Below are positions 1-64,000 of a DNA stretch of 64,000 bases, one piece after another. Both the position numbers and the translations under genes were made by a program. Origin of the DNA: Zanthoxylum bungeanum (taxonomy: Eukaryota > Streptophyta > Magnoliopsida > Sapindales > Rutaceae); contig SKCR01021130.1 of assembly GCA_019454045.1 (NCBI GenBank), positions 1-64,000 on the forward strand, in the 5' to 3' direction. Within the stretch, counting starts at the first letter, position 1. Each line of letters begins with the position of its first letter. Below the pieces are notes generated by a model that did not search any database, was not told where the DNA came from, and worked only from the letters and a program-made list of their open reading frames with translations.

Positions 1-621
1 TATAAACAATTAAGTACATAATTATAGTAGATTATATATATAATTATGTAATGATATCATCTTACTAATTCTGAATAATATCCATTTAAAACTTCATAAT
101 ATGCCATATCCACTTTTTATTTTAATTCATTGTTCAATTTTATTTATTTTGATATCATTTTTTAATCTTTGTATAAATGACAAAATACTGATATTTCACC
201 AATATCATATACGAACCAACGATAAAAAATTTTATTACTATCAAAATAATTAAAAAAAAAAAAAAAAAAAAACTAACAAACTCATTCTAAATGATCAATC
301 AAATATTCAAATAAAAACCACAAATCATCGATCTTCAAACAAAAGCACGGCCGCACGGGCACATGGCTAGTTTATGTTTAAAAGGAAGGGGTGTACGGAG
401 TTTAACACGCATATTCACCAAAACGGTACGTTTTACTGGACCCATTTTGCCCTTAAGAAAACAGAAAAGTCCTTCGACAGGATCCCTGAAATAATGCGAC
501 AGCGTTTAAGGAGCCAAACAATATCTTGCTTTGGCGCGTCAACCGGGAGATCACGCCAGCCATCCGTAGATCTTCCGAGATCGTAGAATCAGAGAAAATA
601 AACAAAAACAAAGCTTTAAGA
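1..621 (+). promoter_or_regulatory. Upstream region and 5' leader of EMC5
   Basis: AT-rich upstream DNA with an A-tract at about 251-270. From about 330 the composition becomes more GC-rich and reads like a 5' untranslated leader running to the ATG at 622. No confident TATA box could be picked, and the short open frames here are not conserved proteins. Confidence 0.45.
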
Positions 622-3600
622 ATGGGTTTAGGTTTCGTTGTTGGAGTACTTGGAGTCGCTATTCTCGCTCATGCCGCTTATTCAACCATTCAATGTAATT
701 TCATATCATCCAACTTTTACGTGTTTATATGTATGTACGTTTTTTGATCGTGGATTGGACAAATTTTGATTTTGATTTTGATTTGGTGGCAGATAGGGGT
801 TTGTTGAAAATTATGGAAGAGGAGTTTTCGAATCCTCCTGTGAATGTGAGTGCTACTGTATTTTATTTTCTTTCTTCAAATTTCTAAGTGTTTTCTTGCT
901 TAAATCTTTTGATTTTCTTTCTGGGTATTCAGGTGGCGATTGAATTGCTTCTAGGGTTAGTATTATGCGTGTGGGCAGCACTGACCGTGCCGGGGAAATT
1001 TCTCTCCATTCATCCTGATTCCGAGGATAATAGGTATGCTGCTTTAATTTTGTTTGATTGAATTCGGATACAATATATTTTGTGTAGTCCAATATATGCA
1101 CCGTCTTGTGTTATGTGCTCATTCTGCAATTTTTTGCAACATAAGCTTAGAAAACTTGCATCTTCGAAACAAAACTGATATAGTAAGACTGTAAACTTTA
1201 TTTGAATTGATAGTTTGACTACTGTTGTTGTAATTAATTGATCTAGATTCTATTCACTTTACATGTGGAAGGAGAATCGGAGATGATATGTTATGTGTGC
1301 AATTTGAGTGAGCGTGTAATGGTTTTTTTTAGGATACTTCGAGGGATCTTATACCTCCTTTAGGGTGATTCGAGGTACCCTAAACCTCCTTGAAACAACA
1401 AAAGTTGCAACCTTAATGATCTTTTCAATGCCTTATTTCATTAATGTAGAGAACTTAAATAGCAGTTACAAGATAAGTGATAATCCTAATTAATGATGAC
1501 TTCTAAATTCAATACTTGTTTTAGGATAACAACCAATCCCATTAACTTATCTCAATGTAATAGATAATGATAGAATCCTAACTTCTACTAATGATTTAAG
1601 ACCTGTAAATATTGGCATCACTAGAATCCTAGCCATACTTACACACCAAGCAAACCTAATCAGCTCCTAACACTTAACTTCAGCCATGCATGTGAATTGA
1701 TATGTTACGCAACCTCATATAGCTATAACACCTCAACTTCTCACATGTGCAGTGCATGACTAGTAGATTCCACAATATGTAGATTCCACAATATGTACAT
1801 ACGTAACATGATATATCTCAGGAAATTCATTCACATGACGATTGATTTCTAAGACCGCTTTCATGATGCTACAATAATGTGTGCTAATATCACTTGTTTA
1901 GTGTATAAACTTGAACAGTGGTGGGATTTCAAAAATATATCCCCTGCATACACAAATTTTATGGTTCTGATCATGCATAGGCTTATCTTATGTGCTTAAT
2001 ATATGAAGTAAAATTAAATATAATTGAATAAACTATCTGTTAATTGTTATGAAGGTATTGGCATATTAATGGTCCATCGTCCATGAGTATGAGGTGCCTA
2101 AATGATGGTGTATGATGCATATTGGTAGGCTGGATGTGACATATGTACCTTGTATGGCTAGATTTGAGTGTGTCCTCCCTTTTTTACCTAGACATATACA
2201 GGCATTTCCATATGAAAGATATTATATAATATTTGTCTCTGGCGATATCTTTTCATATTTGTACGTTTTAACATCACTAGAGACCATAATTATCACAAGC
2301 ATGCCTAGGTGCACCTCTCATGGAGGAGCCACGATGCCTCCCGCCTGGTGGGCCTGGCGATTTGTTGAGTTGCGCGCCTCTATCGCCTAAGCATGGCGAG
2401 CGAGGCGCGGCTCCTTGAAATCATTTTTAATTTTTTTTTAAATACCTCAAACGTGAATAAAATAAATTAATAATAATAAGATAAACCATAAACGGAGACA
2501 TTATAAATTACATACTTAAGAAACAAAACACATGCTACTTTCAAAAAATAAATAATAATAATAAAATAAACTCTCAAAATCTATCTTTGAAGTTTTCTTC
2601 TCTCCCTCTCTCTCTCCTTTGTTGTTTTCTAAGTATTGATCCTCTACGTTTACTTTTCTTTTTAGTTGTTGCCATGTCATCTAAATTTTAATAAATTCTT
2701 GTATTATAAAAATTTAATTAATATTTTAAATTAGTTGGCAAATAGTTAAAACTTAATATTCTATAACATCATAAATAATCCAAATCATATAAATTCAATC
2801 AAAATGTAAAAAAATATAAAACTCAATCAACCATATCAAACATCAAAATCTCTGGTCAATTCATCAAACATCCTTTAATTAAGTGCATAATTAGAGGCCA
2901 AACTCAAAATCCAATCCAAAAACAAAAAAAAAGTAAAACAAAGTTAAAGTTACTAAATCTTTTTTTCATCTTTCTCTAATTCTTCTTTATTCTATTCAAA
3001 CTCATTATCCTTATGTTCTTCATCAGAATCAAAATCTTATTCATCAAGTTCTTTGTATTCAGCATTCCTAGCGCTTTACCGAGGTTGTAATATTTCATCT
3101 GCCCCAGTTGCTTCTCCAACCATCCTATAAGTAAGCCCCGAACCGGGCTGTATTTCATCATCACCTGATTCACCACCCTTAACAATCCATCCTTGTGCAT
3201 TACTAGCATCTTTTGCGAGTAATACATCTAATTTCTTATCTTTCTCCTATTTGTGCTTGTTCTGCAACTTGGCATCAAATGAAACAAAGACTAGATTGTT
3301 TAATCGATTCACATTTAGTCTATTCTTTTTTAATCGTGTGAATTTACATAAATAATTTAAATAAATCAATTAATATTAAATTACTAATAATTAAAAAATA
3401 AAATAATCAAATATTTAACTAATGTTTAATATTTACCCCCTTAAAAGTGCTCCAATTTCGTTCGCACTAGGATAAACTAGTGGTTAATGAAAGTATCATT
3501 TTTTTCATTTTTAGCAAGTTAGGTGTATGATGTCCATATGTACGCCACCATGAAATTACAAATTTACATAAATAATCTAAATGAAATATACTAAATCTTA

Positions 3601-4614
3601 TATAATATGCTAAATAATTCAAATGAGTACTTTATTTTTACCTGGATTAAAAACATCAATAGATACCCGACATGTTTTTGCCGCCACTTCTCTACCAAAA
3701 GCTTCATCTTTTGTTTTAAACGAAGTCAACTCCTCATTTCTCACCTTTCTTTCCATATCAATGTCATTGGGAAAGAAAGCCTCCACAACCGTAAATACCT
3801 CATCCATTACATTCAAACCAAATTCAATGCTTGTATCCTTAGAATAGTAGTAAGGATTTAATAGATAAGCGACACAATGCAATGGAAGAACAAGCCAACC
3901 TTCGATTTTGCTATCAATAATCTCCAAAATTGGCTGATAATTATTCTCAATATTGTTCATTGCCTTTTTTATCTCTTCTTTTACATTCTTTAGCTCTCCA
4001 TATACAAAGCTCATGGATGGCTTTCTATCCCTATCAACTAGTCGAAGGACCCTCACCAAATGTGCAAACACCTTTAAACATTGAGTCACACCCTTCCAAA
4101 AAGAAATACTCATCACCGTGGCAAAGGTCGCTTTTCCCATTTTGTACTAGCAAACATGGTTCGGAGATTTTCTTTTTTCTCCATCAAACTTTGTAAAGTT
4201 AAGAAAGCTGAGGCAAACCTAATTACTCCCGACCTCACTATGTCCATCTATTTTGTAAATAATCTCATCATGGACAAAGGCTTGTGATGGGCATATACAA
4301 AAATGGTGAAACCCTTGGCACTATCAATAGTTTTTCTGTACCTCGACAACTCCATGTCCTAATGTTTTTAAAATATTCAACAAAGAACAAACTAACCTCT
4401 TGCTCTAACCCTATATATTATCTTCCATGACTGGTCAATGGTGGACAACAAGTTTCATGAAAATGCACAGGTCGTAACTCTGTAAATATACATAACAATA
4501 GAATGATGTATGGCAGATAAACCTAGGTTACCAAATTTCTGAGTTGCATGTCTTTGATTTATTGTGTATTGTTGGGAGTCACAATTGTAAAATGACAGCT
4601 AATGTGACTGCAAG

Positions 4615-4656
<42 letters not shown>

Positions 4657-4947
4657 AGTCAGCTTCAGGTCCAGACGTCCAGATCGTCCGGATACGTATT
4701 TTATTCAATAAAGCAACAAGGCTTTATTAATTGACTCATAAAGTAAAGTTTTATTGTTCAAAACACTCATCCGAATCATCCGGACCTGAAGTTTATATAT
4801 ATATATTCTCTTTGGATCACTAACCTAAAGATTTCTATATTCTTTGAATACAGGATGGTTTCTTTGCCAGGCAACTTAGATTTCATGATCTTTAACCATC
4901 GTGGGAAAGCTTTCCCTTCGGAAATAGATATGAAGCTGAAACCCTGA
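622..4947 (+). CDS. EMC5: ER membrane protein complex subunit 5 / membrane magnesium transporter (four exons)
   Basis: Exons read by eye: 622-694, 793-845, 933-1033 and 4854-4947, all with GT..AG introns. Together they give 321 nt, 106 residues plus TGA, close to the length I know for plant EMC5/MMgT proteins. The N-terminus MGLGFVVGVLGVAILAHAAY is the first membrane segment (about residues 3-23). A second hydrophobic segment spans about 43-66 (VAIELLLGLVLCVWAALTVP), followed by the conserved PGKFLSIHP. The last exon gives LPGNLDFMIFNHRGKAFP. Family knowledge: a core subunit of the ER complex that inserts tail-anchored and multipass proteins; animal homologues are also described as Mg2+ transporters. 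The third intron is 3,820 bp and holds an antisense hAT relic, a TA microsatellite and a small inverted-repeat element. All reading frames across the splices are intact, so the gene looks functional. Confidence 0.93.
2290..2412. repeat. GC-rich gaggcg-type repeat fragment in EMC5 intron 3
   Basis: A short GC-rich island in an AT-rich intron, with repeated gcgcct/gaggcg/gcctaggtg words. The same kind of words fill the subterminal parts of the hAT-type MITE at 52,468-53,156. It lies downstream of the hAT transposase relic (in that relic's orientation) and may be the remains of its terminal region. No terminal repeat was identified. Confidence 0.35.
2970..4410 (-). pseudogene. hAT-superfamily transposase relic (DUF659/hAT dimerisation type)
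   Basis: Lies antisense inside EMC5 intron 3. Reading the minus strand from about 4400 downwards gives pieces typical of plant hAT transposases: a stretch ending LQSLMEKKENLRTMFAST, then FWKGVTQCLKVFAHLVRVLR, DRKPSMSFVYGELK and PLHCVAYLLNPYYY (open from 4140 to 3619). An acidic C-terminal tail with GLTYRMVGEATGA-like residues is readable near 3060-3170 and ends about 2976. In this family the region follows the DUF659 catalytic part and leads to the hAT C-terminal dimerisation domain. Stops and frame changes separate the pieces, the N-terminal BED/DUF659 part is not found, and no TIR or TSD was located, so it is dead. Confidence 0.75.
4618..4655. repeat. (TA)n microsatellite
   Basis: About 19 uninterrupted TA units immediately left of a small inverted-repeat element. 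A shorter TA run follows on the other side near 4795-4805. Confidence 0.9.
4656..4797. mobile_element. Small MITE-like inverted-repeat element inserted in TA repeat
   Basis: The left arm contains cttcaggtccagacgtcc. The right arm, read in reverse complement, contains cttcaggtccggatgatt. The arms match over about 10 bp exactly and imperfectly over about 24 bp. TA repeats border both sides, which suits a TA-targeting MITE, but TA duplications cannot be told from the microsatellite. Superfamily not assigned. Confidence 0.5.
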
Positions 4948-6179
4948 GGCAGTTTCTTTTGAGTTTATGCTGAAACATCAGGGGATCTTTTTTCAATTGA
5001 GAGTTTTCATGATTCGAGGAGACCTCTTTCGGATATTTATAAAACTTGAAAAGGCTGAGGGGATATACATTTGGCATTTACCTATTGGCTTAACTATTTT
5101 TAGTTATTAAACTTGTCTTATCCGCTATTTGTTTCCCTTACCTTGTTGTGGTCTCTTTTCAAGCAGTGGACGATTTTTATTTGTTTATTGAAGTCTCATC
5201 AAGATGTTTGTAGAATGATGTTTGCAAATTTTAATGAAATTCAGGTCATTTTAATCTGCATTTTGAATTTGTATCATCCAAATTATGCTTTCGCCAGGAA
5301 CATAATGCCTGATTTCTGGCCAGAAATGTGAACCGTCTTATGGCAGATCTTGCAAGGTGATGCCATAGCAACTGACAACTGTTGTGCCAATAAGTTCCCT
5401 TTGGTATTGAGATTAAAAAAGTATGATAGACAACCGATTATTCCTAAATTAATTTTATTTTATGTTAAAAAATAATAACGGTGTAATTTTTTTAATAATT
5501 TGATAGTAAATAAAAATTATAATATCTTAATTTCTGGCAGATACGTGCATTTTTGCAGCAAAAATAATGCTTTTAGAGCTATTTTCTACACTACAGGCTT
5601 GATATCATCCAACAAACAAAAATTTTAACGCAACCTTCAATGGTCTAAGATCACCAAACAATGCTTAATAAATATATCCACCCAAGGTAAAACTCACAGA
5701 ATAAATTCCAAATTGGGGAATGCAGCAGGAGCTTAATGTAACAGAAATTTACCTGGGCCTGGCATGAGGAAAATGGTTGAACTTACAGGAAGTAAAATAT
5801 TGCAGACAAAAAGTATCCCCCACATTTTCAAGATGGTAAACTGAAATTTAACATTAATACAGCTTAATGTCAACATCTCCAATTACATAAATGAAACTTA
5901 AAAGGAAACACCACAAGAGAACTTTTAACATAACCTTTCCATCACTACAAAAGTTCATCGATGCTACAAATCAACAATCCTCACTTTCCTTTGGAGAAAA
6001 GCCAGGTAGATGACCCTACAAGACCTTCTCAAGGGTGAGACCACATTCAAATCAAAATTACCAAATATCCAAACCATGCTATATTTATACCCAACAAAAT
6101 TTTCCAAAAGAAAAACCAAAAAATAAAACGGACACGGGTTTGGAGATGGGAAAGGCTCGAGAGGAATAGCTCCAAGAAC
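4948..6179. other. Intergenic: EMC5 3' region and SAUR upstream
   Basis: The first 400 bases are probably the 3' untranslated and downstream region of EMC5. The rest, to 6179, precedes the SAUR gene. No conserved ORF, RNA gene or terminal-repeat element was recognised; SAUR promoters commonly carry auxin-response elements, but none was called here. Confidence 0.5.
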
Positions 6180-6545
6180 ATGGATCAGCCGAAAAAGAAA
6201 TGGGGCAGTACTTGCGCAATTTTCAGCATTAAGAGTGCAGTGGAGCAGCTACAGAAACATATTCACTACCATTTCAGGTGCCAAGCAAGAGATAGCAAAA
6301 GTAACAGAATCACAAACAGCTCTAGAACTGTGAAGAAAGGGCATTTCCCAGTAGTTGTGCTCAACAACGGTCAGGCACAGAAATTTTCTGTTCCATTAAG
6401 ATACCACGCATATCCACCCTTTATCAAGTTACTAAATGCAGTAGAACAAGAATTTGGATTCAATCAAAAGGGTGTACTAGTCATCCCATGTGAAGTAAGC
6501 GAGCTGAGAAATATCCTATCGTTCAAGCATATTGGAATTGAGTAA
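6180..6545 (+). CDS. SAUR-family auxin-responsive protein
   Basis: A single uninterrupted frame of 121 residues, intronless as is typical of SAUR genes. The conserved SAUR domain covers about residues 52-113: KKGHFPVVVLNNG, then KFSVPLRYHAYPPFIKLL, EQEFGFNQKGVLVIPCEV and SELRNIL. The FGF..KGVLVIPC block and the VPLRY..PPF block are the diagnostic parts. Known family role: small, rapidly auxin-induced proteins that inhibit PP2C.D phosphatases at the plasma membrane and so activate H+-ATPases and cell expansion. The N-terminal 45 residues are basic and poorly conserved. The first in-frame ATG gives the usual family length. It converges on TAF8, with an 840-bp gap. Which SAUR clade it belongs to cannot be judged here. 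Confidence 0.93.
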   Translation: MDQPKKKWGSTCAIFSIKSAVEQLQKHIHYHFRCQARDSKSNRITNSSRTVKKGHFPVVVLNNGQAQKFSVPLRYHAYPPFIKLLNAVEQEFGFNQKGVLVIPCEVSELRNILSFKHIGIE

Positions 6546-7385
6546 CCACACAAATTCAAATTGGTGAGTACAGCAGATCATTGTATTCATGATAATCATA
6601 TCAAAACACATCTATTAAAAAAAAATTGCAACTATAATGAACAATTCTGTCCGGAAACAAGAAAACTGGTTTCTAATGGTTAGAAGTTCTGCACCTAACT
6701 GATCATACGATATATTGACAACAAGAAGCTAATAGAGCAGAACAAAATTGAGTAACTTTATAAAGGCTTTCAAATAAATAATCCCTCTTAAATTGAGTGC
6801 TATAGGAGTGTAACGGATTCATCCACCAAAAAATACTAAAATGCTTTCATCAATCTTAGGATAATCAAGCAACCTTTCAGTACTGCATGGTCTGAGATTT
6901 TTTCTTCTTTCTATCTTGCCATATTTTTGTTGGCAATAACTTTCTTAATAGTATGTAAAAGTCTGCTTTCAGCTGTCAACTAATTGACATTGATGGTTAA
7001 AAAATGCAAAGAGGCACACATAATATATCCATCTTATCACATAATAAAAAAAAAAAAAAGACATTAGCTGTCAATAGTTGAAGCACAGAATTCAATATAT
7101 CCATACACTACAAGTGTCTGTAAAATTACAACATCAATGGTCAAGAGTAAAAACTTTCATTTTCAAAGAATGAGTCTAGACATGAACAAGAACAACTTGA
7201 AAACAGCACTCACAAACCTATTAAAACTGTTAGCGTGGGAAGGCAAGGGATCCCCAACGGTATTCCCATTAAATCAATATCACAGCAGTAGCATGCTCCC
7301 TAGCAAAAGGGCACCCAAAGCCTTCTGCTAGTGCCATTTCCTAAACTAAAATAACTTCTACTGAGCAGGCAAGTCATTAACTAAT
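6546..7385. other. Intergenic between convergent SAUR and TAF8
   Basis: Holds the 3' untranslated regions of both converging genes. AT-rich, with a 13-A tract near 7048. No further gene or mobile element was recognised. Confidence 0.5.
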
Positions 7386-8504
7386 TTACAACTGAGTGAG
7401 TTCTTGTGGATTTTCTATAGATTGTTTAAGAATGAACTCAGCTCTTCTCTTCCTGTCATCCTTCTCACCATCCCACCCAAATGATGCACTTCTCCCACCA
7501 CCTTTTTTCTGAAGACTTGAATCCAAAAATTCACCCAAATATTTCTTGCCAGTTCGAAATTTTAAATGAACAGCAGGCCTCCTGTCAGGAAGACACTTAT
7601 CACCATCTCCATCGTCACTAAATCCACCACCTTTCACTGCTTCAATAGCAGGAGCAAATGCCTCAATCAAAGACACATTGGTTCCCCCAGACACAACATC
7701 CTTAAGCTTTGCTGGCAAAACAACTGTAGATATATCTTTCTCTCCAGATTGCAATGGCTTAGCAATAAACGGGTTACTGCCAGTTTCAGGCAACTCTTCC
7801 TCCTCGTCATTTGCAGGCCCTGAGGCTGAAGTTCCAGTTTCACCATTACCCACCAATCTCTGCTGCAAACTCAACAACGCCATCTCTGCTTTTCTCCTTT
7901 GCCTTGCTTGTTCAATCTTATCAGCGCGAGGATCCGACTTTCTCTCATTCCACATAGGTGTACAGATATACGTATGTGGATCAGGAAAAGCTGGCAACCA
8001 ATTTGGAATATGCTTCCCAGGTGGTGTTTCATTCATTTCTTCAAAACTTGGTATCAATTTCTGACTCCTAATAACAGGAAACTGTGGGATTGGCTGCGCA
8101 AAAGGGATTTCATCCTTAGACTCCACAAACTCAATTATTTCTCTCACCGTCCCCGACCCCACAAGACATTTACCAATCTCCGACGCACCCATAAACCCCT
8201 TTAACACTTCTAAATCTTCTATTCCACGAATTATATCAAACAAATTACATTGAGTTCTACAGGCTAAGTTAGCTTGAAAGCTAGATGTTTTACCTAAGTC
8301 GCAGATGTATCGAATTGCAATGTCCGAAAGAGCGTCCAATGCTGAGTCTTTGAATCCCTGAAAGCCCACGCTCTCACATATCTGTGCAACCGCCATTTTC
8401 GACACTGCTCGACCGAAGTCTTTGGCCTTAGGTCTTTCTGATGACGTGTCGATTCTGGATTCGCTCTTTGATGTGCTCTCACCACCTCCATTGTTCATGT
8501 TCAA
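7386..8504 (-). CDS. TAF8: Transcription initiation factor TFIID subunit 8
   Basis: A single uninterrupted minus-strand frame of 372 residues. Residues about 30-105 form the histone-fold (bromo-associated) domain, with FGRAVSKMAVAQICESVGFQ, DSALDALSDIAIRYICDLGK and LFDIIRGIEDL. Residues about 163-213 form the TAF8 C-terminal domain, with IPNWLPAFPDPHTY, the hallmark of the family, followed by a basic helix DKIEQARQRRKAEMAL. Known role: in the nucleus TAF8 pairs its histone fold with TAF10 and holds TAF2 in TFIID, helping RNA polymerase II pre-initiation complex assembly. The tail is acidic, then basic. The start chosen is the first ATG, just ahead of a Ser-rich N-terminus and the histone fold. 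It is coding-intact, intronless within the CDS, and divergent from the retroelement region at 10 kb. Confidence 0.95.
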   Translation of the reverse strand: MNMNNGGGESTSKSESRIDTSSERPKAKDFGRAVSKMAVAQICESVGFQGFKDSALDALSDIAIRYICDLGKTSSFQANLACRTQCNLFDIIRGIEDLEVLKGFMGASEIGKCLVGSGTVREIIEFVESKDEIPFAQPIPQFPVIRSQKLIPSFEEMNETPPGKHIPNWLPAFPDPHTYICTPMWNERKSDPRADKIEQARQRRKAEMALLSLQQRLVGNGETGTSASGPANDEEEELPETGSNPFIAKPLQSGEKDISTVVLPAKLKDVVSGGTNVSLIEAFAPAIEAVKGGGFSDDGDGDKCLPDRRPAVHLKFRTGKKYLGEFLDSSLQKKGGGRSASFGWDGEKDDRKRRAEFILKQSIENPQELTQL

Positions 8505-10021
8505 AACCTCATATCAAACCTAGGGTTTTATCCCAGTCTCTCATTATTCACTTCATTAACACCCCACTCTTGGTCGGAATTATTTCAACTGGCACTGCTA
8601 AAAAAACCCCATTTCAAATATCATTTTCCCTTCTCGTTTATCCCGCTTTCTCGGCGAGGAGCAAAATTTTGGAAAACCCTAGAATACTACAAAATTTGAA
8701 AATCTGGCACATCTACTCAGCTAACAAATCATAAAAGAATTTTATCTCGTTTGAATTGAAAACCCTGAAGAGCCAATTTGTTATTCAAAAACAGAGAATC
8801 GATACCTTGAATTGAAGAAAATTGAGCTAAATATTGAGACAAAAAAAAAAACTAATTAAAAACCCTAGATATGAAAAAAAAAATTGACCTAGTGAAAAAG
8901 GAAAAAACAAAAATAAAAAATAAAAAATAAAAAAGGGGGGTTTTGGGGATATGGAGGGAATTTTGAAAAATTGAAAAACAAATTGCAAAACCCAAAAACG
9001 AGGAAGTAGATCGCGTTGGGGAGACGATGAAATGAAGCTTTGGTGGGGTTTATTTATAAGCTTATTTACCTCACTTTTTTACCAGTACTCGCTCGCGTAC
9101 AGAAAGTCTGTACTCGCTGTATTGTGTAATGTAACGGGCCTTGTGACTCACCATTAGCAGCATCAAGAAATATGGGCCAGATTTTGATGCAGCAGTAGTA
9201 CTATTAGCACCCCTCAAAAGCTCCAATGAAACTCTTTTCTTATAATACCCCCATTCAATAAAAATTATATTATTTCTAAATAAACCCCCAGTGTAATTCC
9301 GCTAATACCCTTTATTCTACTTTTAAACCCAACATTGCCTCCTTGTTTTGCTCATCCACATCATACGTCGTGCTTCACTCACTGCAGTCTTCACATTCAA
9401 AAGCCCGTTGTATCACTGTGTTGTTTTGAATCTTTATCCCAATTTAATAGAATCGAATATACTGATATCGGAATCTATCACTATTAATAAAACTATCCGA
9501 TAAATTCGATATACGACTCATTTTATTAAAGACAAATATAATATATATCAAATTTAAAAAAATAAAATTAATTAATATCGTACATTTAATTATAGTTATC
9601 TAGGTAATGCAATTTCTTTAACATTTTTTCAAATTAGCAAATGCGATTTCCAACTTATTTCATTTTATAACTTTTTATTGATAGAGAATAAATCTATTAG
9701 TGCAAGTATAGATTTAGCTAGCTTAGAAATATTTTCATAGTTAACTTAATATAACTTAGAACTCTTGAATTTTTACTAATATATAAGTGAGAGTTAATAA
9801 AAAAATATGGAAAATTCAACATTAATAATTTATTTGAATTAAATACACATTTATTTAAGAAACTTTCAATCATTAATAATATAAGTTTTGAGATTGAAAA
9901 ATGTGAAAAGTTGAAATATTAATAACTCATTTGAAATGGTATGTATTTAATTAATGTATTTTCAATAAGTAATAATTTTGGAAAACGAAAAGTTTGGAGG
10001 ATATGGGAAAATAAAATATTA
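8505..10021 (-). promoter_or_regulatory. TAF8 upstream/leader region and flanking intergenic DNA
   Basis: On the minus strand this is the leader and promoter side of TAF8. 8,830-8,990 is very A-rich on the plus strand (T-rich leader on the coding strand), and a leader intron is possible but not proven. A drop to very AT-rich DNA occurs beyond about 9,420. No ORF was recognised. Confidence 0.4.
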
Positions 10022-10026
10022 GTGGT

Positions 10027-10658
10027 TGTAGACGCTGGTTTTCGCCCGAGGCCTACAATCGAGATTTCGTGAGAGAGGGGCATTGGCGTTCCTGCAAAAC
10101 AAAGAAAGTAGGGTGAGCGTGGAGGGTCTACCCACCGGTGTGGTGGATGTCGTAGGCACTCTGACGCCCAAGTCAGTGATGGAAATATGAAAGTAGTAGG
10201 TGGGGCTCAAGGTTAGATGCTACCTTGAACTTCGTAGGATGCCGTGAGGGCGGAAGGTTGATGATTATTCGGATTATGGAGTGAATGTTCTAAGGCTATG
10301 AGTATGAGAGCTCCCCTTCTCCCTAGACCTTCTTCGTTTATATACATGGCGTTAAGGGAGCATGTGCATTTACTGCTCTTTGATTACTTGTCTGTTGGGA
10401 GTCAGTTACGATTGACTTTATGAGGGGTATTTAGTGCATCTACCTGTTTGTAGGCTGGAACGGCTGGTTCTTGTTTATGAGGCTGGGCATTAAGTGGACT
10501 GGCCTTTGGATGGTCATTTGGTCACATGTGTTGAAACTCATTGGGCTTGGGCCTGTATTACGCCTTTGGGGTCTGGTTATAGGGTTTCAGGGGTGCATCC
10601 AGTAGTGGGCCTGAAGTGAAAGGTCGAAATTACCCTTGGACCAAATTTGGCCCATACA
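10027..10658 (-). repeat. LTR (3' LTR in element orientation)
   Basis: 632 bp, starting tgtagacgctgg and ending cccataca on the plus strand. It contains a TATA-like tttatata (10,337-10,344; minus strand tatataaa) placed as an LTR promoter would be for minus-strand transcription. Confidence 0.92.
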
Positions 10659-10774
10659 GTTTGTCCCCTACTCTCTAAGTCAATGAGTTATTGGCTTGGA
10701 GAGTACTTGACGCTTGTGTCGCTTGGGATGAGGCCTTGGTATGTAGGTATACCCGAGCGTTGATGCTACCTACT

Positions 10775-11145
10775 GATTGGACCAAACGAATGTGTAGTTA
10801 TGAATTTGACTCTACAAGAGCCATTGAGGAAGTACCCGGTCGACCGAACCAGATGATGGTCAGGATAATGAACTTGACTCTACCAGAGCCATTGGGGAAA
10901 TACCCAGTCGACCGAACCGGATGATGATCGGGATAATGAACTTGACTCTACCAGAATAATTGGGGAAGTACTCAGTCGACCGAACCAGATGATGGTCGGG
11001 ATAATAAACTTGACTCTACCAGAGTAATTAGGGTAGTACCCAGTTGACCGAACCAGATGATGGTCAGGATAATGAACTTGACTCTACCAGAGTAATTGGG
11101 GAAGTACCCAGTCGACCGAACCAGATGATGATCGGGATACAAGTC
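10775..11145. repeat. 68-bp tandem array inside the LTR element
   Basis: About five copies of a unit containing gaccgaaccagatgatgg; the aacc landmark recurs at 10,847, 10,915 and 10,983, a period of 68. Units differ by point changes. Confidence 0.85.
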
Positions 11146-11835
11146 ATACGACATGTGTAACCATGTCAATAAACGAGGCCTGATTTGAGTCCATGGGGAT
11201 GTCCCCGGTCGACTGGACTTGATGAGGCCAGGAAGATATAAGTCATACGACATGTGTAATCCATGTCTATAACTAGAATCGACATGAGTCCATGGGGATG
11301 TCCCCGGTCGACTGGACTTGATGAGACCGGGTAGATATAAGTTATACGACATGTGTAATCCATGTCTACAAATAGACTCGACATGAGTCCATGGGGATGT
11401 CCCCGGTCGACTGGACTTGATGAGACCAGGTAGATATAAGTTATACGACATGTGTAATCCATGTCTACAACTAGACTCGACATAAGTCCATGTGGGATGT
11501 CCCCGGTCGACTGGACTTGATGAGACCAGATAGATATAAGTTATACGACATGTGTAATCCATGTCTACAACTAGACTCGACATGAGTCCATGGGGATGTC
11601 CCCGGTCGACTGGACTTGATGAGACCAGGTAGATATAAGTTATACGACATGTGTAATCCATGTCTACAACTAGACTCGACATGAGTCCATGGGGGATGTC
11701 CCCGGTCGACTGGACTTGATGAGACCAGGTAGATATAAGTTATACGACATGTGTAATCCATGTCTACAACTAGACTCGACATGAGTCCATGGGGGATGTC
11801 CCCTGTCGACTGGACTTGATGAGACCAGGAAGACA
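11146..11835. repeat. 99-bp tandem array inside the LTR element
   Basis: Seven copies; gtccatgg recurs at about 11,189, 11,288, 11,387, 11,486, 11,586, 11,685 and 11,785. Because the period is 99 (divisible by 3) except for a few 1-nt shifts, long repetitive open frames appear on the minus strand; they are not taken as a protein. Confidence 0.9.
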
Positions 11836-14169
11836 TTTACTCGTCTGGAATCGAATGAGAGACCAAATCGAGTCTGCATGTTGTCTGGACCTAAAGAAGA
11901 TCCGGGTATTGACATATGTCGTACTCCATTACCTGCAAGTTTTGAAAACGTGAATCATGAAAGCGACAAAGAGCAAGTACATTTTGCCTGTCGTTTGGAG
12001 ACTTCATTGAGTAAGCTAGTTGATCTCTCCGTATCGATAAGCTATGTTGATTGAGTTGCTTTATCCAGTAGTCAGTTGGATGGTATATTTTTCTTTCGTA
12101 CTTGTCATTCGAAGGTTCCCCAATATATGAACGTCTTGTAGAGTTGAATGGGTGCCCAATTTATTACTGTGGTATAAGGATCGTGTCTACCTAATAGTTT
12201 TTTTTTTTTTTTCGTTTGTCTGGGATCATTTTAGACTACAAGTCATATATGCGAATAGTTTTGGTCTCTTATGCTTTGTGCGCCTCCCAATTTTGAACAT
12301 ACCGTGTGCATGGGCTCATCCTCTTCATGCATGTGGGGTCGCATTTCCCTTGTACTATCATTGCAAGCTTCTACTGGATCCCATGCGACAAAGAGTTGTG
12401 AATGGAGCCTTGTCGAATGAGCCACTCCTCCTTTGCATATAGTGTAGGGTTTATCTCTATTTTGTCGTTTTGTGAGGTTTCTTTGGTTTTGCTTGTCCTC
12501 GGCCTGTGGGCTTAAATATGTATAGAAGATTTTACATGAGTGGGTCGTCCCTTATGGTGGGCCTAGTATGTGCTCAGGAAGTCAAGTAAGTGGCTTTTTA
12601 TTATGGCTTGGGCTTACTTAGACATTAGGGGTTGGCGGTCGTAGCTTCTGGTCATGTGTTGATGGTCGTGAATGGACTTTGGCTGTTGAGACTGCATGTG
12701 AGCCCGCTTCGGACGCTCATTGTGTCGACTCGGCTAGAAGATACTCACGTACTGGATTCATACATGTTCACTAGAATGCATTTCCGTTATTAGATTCATG
12801 CACGTCGACTAAGGAAATTCATGTTGCTGAATTTATGCATGTCGGCTGGAAGATGTTTATGCATCAAAACGGTCTTTTATCCACAACCTGTTGTTTAAAC
12901 AGTAGCATGAGCTGTCTTCAGATGGTCTCTCCATAGTCGTACCACTGGACTTGATGGGTTGTCTCGTTTTGATGTCTTAGTGGAGGTCGGCTGGTGGCAG
13001 TCACAACTTGGTTGGATGCTCATCCGTCGACTTGAGGTATACAGGTTGGCTAGAGCCATGTACGTTAGCTGCATGTTGTTTAGAAACATTCAAGTTGGCT
13101 GGAGACACACACGTTACTGGAGGCATGCATGTCGGCTGGATCTTCAGCGTGTAAAGTCTTCTCTCATGTGCTCTCAGTGTCTTCATTTTCTTTGGATGCG
13201 TTCTTGGTGGCTTCAAGCTTGGTGGCAAAGCCACTTGGTTTGTGGTTGGCTTCGTAGGAATTCCATGGTTGTTTTTTTTGAGGATCGGTCGGAACCTTGG
13301 AAAGACCAGCCACAATAGACAGGCTTGTCCGTTGCCAAATAATGCAAAATACGGCCTGTGTCCTTTATTCTTTAGCTGCATATTCCCGCAATCTTCTCTT
13401 TCTTGAATGTAACTCTACTAATATGAACTGGTAGGTAGTTTCAAAAAAAATCCCAATTCACTGGCCTTCGATGGACTGGCAAAGCTTTCTCCGTTGGGCA
13501 GTGGTAACAAGTTGAAGAAGAAGACTAATTGGTGGTTTGTAACGATTATAATAGCCATAGTCGCAATTATGTACGTGTGGTTCCCAGTCTGCGTTTTTTG
13601 GACTTTGGCAGCTTGTTTGCAATGCGATGTGGGTTTGGTTTTGTCTTCAGCTCCTATTATGCTCCTCCTGAAATAACCGATGTGGGATTGATAGCCTAAT
13701 CGTGTGTGCTGGTTTAATGAGGATTGAGCACTCAGTTGGGCTTTTATTTCGGTCAGTGGGCTGGCCTGCTGTTTGTTCTTGGGCAATTGCTGAGGGTTGT
13801 GCTTCTCACTTGTGTTTTGTGCCAATTTGCTTCACTGCTAATGACCGTTGATCATGCACTGCTTAGTGTGGGTTGTTTGCACATCTTCTTTAGCGTGGAC
13901 TGGATGGTCTTTTGTTTGCCGATTGGTTGGCTTTGGGTTTTGGATTTTAGCTGATCATGTAGCTTTTATATCCTGGGCCATGTACTGAGGCTTTATTATT
14001 TTTTTTTAACAAGTGTAGACTGGATATTCCTCTAGGGTATGGAAAATTCGGATGCGTCTGGCCTAATTTTTTTTTTCGAGTGGAGATATAAAATCATGGT
14101 TGCATAATAGGACATGCTCATCACCTCCTGATACTGCTCAGTTGAAATATCCATAGACCTTGTGAAAGG

Positions 14170-15240
14170 TCAATAAGTCCATAGTAGACTGGACCCGAGG
14201 AGTGTCCATAAAGCAATTGTCTTCTGAACCTAATGGAGGTCAATGAGAGTCCACTCTACAGGATCCAAAGAGAATCCACGTGTCTACGACCGAATGGACC
14301 TGGTGGAAGTCCAAGAGGTTGTCCTCTTAGTCTATAAGACCTTTTGATGTCATTTAGAGAGTAACACAATCCTTCCATTCTTGTCGTCTGGAAGAGGTAG
14401 CATCATTTCATGTCTTATGGAGCAGACGACATTTTATTAATGTAGTCTGGGGAAGGTGACATTACATTTATGTAGTCTGGGGGAGATGGTAAGTCATACA
14501 TATCATCCAGAGGAATAACGATATTCTTCGTTGTTTGGAGAAGACGTCAATATTTGGATGTAGTAAGGAATTTGATGACCGCCTTGTTATATGGAAAAAA
14601 TGACTATCCTCTTATGTCCTCTGGGGGAGATAGAAACCATCCCACGTAGTATGATAAATCATATGCATGAAGTTGTTTGTCTAATGGTACCCCAGTCAAG
14701 CTAAGTATTATTCTATCTCATGTCTGATGGGATTTTAAACAAGTGTCAAGTCTCATACGTGGAGTGTCGAGTGAAATCTTTGCTAAATACTAAACTATCA
14801 TATAATGTCGATTGTGACAAGCTGTGTGTAGTATTGTTAATTGGGATATTTCTAACAAGTCTTATGTCAGACATTGTTAATGTCGACTGAGCCGTCCATA
14901 AGAATTACCTAGATGTAAATTGTAGTATCGACTGGGACAACCGTAGCAAGTCTCATACTATAAATTGTAATACCAACTATGACATCTATTTCAAGTCTCA
15001 CGCCACATATTGATGTCGATTGGGACACTCATAATAATTACCAAGTTGTAAATTGTAGTGTCGATTGGGACACGTATAACAAGTCCCAAACTATGACACA
15101 TATTATAAGTTCCAGGCTTTATTAATGTCGACTGAGAAATTCCTTAAAAGTGCCAGACATACCTGGTAATGTTGACCGGGATGTCCACGTTAAGTCTTCA
15201 TTTGGGTATTGTCGACTGGGACATCCTCCTCACGCCAAGT
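14170..15240. repeat. Degenerate short-period repeats in LTR-element interior
   Basis: The phrase gtcgactgggaca and variants (gtcgattgggaca, tcgactgagaaat), each followed by caagtctca-like words, recur about every 60-75 bp. They are too diverged to set a clean unit. No coding motif. Confidence 0.6.
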
Positions 15241-15908
15241 ACATCGCTTCATCATATGAGGTGAAATGGTAGGAAGTATAGTTCCATCGAAGGGACGTGC
15301 ATTGTTCATGGAGTAGATGTTAATCCTCTCATGTCGTTTGAAGAAGATGACACCGCTTTCATATGGTGTGAAGGAGATTAAGATTCATCCATTTCGTCTG
15401 AAGAATATGAAAATCTTCATACGTAGTGAGAGGTTGATAATGATCAATCTGCGTAGTCTGAATATATCTCGGCTCGGCTTTTTCTTATTGGTAGCCTGAC
15501 TCCAGGTAGATTTGAGAGAATTGTTCTTTTGAACTCTTGCATTTCCTTTCGCATGGAGGAGGTGACTTGTTGTGATTGGTCTGCTGGAGAGATATGGCTT
15601 CTTCTTTGGTGATTTAGTGGATGGTCGTCTGATGGTGGATTTTCACTTGTCATATTATTGAATGCTCCTAAGAGATTGAGTTAGATGATAGGATTGTTGG
15701 GGCGACCCGTAGCCTCGAGCCTTTGGGAGGTTGAAGAAATGTGCACCAATGTTTGTAATTATTCTTGGGGGATGGCTAATTAAGTAGTCTTGAGATCTGG
15801 TGTTTGCTCATTCCATGAGGCCATATGAGTAGGGGTGTCTGAAAGGATCGTAGAATGAGGTTTCTTTGCACGCTATGAATCGCCAAGGCCCCACGGTGGG
15901 TGCCAAAC

Positions 15909-16530
15909 TGTAGACGCTAGTTTTCGCCCGAGGCCTACAATCGAGATTTCGTGAGAGAGGGGCACTGGCGTTCCTGCAAAATAAAGAAAGTAAGGTGAGC
16001 GTGGAGGGTCTACCCATCGGTGTGGTGGATGTCGTATGCATTCCGACGCCCAAGTCAGTGATGGAAATATGAAAGTAGTAGGTGGGGCTCAAGGTTAGAT
16101 GCTACCTTGAACTTCGTAGGATGTCGTGAGGGCGGAAGGTTGATGATTATTCAGATTATTGAGTGAATGTTCTAAGGCTATGAGTATGAGAGCTCCCATT
16201 CTCCCTAGACCTTCTTCGTTTATATACATGGCGCTAAGGGAGCATGTGCATTTACTGTTCTTTGATTACTTGTCCGTTGGGAGTAAGTTACGATTGACTT
16301 TATGAGGGGTATTTAGTGCATCTACCCGTTTGTAGGCTGGTTTTTGTTTATGAGGCTGGGCATTAAGTGGGCTGGCTTTGGATGGTCCTTTGGTCACAGG
16401 TGTTGAAACTCATTGGGCTTGGGCCTGTATTACGCCTTTGGGGTCTGGTTATGGGGTTTCAGGGGTGCATCCAGTAGTGGGCCTGAAGCGAAAGGTCGAA
16501 ATTACCATTGGACCAAATTTGGCCCATATA
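15909..16530 (-). repeat. LTR (5' LTR in element orientation)
   Basis: 622 bp, the partner of 10,027-10,658, ending cccatata followed by the TSD gtggt. The primer-site-like phrase lies at 15,885-15,908 on the minus strand. Confidence 0.92.
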
Positions 16531-16535
16531 GTGGT

Positions 16536-17338
16536 GGAAGAATATAAATAGTTTGACAATAATAATTTCTTTTAAATATTAATAATTTACACGCCTACGT
16601 GGACACTCTTAAAGATAAAACGCACCCGTAGATAGCATTAAAAAAAAAAGCCATTTCTCAGCTTTTATATAATTTATAGATTGAAATGATTAATTTGTGA
16701 TAATTTGTTATAAACTTGTAAATAAATAGAGAAAAAATAATAATATTTCGATAAGAAACGCTAAAAGGAACCGATGAACAAATCAACATAAAGATGGGTT
16801 TATAATTTTTTTTTAACTTTCTAAATCATTATCGGGACGAAAAATCATCTTATCAGTATCTGTTATATTTTTTCATAACACAAAATTGTTTGTCATGTAC
16901 CGCATCCCATTAAATCTCGTCTAATCTCATTAAATCTCATCACATCCCGCTAAATCTCGTCATATTTTGTTGTCCTGTCTCGTCCCTTTTTTTAAAAGGA
17001 TATAATTTTATGTCTCAAATCTCATCCCAAATGAAACGGGACTAAGAAAATTATCATATCTAGTTTCGACTCCAATTGATTATGAATTTCCTGATCTATA
17101 TCATATTGACAGTAAACTCAAATCATTTTAACAATCAAGTTGAGAAGAATATTAAAGTAGTTACTGCTGTAAGACTGAATCTTTTGTAAAGACTAAAGAA
17201 ATTGAATCAAACAAAAAACTACTAAAAAGAAAATAGTGGTGGCCGGACGGCTGCACACCGAGGCTTGGAAGACGATTTGGCCACTGACTTTGGGGTTGGA
17301 TTGACTGGTGGCTGACGAAGCGGTATGGACTGCGGTGA
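16536..17338. other. AT-rich intergenic DNA
   Basis: No gene seen. A short run of variations on ctaaatctcgtc / cattaaatctca occurs at 16,905-16,980. The last 110 bp (17,230-17,338) are GC-rich and continue across the hAT insertion into 21,400. Confidence 0.5.
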
Positions 17339-17570
17339 GTTGTGACTAGGGGTGAGCAAAACCGGTTTCGGTTCCGATTTCGCATAGAACCGGAACCTAC
17401 CCGGAAAAATTTGGTTCCGCACTAAGTGGAACCGGAACCTACCCAATTAATAAGGGTATCCTATTATTCGGTTCCAATCCGGTTCCGGTCCGGTTCCGAA
17501 TTACCCTATTTTAAAATAAAATTTATTTTAGCGTGCTAGTTGTTGTTAATATCAAAACCAAGATCATTGT

Positions 17571-17934
17571 TTTGAAGGTTTCTGCATGAAGATGCATATT
17601 GCCATCTGATCTACGAGTACATTGAAATTGACTCTCTCCATCTATGAGCTACACGAAAACAAGATTAAGGATTTCCATTGATGTAACAAGTGGCCTGCAA
17701 TACATAAACGAGCACGTACACTAGGCCAAGAGTTGAACACGATGACATAAAAAGCATCAAAATTCTATTAGACTCAGACTTGAGAGCCAAAATTGCCAAC
17801 TTCGGATTAGAAAAATCTGGCTGCAATTCCATAACAATGAACGTCGTTATATACATGTCATGTCTCTGAGAAAATAGAATCAACAAAGGCTCCCAAGGTC
17901 GCATGTCAGAATCTTATTGGGCTTTTGGGTATCA
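17571..17934 (+). pseudogene. Receptor-like kinase gene fragment (possibly LysM-RLK like) inside the hAT element
   Basis: Translated pieces, across several frame changes, follow the order of a plant receptor kinase domain: HEDAYCHLIYEYIE (subdomain V), RLRISIDVTSGLQYINEH (VIa), DDIKSIKILLDSDLRAKIAN followed by FGLEKSGCNSIT (VIb-VII), then SYWAFG near 17,910-17,933 (IX). The catalytic HRD-type Asp and the DFG motif are altered (NFG), as in some LysM-type pseudokinases. Several stops are present. No introns are evident over this short piece. It ends exactly where the copia LTR begins at 17,937. The specific RLK subfamily is a guess; being a kinase remnant is well supported. Confidence 0.7.
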
Positions 17935-17936
17935 TG

Positions 17937-20067
17937 TGTTGGATAATATGACCCATAGCGTCACTATTTGTACAGATCACGGTGTTGTTGTACAAATTAA
18001 CTATGTGACAAGGAAATTGCACTCTCATCATTTGTGATTAAATCACTATAAATGTATAAATGAAGAGAGGTCCATATGATTAGTTCCTGGATTGAGATGA
18101 TATGAGACAGTATCAGTCCACGAAGGATTAATCATTAAATATCCATAGCCGGAGTATTATCGAGGACTGGACATCGATAATGCGGAATAGGCTAGTATTG
18201 CACTTGTGCGTGTTGTGATGGCACAACGGCATAGTTCTCATATATATAAGTATTGGATACTTATGCAAGGGCGATAGGAGGTCGTGTTTCACCGATGGTA
18301 CGGGAAACAGCTTCGCTCTGGATAGACCCCTCGGAATCCCATTGGTATTATGACTATGTGTCTATGGGAGGCCGAAATCAAGGTAGGTGTGTATAGTCTT
18401 AACCTGAGACTTGCATCGCTAATACTTGCGATAATCGGTAGACTTTGGTCTTGGTGGTACAGGGCTTTAACCGGTTCTGTGTACACCATTTCTAGGTTAT
18501 CAGAGAGTCGTAGTGTATTGGGTGTGATGTCAAGACGGAAGTATCACTTCAGTTATATTGGAGATGATGTCACGCAGGATACGGTACTAGTGCTCTTAAG
18601 TGTTGCGCAACCAATCGGGATATTGTGACCAGGTCATAAATATCCGATTATAGAGACTATGTTACCAGACATCCGACATGTGCTTCGGATGGGGCAGACA
18701 CTTATCCAGCCCCAGCCCTAGCACGTGACTATCCGATACTGGGCCAATATACACAATACTACAGTATACTACGCTTGATACAGATCTATATATTCCTGTA
18801 AGAATATTTCTGGAGAATTGGGTAGGCATGGCGCTTTGCTAGAAGCCAACCTTGTCTTGTAAATCGATATAAACGTAGTACGAGGTACTTACGTGTTCGC
18901 ACAGTCCGACGATCGTATTTACTGCCAACATATCCGGAGATCTCATGGGTCGGTTCCTGAAGATTCACCGATGACGTATGACTCGCACTTTGATTAATTG
19001 GGATTAATTAGAAGAGAGAGATAGAATTAATCTGGGATTATTCGATGAGAGAGAAAATTAATCTTGGATAATTGCGGAGATATTTTATCTGGGATAAAAT
19101 TTAATTAAAGAGAGAGAACGATTAATTTGGAATTAATCGATAAAATAATATATCGATATATTATAAGAAATTGGATTTTGACGCGGAATTAAATTAGATT
19201 TTAATTCGGGCGAACGAATTAATTTAGAATTAATTCGTTAGCGACGTGAATAGTGATTTCACTAGGCGTAATCATTTAATTACGACGCGACGGAAAATTC
19301 GTTAATTTGGAATTAGCGAACCCGAGCCCGAGAGTGATTGCGAGCGCATTCGCATTCGAATTCGAGCGCGGTACGCGAGTCACATCAAGCGTCAAATCGT
19401 TTGTCACATCATGCGTCAAATCAATTGTCACTTTGAGTGATGTGACTTGACAACATGTCACTTTATTAAAGTGATGTGATGTGACTTAAAGTAAAAAGTA
19501 GAAATGATGGAAAGCTTTATTGCTTTTTATTTTTGACTTTTGAATTAAAGATATATATATCTTTTATTTAATTTACTTGGTAAATATAATAAATATATAT
19601 ATTAAATCTTTTCTCTCTCTCACATGCAAGAAACGATCTCTCATTTTCCCTCTCTTCTTCTCCTCTTCTTCACGGCTTCACTGCCGATTTTTGCTTAAAA
19701 AGTTTCTGGTTTCACAGATTTGAGAAGCAAAATTGAAGAAGACTTAGTGCTAGCACACCATGAGTGATACATAGGTGATAGGGAAGTGTCTTCATGAGCT
19801 TGGATTTAATTTTTGGAGCTTGAAGCTTTGAGCTTCCATGGAGTCCTTCAATGGCCGAAGAACAAGGAGCAAAACAGCCCCTACCGTGCACTCCACTGCA
19901 GTTCCAGAAGCCATTGCCGAGCTTGGAGGGAGGCAAAAACGCATCTTCTTCGTTGCATCTCAAACCGTTCAATGTGAGTTATGTTTCCGCCTTACTCCTT
20001 TTGATGTGTTCATACTCGGTTTTTATGCATGATTGATGATCTTTGGGACTTAATTTAAACTCCTACA
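17937..20067 (+). repeat. Copia-type long LTR (2.1 kb), nested in the hAT element
   Basis: Begins tgttggataatatgaccc and ends ctcctaca, directly followed by a tRNA-Met style primer site at 20,069 (tggtatcttgag, against the usual tggtatcagag). The first 250 bp are clearly related to the LTR fragment at 23,744-23,960 (shared gtacaaattaactatgtgac). A pyrimidine-rich stretch at 19,612-19,680 looks like a transcribed leader. No partner LTR is present. Confidence 0.75.
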
Positions 20068-21194
20068 ATGGTATCTTGAGCTATTATCAAGCATGAAAAA
20101 AGTTAGGGTTTATTTTGGGCAAAATCGATTTTGACTTGTTTTGGTTAAATTGATTATTTAAGCATGCTTGGATGATGTTTAATTGAGATAAGCATGATCA
20201 ATTTCATGAAATCGGATTGGATTCAATTTTCCCTAAATTTTGGGCATGACAAATGGGGTAAAATCAATTGAAGCATAATTGGTTGATTGGTTGATTAAGT
20301 ATGCTTGTATGTTGATTAATTGAAGTTGGGCATGATCAATTTCAAGAAAATTGGATTGGATCAATTTTCCCCAATTATTAGGTTGAACATGTAACTTGAA
20401 ATTGGGTAAAATGTGTTTGAGCATGTTTTAATTAAATTGGATGTTTAAGTATGCTTAAAACATGTTTTATTGAGATTGTGTGTGATCAATTTCAAGAAAA
20501 TTGGATTGGATCAATTTTCCCCAAATTGGAGGCATGGCCGAAAATGGATAACCCTAATGTCTTGGTGATTTTGTTTTGTTTTCATTGGATGACTTAAAAC
20601 AATTGGGTAATGTTGTTTTGAAGTTCAATTGAATTGAATTTGATTTGGAACAATTTTCCCTTTATAAAGTGGGTTGACCGAATTCAATTGACATGAAATT
20701 CATTGTGATTTTGTTGTTTGATTCATTGGATGAGTTGAATTGATTTGGTAAATTATGATTGTGGACTCAATTGGATTGAAACCGAATCGAATTGAAAAAC
20801 CCCTAATTGCCGAGACTTGAAAGCATGTAAATTGGGTTTGATTTTAATAATTGTGTGGGCACTATTTAATGTTAAAGTGCATGATTAATTAGGCTAATTG
20901 ATGTTTTAGAAATGTTAATTGGGTAATTGATTGTATATTACATTTAGGTTAATTAATTGTGAAATTTGGAATTTTATAAGTTAATTAATTAGGGCTTGAT
21001 TTTGGAAATTGGGCTTGTTAGGTTGTAATTGGGCTTTTGGGCTTTATTGTAACAAAGTTGGGTTTAGGCAAAATTGGTTGGATCCAATTAGGCCCAAAAC
21101 CGAATCCAAAAGGTCCAATTATGACTTAATGGACCTAATTATTTAATTGGGCCTAATGGGCCAAAATTATTTAAAGGCTTATGGGGTAACTCCC
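20068..21194 (+). other. Non-coding leader of the nested copia-type element
   Basis: Starts at the primer site and carries loose repeats of ggattggatcaattttcccc (about 20,215, 20,354 and 20,503), then gggcttttgggcttt-rich DNA. No gag is reached: the sequence joins the hAT right arm near 21,195, so the element is truncated. Confidence 0.6.
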
Positions 21195-21559
21195 GGATAT
21201 GGATTTTGGTTTTCGGTTTGACCCGGTTCTGGTTCCGACCATTTTGGAACCGGAATCTACCATGATAAAATCGGTTCATTCATATTTGGAACCGGAACCT
21301 ACCCGATCACAACCGGTTCCGGTTCCAAACCCGGAAAATCGGTCAAGTTCCAACCGATTCCGGGTAGAACCGGAACCGATGCTCACCTCTAGTTGTGACG
21401 GTGGCTGGGCAATGGGGAAATAGAGGAGGGGAGAGAGGGAAAATGAAAAAGAGACCAGAGCAAAAAATTTGAATTTTTATACATTTATCTTGTTATGTAT
21501 CGGGATGTCTAGTGGGTCAGGCGGCACGGAACACGATATAATAGACATAATTTTTTATC

Positions 21560-21750
21560 GGTATATGTGAGTAGGGATAGCAATTTCCGGATCCGGACCC
21601 GGGTCCGTATGGACCCGGATCCGGATCCGCAATGTATTTTATGGACCCGGGTCCGGCAGTGGACCCGGAAAAACGCTTCCGGGTCCGGACCCGGGTCTAC
21701 CCGGGATGGATCCGGGTATACCCGGAACCGGACCCAGGTACCGCAACTCA
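21560..21750. repeat. GC-rich ggatccgg/acccgggt phrase repeat
   Basis: Built from overlapping ggacccgggtcc and ggatccggatcc words following tagggatagcaa. It resembles one end of a hAT-like MITE; a related block at 22,190-22,345 may be its other end. No TSD found. Confidence 0.5.
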
Positions 21751-22189
21751 CTATTTTTTTTCTATTTTTTTTTTAATTTTTGGTGTATAAAGTACAATAA
21801 AGCAGTAGTTAATGACTTATATACTGTCGGCACTATATCTATATATACTCATATATATTTAAAAATTCTATATGATTTTTAATATATGGTGTAAGTAAAT
21901 GTTGATTTAGTCTTTTATCATTTAAATCATATATAATTATATACAGTCCTTGTTTTAAAAGATACTTAAAATTAGTGTAAAATTTCATTTAGTCTCTATC
22001 GTTTAAACCAATTATACAATTATTATATAGTCCTTTATTTTTTAAAAAACAAAATACTGAAAATTTCATGTTATGTCAGATTTTGTTAAAATCAGCTTAA
22101 TGATTGTCCACTTTCAATGTAGAAAATTTCATGTTATATTTCAGATGTACCATTTTTAATGCAGTACAATATGCTGTTTTTTTTTTTTT

Positions 22190-22345
22190 TTAATGTACCG
22201 GGTCCCGGGTACCCGGGTCCGGAATCAACCGGACCTGGAACCGGACCCGGTACACTGCGGGTCTTCGGAATTTGTACCCGGATCCGCAATTTTTTTTTTG
22301 CGGATCCGGGTCTACCCGGACCCGGGTCGTCCGGGTGATACAGCC
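22190..22345. repeat. GC-rich acccgg phrase repeat with perfect hairpin
   Basis: The same word family as 21,560-21,750. It includes a perfect inverted repeat of 14 bp (acccggatccgcaa at 22,276-22,289, reversed at 22,298-22,311) around a T-tract loop. Confidence 0.65.
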
Positions 22346-23740
22346 CACATGTGGGTTGAGCTAGAGTTAGATTTTTAAGCACGCAGACCATGAAAGCACG
22401 TAAGCATAAAAGCTTATGAAAATTTTATGATTTAATTTTTATCGGATTACACTACTACATTTACGTATTCTTTAAATAAATGAAAGTAAATTAATAACAA
22501 TAAATCTAATGATGTTTTGTTTTATCTACATTAAATTGAATTTATATCATTAATTAATATTATAATAAAATTTAAATTATTAGTGAAAACTGAATTGAAT
22601 TGTATTATCTTTCAGTGGTATGTTATTTGTTACATTTTTTTTATTATTATTAGTATATTTATGTTATCTATTCAATTTTAAATTTCAATTATGTTTTTTT
22701 AATATGCCTCAATTTAATCCATCAAAGTTATTCTAAAAGTAATTCATAAAGTCTAATCTTTATTTAAAATATTTTGATTATATTTTGTAAAAAAAATAAA
22801 CATTTGATATAATGGTAGATATGCACTTAATTTAAGTTTAAAATCTTGGATTCAATATATATATATATATGGTTCGGCTCATAAGGCACGTGGGCTAGGC
22901 CTACCTTTAGCAAGTCGTGCATGGCAAGACATAACCCTCAAACTTAATGGGCTGGATTGACACGATATGAGAGCCCGCATGGGCTAAATTCCGATGGGCC
23001 AGGCTTACACGACACGATTTGTTGGACATCTCTAGCCATGTGTGACTCAAGATTGGTTGGTTGGATTTCCTTTAGATAATTACACTTTTACATCTCTTAG
23101 TTTAGATTTCTTACATGTGCGTCCCAAAGATTATATTACGGCCCTTATTTGAAATATTTTTTGTATTTAAGTTGAAAGTCAAAGTTTGACATTCTGATCT
23201 AAATTTTTCATTAATTTCCTTAATTACCCTTAGTAAATTATGAGTTCTACAAAAAGATCGACCTTCAAGTGATTGAGTGATTAATAAAATATCTCACATT
23301 AGCTGAAAATAATTACTAGGTTATTAAAATAAGTTTGAGGCAACCCCATTTTAGGAAAATGCCCTATACCTAATTTGCGGGTGGTTTTATATACATGTAT
23401 TTGTAATAAAATAAGGTTGTGCTTTTATATATAAATTCACATTAATTAATAAAATGACATCAATCATTATATATACCATTGTTTAAATATGTTTAATGTG
23501 ATTTTATATATATATAAAATAAAGTCATTGTAGTAATAAGTGATGGCTTTAATGTATTATGAGAATCTTTACTCCTAAATGTTCATAGTTATAGGTTTAT
23601 GAATAACCAGGACATTCACAAACCCGAGAAATTAGCATGTTAGATACGATATGCCTTTAAGTGGGGTAGCCGATCTCTTTGATATCTTTTTCTTTCCCAT
23701 ATGATTTTCTTTGACTTCCTAGAAGTCTTTGAATAGCTTG
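22346..23740. other. AT-rich DNA with a gggc-rich repeat remnant
   Basis: No gene seen. 22,870-23,035 contains repeat-like phrases (gtgggctaggcc, cacgacacgattt) similar to words at 21,500-21,540, suggesting ends of another degraded non-autonomous element. Confidence 0.4.
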
Positions 23741-23743
23741 CTA

Positions 23744-23960
23744 TGTTGGACAATTATGACCCATATCATTACTATTTGTAATAAACATTGTGTTTTTTGT
23801 ACAAATTAACTATGTGACAAAAAGAAATTGCTATTTTATCATTATTGTAATTAGATTACTTGGATATATATATATAATGATAAAAGTCCATATGGTTAAA
23901 TCGGATTAATAAGATATGAGACAATATTAATTCATAAACGATTTAATCATTAAATATCAT
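23744..23960 (+). repeat. Truncated copia LTR fragment
   Basis: Starts tgttggacaattatgaccc and matches the start of the LTR at 17,937 for about 215 bp, with many substitutions and gaps, then diverges. Confidence 0.6.
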
Positions 23961-24480
23961 TAAGCTTGTTGAGCCAAAGCCAAGACTTAGTTGATTCAGA
24001 GGAAAAGGTTAGGAAATATATTGGATATATTTTTTGGACTTGGAGGTCCACCTACCGAATCTAGGAATTGGATGGGATCCAATTGATCTTAGAGATCTAC
24101 CTAGTTAAATTTTATACAGCTTGTTGGCCAAAGTCAAGGTTGTGTATTATTTAACGGGATCCTAGTCCACTAGGAAACTAGGTTTCCCGAGTACTTAACG
24201 GAGGGTTAGAGACTCGCCGAAAATTAGTGGGAGGCTTGTATTAAATTTTTAATTTCGTTTAATACTCACTAATACGCGCTCTTTTATTATTTATCGTCAT
24301 TATAAATATTAGTTGAACTAATTATTTTATTGTTTTCTTTGAACAGTTAGACTGTATTCAAACTCTACTCCATTTGTAGTTGGTTATATAGTTAGACTAT
24401 AGTAACCATTACATTTGAGTGTACCCAAAATCGTTGATTGGATAGTTGGACTATAATAATCAAGATGGCTGGAAGAATTA
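23961..24480 (+). other. Leader region preceding the decayed copia
   Basis: Non-coding. It has features commonly seen between LTR and gag in copia elements (aattagtgggaggc at about 24,223, then a series of ttagactatagta-like repeats at 24,345-24,455). No primer site or LTR boundary could be fixed. Confidence 0.4.
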
Positions 24481-24496
24481 GTGTTAGGGCATTATC

Positions 24497-27400
24497 ATGG
24501 GCGGGAATGTCTTTAATGGCTCGAATTTTCCAGATTGGGAGATGAACCTCAAGATAGTCCGGAGGGCCGAGAAGTTACTCTATGTCATAGAGAGACCTCT
24601 CGGGCCTGAGCCCGGACATGAGCGGGCAGTTGATCATGAGCTTTGGAAGACTCATCGAGACGACAACTTTACTGCTCAGTCTGTCATGCTTGCTGCAATG
24701 ATGCCTCAATTTCGTCGTCAGAACAAGGGATTGGATCCCTACCAAATGATGTTGAAATTGAAATACCTTCACAGATCTAACCTTAGATTTCAGAAGTACG
24801 AATTGTAAAAGAAGCTCTTTCGTTCGCGTATGTCAGAGGGTACATCTGTCGAACACTACGTGTCGTAGATGATTGCTGACATCGAACAGCTAGGTCAGCT
24901 GAGCATTACCTTTGAGGCCGAGACTTCTATAGATTTGATCTTACAGTCTCTGCCCGATTACTGGGGCGGGTTCATCATGAACTATAATATGATGAACCAA
25001 GAGAAGACTCTTGGAGAGTTAATGACAATGCTGAAAGAGGCAGAGCCAGAGCTTCAAAAGGGTAAGAAGCGTGAGACGCATCTTACTTCGACATCAAAGA
25101 AGGCCAAGGCTTGGCCGAAGGCTTCTGGGGGTGTGAAGAAGAAAAAGAAAAAGAGCAAGGGTAAATCATCACAGTATTCTAGGAAGACGAATGACATATC
25201 CCAGGATGTCTGCCTACATTGTGGCAAACGGGGTCACTGGAAACGTGACTGCCGTAAGTACCAGACGTACTTGAAGGAAACGAGGGCGGGCAAAAGGCTC
25301 CAGCTTCAGATATGTTTGTTATTGAAATAAATATGTCCACTACTGGTTTTATAAATTGGATTTTTGATTTTGGATGTGGTACTCACATATGTACCAATGT
25401 GCAAGATCTGCAGATTAGCAGGAGACTGGCTTCAGGAGAGATCAACCTCCGAGTCGGAAATGGGACAAGAGTCACCGTTTTGGCTGTTGGCACCTATATT
25501 TTGAATCTACACTCGGGGCATGTACTTAACTTAAGTGACTGTTATTTTGTACCTAGTTTGACTAGGAATATCATCTCTGTATCTTGTTTAATCCAATGCT
25601 GGTATACCTTTGTATTCCGGAACACTGGGTGTTTTGTATATAAAGATGATGTTTTGATATGTACATCAAATGTTAATAATGGTCTTTATATTTTGAATAT
25701 AAACGAATCTCAAACATATAACATGACAAACAAAAGGCTCAAAATGAGTAAAACAAATGAAATTTATCTGTGACATTGTCGTCTGGGACACATCAACAAG
25801 ACTCGTATATCCACACTTTCGAAGTATGGATACTTGGACGGATTTGATCCTAATTCATATGATGTCTGCGAATCTTGTTTACTAGGCAAAATACCTAAAA
25901 CACCTTTAGAGGTAAAGGTGTACGTGCCACCGAACTGTTAGCCCTAGTTCATAGTGACGTTTGCGGGCCCATGTCTAGCCAGGCTAGAGGTGGATATGAA
26001 TACTTCGTAACATTTATGGATGATGCATCGCGTTATGGTTATGTGTATCTCATGAAACACAAGTCGGAAACTTTTGAGAAATTCAAAGAGTTTTGACACG
26101 AAGTAGAAAAATAGACGGGTAAAAGTATTAAAACATTACAGCCAGACCGTGGTGGATAATACTTAAGCAATGAGTTTCAAAATTACTTGAAAGAGTATGG
26201 TATTCTTTCACAGTGGACTCCTTCCGGAACACGTCAATTGAACGGTGTGTCCGAACAGAGAAACCAAAATTTATTGGACATGGTAAGGTCAATGATGAGT
26301 CGCACAGAGCTACCAATTTCATTATGGGGATATGCATTAAACAATGCAATACTTATTTTGAATAAGACTCCATATGAAATATGGACATGAAAGAAACCGG
26401 GTTTCTCATTCTTGAAGATTTGGGGATGTTGGGCATACGTTAAACGTTTGGATAGTACCAAACTAGAACCCAAATTGGATAAGTGCCTATTTGTAGGTTA
26501 TCCTATGGAAACCAAATGATATTACTTCTACAACCCACAAGAGAACAAAACATTTGTTGCTCTCCATGCGGTTTTCCTAGAAAATGAATTCATGAATGCA
26601 GTGGTAAGTGGGAGGAAAGTAGAAATCGATGAAAATCAAAGTGATACTGTTCCTGACACCGACCCCCTCACGGAACACGAAGAGTCCATCAGGGATGAGA
26701 CCATTCCACAATCTTCTAATATACAAGAACCGCGTAGGTTGGATAGAGTCAGAAAATAACCTGAGAGGTATGGGTTTCTGATCTCACCTCATGTAGATAT
26801 TAATCTTATTGAGGAAGATGAACCGGCTACGTATGAGGAAGCGATACAAGGTATCGACTCCGCTTTATGGCATAATGCCATGAAGTCCGAAATGGATTCC
26901 ATATATGCCAACCAAGTTTGGACACTGGTTGATGTACTAGAAGGCATTAAGCCTATTGGTTGTAAATGGGTCTTCAAGAAGAAGACATACATGAATGAAA
27001 ACATACAAACGTACAAATGTAGGCTTGTAGCGAAAGGGTATCGTCAACGACATGGTGTCGATTACGAAGAAACTTTTTCACCCGTTGCCATGATTAAATC
27101 CATTCGGATAATGCTTGCTATAGCTGCATATTTCGATTATGAAATATGGCAGATGGACGTCAAAACTGCTTTCCTTAACGGAAACCTTTTGGAGGATGTT
27201 TATATGCAACAACCTGACGGTTTTGTCGTACCAAGATATGCAAACAAGGTTTGCAAGTTAAACCGATTCATTTATGGATTATTTATGGATTAAAGCAAGC
27301 ATCGCGTTCTTGGAACCAATGTTTTGATGAGATCATAAAAGAATATGGTTTCATTCAAAACGAAGATGATTCTTATGTATATAAGAAGGTTAGTGGGAGC

Positions 27401-28165
27401 GTACTGACATTCATTATCCTATACGTTGATGATGTATTGCTTTTAGGCAATGACATTCCCTTGCTACAATCGGTGAAAGCTTGGCTTTCATTAAAATTCT
27501 CCATGAAAGACCTGAGAGAAACAACTTTTATTCTAGGAATAAGGATCTACCGGGATAGATCTTGAAAGCTGCTCGCACTCTCCCAGAGCTCGTACATTGA
27601 CAAAGTGTTGAAGATATTCAACATGGATCAGTCCAAGATGTGGCTGCTTCCGGTGTCACATGGCGTCTCTCTATCTAAGGACATGTGTCCTAAAACTAAA
27701 GATGAGAGACATGCAATGAGTCGGATCCCGTATGCTTCCGCAGTCGAATCGATCATGTATGCCATGATATGTACGCGACCTGATGTCTCATATGGTCACT
27801 GGATTGCTGTAAAGAACATCTTTAAGTATCTTAGACGAACTAAAGATGCTTTCTTAGTCTATGGAGAATGAGAACTTGAGGCGACTGGGTACGCCGATGC
27901 AAGTTTCCAAACCGATAAAGACGACTGTAAGTCACAATCTGGGTACATATTTTGTTTGAACAACAGAGCAGTGAGCTGGAAATCATCCAAGCAAGAGACT
28001 GTTGCCGATTCAACAATACAAGGATCCATTAGTATGGACTTCAAAGAGGTGAGCATATATAGGAGTTATGTAAGAGGGAAAATCAGCTTGTTCACAACAA
28101 AGCTGCTTTTAAACTGCAGGAGACTCTTCGAAAGAGATCCCATTATTATGGTCACCAGACTATAA
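24497..28165 (+). pseudogene. Decayed Ty1/copia gag-pol
   Basis: The gene order gag, protease, integrase, reverse transcriptase, RNase H is readable across three frames. Gag runs 24,497-25,320 and ends with a CCHC knuckle (CLHCGKRGHWKRDC, about 25,210). The protease region follows (FDFGCGTH, with the catalytic DSG changed to DFG). Integrase is at about 25,770-26,400 (HCRLGHIN, CESCLLGK). Reverse transcriptase is at 26,820-27,560 (QMDVKTAFLNGNL, YVDDVLLLGND). RNase H runs to about 28,060 (GYADASF, SWKSSKQETVADST). In-frame stops occur at least at 24,806 and 24,866, and more in integrase, so it cannot encode a polyprotein. Its 5' and 3' LTRs are not clearly delimited. No matching active copy is in the window. 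Confidence 0.88.
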
Positions 28166-30467
28166 GCGGCCGTATTGAATTAGGTCATCATCCTCAAGAC
28201 AGTCTTTTGGATGGATGTCTCATCCTTCATCTTTGTGGTCATCACTGAGACTGAGGCCTCATGATAATACCGCTCTGAAGGATACCCAAACATGTCCTAC
28301 AATGACTACATCATCATGGATGTTGTAGCCATTGGCTCATGCTTTGCAGCAAGAACACCAGACATCCCTACTAACAATTAGTAGTGGGTCTTCTCATTAG
28401 CCATCCTCACCTTTGGTGAGTATCATATATAGCTAGGCTCTAGAGGACACTCCTCTTTCAGGACAAATATAGGTCTTCAAAAGACCATGACACCTTTCAT
28501 GTTACATTTCTTTTAACGTAACTTTCTCTCATATATTTGACATTTAGCAATTATGGAAATATTAGAAAAATGGCTGATAAATTTTAAGATAAACATGCAT
28601 TCAAAATTTCATTCATTGCATATTAAAATCATCAAAAGTATTTTAGGCATAAAATTAAACATGATGCATGAACCATGAATAACGAATTAGAAACCTAAGA
28701 GAATTGCTATGCCACATAAATCTATCATCCCATAAGTAAGTGCCGCCGTAGGGTAGGTCAAGTACTTGCATGACAGATCGAGACAATCTCAATTGATTAA
28801 TATATACGAGAATAACTCTTATTCATATATTAATCAACTACTGTTTGATTCGATTAAGGAATTTTGATTAACAGTTAATCATTCCTTTGTGAGTGTGACC
28901 CGTCGTTTTGAGACCCTTGGACTTAACTAGTGAAGTGCCGCCGTATGGTAGGTCAGTTCACCAGATACATCTAGAATCTCTATCCTCTCGAAATCCAAAC
29001 ATGATATTGACCCAAAATGGACACCATCCGTAGGGGACGAAAGCAAAATCGTCTCAAGACACCTTTTAAATCTCACGTTTTCGGACTAACAATGGAGATC
29101 GCAGGATATATTGTCATATATCCCTCTCCCACTCACTATTTTAGTGTTTATAGTTTCTATTGCACTAGTATTTAATTCATTTAGATTATGCACGGCTAAA
29201 AACATAACCTAATTAATACTAATTGATTATTAGTGATATCTCCAAATTTTAACACTTAAATTTTTTCACTAATGCTTATTAGTCCAAACTAATACCATAA
29301 TTAAACAATTTAATTAAGTGTTCATTTTTAGTGAGCTATTTCAATTTTAACTCTTAAAATTTTAGTTCACTATTTTAAGTTTAAAATAAAATTTGGATTT
29401 AGGCAATTATTTAATTAAACTATTTAATTAGGTGTAGGTGGCTTATGTTATTTTTAATTGGTACATGGAGTTGTATCCCGAGTGCAGACCATATTACCAT
29501 CCATTCAGAATCGGCTATGGAATTTATGTCCGGGTTTCCATCCTATATACCAAATTAAATAACTAGTCTCCTACTAATTGTCTTTTCCCGAATTATCAAA
29601 TTTTAAACTTGTTCAAATTAAACTATTTAATTTATTTACATGTATTAATCTAAATTTTTAACTATTTTAAATTTTGCATAACTTTTATGCTTAGATTAAA
29701 CCTACATGCATTTAATGTCATGGCATGTTATAATATATGAGTGGGCATCCTATGTTATATGACATATTATTCAAACAATTTGAATTGTAAACATACATAC
29801 AACAAAAACTAATGCATTGACCGGGCTTTTTGGTTTTCTATATTAATCTAATTAATATACAAAATACCCAAGGCATTCCTTGGTCTTCAACTCTTGACTC
29901 CATGGATTGTCCTGTGGAAAGTTTGCTCCTCGAGTAGTAACATTCGCAATATATGGATATAATGCTTCAAGTAGTCGTGTGCTCACTACGAACCACATTA
30001 GCACTTTGGCTCGTAAGACATGCTTTCGTGTGGTAATCACCTCCACACGTCGCCGTCAAACTCACCATGCCTATGCTTACCATAGCTTCCCATGACCACA
30101 ATCCACATTTACCAAACATTGCTCAATTACCACTTTATTGTTCTCCTTGGCAATGCGCTCCAAAAGTTACATAGTAAAATTAAATACAACATTTGTAATT
30201 AATTCCTAAAATGGCCTTATGGCCTTACATTTCCAACAACACTATTAAAACCAAAAAGCCGGAACAATTTACGACCAATGCATTTAAAATAAATAAATAT
30301 CATCACATGACTTATTTTATCTCATAAAATATATTTATTTAATTTTATGCCCACTCTTATGACATATAATATTTTTATTTCTCATGTATCTCATATATAA
30401 AAATAAACACATTAATTATCGTATAATTAAAATTAAAAAGAGAAGAGTTAGAATATTTTTCAACCTC
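28166..30467 (-). other. Non-coding interior/leader of a minus-strand LTR element
   Basis: AT-rich and without recognisable proteins. Lies directly downstream, in minus orientation, of the primer site at 30,468-30,480. Two copies of agtgccgccgta(t/g)gg...taggtca occur at 28,737 and 28,934. Long copia leaders without ORFs are common, but gag is never reached before the join with the copia at about 28,166, so the element is truncated. Confidence 0.5.
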
Positions 30468-30480
30468 GCTCTTGATGCCA
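30468..30480 (-). other. Primer binding site (tRNA-Met type)
   Basis: On the minus strand tggcatcaagagc, two nucleotides after an LTR ending ccctaca. It differs from the standard tggtatcagagc by one substitution and one inserted A. Confidence 0.7.
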
Positions 30481-31029
30481 ATTGTAGGGAACGCTTTCCC
30501 CCGCGTAGCGGAAGCGGCTTAGGTAATCCGAGATCGACCTCAAAATTTTTCTTTTCTCCTCATCTTAATCCAGAATTTTTCTACCAAAAAATCTAGATCC
30601 GAACAACCCCATATTTCATTCACTGCCGATGCTCATCACACATGATCCATGACGCACAGTGACCATTGGTCTCCCATGCAATATCAAAACACCATGCGCA
30701 ATCTGTGCATTTCTTTGATCTATATGCGCAAACTTGTATCATGTGCACACCACTTTTGATCATATTCACCTTGCTTTTGATCATGTGGCTTGCGCCAATT
30801 GATCATGTTATTGTAGATCACTCGCATCAGCTACAGCTACATGCACATACTGTGATCATACGCCCTGATAACACCTCATCATGTCATGAGCGTTATAACT
30901 TTGATCATGCGCCACTTGCAATATATGTTACATGCGCATCTGCCAGCCACGTCCAGATCAAACAGTCACGCCATAGCCAATCATCAAACTTTAATGCATG
31001 TTTATCCTTTGGGCACGTCTACCGTACCC

Positions 31030-31095
31030 AGGGGTATGACATACCCCTAGGTTGCTGACCGTTGGATCATTTTACATTGATCCAACGGTCAGCAA
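31030..31095. repeat. Left-terminal palindromes of the MULE
   Basis: Hairpin A: aggggtat / atacccct around gac (31,030-31,048). Hairpin B: perfect 18-bp arms ttgctgaccgttggatca (31,052-31,069) and its complement (31,078-31,095) around an 8-nt loop. Confidence 0.9.
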
Positions 31096-31150
31096 AAGTC
31101 TTCATCCTAAAAAAAAAAAGTAAAAAAACAAAGGAAAAACCGGATAAACC

Positions 31151-31447
31151 GGTTTCAATTACAGCTTCATCTCTTTCATCTCTTTCAACTCTTCATCTTT
31201 CTCATCTCTCTCAAAACACCTCTGTCTTTCATCTCTCTCTCACACCTCACGATTTCTCTCCATCTCACAGAACTCTCATAGCAAACCAAAAATCATCTGG
31301 TTTCAATTACAGCTTCATCTCTTTCAACTCTTCATCTTTCTCATCTCTCTCAAAACTCTTCACCTCTGTCTTTCATCTCTCTCACACACCTCACGATCTT
31401 CCTCTCTATCTCACAGAACTCTCACAGCAAACCAAAAATCGCCTTAA
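31151..31447. repeat. 148-bp tandem duplication in pyrimidine-rich leader
   Basis: ggtttcaattacagcttcat begins at 31,151 and again at 31,299; both copies continue through tctctcaaaac and cacagaactctca. Very CT-rich, likely the transcribed leader of the element's gene. Confidence 0.8.
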
Positions 31448-31499
31448 ATTTGTGCCAGTTCACTGTTTCAGACGCGTTTTACCGATTGGCTTCTCCGGT

Positions 31500-32946
31500 G
31501 TGCCCTAAATTCTCTTTCAAAACTCTTGAGTCTCATCACTCGTACTATCACTTTCACGATCTCTTAAATTTGTGCCCTAAAAGCGCCTTACACTAACGCC
31601 GACGCCGTTTCACAGGTGCTGCTTCTCCGTTGCTGTTCAACGCTGTCGCACATTGCTGGATTTTGTGTGATTGGTAAATCTTGTTTCGAATATTGCATGC
31701 AAGTTGCGTTTTTTGCATTATTTTTACCTACTCTCAATTGTAAGTGTTGATAGGAAAATAGAATTTCAAGTATGCATAGGTCCACTGTTAACGCAAAAAT
31801 GGGAACAATCAAATAGTAGGCTCAATAAAGTGGTGATTTGGATATTTTGACTTGATCTGGACTAAAAAAAAAGTAATGAAACGAAAAGGAAAAAAGTATT
31901 AATTATTGTCTAAACTAAACCTTGGCCGACAAACTGAGTGTTATGCAGAAGCACAGTAGGTCGTAGTTACTTCTAGTTTGTGGAGTGCTCTATTTTTGGA
32001 GTATTAGCAACTTAATTGGTTTGTTATAGTTAAGAAAGTTACTATATAATCTTTATTTATTTGAAAGTCTGTTTATACATTGCCATTTTGGACCTATAAT
32101 GCCATAGACACATATTTACAAAAATGGTCTGAGAAATATTGAGGCTTTGTTTACTTTGTGAGTCTTTCATGATTTAATTTGGTTAAAGTCAGTGTTGTAG
32201 ACTGTGATGTGCATGAACATGTCTGATGTGCAATGGTAGATTGTTGTAGGTGAGCTGCCATATTCTTAGTTCACTTTTGATTTGAACCTATTGTCTTTGT
32301 GGTCATGTGATTTGAAGTAGAGTGTTGTTTTTTATTTTAGTTCTAAGAAGTGATTATTTGAACATTTTTGCTTCATGATAAAGAACTGAACACTAGTCAT
32401 ATCAGCACAATTGTAGTTTTTATGAAATATTGTACTGTCCATATCATTGGAGCATCAGGCTTTTAGTGCTCGCAATCTTGAATGCTTTTTTTGTTCTATG
32501 GTATGCATTGCCCCACATGGGAAATTTTTTTCAATGAACTGCAAATGAAGAGAAAATAAACCATATGCGGTAAAGAAGCAGCTGTGGACTTTCATATTGG
32601 AGGTTTCATTGCTAAGTGGTCGTCGATTGCGTAAATATCAATAAGTTTGGGAACATGCATTGGATTTGTTAAATATATTTATATGTGTGTGTGTATGAAT
32701 GTGGTGATCATGTTATGCATGAATAATCTTGGCTTAATTAAATTTTGGCTTTAGTGTAATCTGTAAGTTTTGTTAATTTAATTTAAATCACTTATATTCT
32801 AACCTAACCTAACCTTTGATCTTCATGATTCCAATAGAAGATATAAAAGATATTCTATTTAAAATAAATTAACCTTTGATCTCCGTGGTTGTCCAACTTT
32901 ATATTAATTTACTTATCATTGTTGATGTATTCGTAGTCCATCATCT
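31500..32946 (+). other. MULE leader or intron DNA upstream of the Ulp1-type gene
   Basis: No conserved protein is readable. It probably contains a leader exon near 31,560-31,680 and a long leader intron before the ATG at 32,947, but no splice pair could be proven. Confidence 0.35.
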
Positions 32947-35460
32947 ATGTCATTGGTTGTAAACATCATGCCTAAACAAAAGAGGATTGAAACAAATGAA
33001 CAACCTCATGGACCGGGCAAGCACGCATGGTGCTACTATTAGTAAGTTACTATTTAACCAAATAGTGTCAATAGTTAAATAAGTTTATTTGATGATGTAC
33101 ATACAAAATTAATTTGACTTGTCTCGACAGCAAGTCTGAAGCAAAGCGACTAAAAGAAGAAGGTCTTAAAGTGACCAAAGAGGTATGCAATTAACTATTT
33201 AACTTTTCTTTGTTATTTAACTTTATATTTTGATTTATTAACCTTATATATATTTTTTGATTTGACTATATTATTTGGTTATAGATAAAAGGTCACATAG
33301 GAACGAATTGGAAGAAAATGACCTTGGAACAGAAAGTTGATTTTGTGAACAAGTATAATAAGGAATCTGTCAACCACGAAAAGTGGCCTCGTGGATTATT
33401 ACGCGATCCAGTGGATAAGGTAGAAGAGAAAGACCCTAACTACAAAGGAATTTCAAGATGCAGTATCACTCGCTTCTCGAAAATGGTATCCACATTTAGT
33501 GTTGAACAAGAAGAAGCTGTAAGACAGCTTGGATTTGGAAGCCTCTTGGGTCTCAGATGTGGGAGAGTGAGACAAGAGTTATGTAGATGGTTGGTTAAAC
33601 AATGTGACGCGGAGAGAGGGATAATTACACTTAATGGAACTGAATACAGTATGAGTGTTGATACTTTTACTGTAATTATGGGTATTGAGGATGGGGGTTC
33701 GAACTTTGAGACTTACGGGGACGACAAGGACATAGCTGAGTTAAGAGCCCGGTATTGTACTAGTAAGAAAGGGATCCCAATAGCAATTGTGATTGAGAGA
33801 CTAAGCAGTATTACCACTGCAGATGATGATTTCTCTATTCTTTTTTGTTTGTTTGCTATCAGTACTATCATATGTCCTACTTCTGCCGCGTACATCAACC
33901 CATATTACCTGCATGCATTGAAAGATGTCAACTCCATTATAATTAAAATTGGGCAACCTGGTGTTTACAGTTTTTATTGAATGGAGTGAAGAAGGTCAAT
34001 GAAAACAAAACTTCTTCAATTAGAGGATGTGTTATATTTTTAATGGTATGAAATGAATAACATTTGATCTCTTTAATTTCGTCATGTTTGTGCTACCACC
34101 ATGTAGTCCATGTTTATGATTATGACATTTATTTGTTTCGGCAGATTTTCTATATGTCGTCTTCTACTTACCAGCTGTCTTCACCGAGGAATGGTTGGCC
34201 TATCATGCAGTGGACTGCCGTGAAAATAAAAAAATTTGTTCAATGGGAGAAAATTTTTGTTGGTTTCGGGAGCAATGCGGTATTAATTAAGTTAATAATT
34301 TCCTTTTATGGTATGCTTCAAGTTATCATTAACAAATTACTTATTATTTTTAAATTATAAATAGGTTCCCATGAGGAAGGAGAGTGGCCAGCAAGACAGT
34401 TTTGTACGTGCGAAAGATTTCGATCCAGTTATGACAAGCCTACAAAGAATTCGAGAAACTATAGGAGAACATGCCAAACAAACCTCTCAAGGCATGAAAT
34501 TGATGGAAAATAAAGTGGACCAATTGACAAAAAAGATTGATAAATTAGAAGAGTATTTGTTAGAGCTAAATTCCCATGTTTATGGAGAACATGCGCGTCC
34601 GAATGATGAACCAACGTCGGTCCCTATCTTTGAAGCTGCACAACCAGTAGATGCTAAGGAAGTAAATGCCCATGATAAAAAAACAACTACCATTAGTTGT
34701 CCTCTCTTGATGACTCCTTCAAGTTAAGTAGAAGCTTGCAGCAACATTTAATGAATCAATGACAACCCTCAACCATGCTCCACTCTTCTAAAGGATGAGG
34801 TATGAATACAAGCAATTATATGTTTTATTTTACTTTCATTGTTATTATTTGAATATAATTTATGACTTATTTTCTGCCACCTATTCCTCGATGGATATAG
34901 TTGGACAGAAGGCAGAGGCTCAAGACTCAGACATGTCTTTAATTCTGAATCGGCCACTGAGAAACAGAAAGCCAGACCCTTATCAATTGTCGCCATATGA
35001 TCTTGTTTCAACAGGTGCAATGTCCAAATTTAAAGCTGGTCCTTTTTTGGTGAACAAGGCAGTCAATACTGATCATTTGAAGATAATTCAATATTATTTT
35101 AATCAATTCGCTGAGAAAAGGTACCAAATCATTTACCACCATAGACTGACTTATCTTCAATATATGTATATTCGAATGAAATTTTTTTTAATTCCTGTTC
35201 GGGTTGCTTGCAGTGATATTATTGTCCGAACAAGTCATGAGCATATCACACGGGGTAGCTTGTTGTCACTTTTGCCTGGTGAACCAGTTCAAGGCGAGGT
35301 TGTATCTATTGATTTTTACTGATTTTTTCGTATAAGTAGGTAATAATAACTAACCTATTCCTCAGGTCATTTGCATGAAAGATGAGTACCTCACCATACA
35401 AGAGTCTTTGAAAAGAACTACTGAACCAATCAATTGGTTTTTACCGACAACCTTTGCTGT
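32947..35460 (+). pseudogene. MULE-borne Ulp1-type accessory gene, frameshifted and C-terminally truncated
   Basis: Exons by eye: 32,947-33,041, 33,131-33,182, 33,285-34,045, 34,145-34,279, 34,365 to about 34,727, a piece ending 35,120, 35,214-35,298, and 35,366 to about 35,460. The protein starts MSLVVNIMPKQKRIETNEQP. A domain found in plant Ulp1-transposon proteins follows (FSKMVSTFSVEQEEAVRQLG, FGSLLGLRCGRVRQELCRWL, MSVDTFTVIMGIEDGG). Next come a Lys/Glu-rich, coiled-coil-like part (MENKVDQLTKKIDKLEEYLL) and the beginning of a C48 cysteine-protease fold (ITRGSLLSLLPGEPVQGE, then WFLPTTFA). The frame shifts near 33,955 (WCLQFLLNGVKKV continues in another frame). The protein stops before the catalytic His-Asp-Cys would be reached, so no protease activity is expected. 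Role of the intact family in transposition is unknown. Confidence 0.7.
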
Positions 35461-35800
35461 TAGTATTTTCGTATAAGTAGGTAATATATTGTTTGAAACA
35501 CACATTCGCTTTAAAGAAAATTGAATCGAATAAATAAACGAAATGCTTACCAAAAATTGCCACCCCTAGTCGTAATGAATAAAAATAGTAAGTGAAAACA
35601 ATAAGTATAAAACTCGTATACATGCTAAATTAACATATGTAATTAACGAGGGATAATAAAAATATATATCAATATTAATTATCTGGTCATTATTTGTGAT
35701 GTAAGGTCATTTTGTATTAACTTATAATCATTAAACACGAAATCGAGATCGAATCGAAGTAATAAACATGATATTGAATAATTTGTAATTGTTAGATATA
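35461..35800. other. MULE interior, AT-rich spacer
   Basis: Between the truncated Ulp1-type gene and the 171-bp array. No continuation of the protease domain was seen in any frame; the gene appears cut here. Confidence 0.5.
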
Positions 35801-35804
35801 ACTA

Positions 35805-37730
35805 ATAGATGCAACTTCATACCATCAAAATGCAATTTCACCATTAAGATGCAACTTTCAACCTTAAAAGATGTAACAAATATTTTAAACTTGAAAAACA
35901 AAAAATTAAATAATTTTTAAGAAAAAACCACTCAACATTTGTGCTAGGGCGCATAAATATGACCATTGAATATGCAACTTCAACCAATAAACTTGCAACT
36001 TTCATCAATAAATATGCAATATTTCGAAGATGAAACATTTAGCAATAAACATACAAAATGAAACCATTAGACTTGTAACTTTAGCAATAACATGCAATTG
36101 CATCTACCTCGAAAATCGCACCTGCAACTATGACCGTTGAATATGCAACTTCTACCATTATACTTGCAACTTTCATCAATAAATATGCAATATTTCGAAG
36201 ATGAAACCTTTAGCAATAAACATGCAAAATGAAACCATTGGACTTGAAAATTTAGCAATAACATGCAATTGCATCTACCTCGAAAATCGCACCTGCAACT
36301 ATGACCGTTGAATATGAAACTTCTACCATCAAACATGCAACTTTCACCAATAAATATGCAATATTTCGAAGATGAAACCTTTAGCAATAAACATGCAAAA
36401 TGAAACCATTGGACTTGAAATTTTAGCAATAACATGCAATTGCAGCTGCCTCGAAAATCGCACCTGCAACTATGACCGTTGAATATGCAACTTCTACCAT
36501 CAAACATGCAACTTTCACCAATAAATATGCAATATTTCGAAGATAAAACCTTTAGCAATAAACATGCAAAATGAAACCATTGGACTTGAAATTTAGCAAT
36601 AACATGCAATTGCAGCTGCCTCGAAAATCGCACTTGCAACTATGACCGTTGAATATGCAACTTCTACCATCAAACACGCAACTTTCACCAATAAATATGC
36701 AATATTTCGAAGATGAAATTTTTAAAAATAAACATGAAAAACGAAACCATTGGACTTGAAATTTTAGCAATAACATGCAATTGCATCTGCCTCGAAAATC
36801 ACACCTGCAACTATGACCGTTGAATATGCAACTTCCACCATTAAACTTGCAACGTTCACCAATAAATATGCAATATTTCAAAGATGAAACCTTTAGCAAT
36901 AAACATGCAAAATGAAACCATTGGACTTGAAATTTTAGCAATAACATGCAATTGCATCTGCCTCGAAAATCACACCTACAACTATGACCGTTGAATATGC
37001 AACTTCTACCAGGAAACATGCAACTTTGACCAATAAATATGCAATATTTCGAAGATGAAACCTTTAACAATAAACATGCAAATTGAAACCATTGGACTTG
37101 AAATTTTAGCAATAACATGCAATTGCATCTGCCTCGAAAATCGCACCTGCAACTATGACCGTTAAATATGCAACCTCTACCATCAAACATGCAACTTTCA
37201 CCAATAAATATGCAATATTTCGAAGATGAAATTTTTAGCAATAAACATGTAAAATGAAACCATTGGACTTGAAATTTTAGCAATAACATGCAATTGCATC
37301 TGCCTCGAAAATCGCACTTGTAACTATGACCATTGAATATGAAACTTATACAATTAAACTTGCAACTTTCATCAATAAATATGCAATATTTCGAAGATGA
37401 AACTTTTAGCATTAAACATGCAAATTGAAACCATTGGACTTGAAATTTTAGCAATAACATGCAATTGCATCTGCCTCGAAAATCGCACCTGCAACTATGA
37501 CCGTTAAATATGCAACCTCTACCATCAAACATACAACTTTCACCAATAAATATGCAATATTTCGAAGATGAAATTTTTAGCAATAAACATGCAAAATGAA
37601 CCATTGGACTTGAAATTTTAGCAATAACATGCAATTACATCTGCCTCGAAAATCACACCTGTAACTATGACCATTGAATATGCAACTTCTACCATTAAAC
37701 TTGCAACTTTCACCAATCAATATGCAATAT
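35805..37730. repeat. 171-bp tandem satellite array in the MULE
   Basis: The landmark ctcgaaaatc recurs at about 36,109, 36,280, 36,451, 36,621, 36,792, 36,962, 37,133, 37,304, 37,475 and 37,645: ten units with period 170-171, plus degenerate copies at the left edge. Each unit contains several atgcaa/tgcaac words. Because 171 is divisible by 3, long repetitive Cys-rich frames are open on the minus strand (36,067-36,639 and 36,552-37,634); these are judged products of the repeat, not a gene. Confidence 0.95.
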
Positions 37731-37913
37731 ATTTTTATATTATTTTATTTTTTTTCAGTATTTTAAAAAATTAATTTTTTTATATTATTTTATTTTTATC
37801 AGTATTTTATAAAAATAAATTTTTAAAAACTTACACTAATTTTTTTTATAATTTTATTTTTATTAATATTTTATAATTTATTTAATAAAAAATAATTTTT
37901 AATTTTTTTTTTT

Positions 37914-37993
37914 GAGTAACTGGTTGCAACCAGTTACTCTAATTTTTTTTTTTTTTTAAATCTAACAACCCTTGGGTATCAGATACCCAAGGG
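37914..37993. repeat. Right-terminal palindromes of the MULE
   Basis: A perfect 26-bp palindrome at 37,914-37,939 (half-site gagtaactggttg) and a 25-bp palindrome at 37,969-37,993 (arms cccttgggtatc around one A). The second mirrors the position and words of left hairpin A. Confidence 0.9.
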
Positions 37994-39814
37994 TATGTTA
38001 GCAACACCCTTATCCTTTGTTTATTTAAAATCCATATGCACGTTGACTTTGATTTGGTAATATGCGCATAGGTTACTTTGATCTTGATTTGATCATTATA
38101 ATGGCCTCCAGATGCGTAACCTTTGAGAACAAGATCAATTACTGTGAACGATATGAATATTATCGGATCCACCACTCGACCTTTCGTGTTATGACTCACC
38201 ACCAAAAATCTGTGAGAGTGGGCTCAGATCAATTCACTTGTTGAAAATTTTCTTGAGAAAATTCTCTCATTTTGTTTTCTCTTTTTCCTCTCATTTTCAA
38301 TCTCATTGAGAATGAGAAAGTGGCTAGGTTTTTTTTAAAGGAGAAATATATGTAGGATTTAGGTTAATTAAATGTACATTTACAAAATTAACCCTAACCC
38401 TAATCACACATAAAAGTATTGGCCAATGACATTTTTGTCACAACAAAATTATTAATTTCAAAAATTAAATATAATATCAAATATCATTTAATTTTGAAAT
38501 TAAAACTTAACATGTAACTTATATCATGATAAATTACATATTTAATTTTGAATTAAATCAAATTTAATTTAAAATCAAATTCTATATTAAATGATTATCT
38601 AATAATCATTAATATAAAAACTATATATTAAACACTTTAATATATAATTTCAAGGTGTGACATTATATAATTATTGATCAAATTAATAATTATATCAATA
38701 AATAATTCTTAATTATTTATCATTTTTCAAGTGAGTTCATAATTGGACCATCCAATTATTCCATGGATTCCTATAGTGTAACGAGCTAACATGGGGACCA
38801 AATGGACCTACAGTTCTGAGCTCCAATAATCTCGAAATATTAATTAAAACTCTTTAATTAAATATTCTGAATTATTAACTTTAGATTATTCCACTAAAAA
38901 CCTAATGTTGCACTCTCGTCACTGTAGATATATTTTAGACCGAAAGTCAACGGTGTCCACCGATATAATCACTACATATAGATTGACCCTCCATGAGTAT
39001 CTCATAATTAGAGCTGGGTCATAATATCTGTTATACCCCTCTAATTATTTTGTGCCATAAGTATCATTGATTCTCTAATTAACGATTTATTCATAAATAT
39101 TATGAATATTAATCTTTCTATTCGTAATAGAAAGACTTGAGCGCTCTAATCTTTCAAGTACCAAATCAACCCTTAAAGAAGATATTCATCTACTTCTCGC
39201 AGAAAGGAGTGGATTCCATATCTATGTAAAACGTCCACAGCTACACACCAAACAATGCCCCCAAAATACGTAGCTATTGGTCGGGATTGCTTCACCAACC
39301 TCACTTTTGTAAATCAAAGGACATAGTCTGCCATGCAGGAGTTCGTAGTACACTCAGGATTAAAATCAACCCATATATGATCATCTATTAGACTGATATG
39401 GATTTCTTTGTTTAACAGATATTAAAATAAATTCATTTTTGTCTTGGTCCATTCCTATATGATCGTATCATATAAGGTGCCTCCATTCCCATGTCACCAC
39501 ATGAACGAACCCGGATCAAAGTCGTCAGACAATATGGAATGGACTGCAGCTGTAGATAAACCACAAACAAAGTGTCCGTCTTCGTTTGCTCTCTACGGAC
39601 TATTTAGGATTACTAATTTCAGATTTAAATCCTATTGTGTATAACACTTATACACTAAATCTGAAAGTACATTTAGTATCCAAGGGCATACATGATAATT
39701 TATAATATGCAACTTTAAAATCAATATTTTAATAAATGAATAACCGAATTGTTTTTTACTTAAAATATAATCTTGTTTACATATCACATTATGCTATTGG
39801 GCATATATCCCAAC

Positions 39815-40834
39815 ATATAGTTTTTCTGATCTTGTATGCAGACGACATCCTTATCATAGGAAATGATATAGGGATGATGTAAAGTGTGAAAGCCTACCTT
39901 TGCAAGAACTTCTCCATGAAAGATATGGGTGAAGCTTCCTATATATTAGGTATAATGCTCTACCGAGATAGAGTTAGGAAGCTTATATGGTTGTCACAAT
40001 TGACGTAAATAGATAAGATGTTAGAAAGGTACAGTTTTACCAACTGCAAGGCAGCAAATGTACCTTTCCGATACGGCATACATCTTTCGAAGAAAATGAC
40101 ACCTTAAACTGAAGAAGAAGGGGTTATGATGTCTAACTTGCCATATGCTTCTTGCATTGGAAGCATAATGTATGTTATGTTATGTACTAGACCTGACATC
40201 AATTTTGGCATCAGTGTGACCAACCGATATCAATCTGATCCAGGTAATGATCATTGGACAGCCGTGAAACATATCCTAAAATATCTTAAATGCATCAAGG
40301 ATAAGTTTCTGATATATGGAGAAGATGAGCTACAAGTTAATGATTATACAGACTCCGACTTCTAGGGAGATCTAGATGATAGAAAATCTACATCAAGATA
40401 CATATTTACCCTTAACGGTGGTGTGATTAATTGGCGTTGTTAAAGCAAGGCTCAACAGCTGATTCCACCAATGAGGCGGAATTTATAGCGGCTTCAGAAG
40501 CTGCTAAAGAAGCTGTTTGGATTAGAAATTTTATCACTGAACTTGGCGTTGTGCCTAGTATTACGGATTTGTTCCCATTGTATTGTGATAATAACAGAGC
40601 CATCACGTAGGCTAAGGAGCCGAGGGCGCATTCCAAGTCTAAACACGTGGAAAGGAAATACCGCGTAATTAGAGAGATTATTGAACGAAAAAGACATAAT
40701 GGTCTTGAAGGTTCAAGGACAAGACAACATAGTAGACCCGCTTACCAAGGCCTTACCTCCTAAGTTATTCGATAAACATGTGGAGGAGATGAGACTACGG
40801 TACCATCCAGATTAGCATTAAACAAGTGAGAGTT
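39815..40834 (+). pseudogene. Copia pol 3' part (end of RT and RNase H)
   Basis: The frame opens abruptly at the boundary of the minus LTR with LYADDILIIGND (the RT YxDD motif as YADD), then NFSMKDMGEASYILGI, LPYASCIGSIMYVMLCTRPD, HWTAVKHILKYLK, NDYTDSDF, an altered SKAQQ region, EPRAHSKSKHVERKYRVI and PLTKALPPK near 40,740-40,765. Stops and at least one frame change in RNase H. Everything 5' of the YADD box is missing, cut off by insertion of the minus-strand LTR element. Related to, but distinct from, the copia at 24.5 kb. Confidence 0.85.
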
Positions 40835-42840
40835 TGATGAAGTTGGTGCTTGGAGTGCCAATCCGAATTGTACATTTTATTATTAATAAAATAACTATAT
40901 TTTTCATTTCATACCTCATAAATGATATTGTCATTATGCGTATTAGATTGATATATAGATATGCTAAGAATGACATCGACCTTAGAATAGTTTTGACACC
41001 AGGTGTAAACTATTCTTAAAGTAAGTATTCTTAGTCGTTGGTTTTGGAATACGGTCGAAAACCTGTAACCTAGAAGATTATCACATGCCGTATATTGGAA
41101 TTGGAGTTCCAATGGTTTAACCTGATGTACCATGAGTTTTGAAAACTCGTATAGACATGTGAGTATTCGTTGAAGCGAATACTGAATGACTCACATGTGA
41201 TTCCTAATAGTTGGAAGTACACACCACCGTCAATAGGAATCTCATCGAGTCGAGTAGTATATGTAATCCTTTGACTATAGATAACATTGATTTTATGTGA
41301 GATCATCCAAACTATAATGCCATATATGTCAGAAACCTTTCATGGTCTGACCTCTAGATGTTCATTGGGTGTGGACCGATGCACTTAGTAATCAAGTGCG
41401 AAGCAAGATAAGATCTGTCGGCCCGTATGTGTACCATAAGGGGTTTAGGTATCCATGTAAGTAAAATAACGATTCTTAAAGATTTTGGCCAAAGCCGATC
41501 ACCTAGGGTGGATCGCATCAGTTATAAAGAATCGTGGACATGTCGACATGAGATGTGCATCTCAGAAACTTGACGGTATATTCTATGTTTCCTAAGCATA
41601 ACTCGGATAGCCTACGACGGAGGGATTGTTAAACATATATGATGACCTCGACTTGTATAGTTCAGAAAGTTCGTTCGTGTTCTTCGCGAATTCGGAGGTG
41701 GCCGAATTGTGTACATATTAGCTAAACTTATATGACGAACATATGTGAACTTAGAGAGTCCCAATAAGAAGTGTACTCATTGAGCACTTGGGTAGCCGAT
41801 TATTTTTTTTTTATAAAAGATAATATTCACTATTATAATTATCAACTAAGATAATCAAGTGTCATTGGATAACATTGATTATTTACTTTGACCTAATTGA
41901 ATTAATTGGATTAATTCAATAATTACACAAGGGCTTAATTGTAAAATCATAATTATCTATACCATTTGAGGATATTATAGTAATTGTAAGTATGTAATAA
42001 TAAGTGTTTTTGGCTTGATTTAATTGGATTAAATCAAGGTGGCGAACATATATCTAATCCATTTCCTAATCATTGGTTTGATTTAATTGGATTAAATTAA
42101 AGTGGGAGACAATAGAGATTAGTCGCACATAATTATACATATTTGGACAAATTAGATTAAGCCCACTTAAAAGTTGATTACAATTTTTATTAATTAAAAA
42201 TTGCATAAGTTTTGTTATAAATAGCATGCTTTAAAAAAGTTTTAATTACAAGTACAAATACAAGTAAATTCTTAGAGAAATTAGCATAAGTTAGAGAAGT
42301 GTTTAGAGAAGCTTGTGATGTCTCTACAACATTTAATCTATGAGAAAACAAGATTAGATCTTGAAGTGAAGCTTGCATACCTTGGAGGTTCTCCGACGAT
42401 TTCAACAAAGGAGAGGTAGATTGGATCTTGCATCAAGCTTACTAGGTAATGTTTTATCTTCTCCTAAGCTATGTTCATTTGTGTATTAGATGCATGATCA
42501 CATATCTTAATGTTGAAATAAGGCTAATCAATTGTGTTAGAATACTTTAGAAGTATAAACACAACATGCTTGTAATTAGATCAAAGATGTTCATGTTGGA
42601 CATGGAACAATTAATTAGAGTTTGGAACTCTAGATTAAAGTTTAGAGCTATGACTACCATTCTAGATTCACTTGACCACCTTTAGGTGAACTAGAATTGT
42701 TCATGAGACATTTCTAATTGGGATTCTCAAATGGTTTGTGTATTGGATTCAAATTTTACGCAAATGCGTATTTAGAATAAATTTATGTTTTTGTAAAAAT
42801 ATTTGATATTTTGAAAAACTTGATTTTTATTCTATAACAT
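40835..42840 (+). repeat. 3' LTR of the copia remnant (right limit uncertain)
   Basis: Begins after a PPT-like aacaagtgagag, with tgatgaagttggtgcttgg. There is no second copy in the window to set the right end; the chosen end is near ttctataaca at about 42,835. Includes a leader-like stretch around 42,230-42,450. Confidence 0.5.
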
Positions 42841-42930
42841 GTGTTGATATTGGTTTTGATGTTAAAAATTAATTTTGGGTGTTTTTGAGGTGTTTAGGGA
42901 AGATCGAAAGAAATTAGGGTAAAATGCCCC

Positions 42931-42968
42931 AATTCCTTCAGCTCACTTGAAAGTGAGCGGAAGGAATT
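42931..42968. repeat. Near-perfect 18-bp hairpin
   Basis: Arms aattccttcagctcactt (42,931-42,948) and aagtgagcggaaggaatt (42,951-42,968) pair with a single mismatch around a 2-nt loop. Could be a tip-to-tip remnant of a TIR element or a small-RNA-like fold-back. Confidence 0.8.
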
Positions 42969-43229
42969 GAAATAAATGAAAAATTGAAAACAAAAAGAAA
43001 TTAAAATAAAGAGGTTGTTGTTTGCATGCGCGCGTCAATTTTGTTATCGTTCGTTCGGGAGCTTCCAGACTCCGATTCAGTCCCGGTTTTTTTCCTATAC
43101 ACTCGTAATAGATTATAGTATTTCATTAAATAATTTAAAATTATACCCATACTTGATATCCATGGGTTAGACCCATTTCCGCTGTGTGGGGCACCGATCC
43201 GACCCTGAGGGTTCCACAACTGTCCCAAC

Positions 43230-44107
43230 ACCTACATCATGAAAATCAAACTCAATAGTTCCTCACATTCATGGAAGTGACCACCCAAACCCAAATCCTA
43301 GGTCTTGACTTAACTCAATCCATGCATGAATCATGTCATTAAACTTCTATCTAAGCGTGATTAACTTACTAACTAACCAAAATCGTGAAAAATGGGGCGT
43401 GGGCCATGCGTGGGTTTCTCCTAAGCTTGATAAATCCATGATAAATTGTAAAATAAAAGCTAAAATGGAAGATGAGGAACTTACTTGCCTTATTTGATGC
43501 TTGGAAATGCACGAGGAACTCAAGTTTTAGCTTGATCTTGAAGAAAAATGGAGGTGTTGGGCGTGGGTAGTAAGAGAGAAATGGGGATAAGAAGAATGAA
43601 GAAGAAGACCCTTTTATAGTAGGCTGAAAATCCAGAATTTTTGGTTTTAAAAATCACAGGGCGTTCGAACCCCGTCGAACGCCACTCGAAAGCACGCAAT
43701 ATTTCAAAGGTGCATTCGAACGAACTGACGAATGTCATACGAATGCAAGCTCTTTGTAAGGTTGTGTTCAAACGAAGAACGAACTGACGAACGTCATACG
43801 AATGCAAGCCCTTTGTACGGTTGCGTTCGAACGAACTGAAGAACGCTACTCGAATGAGAATCCTTTGGCTGATTTAGTTCGGACGGTATGAAGAACGCGC
43901 AACAAACGTGAAAACTGATTGCGTTCAAACGCCAGGACGAACGCGACACAAAATTGATTTTGAAATTTTCAAGATCTATACATAGTAACCGAACTTGACT
44001 TGCTTAGGGTCGGTCAACACACAGAGACCCCACATGTACATAAATCATCATCAGAATCATGAACTGTATGACCATGGTAGACATGCTAAAATACCTGGGG
44101 TGTTACA
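43230..44107 (-). repeat. Gypsy-type LTR remnant (minus orientation)
   Basis: On the minus strand it begins tgtaacaccccaggtatttt at 44,107, a start typical of Gypsy LTRs. A TATA-like tataaaaggg (plus strand cccttttata at 43,609-43,618) sits in promoter position, followed by a CT-rich leader. 43,665-43,940 contains about five variants of gttcgaacgaactga. The other LTR end and any partner were not found, so a solo or truncated LTR. Confidence 0.5.
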
Positions 44108-45252
44108 AAAAATATGGCATAAATTAAGCCAAATATATGATAAATACTTTGACAAACTTTTGTCAAGTTTTCAAGCTTATCTTATAAGCTTTATTGTGGA
44201 ATATTCTAATAATATCCCATAATTAAAAATAATTTTTAAATTAATTAATTAATTATTTTATACATGTGTCAAAATTTTAATGTGTATCTAATCAAATTAT
44301 ATACATATACAAATACACATTATATACAAAAATATTGCGGCATGTGTAATGTTACGAATAATTCCATATTACTTGTAATTAATTGTCCGACTGCTCTAAG
44401 AGTATACTTTATTAGTGGGAAATTTAAACAAATTTTATATATTTTTCTTTTTATGTAACTTGTTAGATTGACATTTGATTTTTTATTGTTATATATATGT
44501 TGTGAATATATTTTTATATATGACAATTATTCATTAATCTATATTGATAATAATTAAAATAATAAAAAAATTTATTAAAATTTTTAATTAAAATACTGAC
44601 GGATGATTACTAAATATAGAAATTCCAAGATAATTATAGGGGTGTTCATAGGGTCGGGTCAACCCGCGACCCGACCCGCACATGTCCAAAAAAATTGCAA
44701 ATTTTCAACCTGACCCAACCCAAAATTTTTGGGTTGGGAAACAGGTTTGATACTAAAACCTGACCCGACCCTATAATATTTAAATTATTTTTCTAAAATT
44801 TTTATTATTTTCTAAAAATTTTATTATTATTTTTAAAGTTTTTACTTTTATTTCATTTGTTTATTATTTTTTTGTATTAAAACTTTATATATATGAAATT
44901 TTTTGGAACATAAAATAACTAATATTTATATTTCAAAATAATTAATTCATTAAAATAATATTTTTTTTCGGCCGACCCGACGACCCTACCCGACCCGCAC
45001 CCAATCAGGTTTCCCCTTCACGTGACCCAACCTACAACCCGATCTTTGCTTGACCCGACCCGATCGGGGCTCATAAAATTTAAAAACCCGACCCGACCCG
45101 ACCTATCAATATCGACAAAAATTCTATCATTATGTAGCCAGTCGTTGGAACAAATAAAAATGACTTATTTTATATAATAAATAAAAAAGACAGCGCGGAT
45201 AAAAGTGATAAACACGAAGAAAAAGTAATATACAGATACGGTGCGAGCGGAA
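44108..45252. repeat. AT-rich DNA and cgacccgaccc phrase repeats upstream of the complex I gene
   Basis: Within 44,636-45,115, blocks of gggtcgggtcaacccg and acccgacccgacccg begin after taggggtgttca, which looks like one end of a hAT-like MITE; the opposite end is not recognisable. This block lies immediately upstream of the complex I gene, so its promoter may have been altered. Confidence 0.5.
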
Positions 45253-45362
45253 ATGGAGAAATACTTTGGAAACGCATACAGAGGAGACCCAGGGGTGCCG
45301 CATTCGGGTCCGGAGCCGTTCGAGAACATATAGATCAGAGCCTTTGCTTTCTCTGCTCTCAC

Positions 45363-45697
45363 TGTTGAAGCCAGCACACTGCATGCATGCAGACATCAAA
45401 GTGCAAGCTGCAGAAGAAACCAAATCCACCGAAAGCAAAGTTGACAAAGTGGTATGAAAATGGTAAGCTGGCAAAACGTGTCTAAGGCGTGTGACACTGT
45501 TCACGCGTCTTGGGCACTATAAAATGGAGCCTGAAGATCATTTCTAAGTATCCCAGAAGTGAGTTTAATAAAGAGTAAAGTGGTGTGAGAGTTTTTTGTA
45601 AAGCTTGAGTTAGTAAGCTTTGTAATTCTTTTGTTTGTAATATAAAAGAAGAGTTTTCTCTCCAATCACCTCTATTATTGTGTGTTTAATCACAACA
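45363..45697 (+). repeat. Copia 5' LTR
   Basis: 335 bp, tgttgaagcc...cacaaca. TATA box ctataaaatgg at 45,518-45,528, so transcription probably starts about 30 bp further on. Confidence 0.97.
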
Positions 45698-45699
45698 AG

Positions 45700-45711
45700 T
45701 GGTATCAGAGC
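45700..45711 (+). other. Primer binding site (tRNA-Met)
   Basis: tggtatcagagc, an exact match to the standard plant copia primer site, two nucleotides after the LTR end. Confidence 0.95.
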
Positions 45712-45974
45712 TAAGGTTACTCGGAGGGATCCCGAAACTCGGAAACAGAGATTCGGTTCGGAAAGTCAGTTCAGACAAAAGCTGTCGAAAATCGATTTTG
45801 AGCATACCATCAGACTTTTCACGGCGAGACGAGCAAGGTCGTATTTTCCGGCGATCGAACGGAGGTCTGAGGACGTCGCGCGCGCCACGCGCCAGACAGA
45901 GCGTTCTTCACGCGCCATATGCGCATTTCACGCACCCCACGCGCTGCAGAGGAAGAAGACGACTGCCACGTCAG

Positions 45975-46310
45975 CAGTCCAGTCAGCGCCACGTGTCGCC
46001 CAGTCAGCGCACAGTCAGCAGCCCAGTCAGCGCCACGTCAGCGCCCAGTCAGCAGCCAGTCAGCTGCCACGTCATCCGCCATGTCAGCACGTGCCACGTC
46101 AGCGGTGTCTGGTAAATTGCAGATATGTCCCTTAACTTTCTGGAAATTACAATTTAGCCCCTATACTTTCAGAAATTTTCAATTTAGTCCCTGAACTTTT
46201 TTGGAAATTGCAACTTAGTCCATGAACTTTTCCGTAATTTCATTTTGGCCCCTGAACTTTTGGAAATTGTACTTTGACCCCTGTAATTTCTGAAATTTGC
46301 AATTTGGTCC
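45975..46310 (+). repeat. Two short-repeat tracts in the copia leader
   Basis: First, 45,975-46,110: repeated cagtcagcgccacgtcagc words. Second, 46,120-46,310: six variants of a 35-38 nt unit around aatttagtccctgaactttt, gaaattgcaactta. Both lie between the primer site and the gag start and are non-coding. Confidence 0.8.
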
Positions 46311-46410
46311 ATGTGTCGGATTTTGACAAACGAAGTGTCATTTCCACCATTTTCGACCATTCCGGACGCAACAGTGAGGTCCGTTTTTTGAAATTCTGCT
46401 TAGAATTTTT

Positions 46411-47250
46411 ATGATGGAGGGGAGCAACGGAAAAATGATTTTGTTAACCAGTACAAACTATTTCACATGGAGAGGAAGGATGAAAGACCTTCTGTATGTG
46501 AAGGACTATGATGGATCGGTGTTTCTGGAACAGAAACCAGAAGGAATGACCGATGGAAAGTGGGCTAATCTTCACCAGAAAACATGCAGTACTATTCGTC
46601 AGTGGATCGACGACAGTATCGTAAACCATGTCAGTGAAGAGATAAATGCACGTGTCTTATGGAGAAAGCTGGAGGAGCTTTTCCGAGCAAAGACTGGAAA
46701 CAACAAGTTGTACTACATCAAGAAGATGATGGGTTTGAAATACCATGAAGGTACAGCTGTGGCGGACCATATCAACGATTTCCTCGGCACCATGAAAGAA
46801 CTGTCTGGATTGGGCATAGACTTCGGAGATGAGGTAAATGGCTTAATACTCCTTAATACGTTACCAGAATCTTGGGAAACGTTCAGATCTACGGTGATAA
46901 ATTCAGCCGCAGATGGGAAAGTCACTATTGAGATGGCAAAGACCAGGATCTTCGAGGAAGAAAAGAGGACGAGAATGCAAGAGTCAGCATCAGCCTCAAC
47001 CTCAGAAGCTCTAGTGACAGAAAAGAACACCAGAAGGGGGAGGAGTAAAAGCTGAGGCCCAGGTAGACCAGACAAGAATCGGGGGAAATCAAGAACAAGA
47101 GATATTGAGTGCTATCACTGTAAAAAGAAAGGCCATATGAAGATGGACTGTTACAAGTTAAAGAATGAGCAGTCCAGGAGAGATGTTGACTCTAATCAAG
47201 AAAGAGTTGCTACTACCACCGAGAAAACCTCCAAAGAATTTCATATAATA
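46411..47250 (+). pseudogene. Copia gag (in-frame TGA)
   Basis: Opens at 46,411 with MMEGSNGKMILLTSTNYFTW, typical of Tork-lineage Gag. Continuous to 47,052, where TGA follows GRSKS; CGA (Arg) to TGA is the likely change. The same frame then resumes with the CCHC zinc knuckle CYHCKKKGHMKMDC (about 47,109-47,150). The reading frame has to move from this frame to the protease frame between about 47,220 and 47,255. Gag would form the virus-like particle in the cytoplasm; only a version lacking the knuckle could be made from this copy. Confidence 0.9.
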
Positions 47251-47255
47251 TATAT

Positions 47256-48596
47256 GAAGAAGATGTTGTGAATCTTGCCAGCCACGAGACCAATTGGGTG
47301 ATAGATAGTGGCACATCCATACACGCCACATCTCGCAGAGACTTCTTTTCATCTTACACACCAGGGGACTACGGTGCTGTAAGGATGAGGAATGACGGCC
47401 AGTCCAAAGCCGTCGGTATTGGAGACATCTGCCTTGAAACAGACAACGGAACAAGGCTAGTGTTGAAGGGAGTCAAGCACATCCCAGACATTCGGTTAAA
47501 CCTGATCTCAACAGGCAAGCTGGATGATGAAGGTTTCTGCAGCACCTTTAGTGACAGATGTTGGAAGCTCACTAAAGGATCAATGGTCGTGGCACGAGGT
47601 AAGAAAGACTCAACTCTGTATTTGATGCATGCTAAGCTTTCAAATAGTAGCATAAATACAGTCAACAGTAATGAGGCAGCCGAGCTATGGCATAAAAAGC
47701 TCGGTCACATGAGCCAAACAGGGATGGAGATACTACGTAGGCGGAATGTTCTTCCGGAACTGAAGAACTCACACTTACGGAAGTGTGAACACTACATGGC
47801 TGGAAAGCAGAACATAGTATCCTTCCAGAGCTCCCCGCCTCAACGGAAACCGGAGGTACTAGATCTCATACATTCAGATGTATGTGGTCCGATGCAGATA
47901 CGAACACTCGGAGGGTCACTGTATTTTGTGACATTTATTGATGATCATTCAAGGAAGACCTGGGCATACACCTTGAAGAGAAAAGATCAAGTGCTGGGAG
48001 TGTTCAAGGAGTTTCATGCTTTGGTGGAGAGAGAAACTGGCAAGAAACTGAAGTGCATCAGAACAGACAACGATGGAGAATACAGAGGTCCGTTTGATCA
48101 GTACTGCAAGACGCAAGGAATCCGACATCAAACGACACCTTCAAAGACACCTCAGCTTAATGGCCTAGCTGAGAGGATGAACAGAACCTTGTGCGAAAGG
48201 GTCAGAAGCTTGCTGTCACAAGCCAAGCTACCGAAGACATTTTGGGGGGAGGCACTCAACACAGCAGTACATGTTTTGAACATGTCCCCAGCGGTCGCAC
48301 TGAAAGGTAATGTTCCTAACCAAGCTTGGACAGGTAAAGAAGTGTCATACGAGCACTTACATGTCTTTGGGTGCAAAGCTTATGTACACATCCCAAAGGA
48401 CGAGAGATCCAAGCTTGATGCAAAGACGCGACAATGTGTCTTTATTGGCTATGGTCAGGATGATTTTGGCTACAAACTGTATGATCCTATGGAAAAGAAG
48501 ATTGTCAGAAGCCGAGATGTTGTCTTTGTTGAAGACCAGACCATAGAAGATATCCGGAAGGAATTGAAGACAATGCCCAGCAATACAGAAATGTGA
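47256..48596 (+). pseudogene. Copia protease and integrase
   Basis: Open for about 445 codons. Protease: NWVIDSGTSIHAT, with catalytic DSG at about 47,305-47,313. Integrase: zinc-binding part LWHKKLGHMS then LRKCEHYMAGKQ, where the second Cys of the HHCC motif has become Tyr (TAC, 47,793-47,795). The catalytic core keeps D (HSDVCGPM), D (IRTDNDGEY) and E (NGLAERMNR), followed by the GKR-like region FGCKAYVHIP. Ends at a TGA (48,594-48,596) caused by a frame change: the downstream sequence continues in another frame from about 48,590. Confidence 0.92.
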
Positions 48597-50329
48597 ATCC
48601 AGAACCTCATACACCGGTGCCAGTACGAGTTGAAGATGAGGTTCCCAGACATGAGGGTACATGTGATGAAGCTCCCAGAGATGATGATCATGATCAACCA
48701 CCAGTACCAGAAGTTCCACCAACAGTTCCACAGAGAAGGTCTGACAGAGAGAGGCGACCTTCAACCAAATACTCTGCATATGAGTATGTGCTGCTTACTG
48801 ACGGGGGAGAACCCGAGAGCTACTAGGAGGCTGTGGAAACAGAAGACAGAGAAAAGTGGGAGGAAGCCATGCAAGATGAGATGAAATATTTGCATGACAA
48901 TCACACTTTTGAGTTGGTGAAATTGCCAAGAGGCAAAAGGGCTTTGAAGAACAAATGGGTGTACAGAGTGAAGCAACAAGAGCATACTTCACAACCCCGG
49001 TACAAAGCCAGACTAGTTGTCAAGGGATTCAATCAGAGGAAAGACATTGACTTTGATGAAATCTTCTCTCCAGTTGTGAAGATGTCATCCATCAGAGTAG
49101 TACTCAGCTTAGCAGCAAGCCTCGACCTGGAAGTTGAGCAGATGGATGTCAAGACCGCATTTCTTCACGGAGATCTGGAAGAAGAAATTTATATGGAGCA
49201 ACCAGAAGGCTTCAGAGTCAGAGGGAAAGAGGACTATGTGTGCAGACTCAGGAAAAGCCTATATGGTTTGAAACAGGCACCGAGACAGTGGTACGTGAAG
49301 TTTGAGTCAGTTATGGGGGAGCAGGGATACAAGAAGACTACTTCAGACCATTGTGTTTTCGTTCAGAAGTTTTCTGACGATGACTTTATCATCTTACTGT
49401 TATATGTAGATGATATGTTGATAGTTGGCCGGAATCAATCGAGGATTGATAATTTGAAGCAACAACTGACTAAGTCTTTTGAGATGAAAGACTTGGGGCC
49501 AGCTAAACAGATTCTTGGCATCAGGATCGGTCGTGATCGGAAAGCCAGGAGATTATACTTGTCACAGGAGGAGTACATCGAGAAGGTACTTCAGAGATTC
49601 CAGATGGACAAGGCTAAAGTGGTTAGCACTCCTCTTGCTACCCACTTTAGATTGAGTACACAACAGAGTCCCTCTACTGAGTCAGATAAGGAGGAAATGA
49701 AACAGGTTCCATACACCTCAGCAGTGGGAAGTCTTATGTATGCCATGGTGTGCACGAGGCCAGACTTAGCACACGCAGTTGGATTGGTCAGCCGGTTTAT
49801 GGCAAACCCAGGAAAAGAACACTGGAATGCTGTCAAATGGATTATGCGGTATCTTCGAGGAACATCCAAGATGAGTTTATGTTTTGGAAGCAGCAACAAG
49901 CTAGTGTTGATGGGCTACACCGATTCAGATATGGCAGGAGATGTGGATACTCGAAAGTCTACTTCGGGGTATCTGATTACTCTCTCAGGAGGAGCTGTGG
50001 CATGGCAGTCTAGGTTGCAGAGATGTGTTGCACTTTCTACAACAGAGGCAGAATTCATTGCAGTTACAGAAGCTTGCAAGGAATTACTGTGGATGAAGAC
50101 ATTCGTCCAAGAATTGGGTTTCAAGCAGGAGAAGTACATCTTGTACTGTGATAGTCAGAGTGCTATCTATCTCGGTAAAAGTTCCACATTTCATTCGAGG
50201 TCAAAACATATCGATGTGAGGTATCACTGGATACGGGACGTCCTGAGCTCAAGGCTGTTAGAACTCAGGAAAATTCACACCGACGACAACGGTGCCGATA
50301 TGTTCACGAAGGTTTTACGGCCGGAATGA
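48593..50329 (+). pseudogene. Copia reverse transcriptase and RNase H (one in-frame TAG)
   Basis: The frame runs from 48,593 through a linker (PVPEVPPTVPQRRSDRERRP) to TAG at 48,824-48,826 (CAG to TAG likely). It is then open from 48,827 to the TGA at 50,327-50,329. RT motifs: NKWVYRVKQQ, QMDVKTAFLHGDLEEEIYME, SLYGLKQAPRQWY and the catalytic YVDD at 49,403-49,414. RNase H: catalytic residues in YTDSDMAGD, TTEAEFIA, CDSQSAI and DNGADMFTK all kept. This half is intact apart from the TAG. Confidence 0.93.
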
Positions 50330-50506
50330 CAAAACTCTCCACATAGTCAGAGTGGAGAGATTCAGAGAACTATGATTGGCTTGATCCCAACTCAGGGTAC
50401 GTAGGCAGTCATACAGATGCAGCCAGAGGAGGATCCTTTGGAGCATCCGATTTGGATAATTGATGGTCAGCTCAGATTTAGAGAAATCTTCACCGAGGGG
50501 GAGATT

Positions 50507-50841
50507 TGTTGAAGCCAGCACACTGCATGCATGCAGACATCAAAGTGCAAGTTGCAGAAGAAACCAAATCCACCGAAAGCAAAGTTGACAAAGTGGTATG
50601 AAAATGGTAAGCTGGCAAAACGTGTCCAAGGCGTGTGACACTGTTCACGCGTCTTGGGCACTATAAAATGGAGCCTGAAGATCATTTCTAAGTATCCCAG
50701 AAGTGAGTTTAATAGAGAGTAAAGTGGTGTGAGAGTTTTTTGTAAAGCTTGAGTTAGTAAGCTTTGTAATTCTTTTGTTTGTAATATAAAAGAAGAGTTT
50801 TCTCTCCAATCACCTCTATTATTGTGTGTTTAATCACAACA
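50507..50841 (+). repeat. Copia 3' LTR
   Basis: 335 bp, the partner of 45,363-45,697, preceded by the polypurine tract and followed by the TSD ctcac and the rest of host exon 1. Confidence 0.97.
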
Positions 50842-51242
50842 CTCACTTGGTCCAACCCCTACATGTGGCACCTCACCAATCAATTCAAGTACTTTTACTC
50901 TCCCTTTACAGGTTTTTTTTTTCTGTTTATTTTTCAATTTGTGCGATTATTTCTTATTATTTCGTTTTTTTTTTTTTGAAAAATTATTATTTAGGCTTTT
51001 TTTAAAATTATTATTATTTCTCTGATGTGAAAAATGTGCCGCTGTGTTTATTTATGTGTTAATTTGCTGTATTTTAGCGTCACCGCTATCTTGGTTTTTG
51101 GGGATTTCAGCACTATACAGATATTGTTTCAAGTTTTATGCTAGACATTGTAATTCTTAAGTTGGACATTTCAAATTTAGGTTTTTGTTAGTTTTCAAGT
51201 TTTGTGTAAGATGTTCAATTTTTTAAATAGGTTTTTAACTTA

Positions 51243-51356
51243 TGTACCGTTTGGTAGAGAGAATATTGATTGAGAGTATAAGCTAGCGTATAAGTATTGT
51301 AGTGCGAGTATAAGCTAGCTTATAAGCTCATCAAACTCTATACCAAATGCTACTTT
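51243..51356. mobile_element. Tiny MITE-like inverted repeat in intron 1
   Basis: The left end taccgtttggtagagag pairs imperfectly with the right end ctctataccaaatgcta. Inner words agtataagctagc / gcttataagctc also pair. No convincing TSD; superfamily unknown. Confidence 0.45.
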
Positions 51357-52459
51357 AATTTCGATAACCAATGGAAGTTCTTAGCAACTGAAACCTTTGG
51401 TATGTTGCTCCTATATATGGGATCATTGGGATGTACATGTATGTCACTGTTTAAGAGACTATTTTGATGCTTTCTTATTTAAGCAATTTTTTATTCTCTA
51501 ATTTTTAGAATATTATTATGTTTAACCTAAAAAAAAACTTATGAGGTATAATTTATTTGTATATTTTCTGTTAAATTTCATGGCCTCACATTTTGTGTTT
51601 TACAAAAGAAATGATTGTAAGTACAAGTGTTTTTCATTTTGTTTGTCAATTATGGTTCCTTGAAACTTTTAAGAGAAACCTATTGGATGGTACTGAGTTT
51701 TCCAAATTGGCTAGTAAATGGGGATTCTTGGGTAAATAATAAGTAGAATGAATGCTCCTGCTCTGCTCCACCCAGTAGGCCGTTAAAGGCGCCGTCTTGG
51801 GCGGGCGTTTGGGCGGGTTAAATTACCACCCACATACCGCCTTTGACATCATAGGGCTAGCCTTTCGGTCTTAGCTATTGAAAAGTAGTATCAAAGCTAG
51901 TTATCATCAGATTCAATTTACCTATTTGTATAAATAGTCTTTAAGTGCAATTATCATGCATTGGTGATTTAAGGGTGAAATTATGCAAGAAATTTCCCTT
52001 CAACACCACTTCCCAAAAATCTATTTTTTCTTCTCATATTATAAATGAAAAGTATACCCAAGACCTAGACAATTTGTTCCATGAAGCTTTAGCGTTTGGC
52101 ATGATTCATCAAATAGAAACATCAGCCGCAAACATTAGATATCCATAATGTCAATGCGCTTAGCTGATAACTTGCAAACTAGAGACTCCAAAACTCCTTT
52201 TGGAACTCTCACCGTGGGATATCTTCTCTTTTTATCCTGAGTGGTGAATTATCTGTTGATCACTCAAAACCTTCACATTATTCTTGTATTGTCCAATTGC
52301 TACCCTATGCATAATCCCATATCAAACAACGGAGATATATTGTCAAAGCATAAGCAATCCACATACAAGATACCATAGATATCTCAAGTCTAAGGATTAT
52401 TCATGCTAGTTTAATTTACTTGTTCTCCAACTAGTGTTCTAAAAAATAGCCTAGGTCTA
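51357..52459. other. Complex I gene intron 1, unassigned part
   Basis: No protein recognised. 51,600-51,725 is an old duplicate (roughly three quarters identical by eye) of 55,198-55,326 in the same intron: both contain tttttcattttgttt, gagaaac and gctgagttt-like blocks. Confidence 0.5.
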
Positions 52460-53164
52460 GGTGGCGCCATTGTTTAAAAATGCAGTCAGAGGCGACGCCT
52501 CGAGGCGCCGCGTTACCGCCTGGCGGCGTGAGGCGACCGCCTCACTCGTTGCGTCGGTTTGTTTTGGAGGTATTTTAAAACCCTCCAAAATGCCGTCATT
52601 TAGGGTTGAATATAAAAAAAAAAAAATCTCTCAGCCTCTCGCATCTCTCTCGGCATCTAAGCCTCTCTGCCTCTCTCGCCTCTTTTGCCTCTCTGCCTCT
52701 CGCATCTCTATCTTTGCTTCTCTGCCTCTCTCGCACGAAGGTAACGACTTTGCTCTCTATCTTTGCTCTCTCTTTGCTTTATCTTTGATACTTGATTAGG
52801 CCAATTTTGTGTATTATAATTAGGTCTCTGTGAATTAAAATTAGGTCAATTTTAAAATTGATAATTAGGTCTCTGTCAATTTTGAAATTATAATTAGGTC
52901 TCTGTCAATTTTGAAATTAGGTCAATTTTGAGTCTCTTTGTATTAAAATTAGGTCAATTTATGGGTATTATAATTAGGTCTCTGTGTATTAAAATTAGGT
53001 CATCAATTTTGTTGATGCATTTATTATGCTGATTTTATGATTTTAATTTTTGTTTTGATGTTCAGATTAAGGCGCCCGCCTCGCCTCCTCGAGGAGGTCT
53101 GTCTCGCGCCTCAACGGCTGACCGCCTCGACGCGTTATCAGTATTTTTAAACATTGGGTGGCGC
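52460..53164. mobile_element. Non-autonomous hAT-type element (689 bp) with 8-bp TSD
   Basis: The TSD ggtggcgc stands at 52,460-52,467 and 53,157-53,164. TIRs: left cattgtttaaaaatgc, right (reverse complement) caatgtttaaaaatac, 14 of 16. Subterminal DNA on both sides is full of gaggcg/cgcctc words. The interior has a CT-rich stretch (52,617-52,760) that looks like a transposase-gene leader, then five to six variants of aattaggtctctgt (52,815-53,000). No coding sequence, so a deletion derivative of an autonomous hAT. Confidence 0.9.
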
Positions 53165-53394
53165 TTGGTCGTTCCGTTAATACATACATTGATTTTCTAA
53201 TCGAAGCCATACGAAAAAATGGAGATCTAGGGCAAACGGTGGCTTGGATTGGCGTGTGAACAATTGGGGATGGGTTGGTCGATAGTTTTTGATCACGAAG
53301 GAGTGGCGCATGTTTCGAGTGGTGGCCGGCGGCAACAATGCATGAACTACACCCACCGACGGCGGTGGTTGGAGCTGCTATCGACAATGGCCTG

Positions 53395-53580
53395 AACTGT
53401 CAACTCTAACCCTAAACCTAATTGACCACGAATTTCCAAACCCTAATCGTAATTGACCTCAATTTACCACTCTAACCCTAATTAATATCAAATTGCCATA
53501 CCCTAATCCTAATTGACCTCAATTTGCCAAACCATAACCCTAACCTAATTGAACCCAAATTTCCAAAGTCCAAACGCTAA
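53395..53580. repeat. Degenerate ccctaatc..aattgacc repeats
   Basis: About five variants of accctaatcctaattgacc followed by tcaatttgcca. It contains ccctaa words but at about 40-nt spacing and irregular, so not telomeric DNA. Confidence 0.7.
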
Positions 53581-53634
53581 TCAAAATTTTTTGAATAAAA
53601 AAAAAAACTACCTAGCGATGCTTAGCCCGTATGA

Positions 53635-54265
53635 CTATCAAATAAGATGTCTTAAGTAAATATAACAAATGTTGATAGGTTAATGGTGCCAATCTTATTA
53701 ATCAATGCAATTATATGATTTTACATTTGGATCTAGGTCATATAACTAACGACATACACACATTGGATGATAAAGTGGTTAAATAAGTAATTTTACATGT
53801 TTTTGGATATTTACCATCCAATGGATGAATGACACATACATTACCTAGGATGGAATCTCTTGCAATATTATTTGGGAAGTGTAGTATTATTAAATGTTTA
53901 TTACCGATTAGAGAGTACCATACAAATTTATCAGTTGAATTGATTTCTTTCAAGGTCCTTCTAAAGCCTATCAAATAAGATGTATCAAGTAAATATAACA
54001 AATGTTGATAGGTTAATGGTGCCAATCTTATTAATCAATGCAATTATATGATTTTACATTTGGATCTAGGTCATGTAACTAACGACATACATACATTGGA
54101 TGATGAAGTTGTTAAATAAGTAATTCTACTTGTTTTGGATATTTTCCATCCAATGGATGAACGACACCATACATTACTTAGGATGGAATCTCTTGCAATA
54201 TTATTTGGGAGGTGTATTATTATATGTTTATTACTAATTAGACAGTACCGTACAAATTTATCGTT
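53635..54265. repeat. 333-bp tandem duplication in intron 1
   Basis: ctatcaaataagatgt starts at 53,635 and again at 53,968. Both copies continue through caaatgttgataggttaatg, ggatctaggtcat and atccaatggatga, with about 90 percent or better identity by eye. The second copy lacks the last 35-40 bp. Confidence 0.92.
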
Positions 54266-54347
54266 AATGCATATTATTAGGAATTACATAGAAAAATTCC
54301 ATAGGGATTTTATGATCTTTAATGAGTCCCGTGTTAGATTTTATACT

Positions 54348-55112
54348 TTACACCTTGTTTGGATGAAGTGCATCATGATTTAGTAATGTATGGTATGATA
54401 TGGTATTGTACTGTAATTACCATTACCATATTTGGGAAAATGGTATAGTATAGTATGATTAAATAATCTGTTTTTGTTTGGTTTGATGGCATTGTATGGT
54501 TCCAAAAATGATAAAATGACTAAAATGCCCTCAAACACATAAAGTCATATAAAATCATATTAAATCCATTTTTTTGGTCCATAAATTAGATTTAATTAAA
54601 TGCATAAAAAATTCTTATTAAAATTCTATATCACTTCAAAAGTTACATAAACTGGTATCACTTCAACTTCTTATTAAAACCCATGTCATAAACCAAAAAT
54701 TAAAAAAAAAAATACAAATAGTATAAACGATTATTGTAAGCACAAGCAGAAAATTTTATATAAATATGAAAAAAATATTATCAAGGTAAAATAGTAATCA
54801 AAGCTTACTCAGTGAAGGAGTCAACCCTAATCAAGATGTGAGTTTAACTATTTTATTTATTAATATAATATATTTTATAAGGTAGAATTGACATTTTAAA
54901 ATTTTATTAAAGATATTTTAAGAATACAAAATTATAAAACCATGGCAAATCACCAAATCCATGTTTTAAAAAACTTTACAAAATTCATGGTTTTCAAACT
55001 ATGAGATTACAATGAGAAATCATACCATGAACATGAAAGTCAAAACAAACAATAATTTGAATTATATTATACTATATGAAACCATGACAACAATGAAACA
55101 AACAAGGTGTTA
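54348..55112. mobile_element. Tourist-like (PIF/Harbinger) MITE, 759 bp, TSD TTA
   Basis: The TSD tta stands at 54,348-54,350 and 55,110-55,112. TIRs: caccttgtttgg at the left end, and caaacaaggtg at the right end, whose reverse complement is caccttgtttg. A TTA target with this TIR is the Tourist/PIF pattern. The left inner region is rich in tatggta words, the right in accatg words. No ORF. Confidence 0.88.
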
Positions 55113-55997
55113 GGGAAATCCTATTTACTTGCAGTTCTGGTTAAACCCTTATGAATGATGATGAGGATAAATCATAAGGATGCGTTCGTGGCACCATGTT
55201 TAGTGTTTTATAAAAAGAGGTTGCAAGTAAAAACACTTTTCATTTTGTTTGGCAAATCTGGTTCCTTAAAACTTCTCAGAGAAACGTATCCAATGGTGCT
55301 GAGTTTTTCACGTTGGCTGGTTAATGGGATCCATGAATTAATAAATAGAATAAGTCACTTAACCAATAGACAAGTCTTTTGGTTTAGAAATTTGAGTCCT
55401 AGTTGTTAAGTCTCGGCAGCTGGTTCGGTGACTATCTTTAAGACTAGATGATTTATCCAATTTGTTTCCTGGAGTGCATTGGCAAATTGTCTTTTGCTTA
55501 AAAGGAAGGCACTTATCTTATCAGACATTGTTTGTGGTAATGAGTAATGACTGGTCATTGAGTTATATACAACAATACTCATTTGGTCTGCAAGCGGCCT
55601 AGCTTTAGATTTCTGTAAACTCTGATGTGCGTCTTGTGGGTGGATTATATTGCTCTCTCCATTTCAGAATATAAATTTTGCAGCTCTACTTTCTTCTTCT
55701 TTGGATTCTGTTTGTGCATCTGGTGGTAGTATCTTGCAGTTTTACCTTTGTCAGATTCTAGTTTCTCACATTCTTGCATGTGTGTTGTCAATTTCTCTTC
55801 TTGCCATGGGAACATGGACAAATTTGGTCTTTTGTCTCACATTTTGAAATATTTAAATTTGCAGTTGGCATGACAAAGCAATGTTATTTGAACAGTACCA
55901 CTGGAAGAAAGCAAAGGAGAAGAAGCAGCCATACAAATTTAAGGTCTGTTGTTGGACTTCTCTTAGCTAAAATATAATAAAATTTAATATTTGAAGT

Positions 55998-56162
55998 ACC
56001 TATAGCATATTGTGACCTGAAGGTTACAAGTTCGAGTCGCGTAAACAGTCCCTTTGTAGAAAAAGAGGGATAAGGATAAGGCCGTGTATATATCGAATCC
56101 TCCCCATAACCCACAGTGTGGGGAGTCTTGTGCGTTAAACCATCCTTACCTAAAGCATATTG
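55998..56162 (+). mobile_element. Au-type SINE in intron 2 with 15-bp TSD
   Basis: The TSD acctatagcatattg (55,998-56,012) against acctaaagcatattg (56,148-56,162) differs by one base. The 135-bp body starts tgacctgaaggtt, has a tRNA-type B box gttcgagtc (56,030-56,038), and follows the Au SINE order I remember: aaacagtc, agggataagg, a cccc..cccaca region and a ttgtgcgttaaacc end. It has no poly(A) tail, ending in a T-containing tail as Au elements do. Same strand as the host gene. Confidence 0.82.
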
Positions 56163-56283
56163 TTTCTATCCGTAGTGGAAATTCTACGCTCTCATTCTCT
56201 CTTTTCTTTTCCAGTGGAACGAGTACATGGACAGGGACCTCCGAGACTCGTATTATTTCAACTGGCCTGTTTACTTCCCTTGA

Positions 56284-58200
56284 GACTGTTCAGTTATATA
56301 AGTGTGTGTTTTGAATAATGAAACTCGTCTGCTCTCCCTCCTGTCCCCAGTTTCCTGTTAGCATGTATCCAATTATTCTACTGGATTCAAAGTCCATTAA
56401 TCAGTTTGAGAGACTTTGTTTATTATTTGTTACAGTGAACACTATCTATTTGATGCCAATTTAGCTATAATTAATCTAGGCTGTCAAAAATGTACTACTT
56501 ATTAGGAGTACGTTGTCTCTATTGTAAAAGGCACAACATTCTCTGGAAGATAACGGTCTTGTTTGGTACTATGATAGTAATCTTAAAATATAATTTTTAA
56601 GTATTTTATTAATATTTAAAAAAAAATATAATTGTGATTTTAAAATTTTTCTGGGTTTTATAAAATTAAAATTTATGATTTTTATTCACCATCAAAATTT
56701 CACGAATGCATATTGTAATTAATTTTTTAACATAATATAAATTATATATCATCTTTTATAAAATTTTGTTTGTTTTTATATTTTTTTAATCATAACACCA
56801 AACATAGCAAACATAAACTAAACTTTGAGATTGATTGACAGTTTGACACTGAAATGTGGTATATACTAGCCATTTGAACTCATGATGGTATCTGGAAATC
56901 AGTAGCTAATTACTCCAAGTGTGATTTGTGATTAATAAAAAACAATTGAGGATTAATTAAAAATTAATCGTAAAGAATAAAAATGATATTTTACGTAGGT
57001 GAGAATAAAAAATTTAAAACTAATCTTTGAAAATCCTCCAAAAAATAATTAAAATAATTTATTTATATTGAAAACAGACTAAACAATCTAAGATTTTTCA
57101 GTTCAGTAGATATGAATGAGGATAATTTTGATACAAATAGAAAATATTATCCTTATTTAAGAAAATGTAATAAATTAATGATATTAGTTTTATTATTTTA
57201 TCTTCCAACAAAATCATTATATTTTTCATACAAAATTATCAATCAAAATTCCAAAAAAAAAATTGAAAAATTGAAAAATAGATTAAAAATGAAATCAGAT
57301 AATTTTTGAGAAATCAAAAATTGGTTGATTAATCGGTCAAAATCACCCAAAGATCAGTGTCGGTTTAAATCAATCAAAAATCAGTGTTGAGTTAAAGTGG
57401 TTAAAATTTATCAGATCGAATCACTTAATATCACATGATGGTACTAGTCATTGCTTATTCTTTTATATACACGACCAAGTTGGATTTTTTGCCCCTACCT
57501 CTCTCAAGATTTTGCACACACTACAAATTACTAAATTTGACTTAGTCTTCCCAAAATTTGAGAAAATGCATAATATGAAAGTTATAGATCTATGTTTAGG
57601 TTTTCCAACGATATTAAAATGACTGAAAACGAAAATCTGTAATTCATGTTATGGTCAAAATATCAAAAACTGTCATAAAGCGCTAATAATACATAATTAT
57701 GATTATGTACTAAAATGCTGTTTCACACATGTAAAAGTAACCATCATGAATGTGTTATCTGTTACATAAGGTGTTATTATGGATGGATACGTGACTTTAT
57801 AATTGTTTTTGTAATAATAGATCTTTATAACTTAGGGGGAATTATTTATTAATCCAAAACCCAGGGTCACGTGAGTAAAAAGATAAGCAGGAAAGAAAAT
57901 TATATTTAGCCTACATAGTGTAAAAAGAGAAAAATTGAGAGTGGTTGTTGTTGGGGAAGAATTTGACCAAATTCCTAAGGAAATTCATCTCAGACGTGAC
58001 TAAAAAATTGTTTGTTTGTTTGTTTTTCCTAAGTTTTAATTTTAAAATTAAATATTTTTTTAAAAATATATAGTGTTTCATGGAAAATTAAAAATTACAT
58101 TTTATTGATTTATAAATTATAAGTTTTTAAGAAAGTATCATTATCAATATATATATATATATATATATATTTAAAAAAAAGGATTAAGCTCAATGGAATG
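56284..58200. other. AT-rich intergenic DNA with one MITE-like inverted repeat
   Basis: 3' region of the complex I gene, then AT-rich DNA. At 56,559-56,806 the left end tgtttggtactatgat and the right end atcataacaccaaaca pair imperfectly (13 of 16), an old MITE without clear TSD. A (TA)n run lies at 58,146-58,170. No gene found. Confidence 0.55.
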
Positions 58201-58993
58201 TGTTGATGGTGTTTTCAGGCACTATGATATTTAAAACAACACGACAATGGTAGAAGAGTAATTCTCTTCTTGGGTGAGATCATTAATACCGACCCGACCC
58301 ATAAAAAGCCAGCAGTAAGGGCCCGATCGCTTTACAATAAAAGGCCGACCACCTTATAAATTACAAAGACCGACCACAACAGGAAAAGATCGAGCACTTT
58401 ATGATCGGTAACCGAGCACTTGAGTTCAAGATGACCGGGCACTTATCAGGTCGACAGTAGCACTCCCAGTACAAAAGACTATCATGACCGACCACATGAA
58501 GACCGGGAGTATGGCAGGATATGCTCCAGAAGATAAAGTTATCATACTTTCATGGGAAAACTGAGGAGTCAGAGCCCTAGTAGGATAAAAGAAAGTAAAA
58601 GTAAGATTTAGTTAGGAAACCTTGCAGGAGAAGGAAATTGTATCAACTAGGAATCTTTATACTAGAAGGAGTCTGATTTCTTCACTATTATAAATAGAAG
58701 GGTAAAGTATGTGCAAAAGACATCAGAATCATCAAGCTCTGACTTGTAAAGACAGAATAGATCTGAGAATCGTGTTTGAGTAATAAAAATATCATCATGT
58801 TCGTGTCCGTGGATGTAGGTCGGATCCGAATCCACCGAACCACGTTAAATCTTTTTATTGATTGGCGCATTATCTATCTTCTGCTAAGTTTGCTTTTGGT
58901 TTCCCCCATAACCAAACAAATTCACTATTGAAGGAGGATTACCTCGGGAGTGATATTCCCATATTGCCCTGAGACCAAAATCCACCGTCAACA
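58201..58993 (+). repeat. 5' LTR of the gene-carrying element
   Basis: 793 bp, tgttgatggtgttttc...ccgtcaaca. TATA box tataaatag at 58,689-58,697. Contains several gaccgacca/accgagcac words. Confidence 0.93.
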
Positions 58994-59334
58994 GTTGGCG
59001 CCGTCTGTGGGGACCTTTCAACAAAAAGAAATTCACGAAAAAGACAATGGCATAAGGCGGAAATCATCAATCTTCAAGGAGTCCCACAACAGACTGGTTG
59101 GTAGATATCGTCGTTTGTTGTCTTTAGCTTGGAGGTACGATCTCCCTACAAAATTACGATTATATTCTTCTCAAATTCAATTCCTGGAAGCATAACTAAA
59201 TTACCCCGAAATGCTGTCAAAGCGAATTAGTGGTCCGTATAGAACAAGTAATATTAATTCTTAATCGGATTACAAAATTTTGTATGCAATTTGGATTGAT
59301 TAGTTTAGGGGTAGATTTTTAATTTGAATACGTA

Positions 59335-59704
59335 ATGGCGAGTGGTGGTGATGAGGACGGCGATGCCGTGCTGAGTGACGTGGAAGGCGAGATCGATGTG
59401 CAAACTTCGTCTGATGAAGATTTTACCGTCGAGAGATTTCGCGAGGTTCTGGCGGAGTTAAATCGCGAGAGGCAAGCTCGGGCAGCGGCGGAGAATTCGG
59501 CGACTGAGTTGAGCGAGAAATTCAACCGATTGAAAGCTCTCACACACGAGTCAATCAAGCGGCGAGACGAGAGCATAAGGCAGAGAGACGAAGCACTGGG
59601 CGAAAAAGAAGAGATTTTGAGGTCAAACGAGAAAGCTGTCGACAGAAATAGCAGAAGCTAACAAAGCAAAAGAAGAAATAAGGCGCTGCACTGTAGAGTT
59701 TTGA
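59335..59704 (+). pseudogene. Captured 5' part of a coiled-coil protein gene
   Basis: Opens MASGGDEDGDAVLSDVEGEI, then an acidic region and a heptad-rich helix: FREVLAELNRERQARAAAEN, FNRLKALTHESIKRRDE, RQRDEALGEKEEI. This matches the N-terminus of a conserved plant coiled-coil protein family (I recall Arabidopsis At1g24560 as similar; not certain). A frame change at about 59,640 moves EIAEANKAKEEI into another frame, followed by a stop at 59,702. Only about 120 residues of a much longer protein are present. The 330 bp before the ATG look like its own untranslated leader rather than retroelement gag. Not expected to be functional, though the first 108 residues are open. Confidence 0.65.
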
Positions 59705-59845
59705 AATTGGTTAGTTTCTGAATCTTTTATAATGTCGGGAAATCTTGGTAGTGGTGCTAATATAGATGCAGACGGTAGTTGGTGGGGCCAGAACCAGTGC
59801 CATTTGCTTGATCTGGAAGCTCTTTCTTTTCAAAAGGGTAATCTT

Positions 59846-59911
59846 CCTACGGGGTCTACAAGATTTACACACAAGGGGCCTACTGGGTCTACAAAATTTA
59901 CACACGAGAGG
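59846..59911 (+). repeat. 33-bp tandem duplication in the captured BRR2 piece
   Basis: cctacggggtctacaagatt at 59,846 and cctactgggtctacaaaatt at 59,879; period 33, in frame (TGSTRFTHKGP / TGSTKFTHE). Confidence 0.85.
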
Positions 59912-61150
59912 TATGAAGAAATTCATGTGCCAGCTATGGAGTGTAAGCCATTAGATCCTACTGAAAAGTTGATAAAGATCTCTGAGATGCCAGAATGGCC
60001 ACAATCAGCTTTCAAAGGAATGACACATCTGAACAGAGTACAGAGTAGAGTCTATAAAACTGCTATAGATTCAGCCGATAACATCCTGTTGTCTGCGCCC
60101 AGTGGTGCCAGAAAAAACTAATGTTGCTGTGCTCACTATACTTCAGCAGTTAGCATTGAACAGGAACGATGATGGTTCATTCTAACATAAGAATTATAAG
60201 ATTGTCTATGCGGCATATATTAAAGCTCTTGTCGCTGAAGTTGTAGGTAATTTGTCTAATCGTTTGCAAATATATGGTGTGAATGTAAGGGAGCTGAGTG
60301 GAGACAAAACACTCACTCGCCGAGAAATTGAAGAAACCCAAAAGATTGTAACTACTCCTGAGAATTGGGAGATTATTACAAGGAAATCAGGGGATTGCAC
60401 CTACTCAGTGCTTGCGAAGCTGCTTATAATTGATGAAATTCATCTGCTTCATCATAATAGAGGACTTGTGCTTGAAAGTATTGTTGCAAGAACATTAAGG
60501 CAGGTTGAAACAACAAATGATCGCATTCGGTTGGTTGGGTTATCTGCTAACACTCCAAATTATTATGATGTGGCATGTTTTTACATGTGGATTTGGAGAA
60601 AGGTTTATTCCAGTTTGACAATAGTTACAGACATCTCCCACTTGATCAACAGTATATTGGGATCCAAGTTAAGGAGCCACTGGAAAGGTTTAAGTTGATG
60701 AAGGATATATGTTATGAAAAGGTTGTGGCTGTTGCTGGAAAGCATCAAGTTCTTATTTTTGTCCATTCTCAAAAGGAGGCAGCAAAACAGCTAGTGCAAT
60801 ACGAGATACTGCACTTGAGAACCTTGGTAGATTGTTGAAGGAAGACAGTATGAGCCATAATGTTCTAGAAAATTGCACAGATAAGGTCAAGAGCAGTGAT
60901 CTTAAATGTCTTCTGCCGTATGGTTTTGCTATTCATCATGCTGGGACGACAAGTGGTGACTGTCAACTTGTTGAGGATCTTTTTGGTGATGGGCTTCTAC
61001 AGGTATTGGTTTCCACTGTAACTCTTGCTTGGGAGGTGAACTTGTGTGCTCACACAGTGATCATCAAAGGAACCCATATTTACATCCAGAGAAAGGGGCT
61101 TATATGGAGCTTAGTCCTCTGTATATCATGCAGATTCTTGGTAGTGCTAG

Positions 61151-61552
61151 ACGGACAAAGTATGATTCATACAGGGAAGGGATTATCATTACCGGTCACT
61201 CTGAACTTTGGGAATATCTTTCTTTGATAAATCGACAGCTTCCTATTGAAAGTCAGTTCATTTCCAAGCTGGCTGATCAGTTGAATGCAGAAATCATCCT
61301 TGGAACTGTACAAAATGCTAAAGAAGCCTGCAAATGGATTGCATATGCTGGACGGACAGAGTATGATTCATACAGGGAAGGGATTATCATTACCGGTCAC
61401 TCTGAACTTTGGGAATATCTTTCTTTGATAAATCGACAGCTTCCTATTGAAAGTCAGTTCATTTCCAAGCTGGCTGATCAGTTGAATGCAGAAATCATCC
61501 TTGGAACTGTACAAAATGCTAAAGAAGCCTGCAAATGGATTGCATATACTTA
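61151..61552 (+). repeat. 201-bp in-frame tandem duplication in the captured BRR2 piece
   Basis: acggacaaagtatgattc at 61,151 and acggacagagtatgattc at 61,352; the copies are almost identical over 201 bp (67 codons, [20 protein letters not shown] ... KEACKWIAY). The frame stays open across the join (61,029-61,574). Confidence 0.93.
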
Positions 61553-61899
61553 CTATTACATCCGTATGTCATAAAATCTGGTGGTCTATGATTTGTCACC
61601 CGAGGCTCTCAAAGAAGACATAACATTATGGGAGAGGATGGCTGATTTGATTCAAACAGCTGCCACTATCTTGGACAAAAATAATTTGGTCAGGTATGAT
61701 AGGAAAAATGGATATTTCCAAGTTTCGGAGTTGGGTTGTATTTCCAGCTATTATTATATAAAGTCACAGGACAATATCCTCATATAATGAGCATTTGAAG
61801 CCAACAATGGGGTACATAGGGCTCTTTTCGGTTGTTCTCTCAGAGCGAAGAATTCAAATATGTGACAGTGAGAGAATATGAGAATATAGAGCTGACATT

Positions 61900-62135
61900 T
61901 CACAGGACGAGGTTTCGTAGTGTAGGTTCAGGGCTGGGTTTGTCCCGCCGAGGCCTTTGTGTGCAATCGGTGTTCGGGGCTGGATTCGTTCCACCGAGGC
62001 CGCTTGATTATTCGGCTCGGGGCTGGATTTCGTTCCGTCGAGACCACTTGATTATTCGGCTCGGGGTCGGGTTACGTCCCACCGAGTCATGCTCATTGGT
62101 CTGGGGACGGGACATTCCCCCAGAACCAAATATCT
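61900..62135 (+). repeat. ggctcgggg(c/t)(t/c)gg..ccgccgagg repeats, first block
   Basis: About four variants of tcggggctggattcgttccg ccgaggcc spaced 40-60 bp, starting right after the BRR2 homology ends. Confidence 0.8.
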
Positions 62136-62169
62136 CTTTAGCTCGGGGTCCTCAGAATATTCAGGGACA

Positions 62170-62600
62170 TAATCGATGCATAGGATCCGTGAGAAGCATA
62201 GCACGGGGATGGATGATACCCCTGTGGCGATTGCTTGCTCCAGTGTTACCAAACATAAGGAGGAATGTGCCCTTAATGTTTCGAACACTCTCTGATCCTC
62301 ACTTACCCAATGTAATGGATCCGTGAGAAAGCATAGCACGGGGAGAGACGATGCCCCCGTGACGATTGCTTGCTCCAGTGACACCGGACCTAAGGAGGAA
62401 TGTGCCCTTAGCATCCCGGACACTCTTTGATCCATTCATCATTTGGATCCAAGAGAGGCGCAGCACGGGGAGGCGTTGTGCCCCCGTGGCGTGTGCCTGC
62501 TCCAGCGCGGTAAGGAGGTGCCCCCACACAAATACACAGGCTCCACAGTGACCTGACGTATATAGGATGTGCCCTTACCATTTAAACGCTCTACTGATCC
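62170..62600 (+). repeat. About 130-bp tandem repeats
   Basis: Three copies of a unit containing ggatccgtgagaa, catagcacgggga, cccctgtggcga, ttgctccagtg, taaggaggaatgtgccctta and acactc(t/t)ttgatcc. The cacgggga landmark recurs at about 62,201, 62,337 and 62,465. Confidence 0.85.
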
Positions 62601-62866
62601 AAATCCTGGTTCGCCGGGACTCTGAATTGAAAGATTCAGGATTGTGTTTTGGAAACCTCGAACAGGACGCTGTTTTAAGGAATCCGTGCTGATTGTTTAT
62701 ACTTTAGAATTTTGTTTTGGGATAAGTGCTAAGTCACCCCCGCCTTTTAAATTTTATTTTCAAAGCTTTGTTTTTGTTTTTCGCTGGTCTGGCAAGGGGA
62801 CACCCGTGCCAGATTCGGTAGGGCTTCAAAAGGTTGATTCACTTCCCTTCTGAATAAATCCCAATG

Positions 62867-63345
62867 GTTAATCGGCTCGGGGCTGGATTTGTTCCGCCGA
62901 GGCCACTTGGTTAATCGGCTCGGGGCTGGATTTTTTCCGCCGAGGCCACTTAGTTAATCGGCTCGGGGCTGGATTTGTTCCGCCGAGGTCAGTTGGTTAA
63001 TCGGCTCGGGGCTGGATTCGTTCCGCCGAGGTCACATGTTTCTTTCCGGCTCGGGTCTGCTCTTGTACCGCCGAGACCGATGTTTCCTTCCGGCTCGGGT
63101 CTGCTCTTGTACCGCCGAGATCGATGTTTTCTTTCAGCTCGGGGTCGGGTTAAGTCCCACCGAGTCGGCTTCTTTGGACTGGGGATGTAATATTCCCCCA
63201 GTGCCAAGTCTTTTTTCAGCTCGGGGTCAGGTTAAGTCCCACCGAGTCGGCTTCTTTAGACTGGGGATGTAACATTCCCCCAGAGCCAAGTCTTTTCTCA
63301 GCTCGGGGTCGGGTTACGTCCCACCGAGTCGATCGTTATCAGCAT
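62867..63345 (+). repeat. 43-bp and about 80-bp tandem arrays before the 3' LTR
   Basis: Four copies of ttaatcggctcggggctgga + tttgttccgccgagg (about 43 bp, 62,867-63,040), then two of ctcgggtctgctcttgtacc, then three of an approximately 80-bp unit with cagctcggggtcgggtta, cccaccgagtcg and actggggatgtaa. Confidence 0.88.
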
Positions 63346-63556
63346 AAAGGCAAAGCATTTTTCTCCACTGGTAGATATCGGGATCCTCGTTGACTGAGCA
63401 CATGAAGGTGGCAGGAAGGACCAGATTTGCAGCCAATGTATTTTTTCTCTGCGGTTCCTGGAGTGACCACCGACGGATTCATCGGCACACCATCTTTTTT
63501 TTATAGTTCCCGGCATCAACTCGTATACTCGTTGGAACCGATAACTAGGGGACAGA

Positions 63557-64000
63557 TGTTGATGGTGTTTTCAGGCACTATGATATTTAAAACAGCACGA
63601 CAATGGTAGAAGAGTAATTCCCTTCTTGGGTGAGATCATTAATATCGACCCGACCCATAAAAAGCCAGCAGTAAGGGCCCGATCGCTTTACAATAAAAGT
63701 CCGACCACCTTATAAATTACAAAGACCGACCACAACAGGAAAAGACCGAGCACTTTATGATCGGTAACCGAGCACTTGAGTTCAAGATGACCGGGCACTT
63801 ATCAGGTCGACAACAGCACTCCCAGTACAAAAGACTATCATGACCGACCACATGAAGACCGGGAGTATGGCGGGATATGCTTCAGAAGATAAAATTATCC
63901 TACTTTCATGGGAAAACTGAGGAGTCAGAGCCCTAGTAGGATAAAAGAAAGTAAAAGTAAGATTTAGTTAGGGAACCTTGCGGGAGACGGAAATTGTATC
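63557..64000 (+). repeat. 3' LTR of the gene-carrying element (partial)
   Basis: First 444 bp of the LTR, aligned without gaps to 58,201-58,644; truncated by the window end. Confidence 0.93.

Follow-up and report, generated by a model that had tools for sequence, protein, structure and literature searches.

An LTR retrotransposon carrying pieces of a BRR2-like gene and a coiled-coil gene in Zanthoxylum bungeanum

The window analysed here is the whole 64,000-nucleotide stretch C18238:1-64000 of the 3.96-Gb host assembly, and its right end holds an LTR retrotransposon of 6,149 bp (C18238:58201-64349). The two LTRs (58201-58993 and 63557-64349, 793 bp each) are direct repeats with TG..CA ends (TGTTGA and TCAACA), and their gap-free alignment in the assembly gave 772 of 793 identical positions (97.35%, 21 differences, K2P distance 0.0271). 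Of the 3' LTR, 444 bases lie inside the window (63557-64000), 430 of which match 58201-58644, and the remainder was read from the assembly. The target-site duplication GAATG, which has no strand, flanks the element at 58196-58200 and at contig positions 64350-64354, beyond the window, and with this duplication the possibility that the LTRs are an unrelated tandem duplication falls away. All other features lie on the forward strand. The leader (58994-59090) includes a primer-binding-site phrase, TTGGCGCCGTCTGTGGGGA (58995-59013), which we take to be tRNA-Asp-like and which recurs almost unchanged in related elements, followed by a remnant gag start with an ATG at 59047 and a stop at codon 3. 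At the other end, about 1.66 kb of G+C-rich tandem repeats (61888-63546), part of which is 87-92% identical to 33 other places, belongs to the element's own 3' region rather than to the cargo, and a polypurine-like tract, AGGGGACAGA (63547-63556), precedes the 3' LTR. Positions 58000-64000 contain 30 ORFs of 50 aa or longer; 19 ORFs of the element were used for profile search (9 + 10 ORFs), and none of them matched a gag or pol family at E <=0.1; in these 19 ORFs the element has neither gag nor pol of its own, as an autonomous LTR retrotransposon would have. Scans of the window for tRNA and Rfam families also gave no match. The first-pass annotation, which had described an LTR retrotransposon with both LTRs, a primer-site phrase and a polypurine-like tract and with no gag or pol between the LTRs, is borne out in these points.

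A search for other copies with the same cargo found one sister element (C15258:17724-26747, 9,024 bp), which has ATTTT on both flanks, an LTR pair with K 0.018 (98.2% identical), the same polypurine-like tract and the same coil and BRR2 seams as the window element. With two copies and identical seams, the host fragments lie inside the LTRs and move with them, as in elements of the maize Bs1 kind. The parents of the cargo were likewise found in the host genome, namely a coiled-coil gene in C9121 and five BRR2-like loci.

The first captured piece (59091-59679, 589 bp, sense) derives from an At3g49055-like 'paramyosin' coiled-coil gene, and contains a leader of about 245 bp ahead of the ATG at 59335 and approximately the first 115 codons. 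Its relatives are named paramyosin or uncharacterized protein At3g49055, and among the 120 of 143 matches listed the best named one is from Citrus (87% aa identity), followed by other Sapindales, which by itself would point to a host in Sapindales, probably in Rutaceae. The source is C9121:44547-45134 on the minus strand, which is 97% identical to and collinear with window 59091-59679, and even the leader is collinear with the sequence upstream of this gene. C9121 holds a 461-codon stretch in a single frame, 87% identical to the Citrus protein, and a paralog in C50252 is 82% identical. A one-base insertion common to both element copies breaks the frame near codon 100. Compared with the earlier description, the presence of a coiled-coil gene piece with its own leader was correct, but the size given there (about 370 bp) was too small. 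The piece falls within one exon of C9121, hence it has no intron to compare, and the mRNA state of the cargo is read from the BRR2 introns only.

The second piece (about 59677-61893, roughly 2.2 kb, sense) comprises an upstream exon end, a leader of 55 bp before the ATG at 59732, and the first helicase cassette. Its named matches in the protein collection are BRR2/DExH12, and three of its ORF pieces match solved BRR2 chains with E-values of 1.7e-46, 6e-36 and 1e-23. The top-ranking match of one ORF piece is the related ASCC3 (4e-52). The piece carries six frame changes and two in-frame stops, and a working helicase is not encoded by the cargo. A 201-bp tandem duplication (61145-61546) is specific to the window copy, being absent from C15258 and all five source loci.

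The BRR2 assignment and the extent of about 2.16 kb over the first cassette had been proposed before; the BRR2 matches stand, but the source is a degenerate BRR2-like paralog. Two loci have an open BRR2 first exon (C36561:324645-327605, 94% to protein P0005, and C23071:190272-193205, 92%; first exon only). Five other loci, C5196, C25046, C14515, C36695 and C47378, are nearer to the cargo (96.3-97.4% over 1,926-2,000 aligned bases, with 97.4% for C5196; 93-98.6% for single pieces). These loci start at about residue 419 of P0005, share with the cargo the frame shifts near residues 690 and 760, and extend past the cargo end into the Sec63 and second-cassette regions. The five loci are degenerate paralogs, and it is this family, not an open-frame BRR2 locus, that is the source. 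Since the short start in front of the five loci resembles the BRR2 N-terminus, a deletion of approximately residues 10-418 likely occurred in the degenerate family. At the protein level, an alignment of 35 plant BRR2 proteins has 286 invariant columns, and the cargo departs from 55 of them, which at first hinted at an old capture; this reading was dropped because the source is a degenerate paralog only 3-4% from the cargo. Near-identical short sister ORFs were sought in the protein collection, and the 120 listed of 206 matches are all <=80% identical. A pre-existing locus with both genes fused was also considered and rejected, as the stretches compared at the five BRR2 loci (8.6-9.9 kb each) contained no match to the coil sequence.

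Comparison of the exon structures revealed that the element precisely lacks two introns of its BRR2 source. Intron 1 is present in four of the five source loci (GCACTGTGG^GTACATTT...TTTAG^GGTTTTG, 365-403 bp) and is missing from both element copies (junction at 59696-59697 in the window); C15258 reads GCACTGTGGGGTTTTG exactly, and the window copy reads the same with two G-to-A changes. In C47378, the upstream (donor) exon pattern of this intron was not found. Intron 2 is present in all five loci (GATTTG^GTAAGC...TTTCACAG^ATTCAAA, 550-569 bp), and both copies read GATTTGATTCAAAC at the corresponding junction (61649-61650). This intron is conserved in plant BRR2: in the 120 proteins listed of 1,105 matches, 66 end in unrelated tails that open with V[SRTCG] or AS directly after ..ADL, 30 were classed as continuing (two of them doubtful), and 24 have no matching motif. 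Intron 2 of BRR2 is thus old. Because both introns are precisely missing in two of two element copies, the BRR2 cargo derives from a spliced mRNA, in agreement with the earlier proposal of mRNA capture, and the piece has, by two introns, the spliced state expected in a gene-capturing LTR element.

Each seam coincides with a short sequence common to both partners. At the first, between element and coil, seven bases are shared (AGACTGG, 59091-59097), and 13 of 16 relatives read CAACAGACTGG there. The second, between coil and BRR2, shares AAGAAGA (7 nt, 59670-59676). The third, between BRR2 and element, shares GAGCTG (6 nt, 61889-61894), and the adjacent base 61888 is of the element type and lies outside the six common bases; the motif of this seam also occurs in three relatives (L051-L053). 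When breakpoints were drawn at random (200,000 draws for each of two pairs, element-coil and coil-BRR2), 7 nt was reached in 0.06-0.07% of draws and 6 nt in 0.20-0.23%. No poly(A) run was seen by eye at the ends of either captured piece.

Relatives of the element show what the cargo has replaced. LTRs 85-93% identical to those of the window element occur in at least 38 other places (40 of 7,982 candidates scored); the genome searches score few candidates, and copy counts are therefore lower bounds. Sixteen loci (L034-L049) with a leader 93-96% like that of the window all align across the first seam, and in 14 of them the gag start MAEGGNHQSS opens. At two of the places with such LTRs, C34444 and C40016, the LTRs are separated by approximately 10-11 kb and enclose domains of RNase H and integrase, in the order RNase H before integrase, and C34444 also has the gag start; C35755 contains RT and RNase H together with a zinc domain of integrase. 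C44853 has an LTR pair of 97.4% and a 700-aa ORF with Retrotrans_gag (E 1e-9), and the one other ORF scanned gave no domain match. A gag-only family suggested by C44853 was discarded in view of the RT, RNase H and integrase in C35755, C34444 and C40016. As relatives with these pol domains and gag exist, the elements appear to form a Gypsy-type group in which gag-pol members occur beside shorter derivatives. The window element resembles its gag-pol relatives in the same genome in its LTRs (up to 93%), leader and 3' repeats. In contrast to them, it has neither gag nor pol past the first codons, and its cargo fills the interval between roughly gag codon 17 and the 3' region, in which relatives hold the gag start, RNase H and integrase. 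Since the relatives have gag-pol in place of the host pieces and not around them, a later nested insertion of these pieces into a gag-pol element, which the first-pass annotation had named as a counter-case, does not agree with the data.

The two copies differ unevenly along their length. Their cargo is 97% alike but their LTRs are only 82% alike; 130 of 713 sites differ in the 5' LTR, compared with 80 of 2,587 in the cargo (Fisher p 3e-39, given as a descriptive value). The nearest difference before the coil seam is 7 bases away, and past the BRR2 seam there is a mild rise in differences (27 of 419, p 0.0015). As the cargo is alike and the LTRs are not, the cargo passed between LTR types after the capture. 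For timing, K between the LTRs is 0.0271 in the window element and 0.0181 in C15258, K between the coil piece and its gene is 0.0243 and 0.0279, and K between the BRR2 piece and C5196 is 0.0265 and 0.0376, respectively; between the copies, K is 0.024 for coil and 0.034 for BRR2. In the window copy, the divergence of the cargo from its sources (0.024 and 0.027) is close to that of the LTRs (0.027), and capture and window insertion were nearly contemporary. At a rate of 1.3e-8 per site and year, an age of about 1 million years would be obtained.

We consider it highly probable that a Gypsy-type LTR retrotransposon acquired the two host mRNAs via template switching during reverse transcription. 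According to this model, reverse transcriptase would start at the 3' end of the element's RNA, jump at GAGCTG to a spliced mRNA transcribed from a degenerate BRR2-like gene, jump again at AAGAAGA to the At3g49055-like coiled-coil mRNA, and return at AGACTGG to the element RNA at about gag codon 17. Between the jumps, gag, together with whatever pol the donor possessed, would be left out, and the product would retain the LTRs, primer-binding site and purine tract and be mobile with proteins supplied by relatives. The cargo later came to lie in an element with LTRs of a different type, and copy-choice recombination is the most likely route. The element structure, the source loci, the loss of both introns, the seams and the two copies are observed, and packaging in one particle, the order of the switches and the helper proteins are the parts that we infer in this model. 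In its fullest form, the model would have a single reverse-transcription cycle copy two unrelated cellular mRNAs in direct succession, with three switches at microhomology and with a degenerate but transcribed gene as the source of one mRNA; the joint cargo would afterwards act as an exchangeable module and enter, through copy-choice recombination, the element whose LTRs are of another type. We rate this form as about as likely as not.

The two mRNAs could instead have been taken up separately, with the second joining in a subsequent cycle of transposition, and we regard this as a tenable though less probable course. Every seam has its own microhomology, and a single cycle is not required by the seams. 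However, no coil-only or BRR2-only intermediate was found among the 40 candidates scored per piece, both known copies have the same seams, and in the window copy the two pieces are similarly diverged from their sources. For the later exchange, genomic gene conversion rather than reverse transcription would give the same-looking outcome (cargo 3.1% different, LTRs 18% different), but it seems unlikely, as each copy has both LTRs of one type and nearly identical (97.4% and 98.2%), as expected of a fresh reverse-transcription product. The spliced state of the cargo would also fit a chimeric processed pseudogene made by a LINE and afterwards taken up by the LTR element, and LINE template jumps are reported to form chimeric pseudogenes in a fungus (PMC2104539); this origin is very improbable, since neither piece has a 3' end or poly(A), as a LINE-type processed pseudogene would, and the outer seams show microhomology with the element itself. 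Pack-MULE and Helitron capture takes place at the DNA level and keeps introns, and the BRR2 piece has lost them. Capture at the DNA level, by ectopic recombination, a Helitron or Pack-MULE or nested insertion, is scarcely credible even though plant DNA transposons take many gene fragments (PMC13317346), because two introns are exactly removed, which refutes it for the BRR2 piece although not formally for the coil piece, and because gag-pol is missing rather than interrupted.

Compared with known systems, the template-switching reading makes the window element an example of a known process, and an unusually clear one. In our judgement, gene capture by LTR elements is often inferred from homology alone; here one genome provides the source loci, the introns that were lost, the seams, relatives with gag-pol and another copy of the cargo, so that the model can be checked base by base, and it holds when this is done. 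One element is thereby seen to carry two mRNAs, transcripts of degenerate genes to be taken up, and cargo to cross between LTR types. In maize B73, 425 intact LTR elements with gene fragments and at least 189 captures were reported, and under the survey conditions no element combined fragments from two or more standard nuclear genes (PMC2774510); the window element is like these in holding gene fragments and differs by its two host genes, and two-gene capture is rare, as the first-pass annotation had suspected. Plant retrogenes are described as mostly flanked by LTR elements, which was not so in Arabidopsis as then reported (PMC4838847). Among the papers searched, none links BRR2 with capture by an LTR retrotransposon. 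LTR-mediated retroposition, in which microsimilarity drives switches between mRNA and element RNA within the particle, was described by Tan et al. 2016 (as cited in PMC5408686), whose title names metazoans; compared with that account, the window element has a tandem of two mRNAs, one of which comes from a degenerate gene. The interior of maize Bs1 holds fragments of three host genes (PMC13317346), and the window element is like it in this composition of several host gene fragments. Unlike Bs1, it has other genes, belongs to another family and has no fused open frame, its pieces being broken, and its sources, removed introns and seams were read in the same genome.

The degenerate BRR2-like gene from which the BRR2 cargo derives is repeated in its own right, at five loci on other contigs of the host assembly (C5196, C25046, C14515, C36695 and C47378), and these copies are 96-99% alike across several kb, with flanks that can be aligned in part. 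The N-terminal BRR2 region alone is present at further loci, most of which carry stops. In the sister element, the second copy of the coiled-coil and BRR2 cargo, the array of the ~81-bp 3' repeat (C15258:22270-25540) is much longer than in the window element.

Elsewhere in the window, positions 45363-50841 are occupied by a young Copia-type element, which has terminal repeats of 335 bp with 99.1% identity and ORFs for gag, integrase and RVT_2. A further LTR-like pair lies at 10027-16532 (10027-10660 and 15909-16532, 94.6% identity), together with tandem repeats of 68 and 99 bp and a minus-strand PBS-like phrase. A 171-bp tandem repeat with ~10 copies, 93% alike, spans 35958-37730, and two genes were recognized by Pfam, namely an auxin-responsive (SAUR-type) gene at 6039-6542 on the plus strand and a TAF8-like gene at 7389-8513 on the minus strand.
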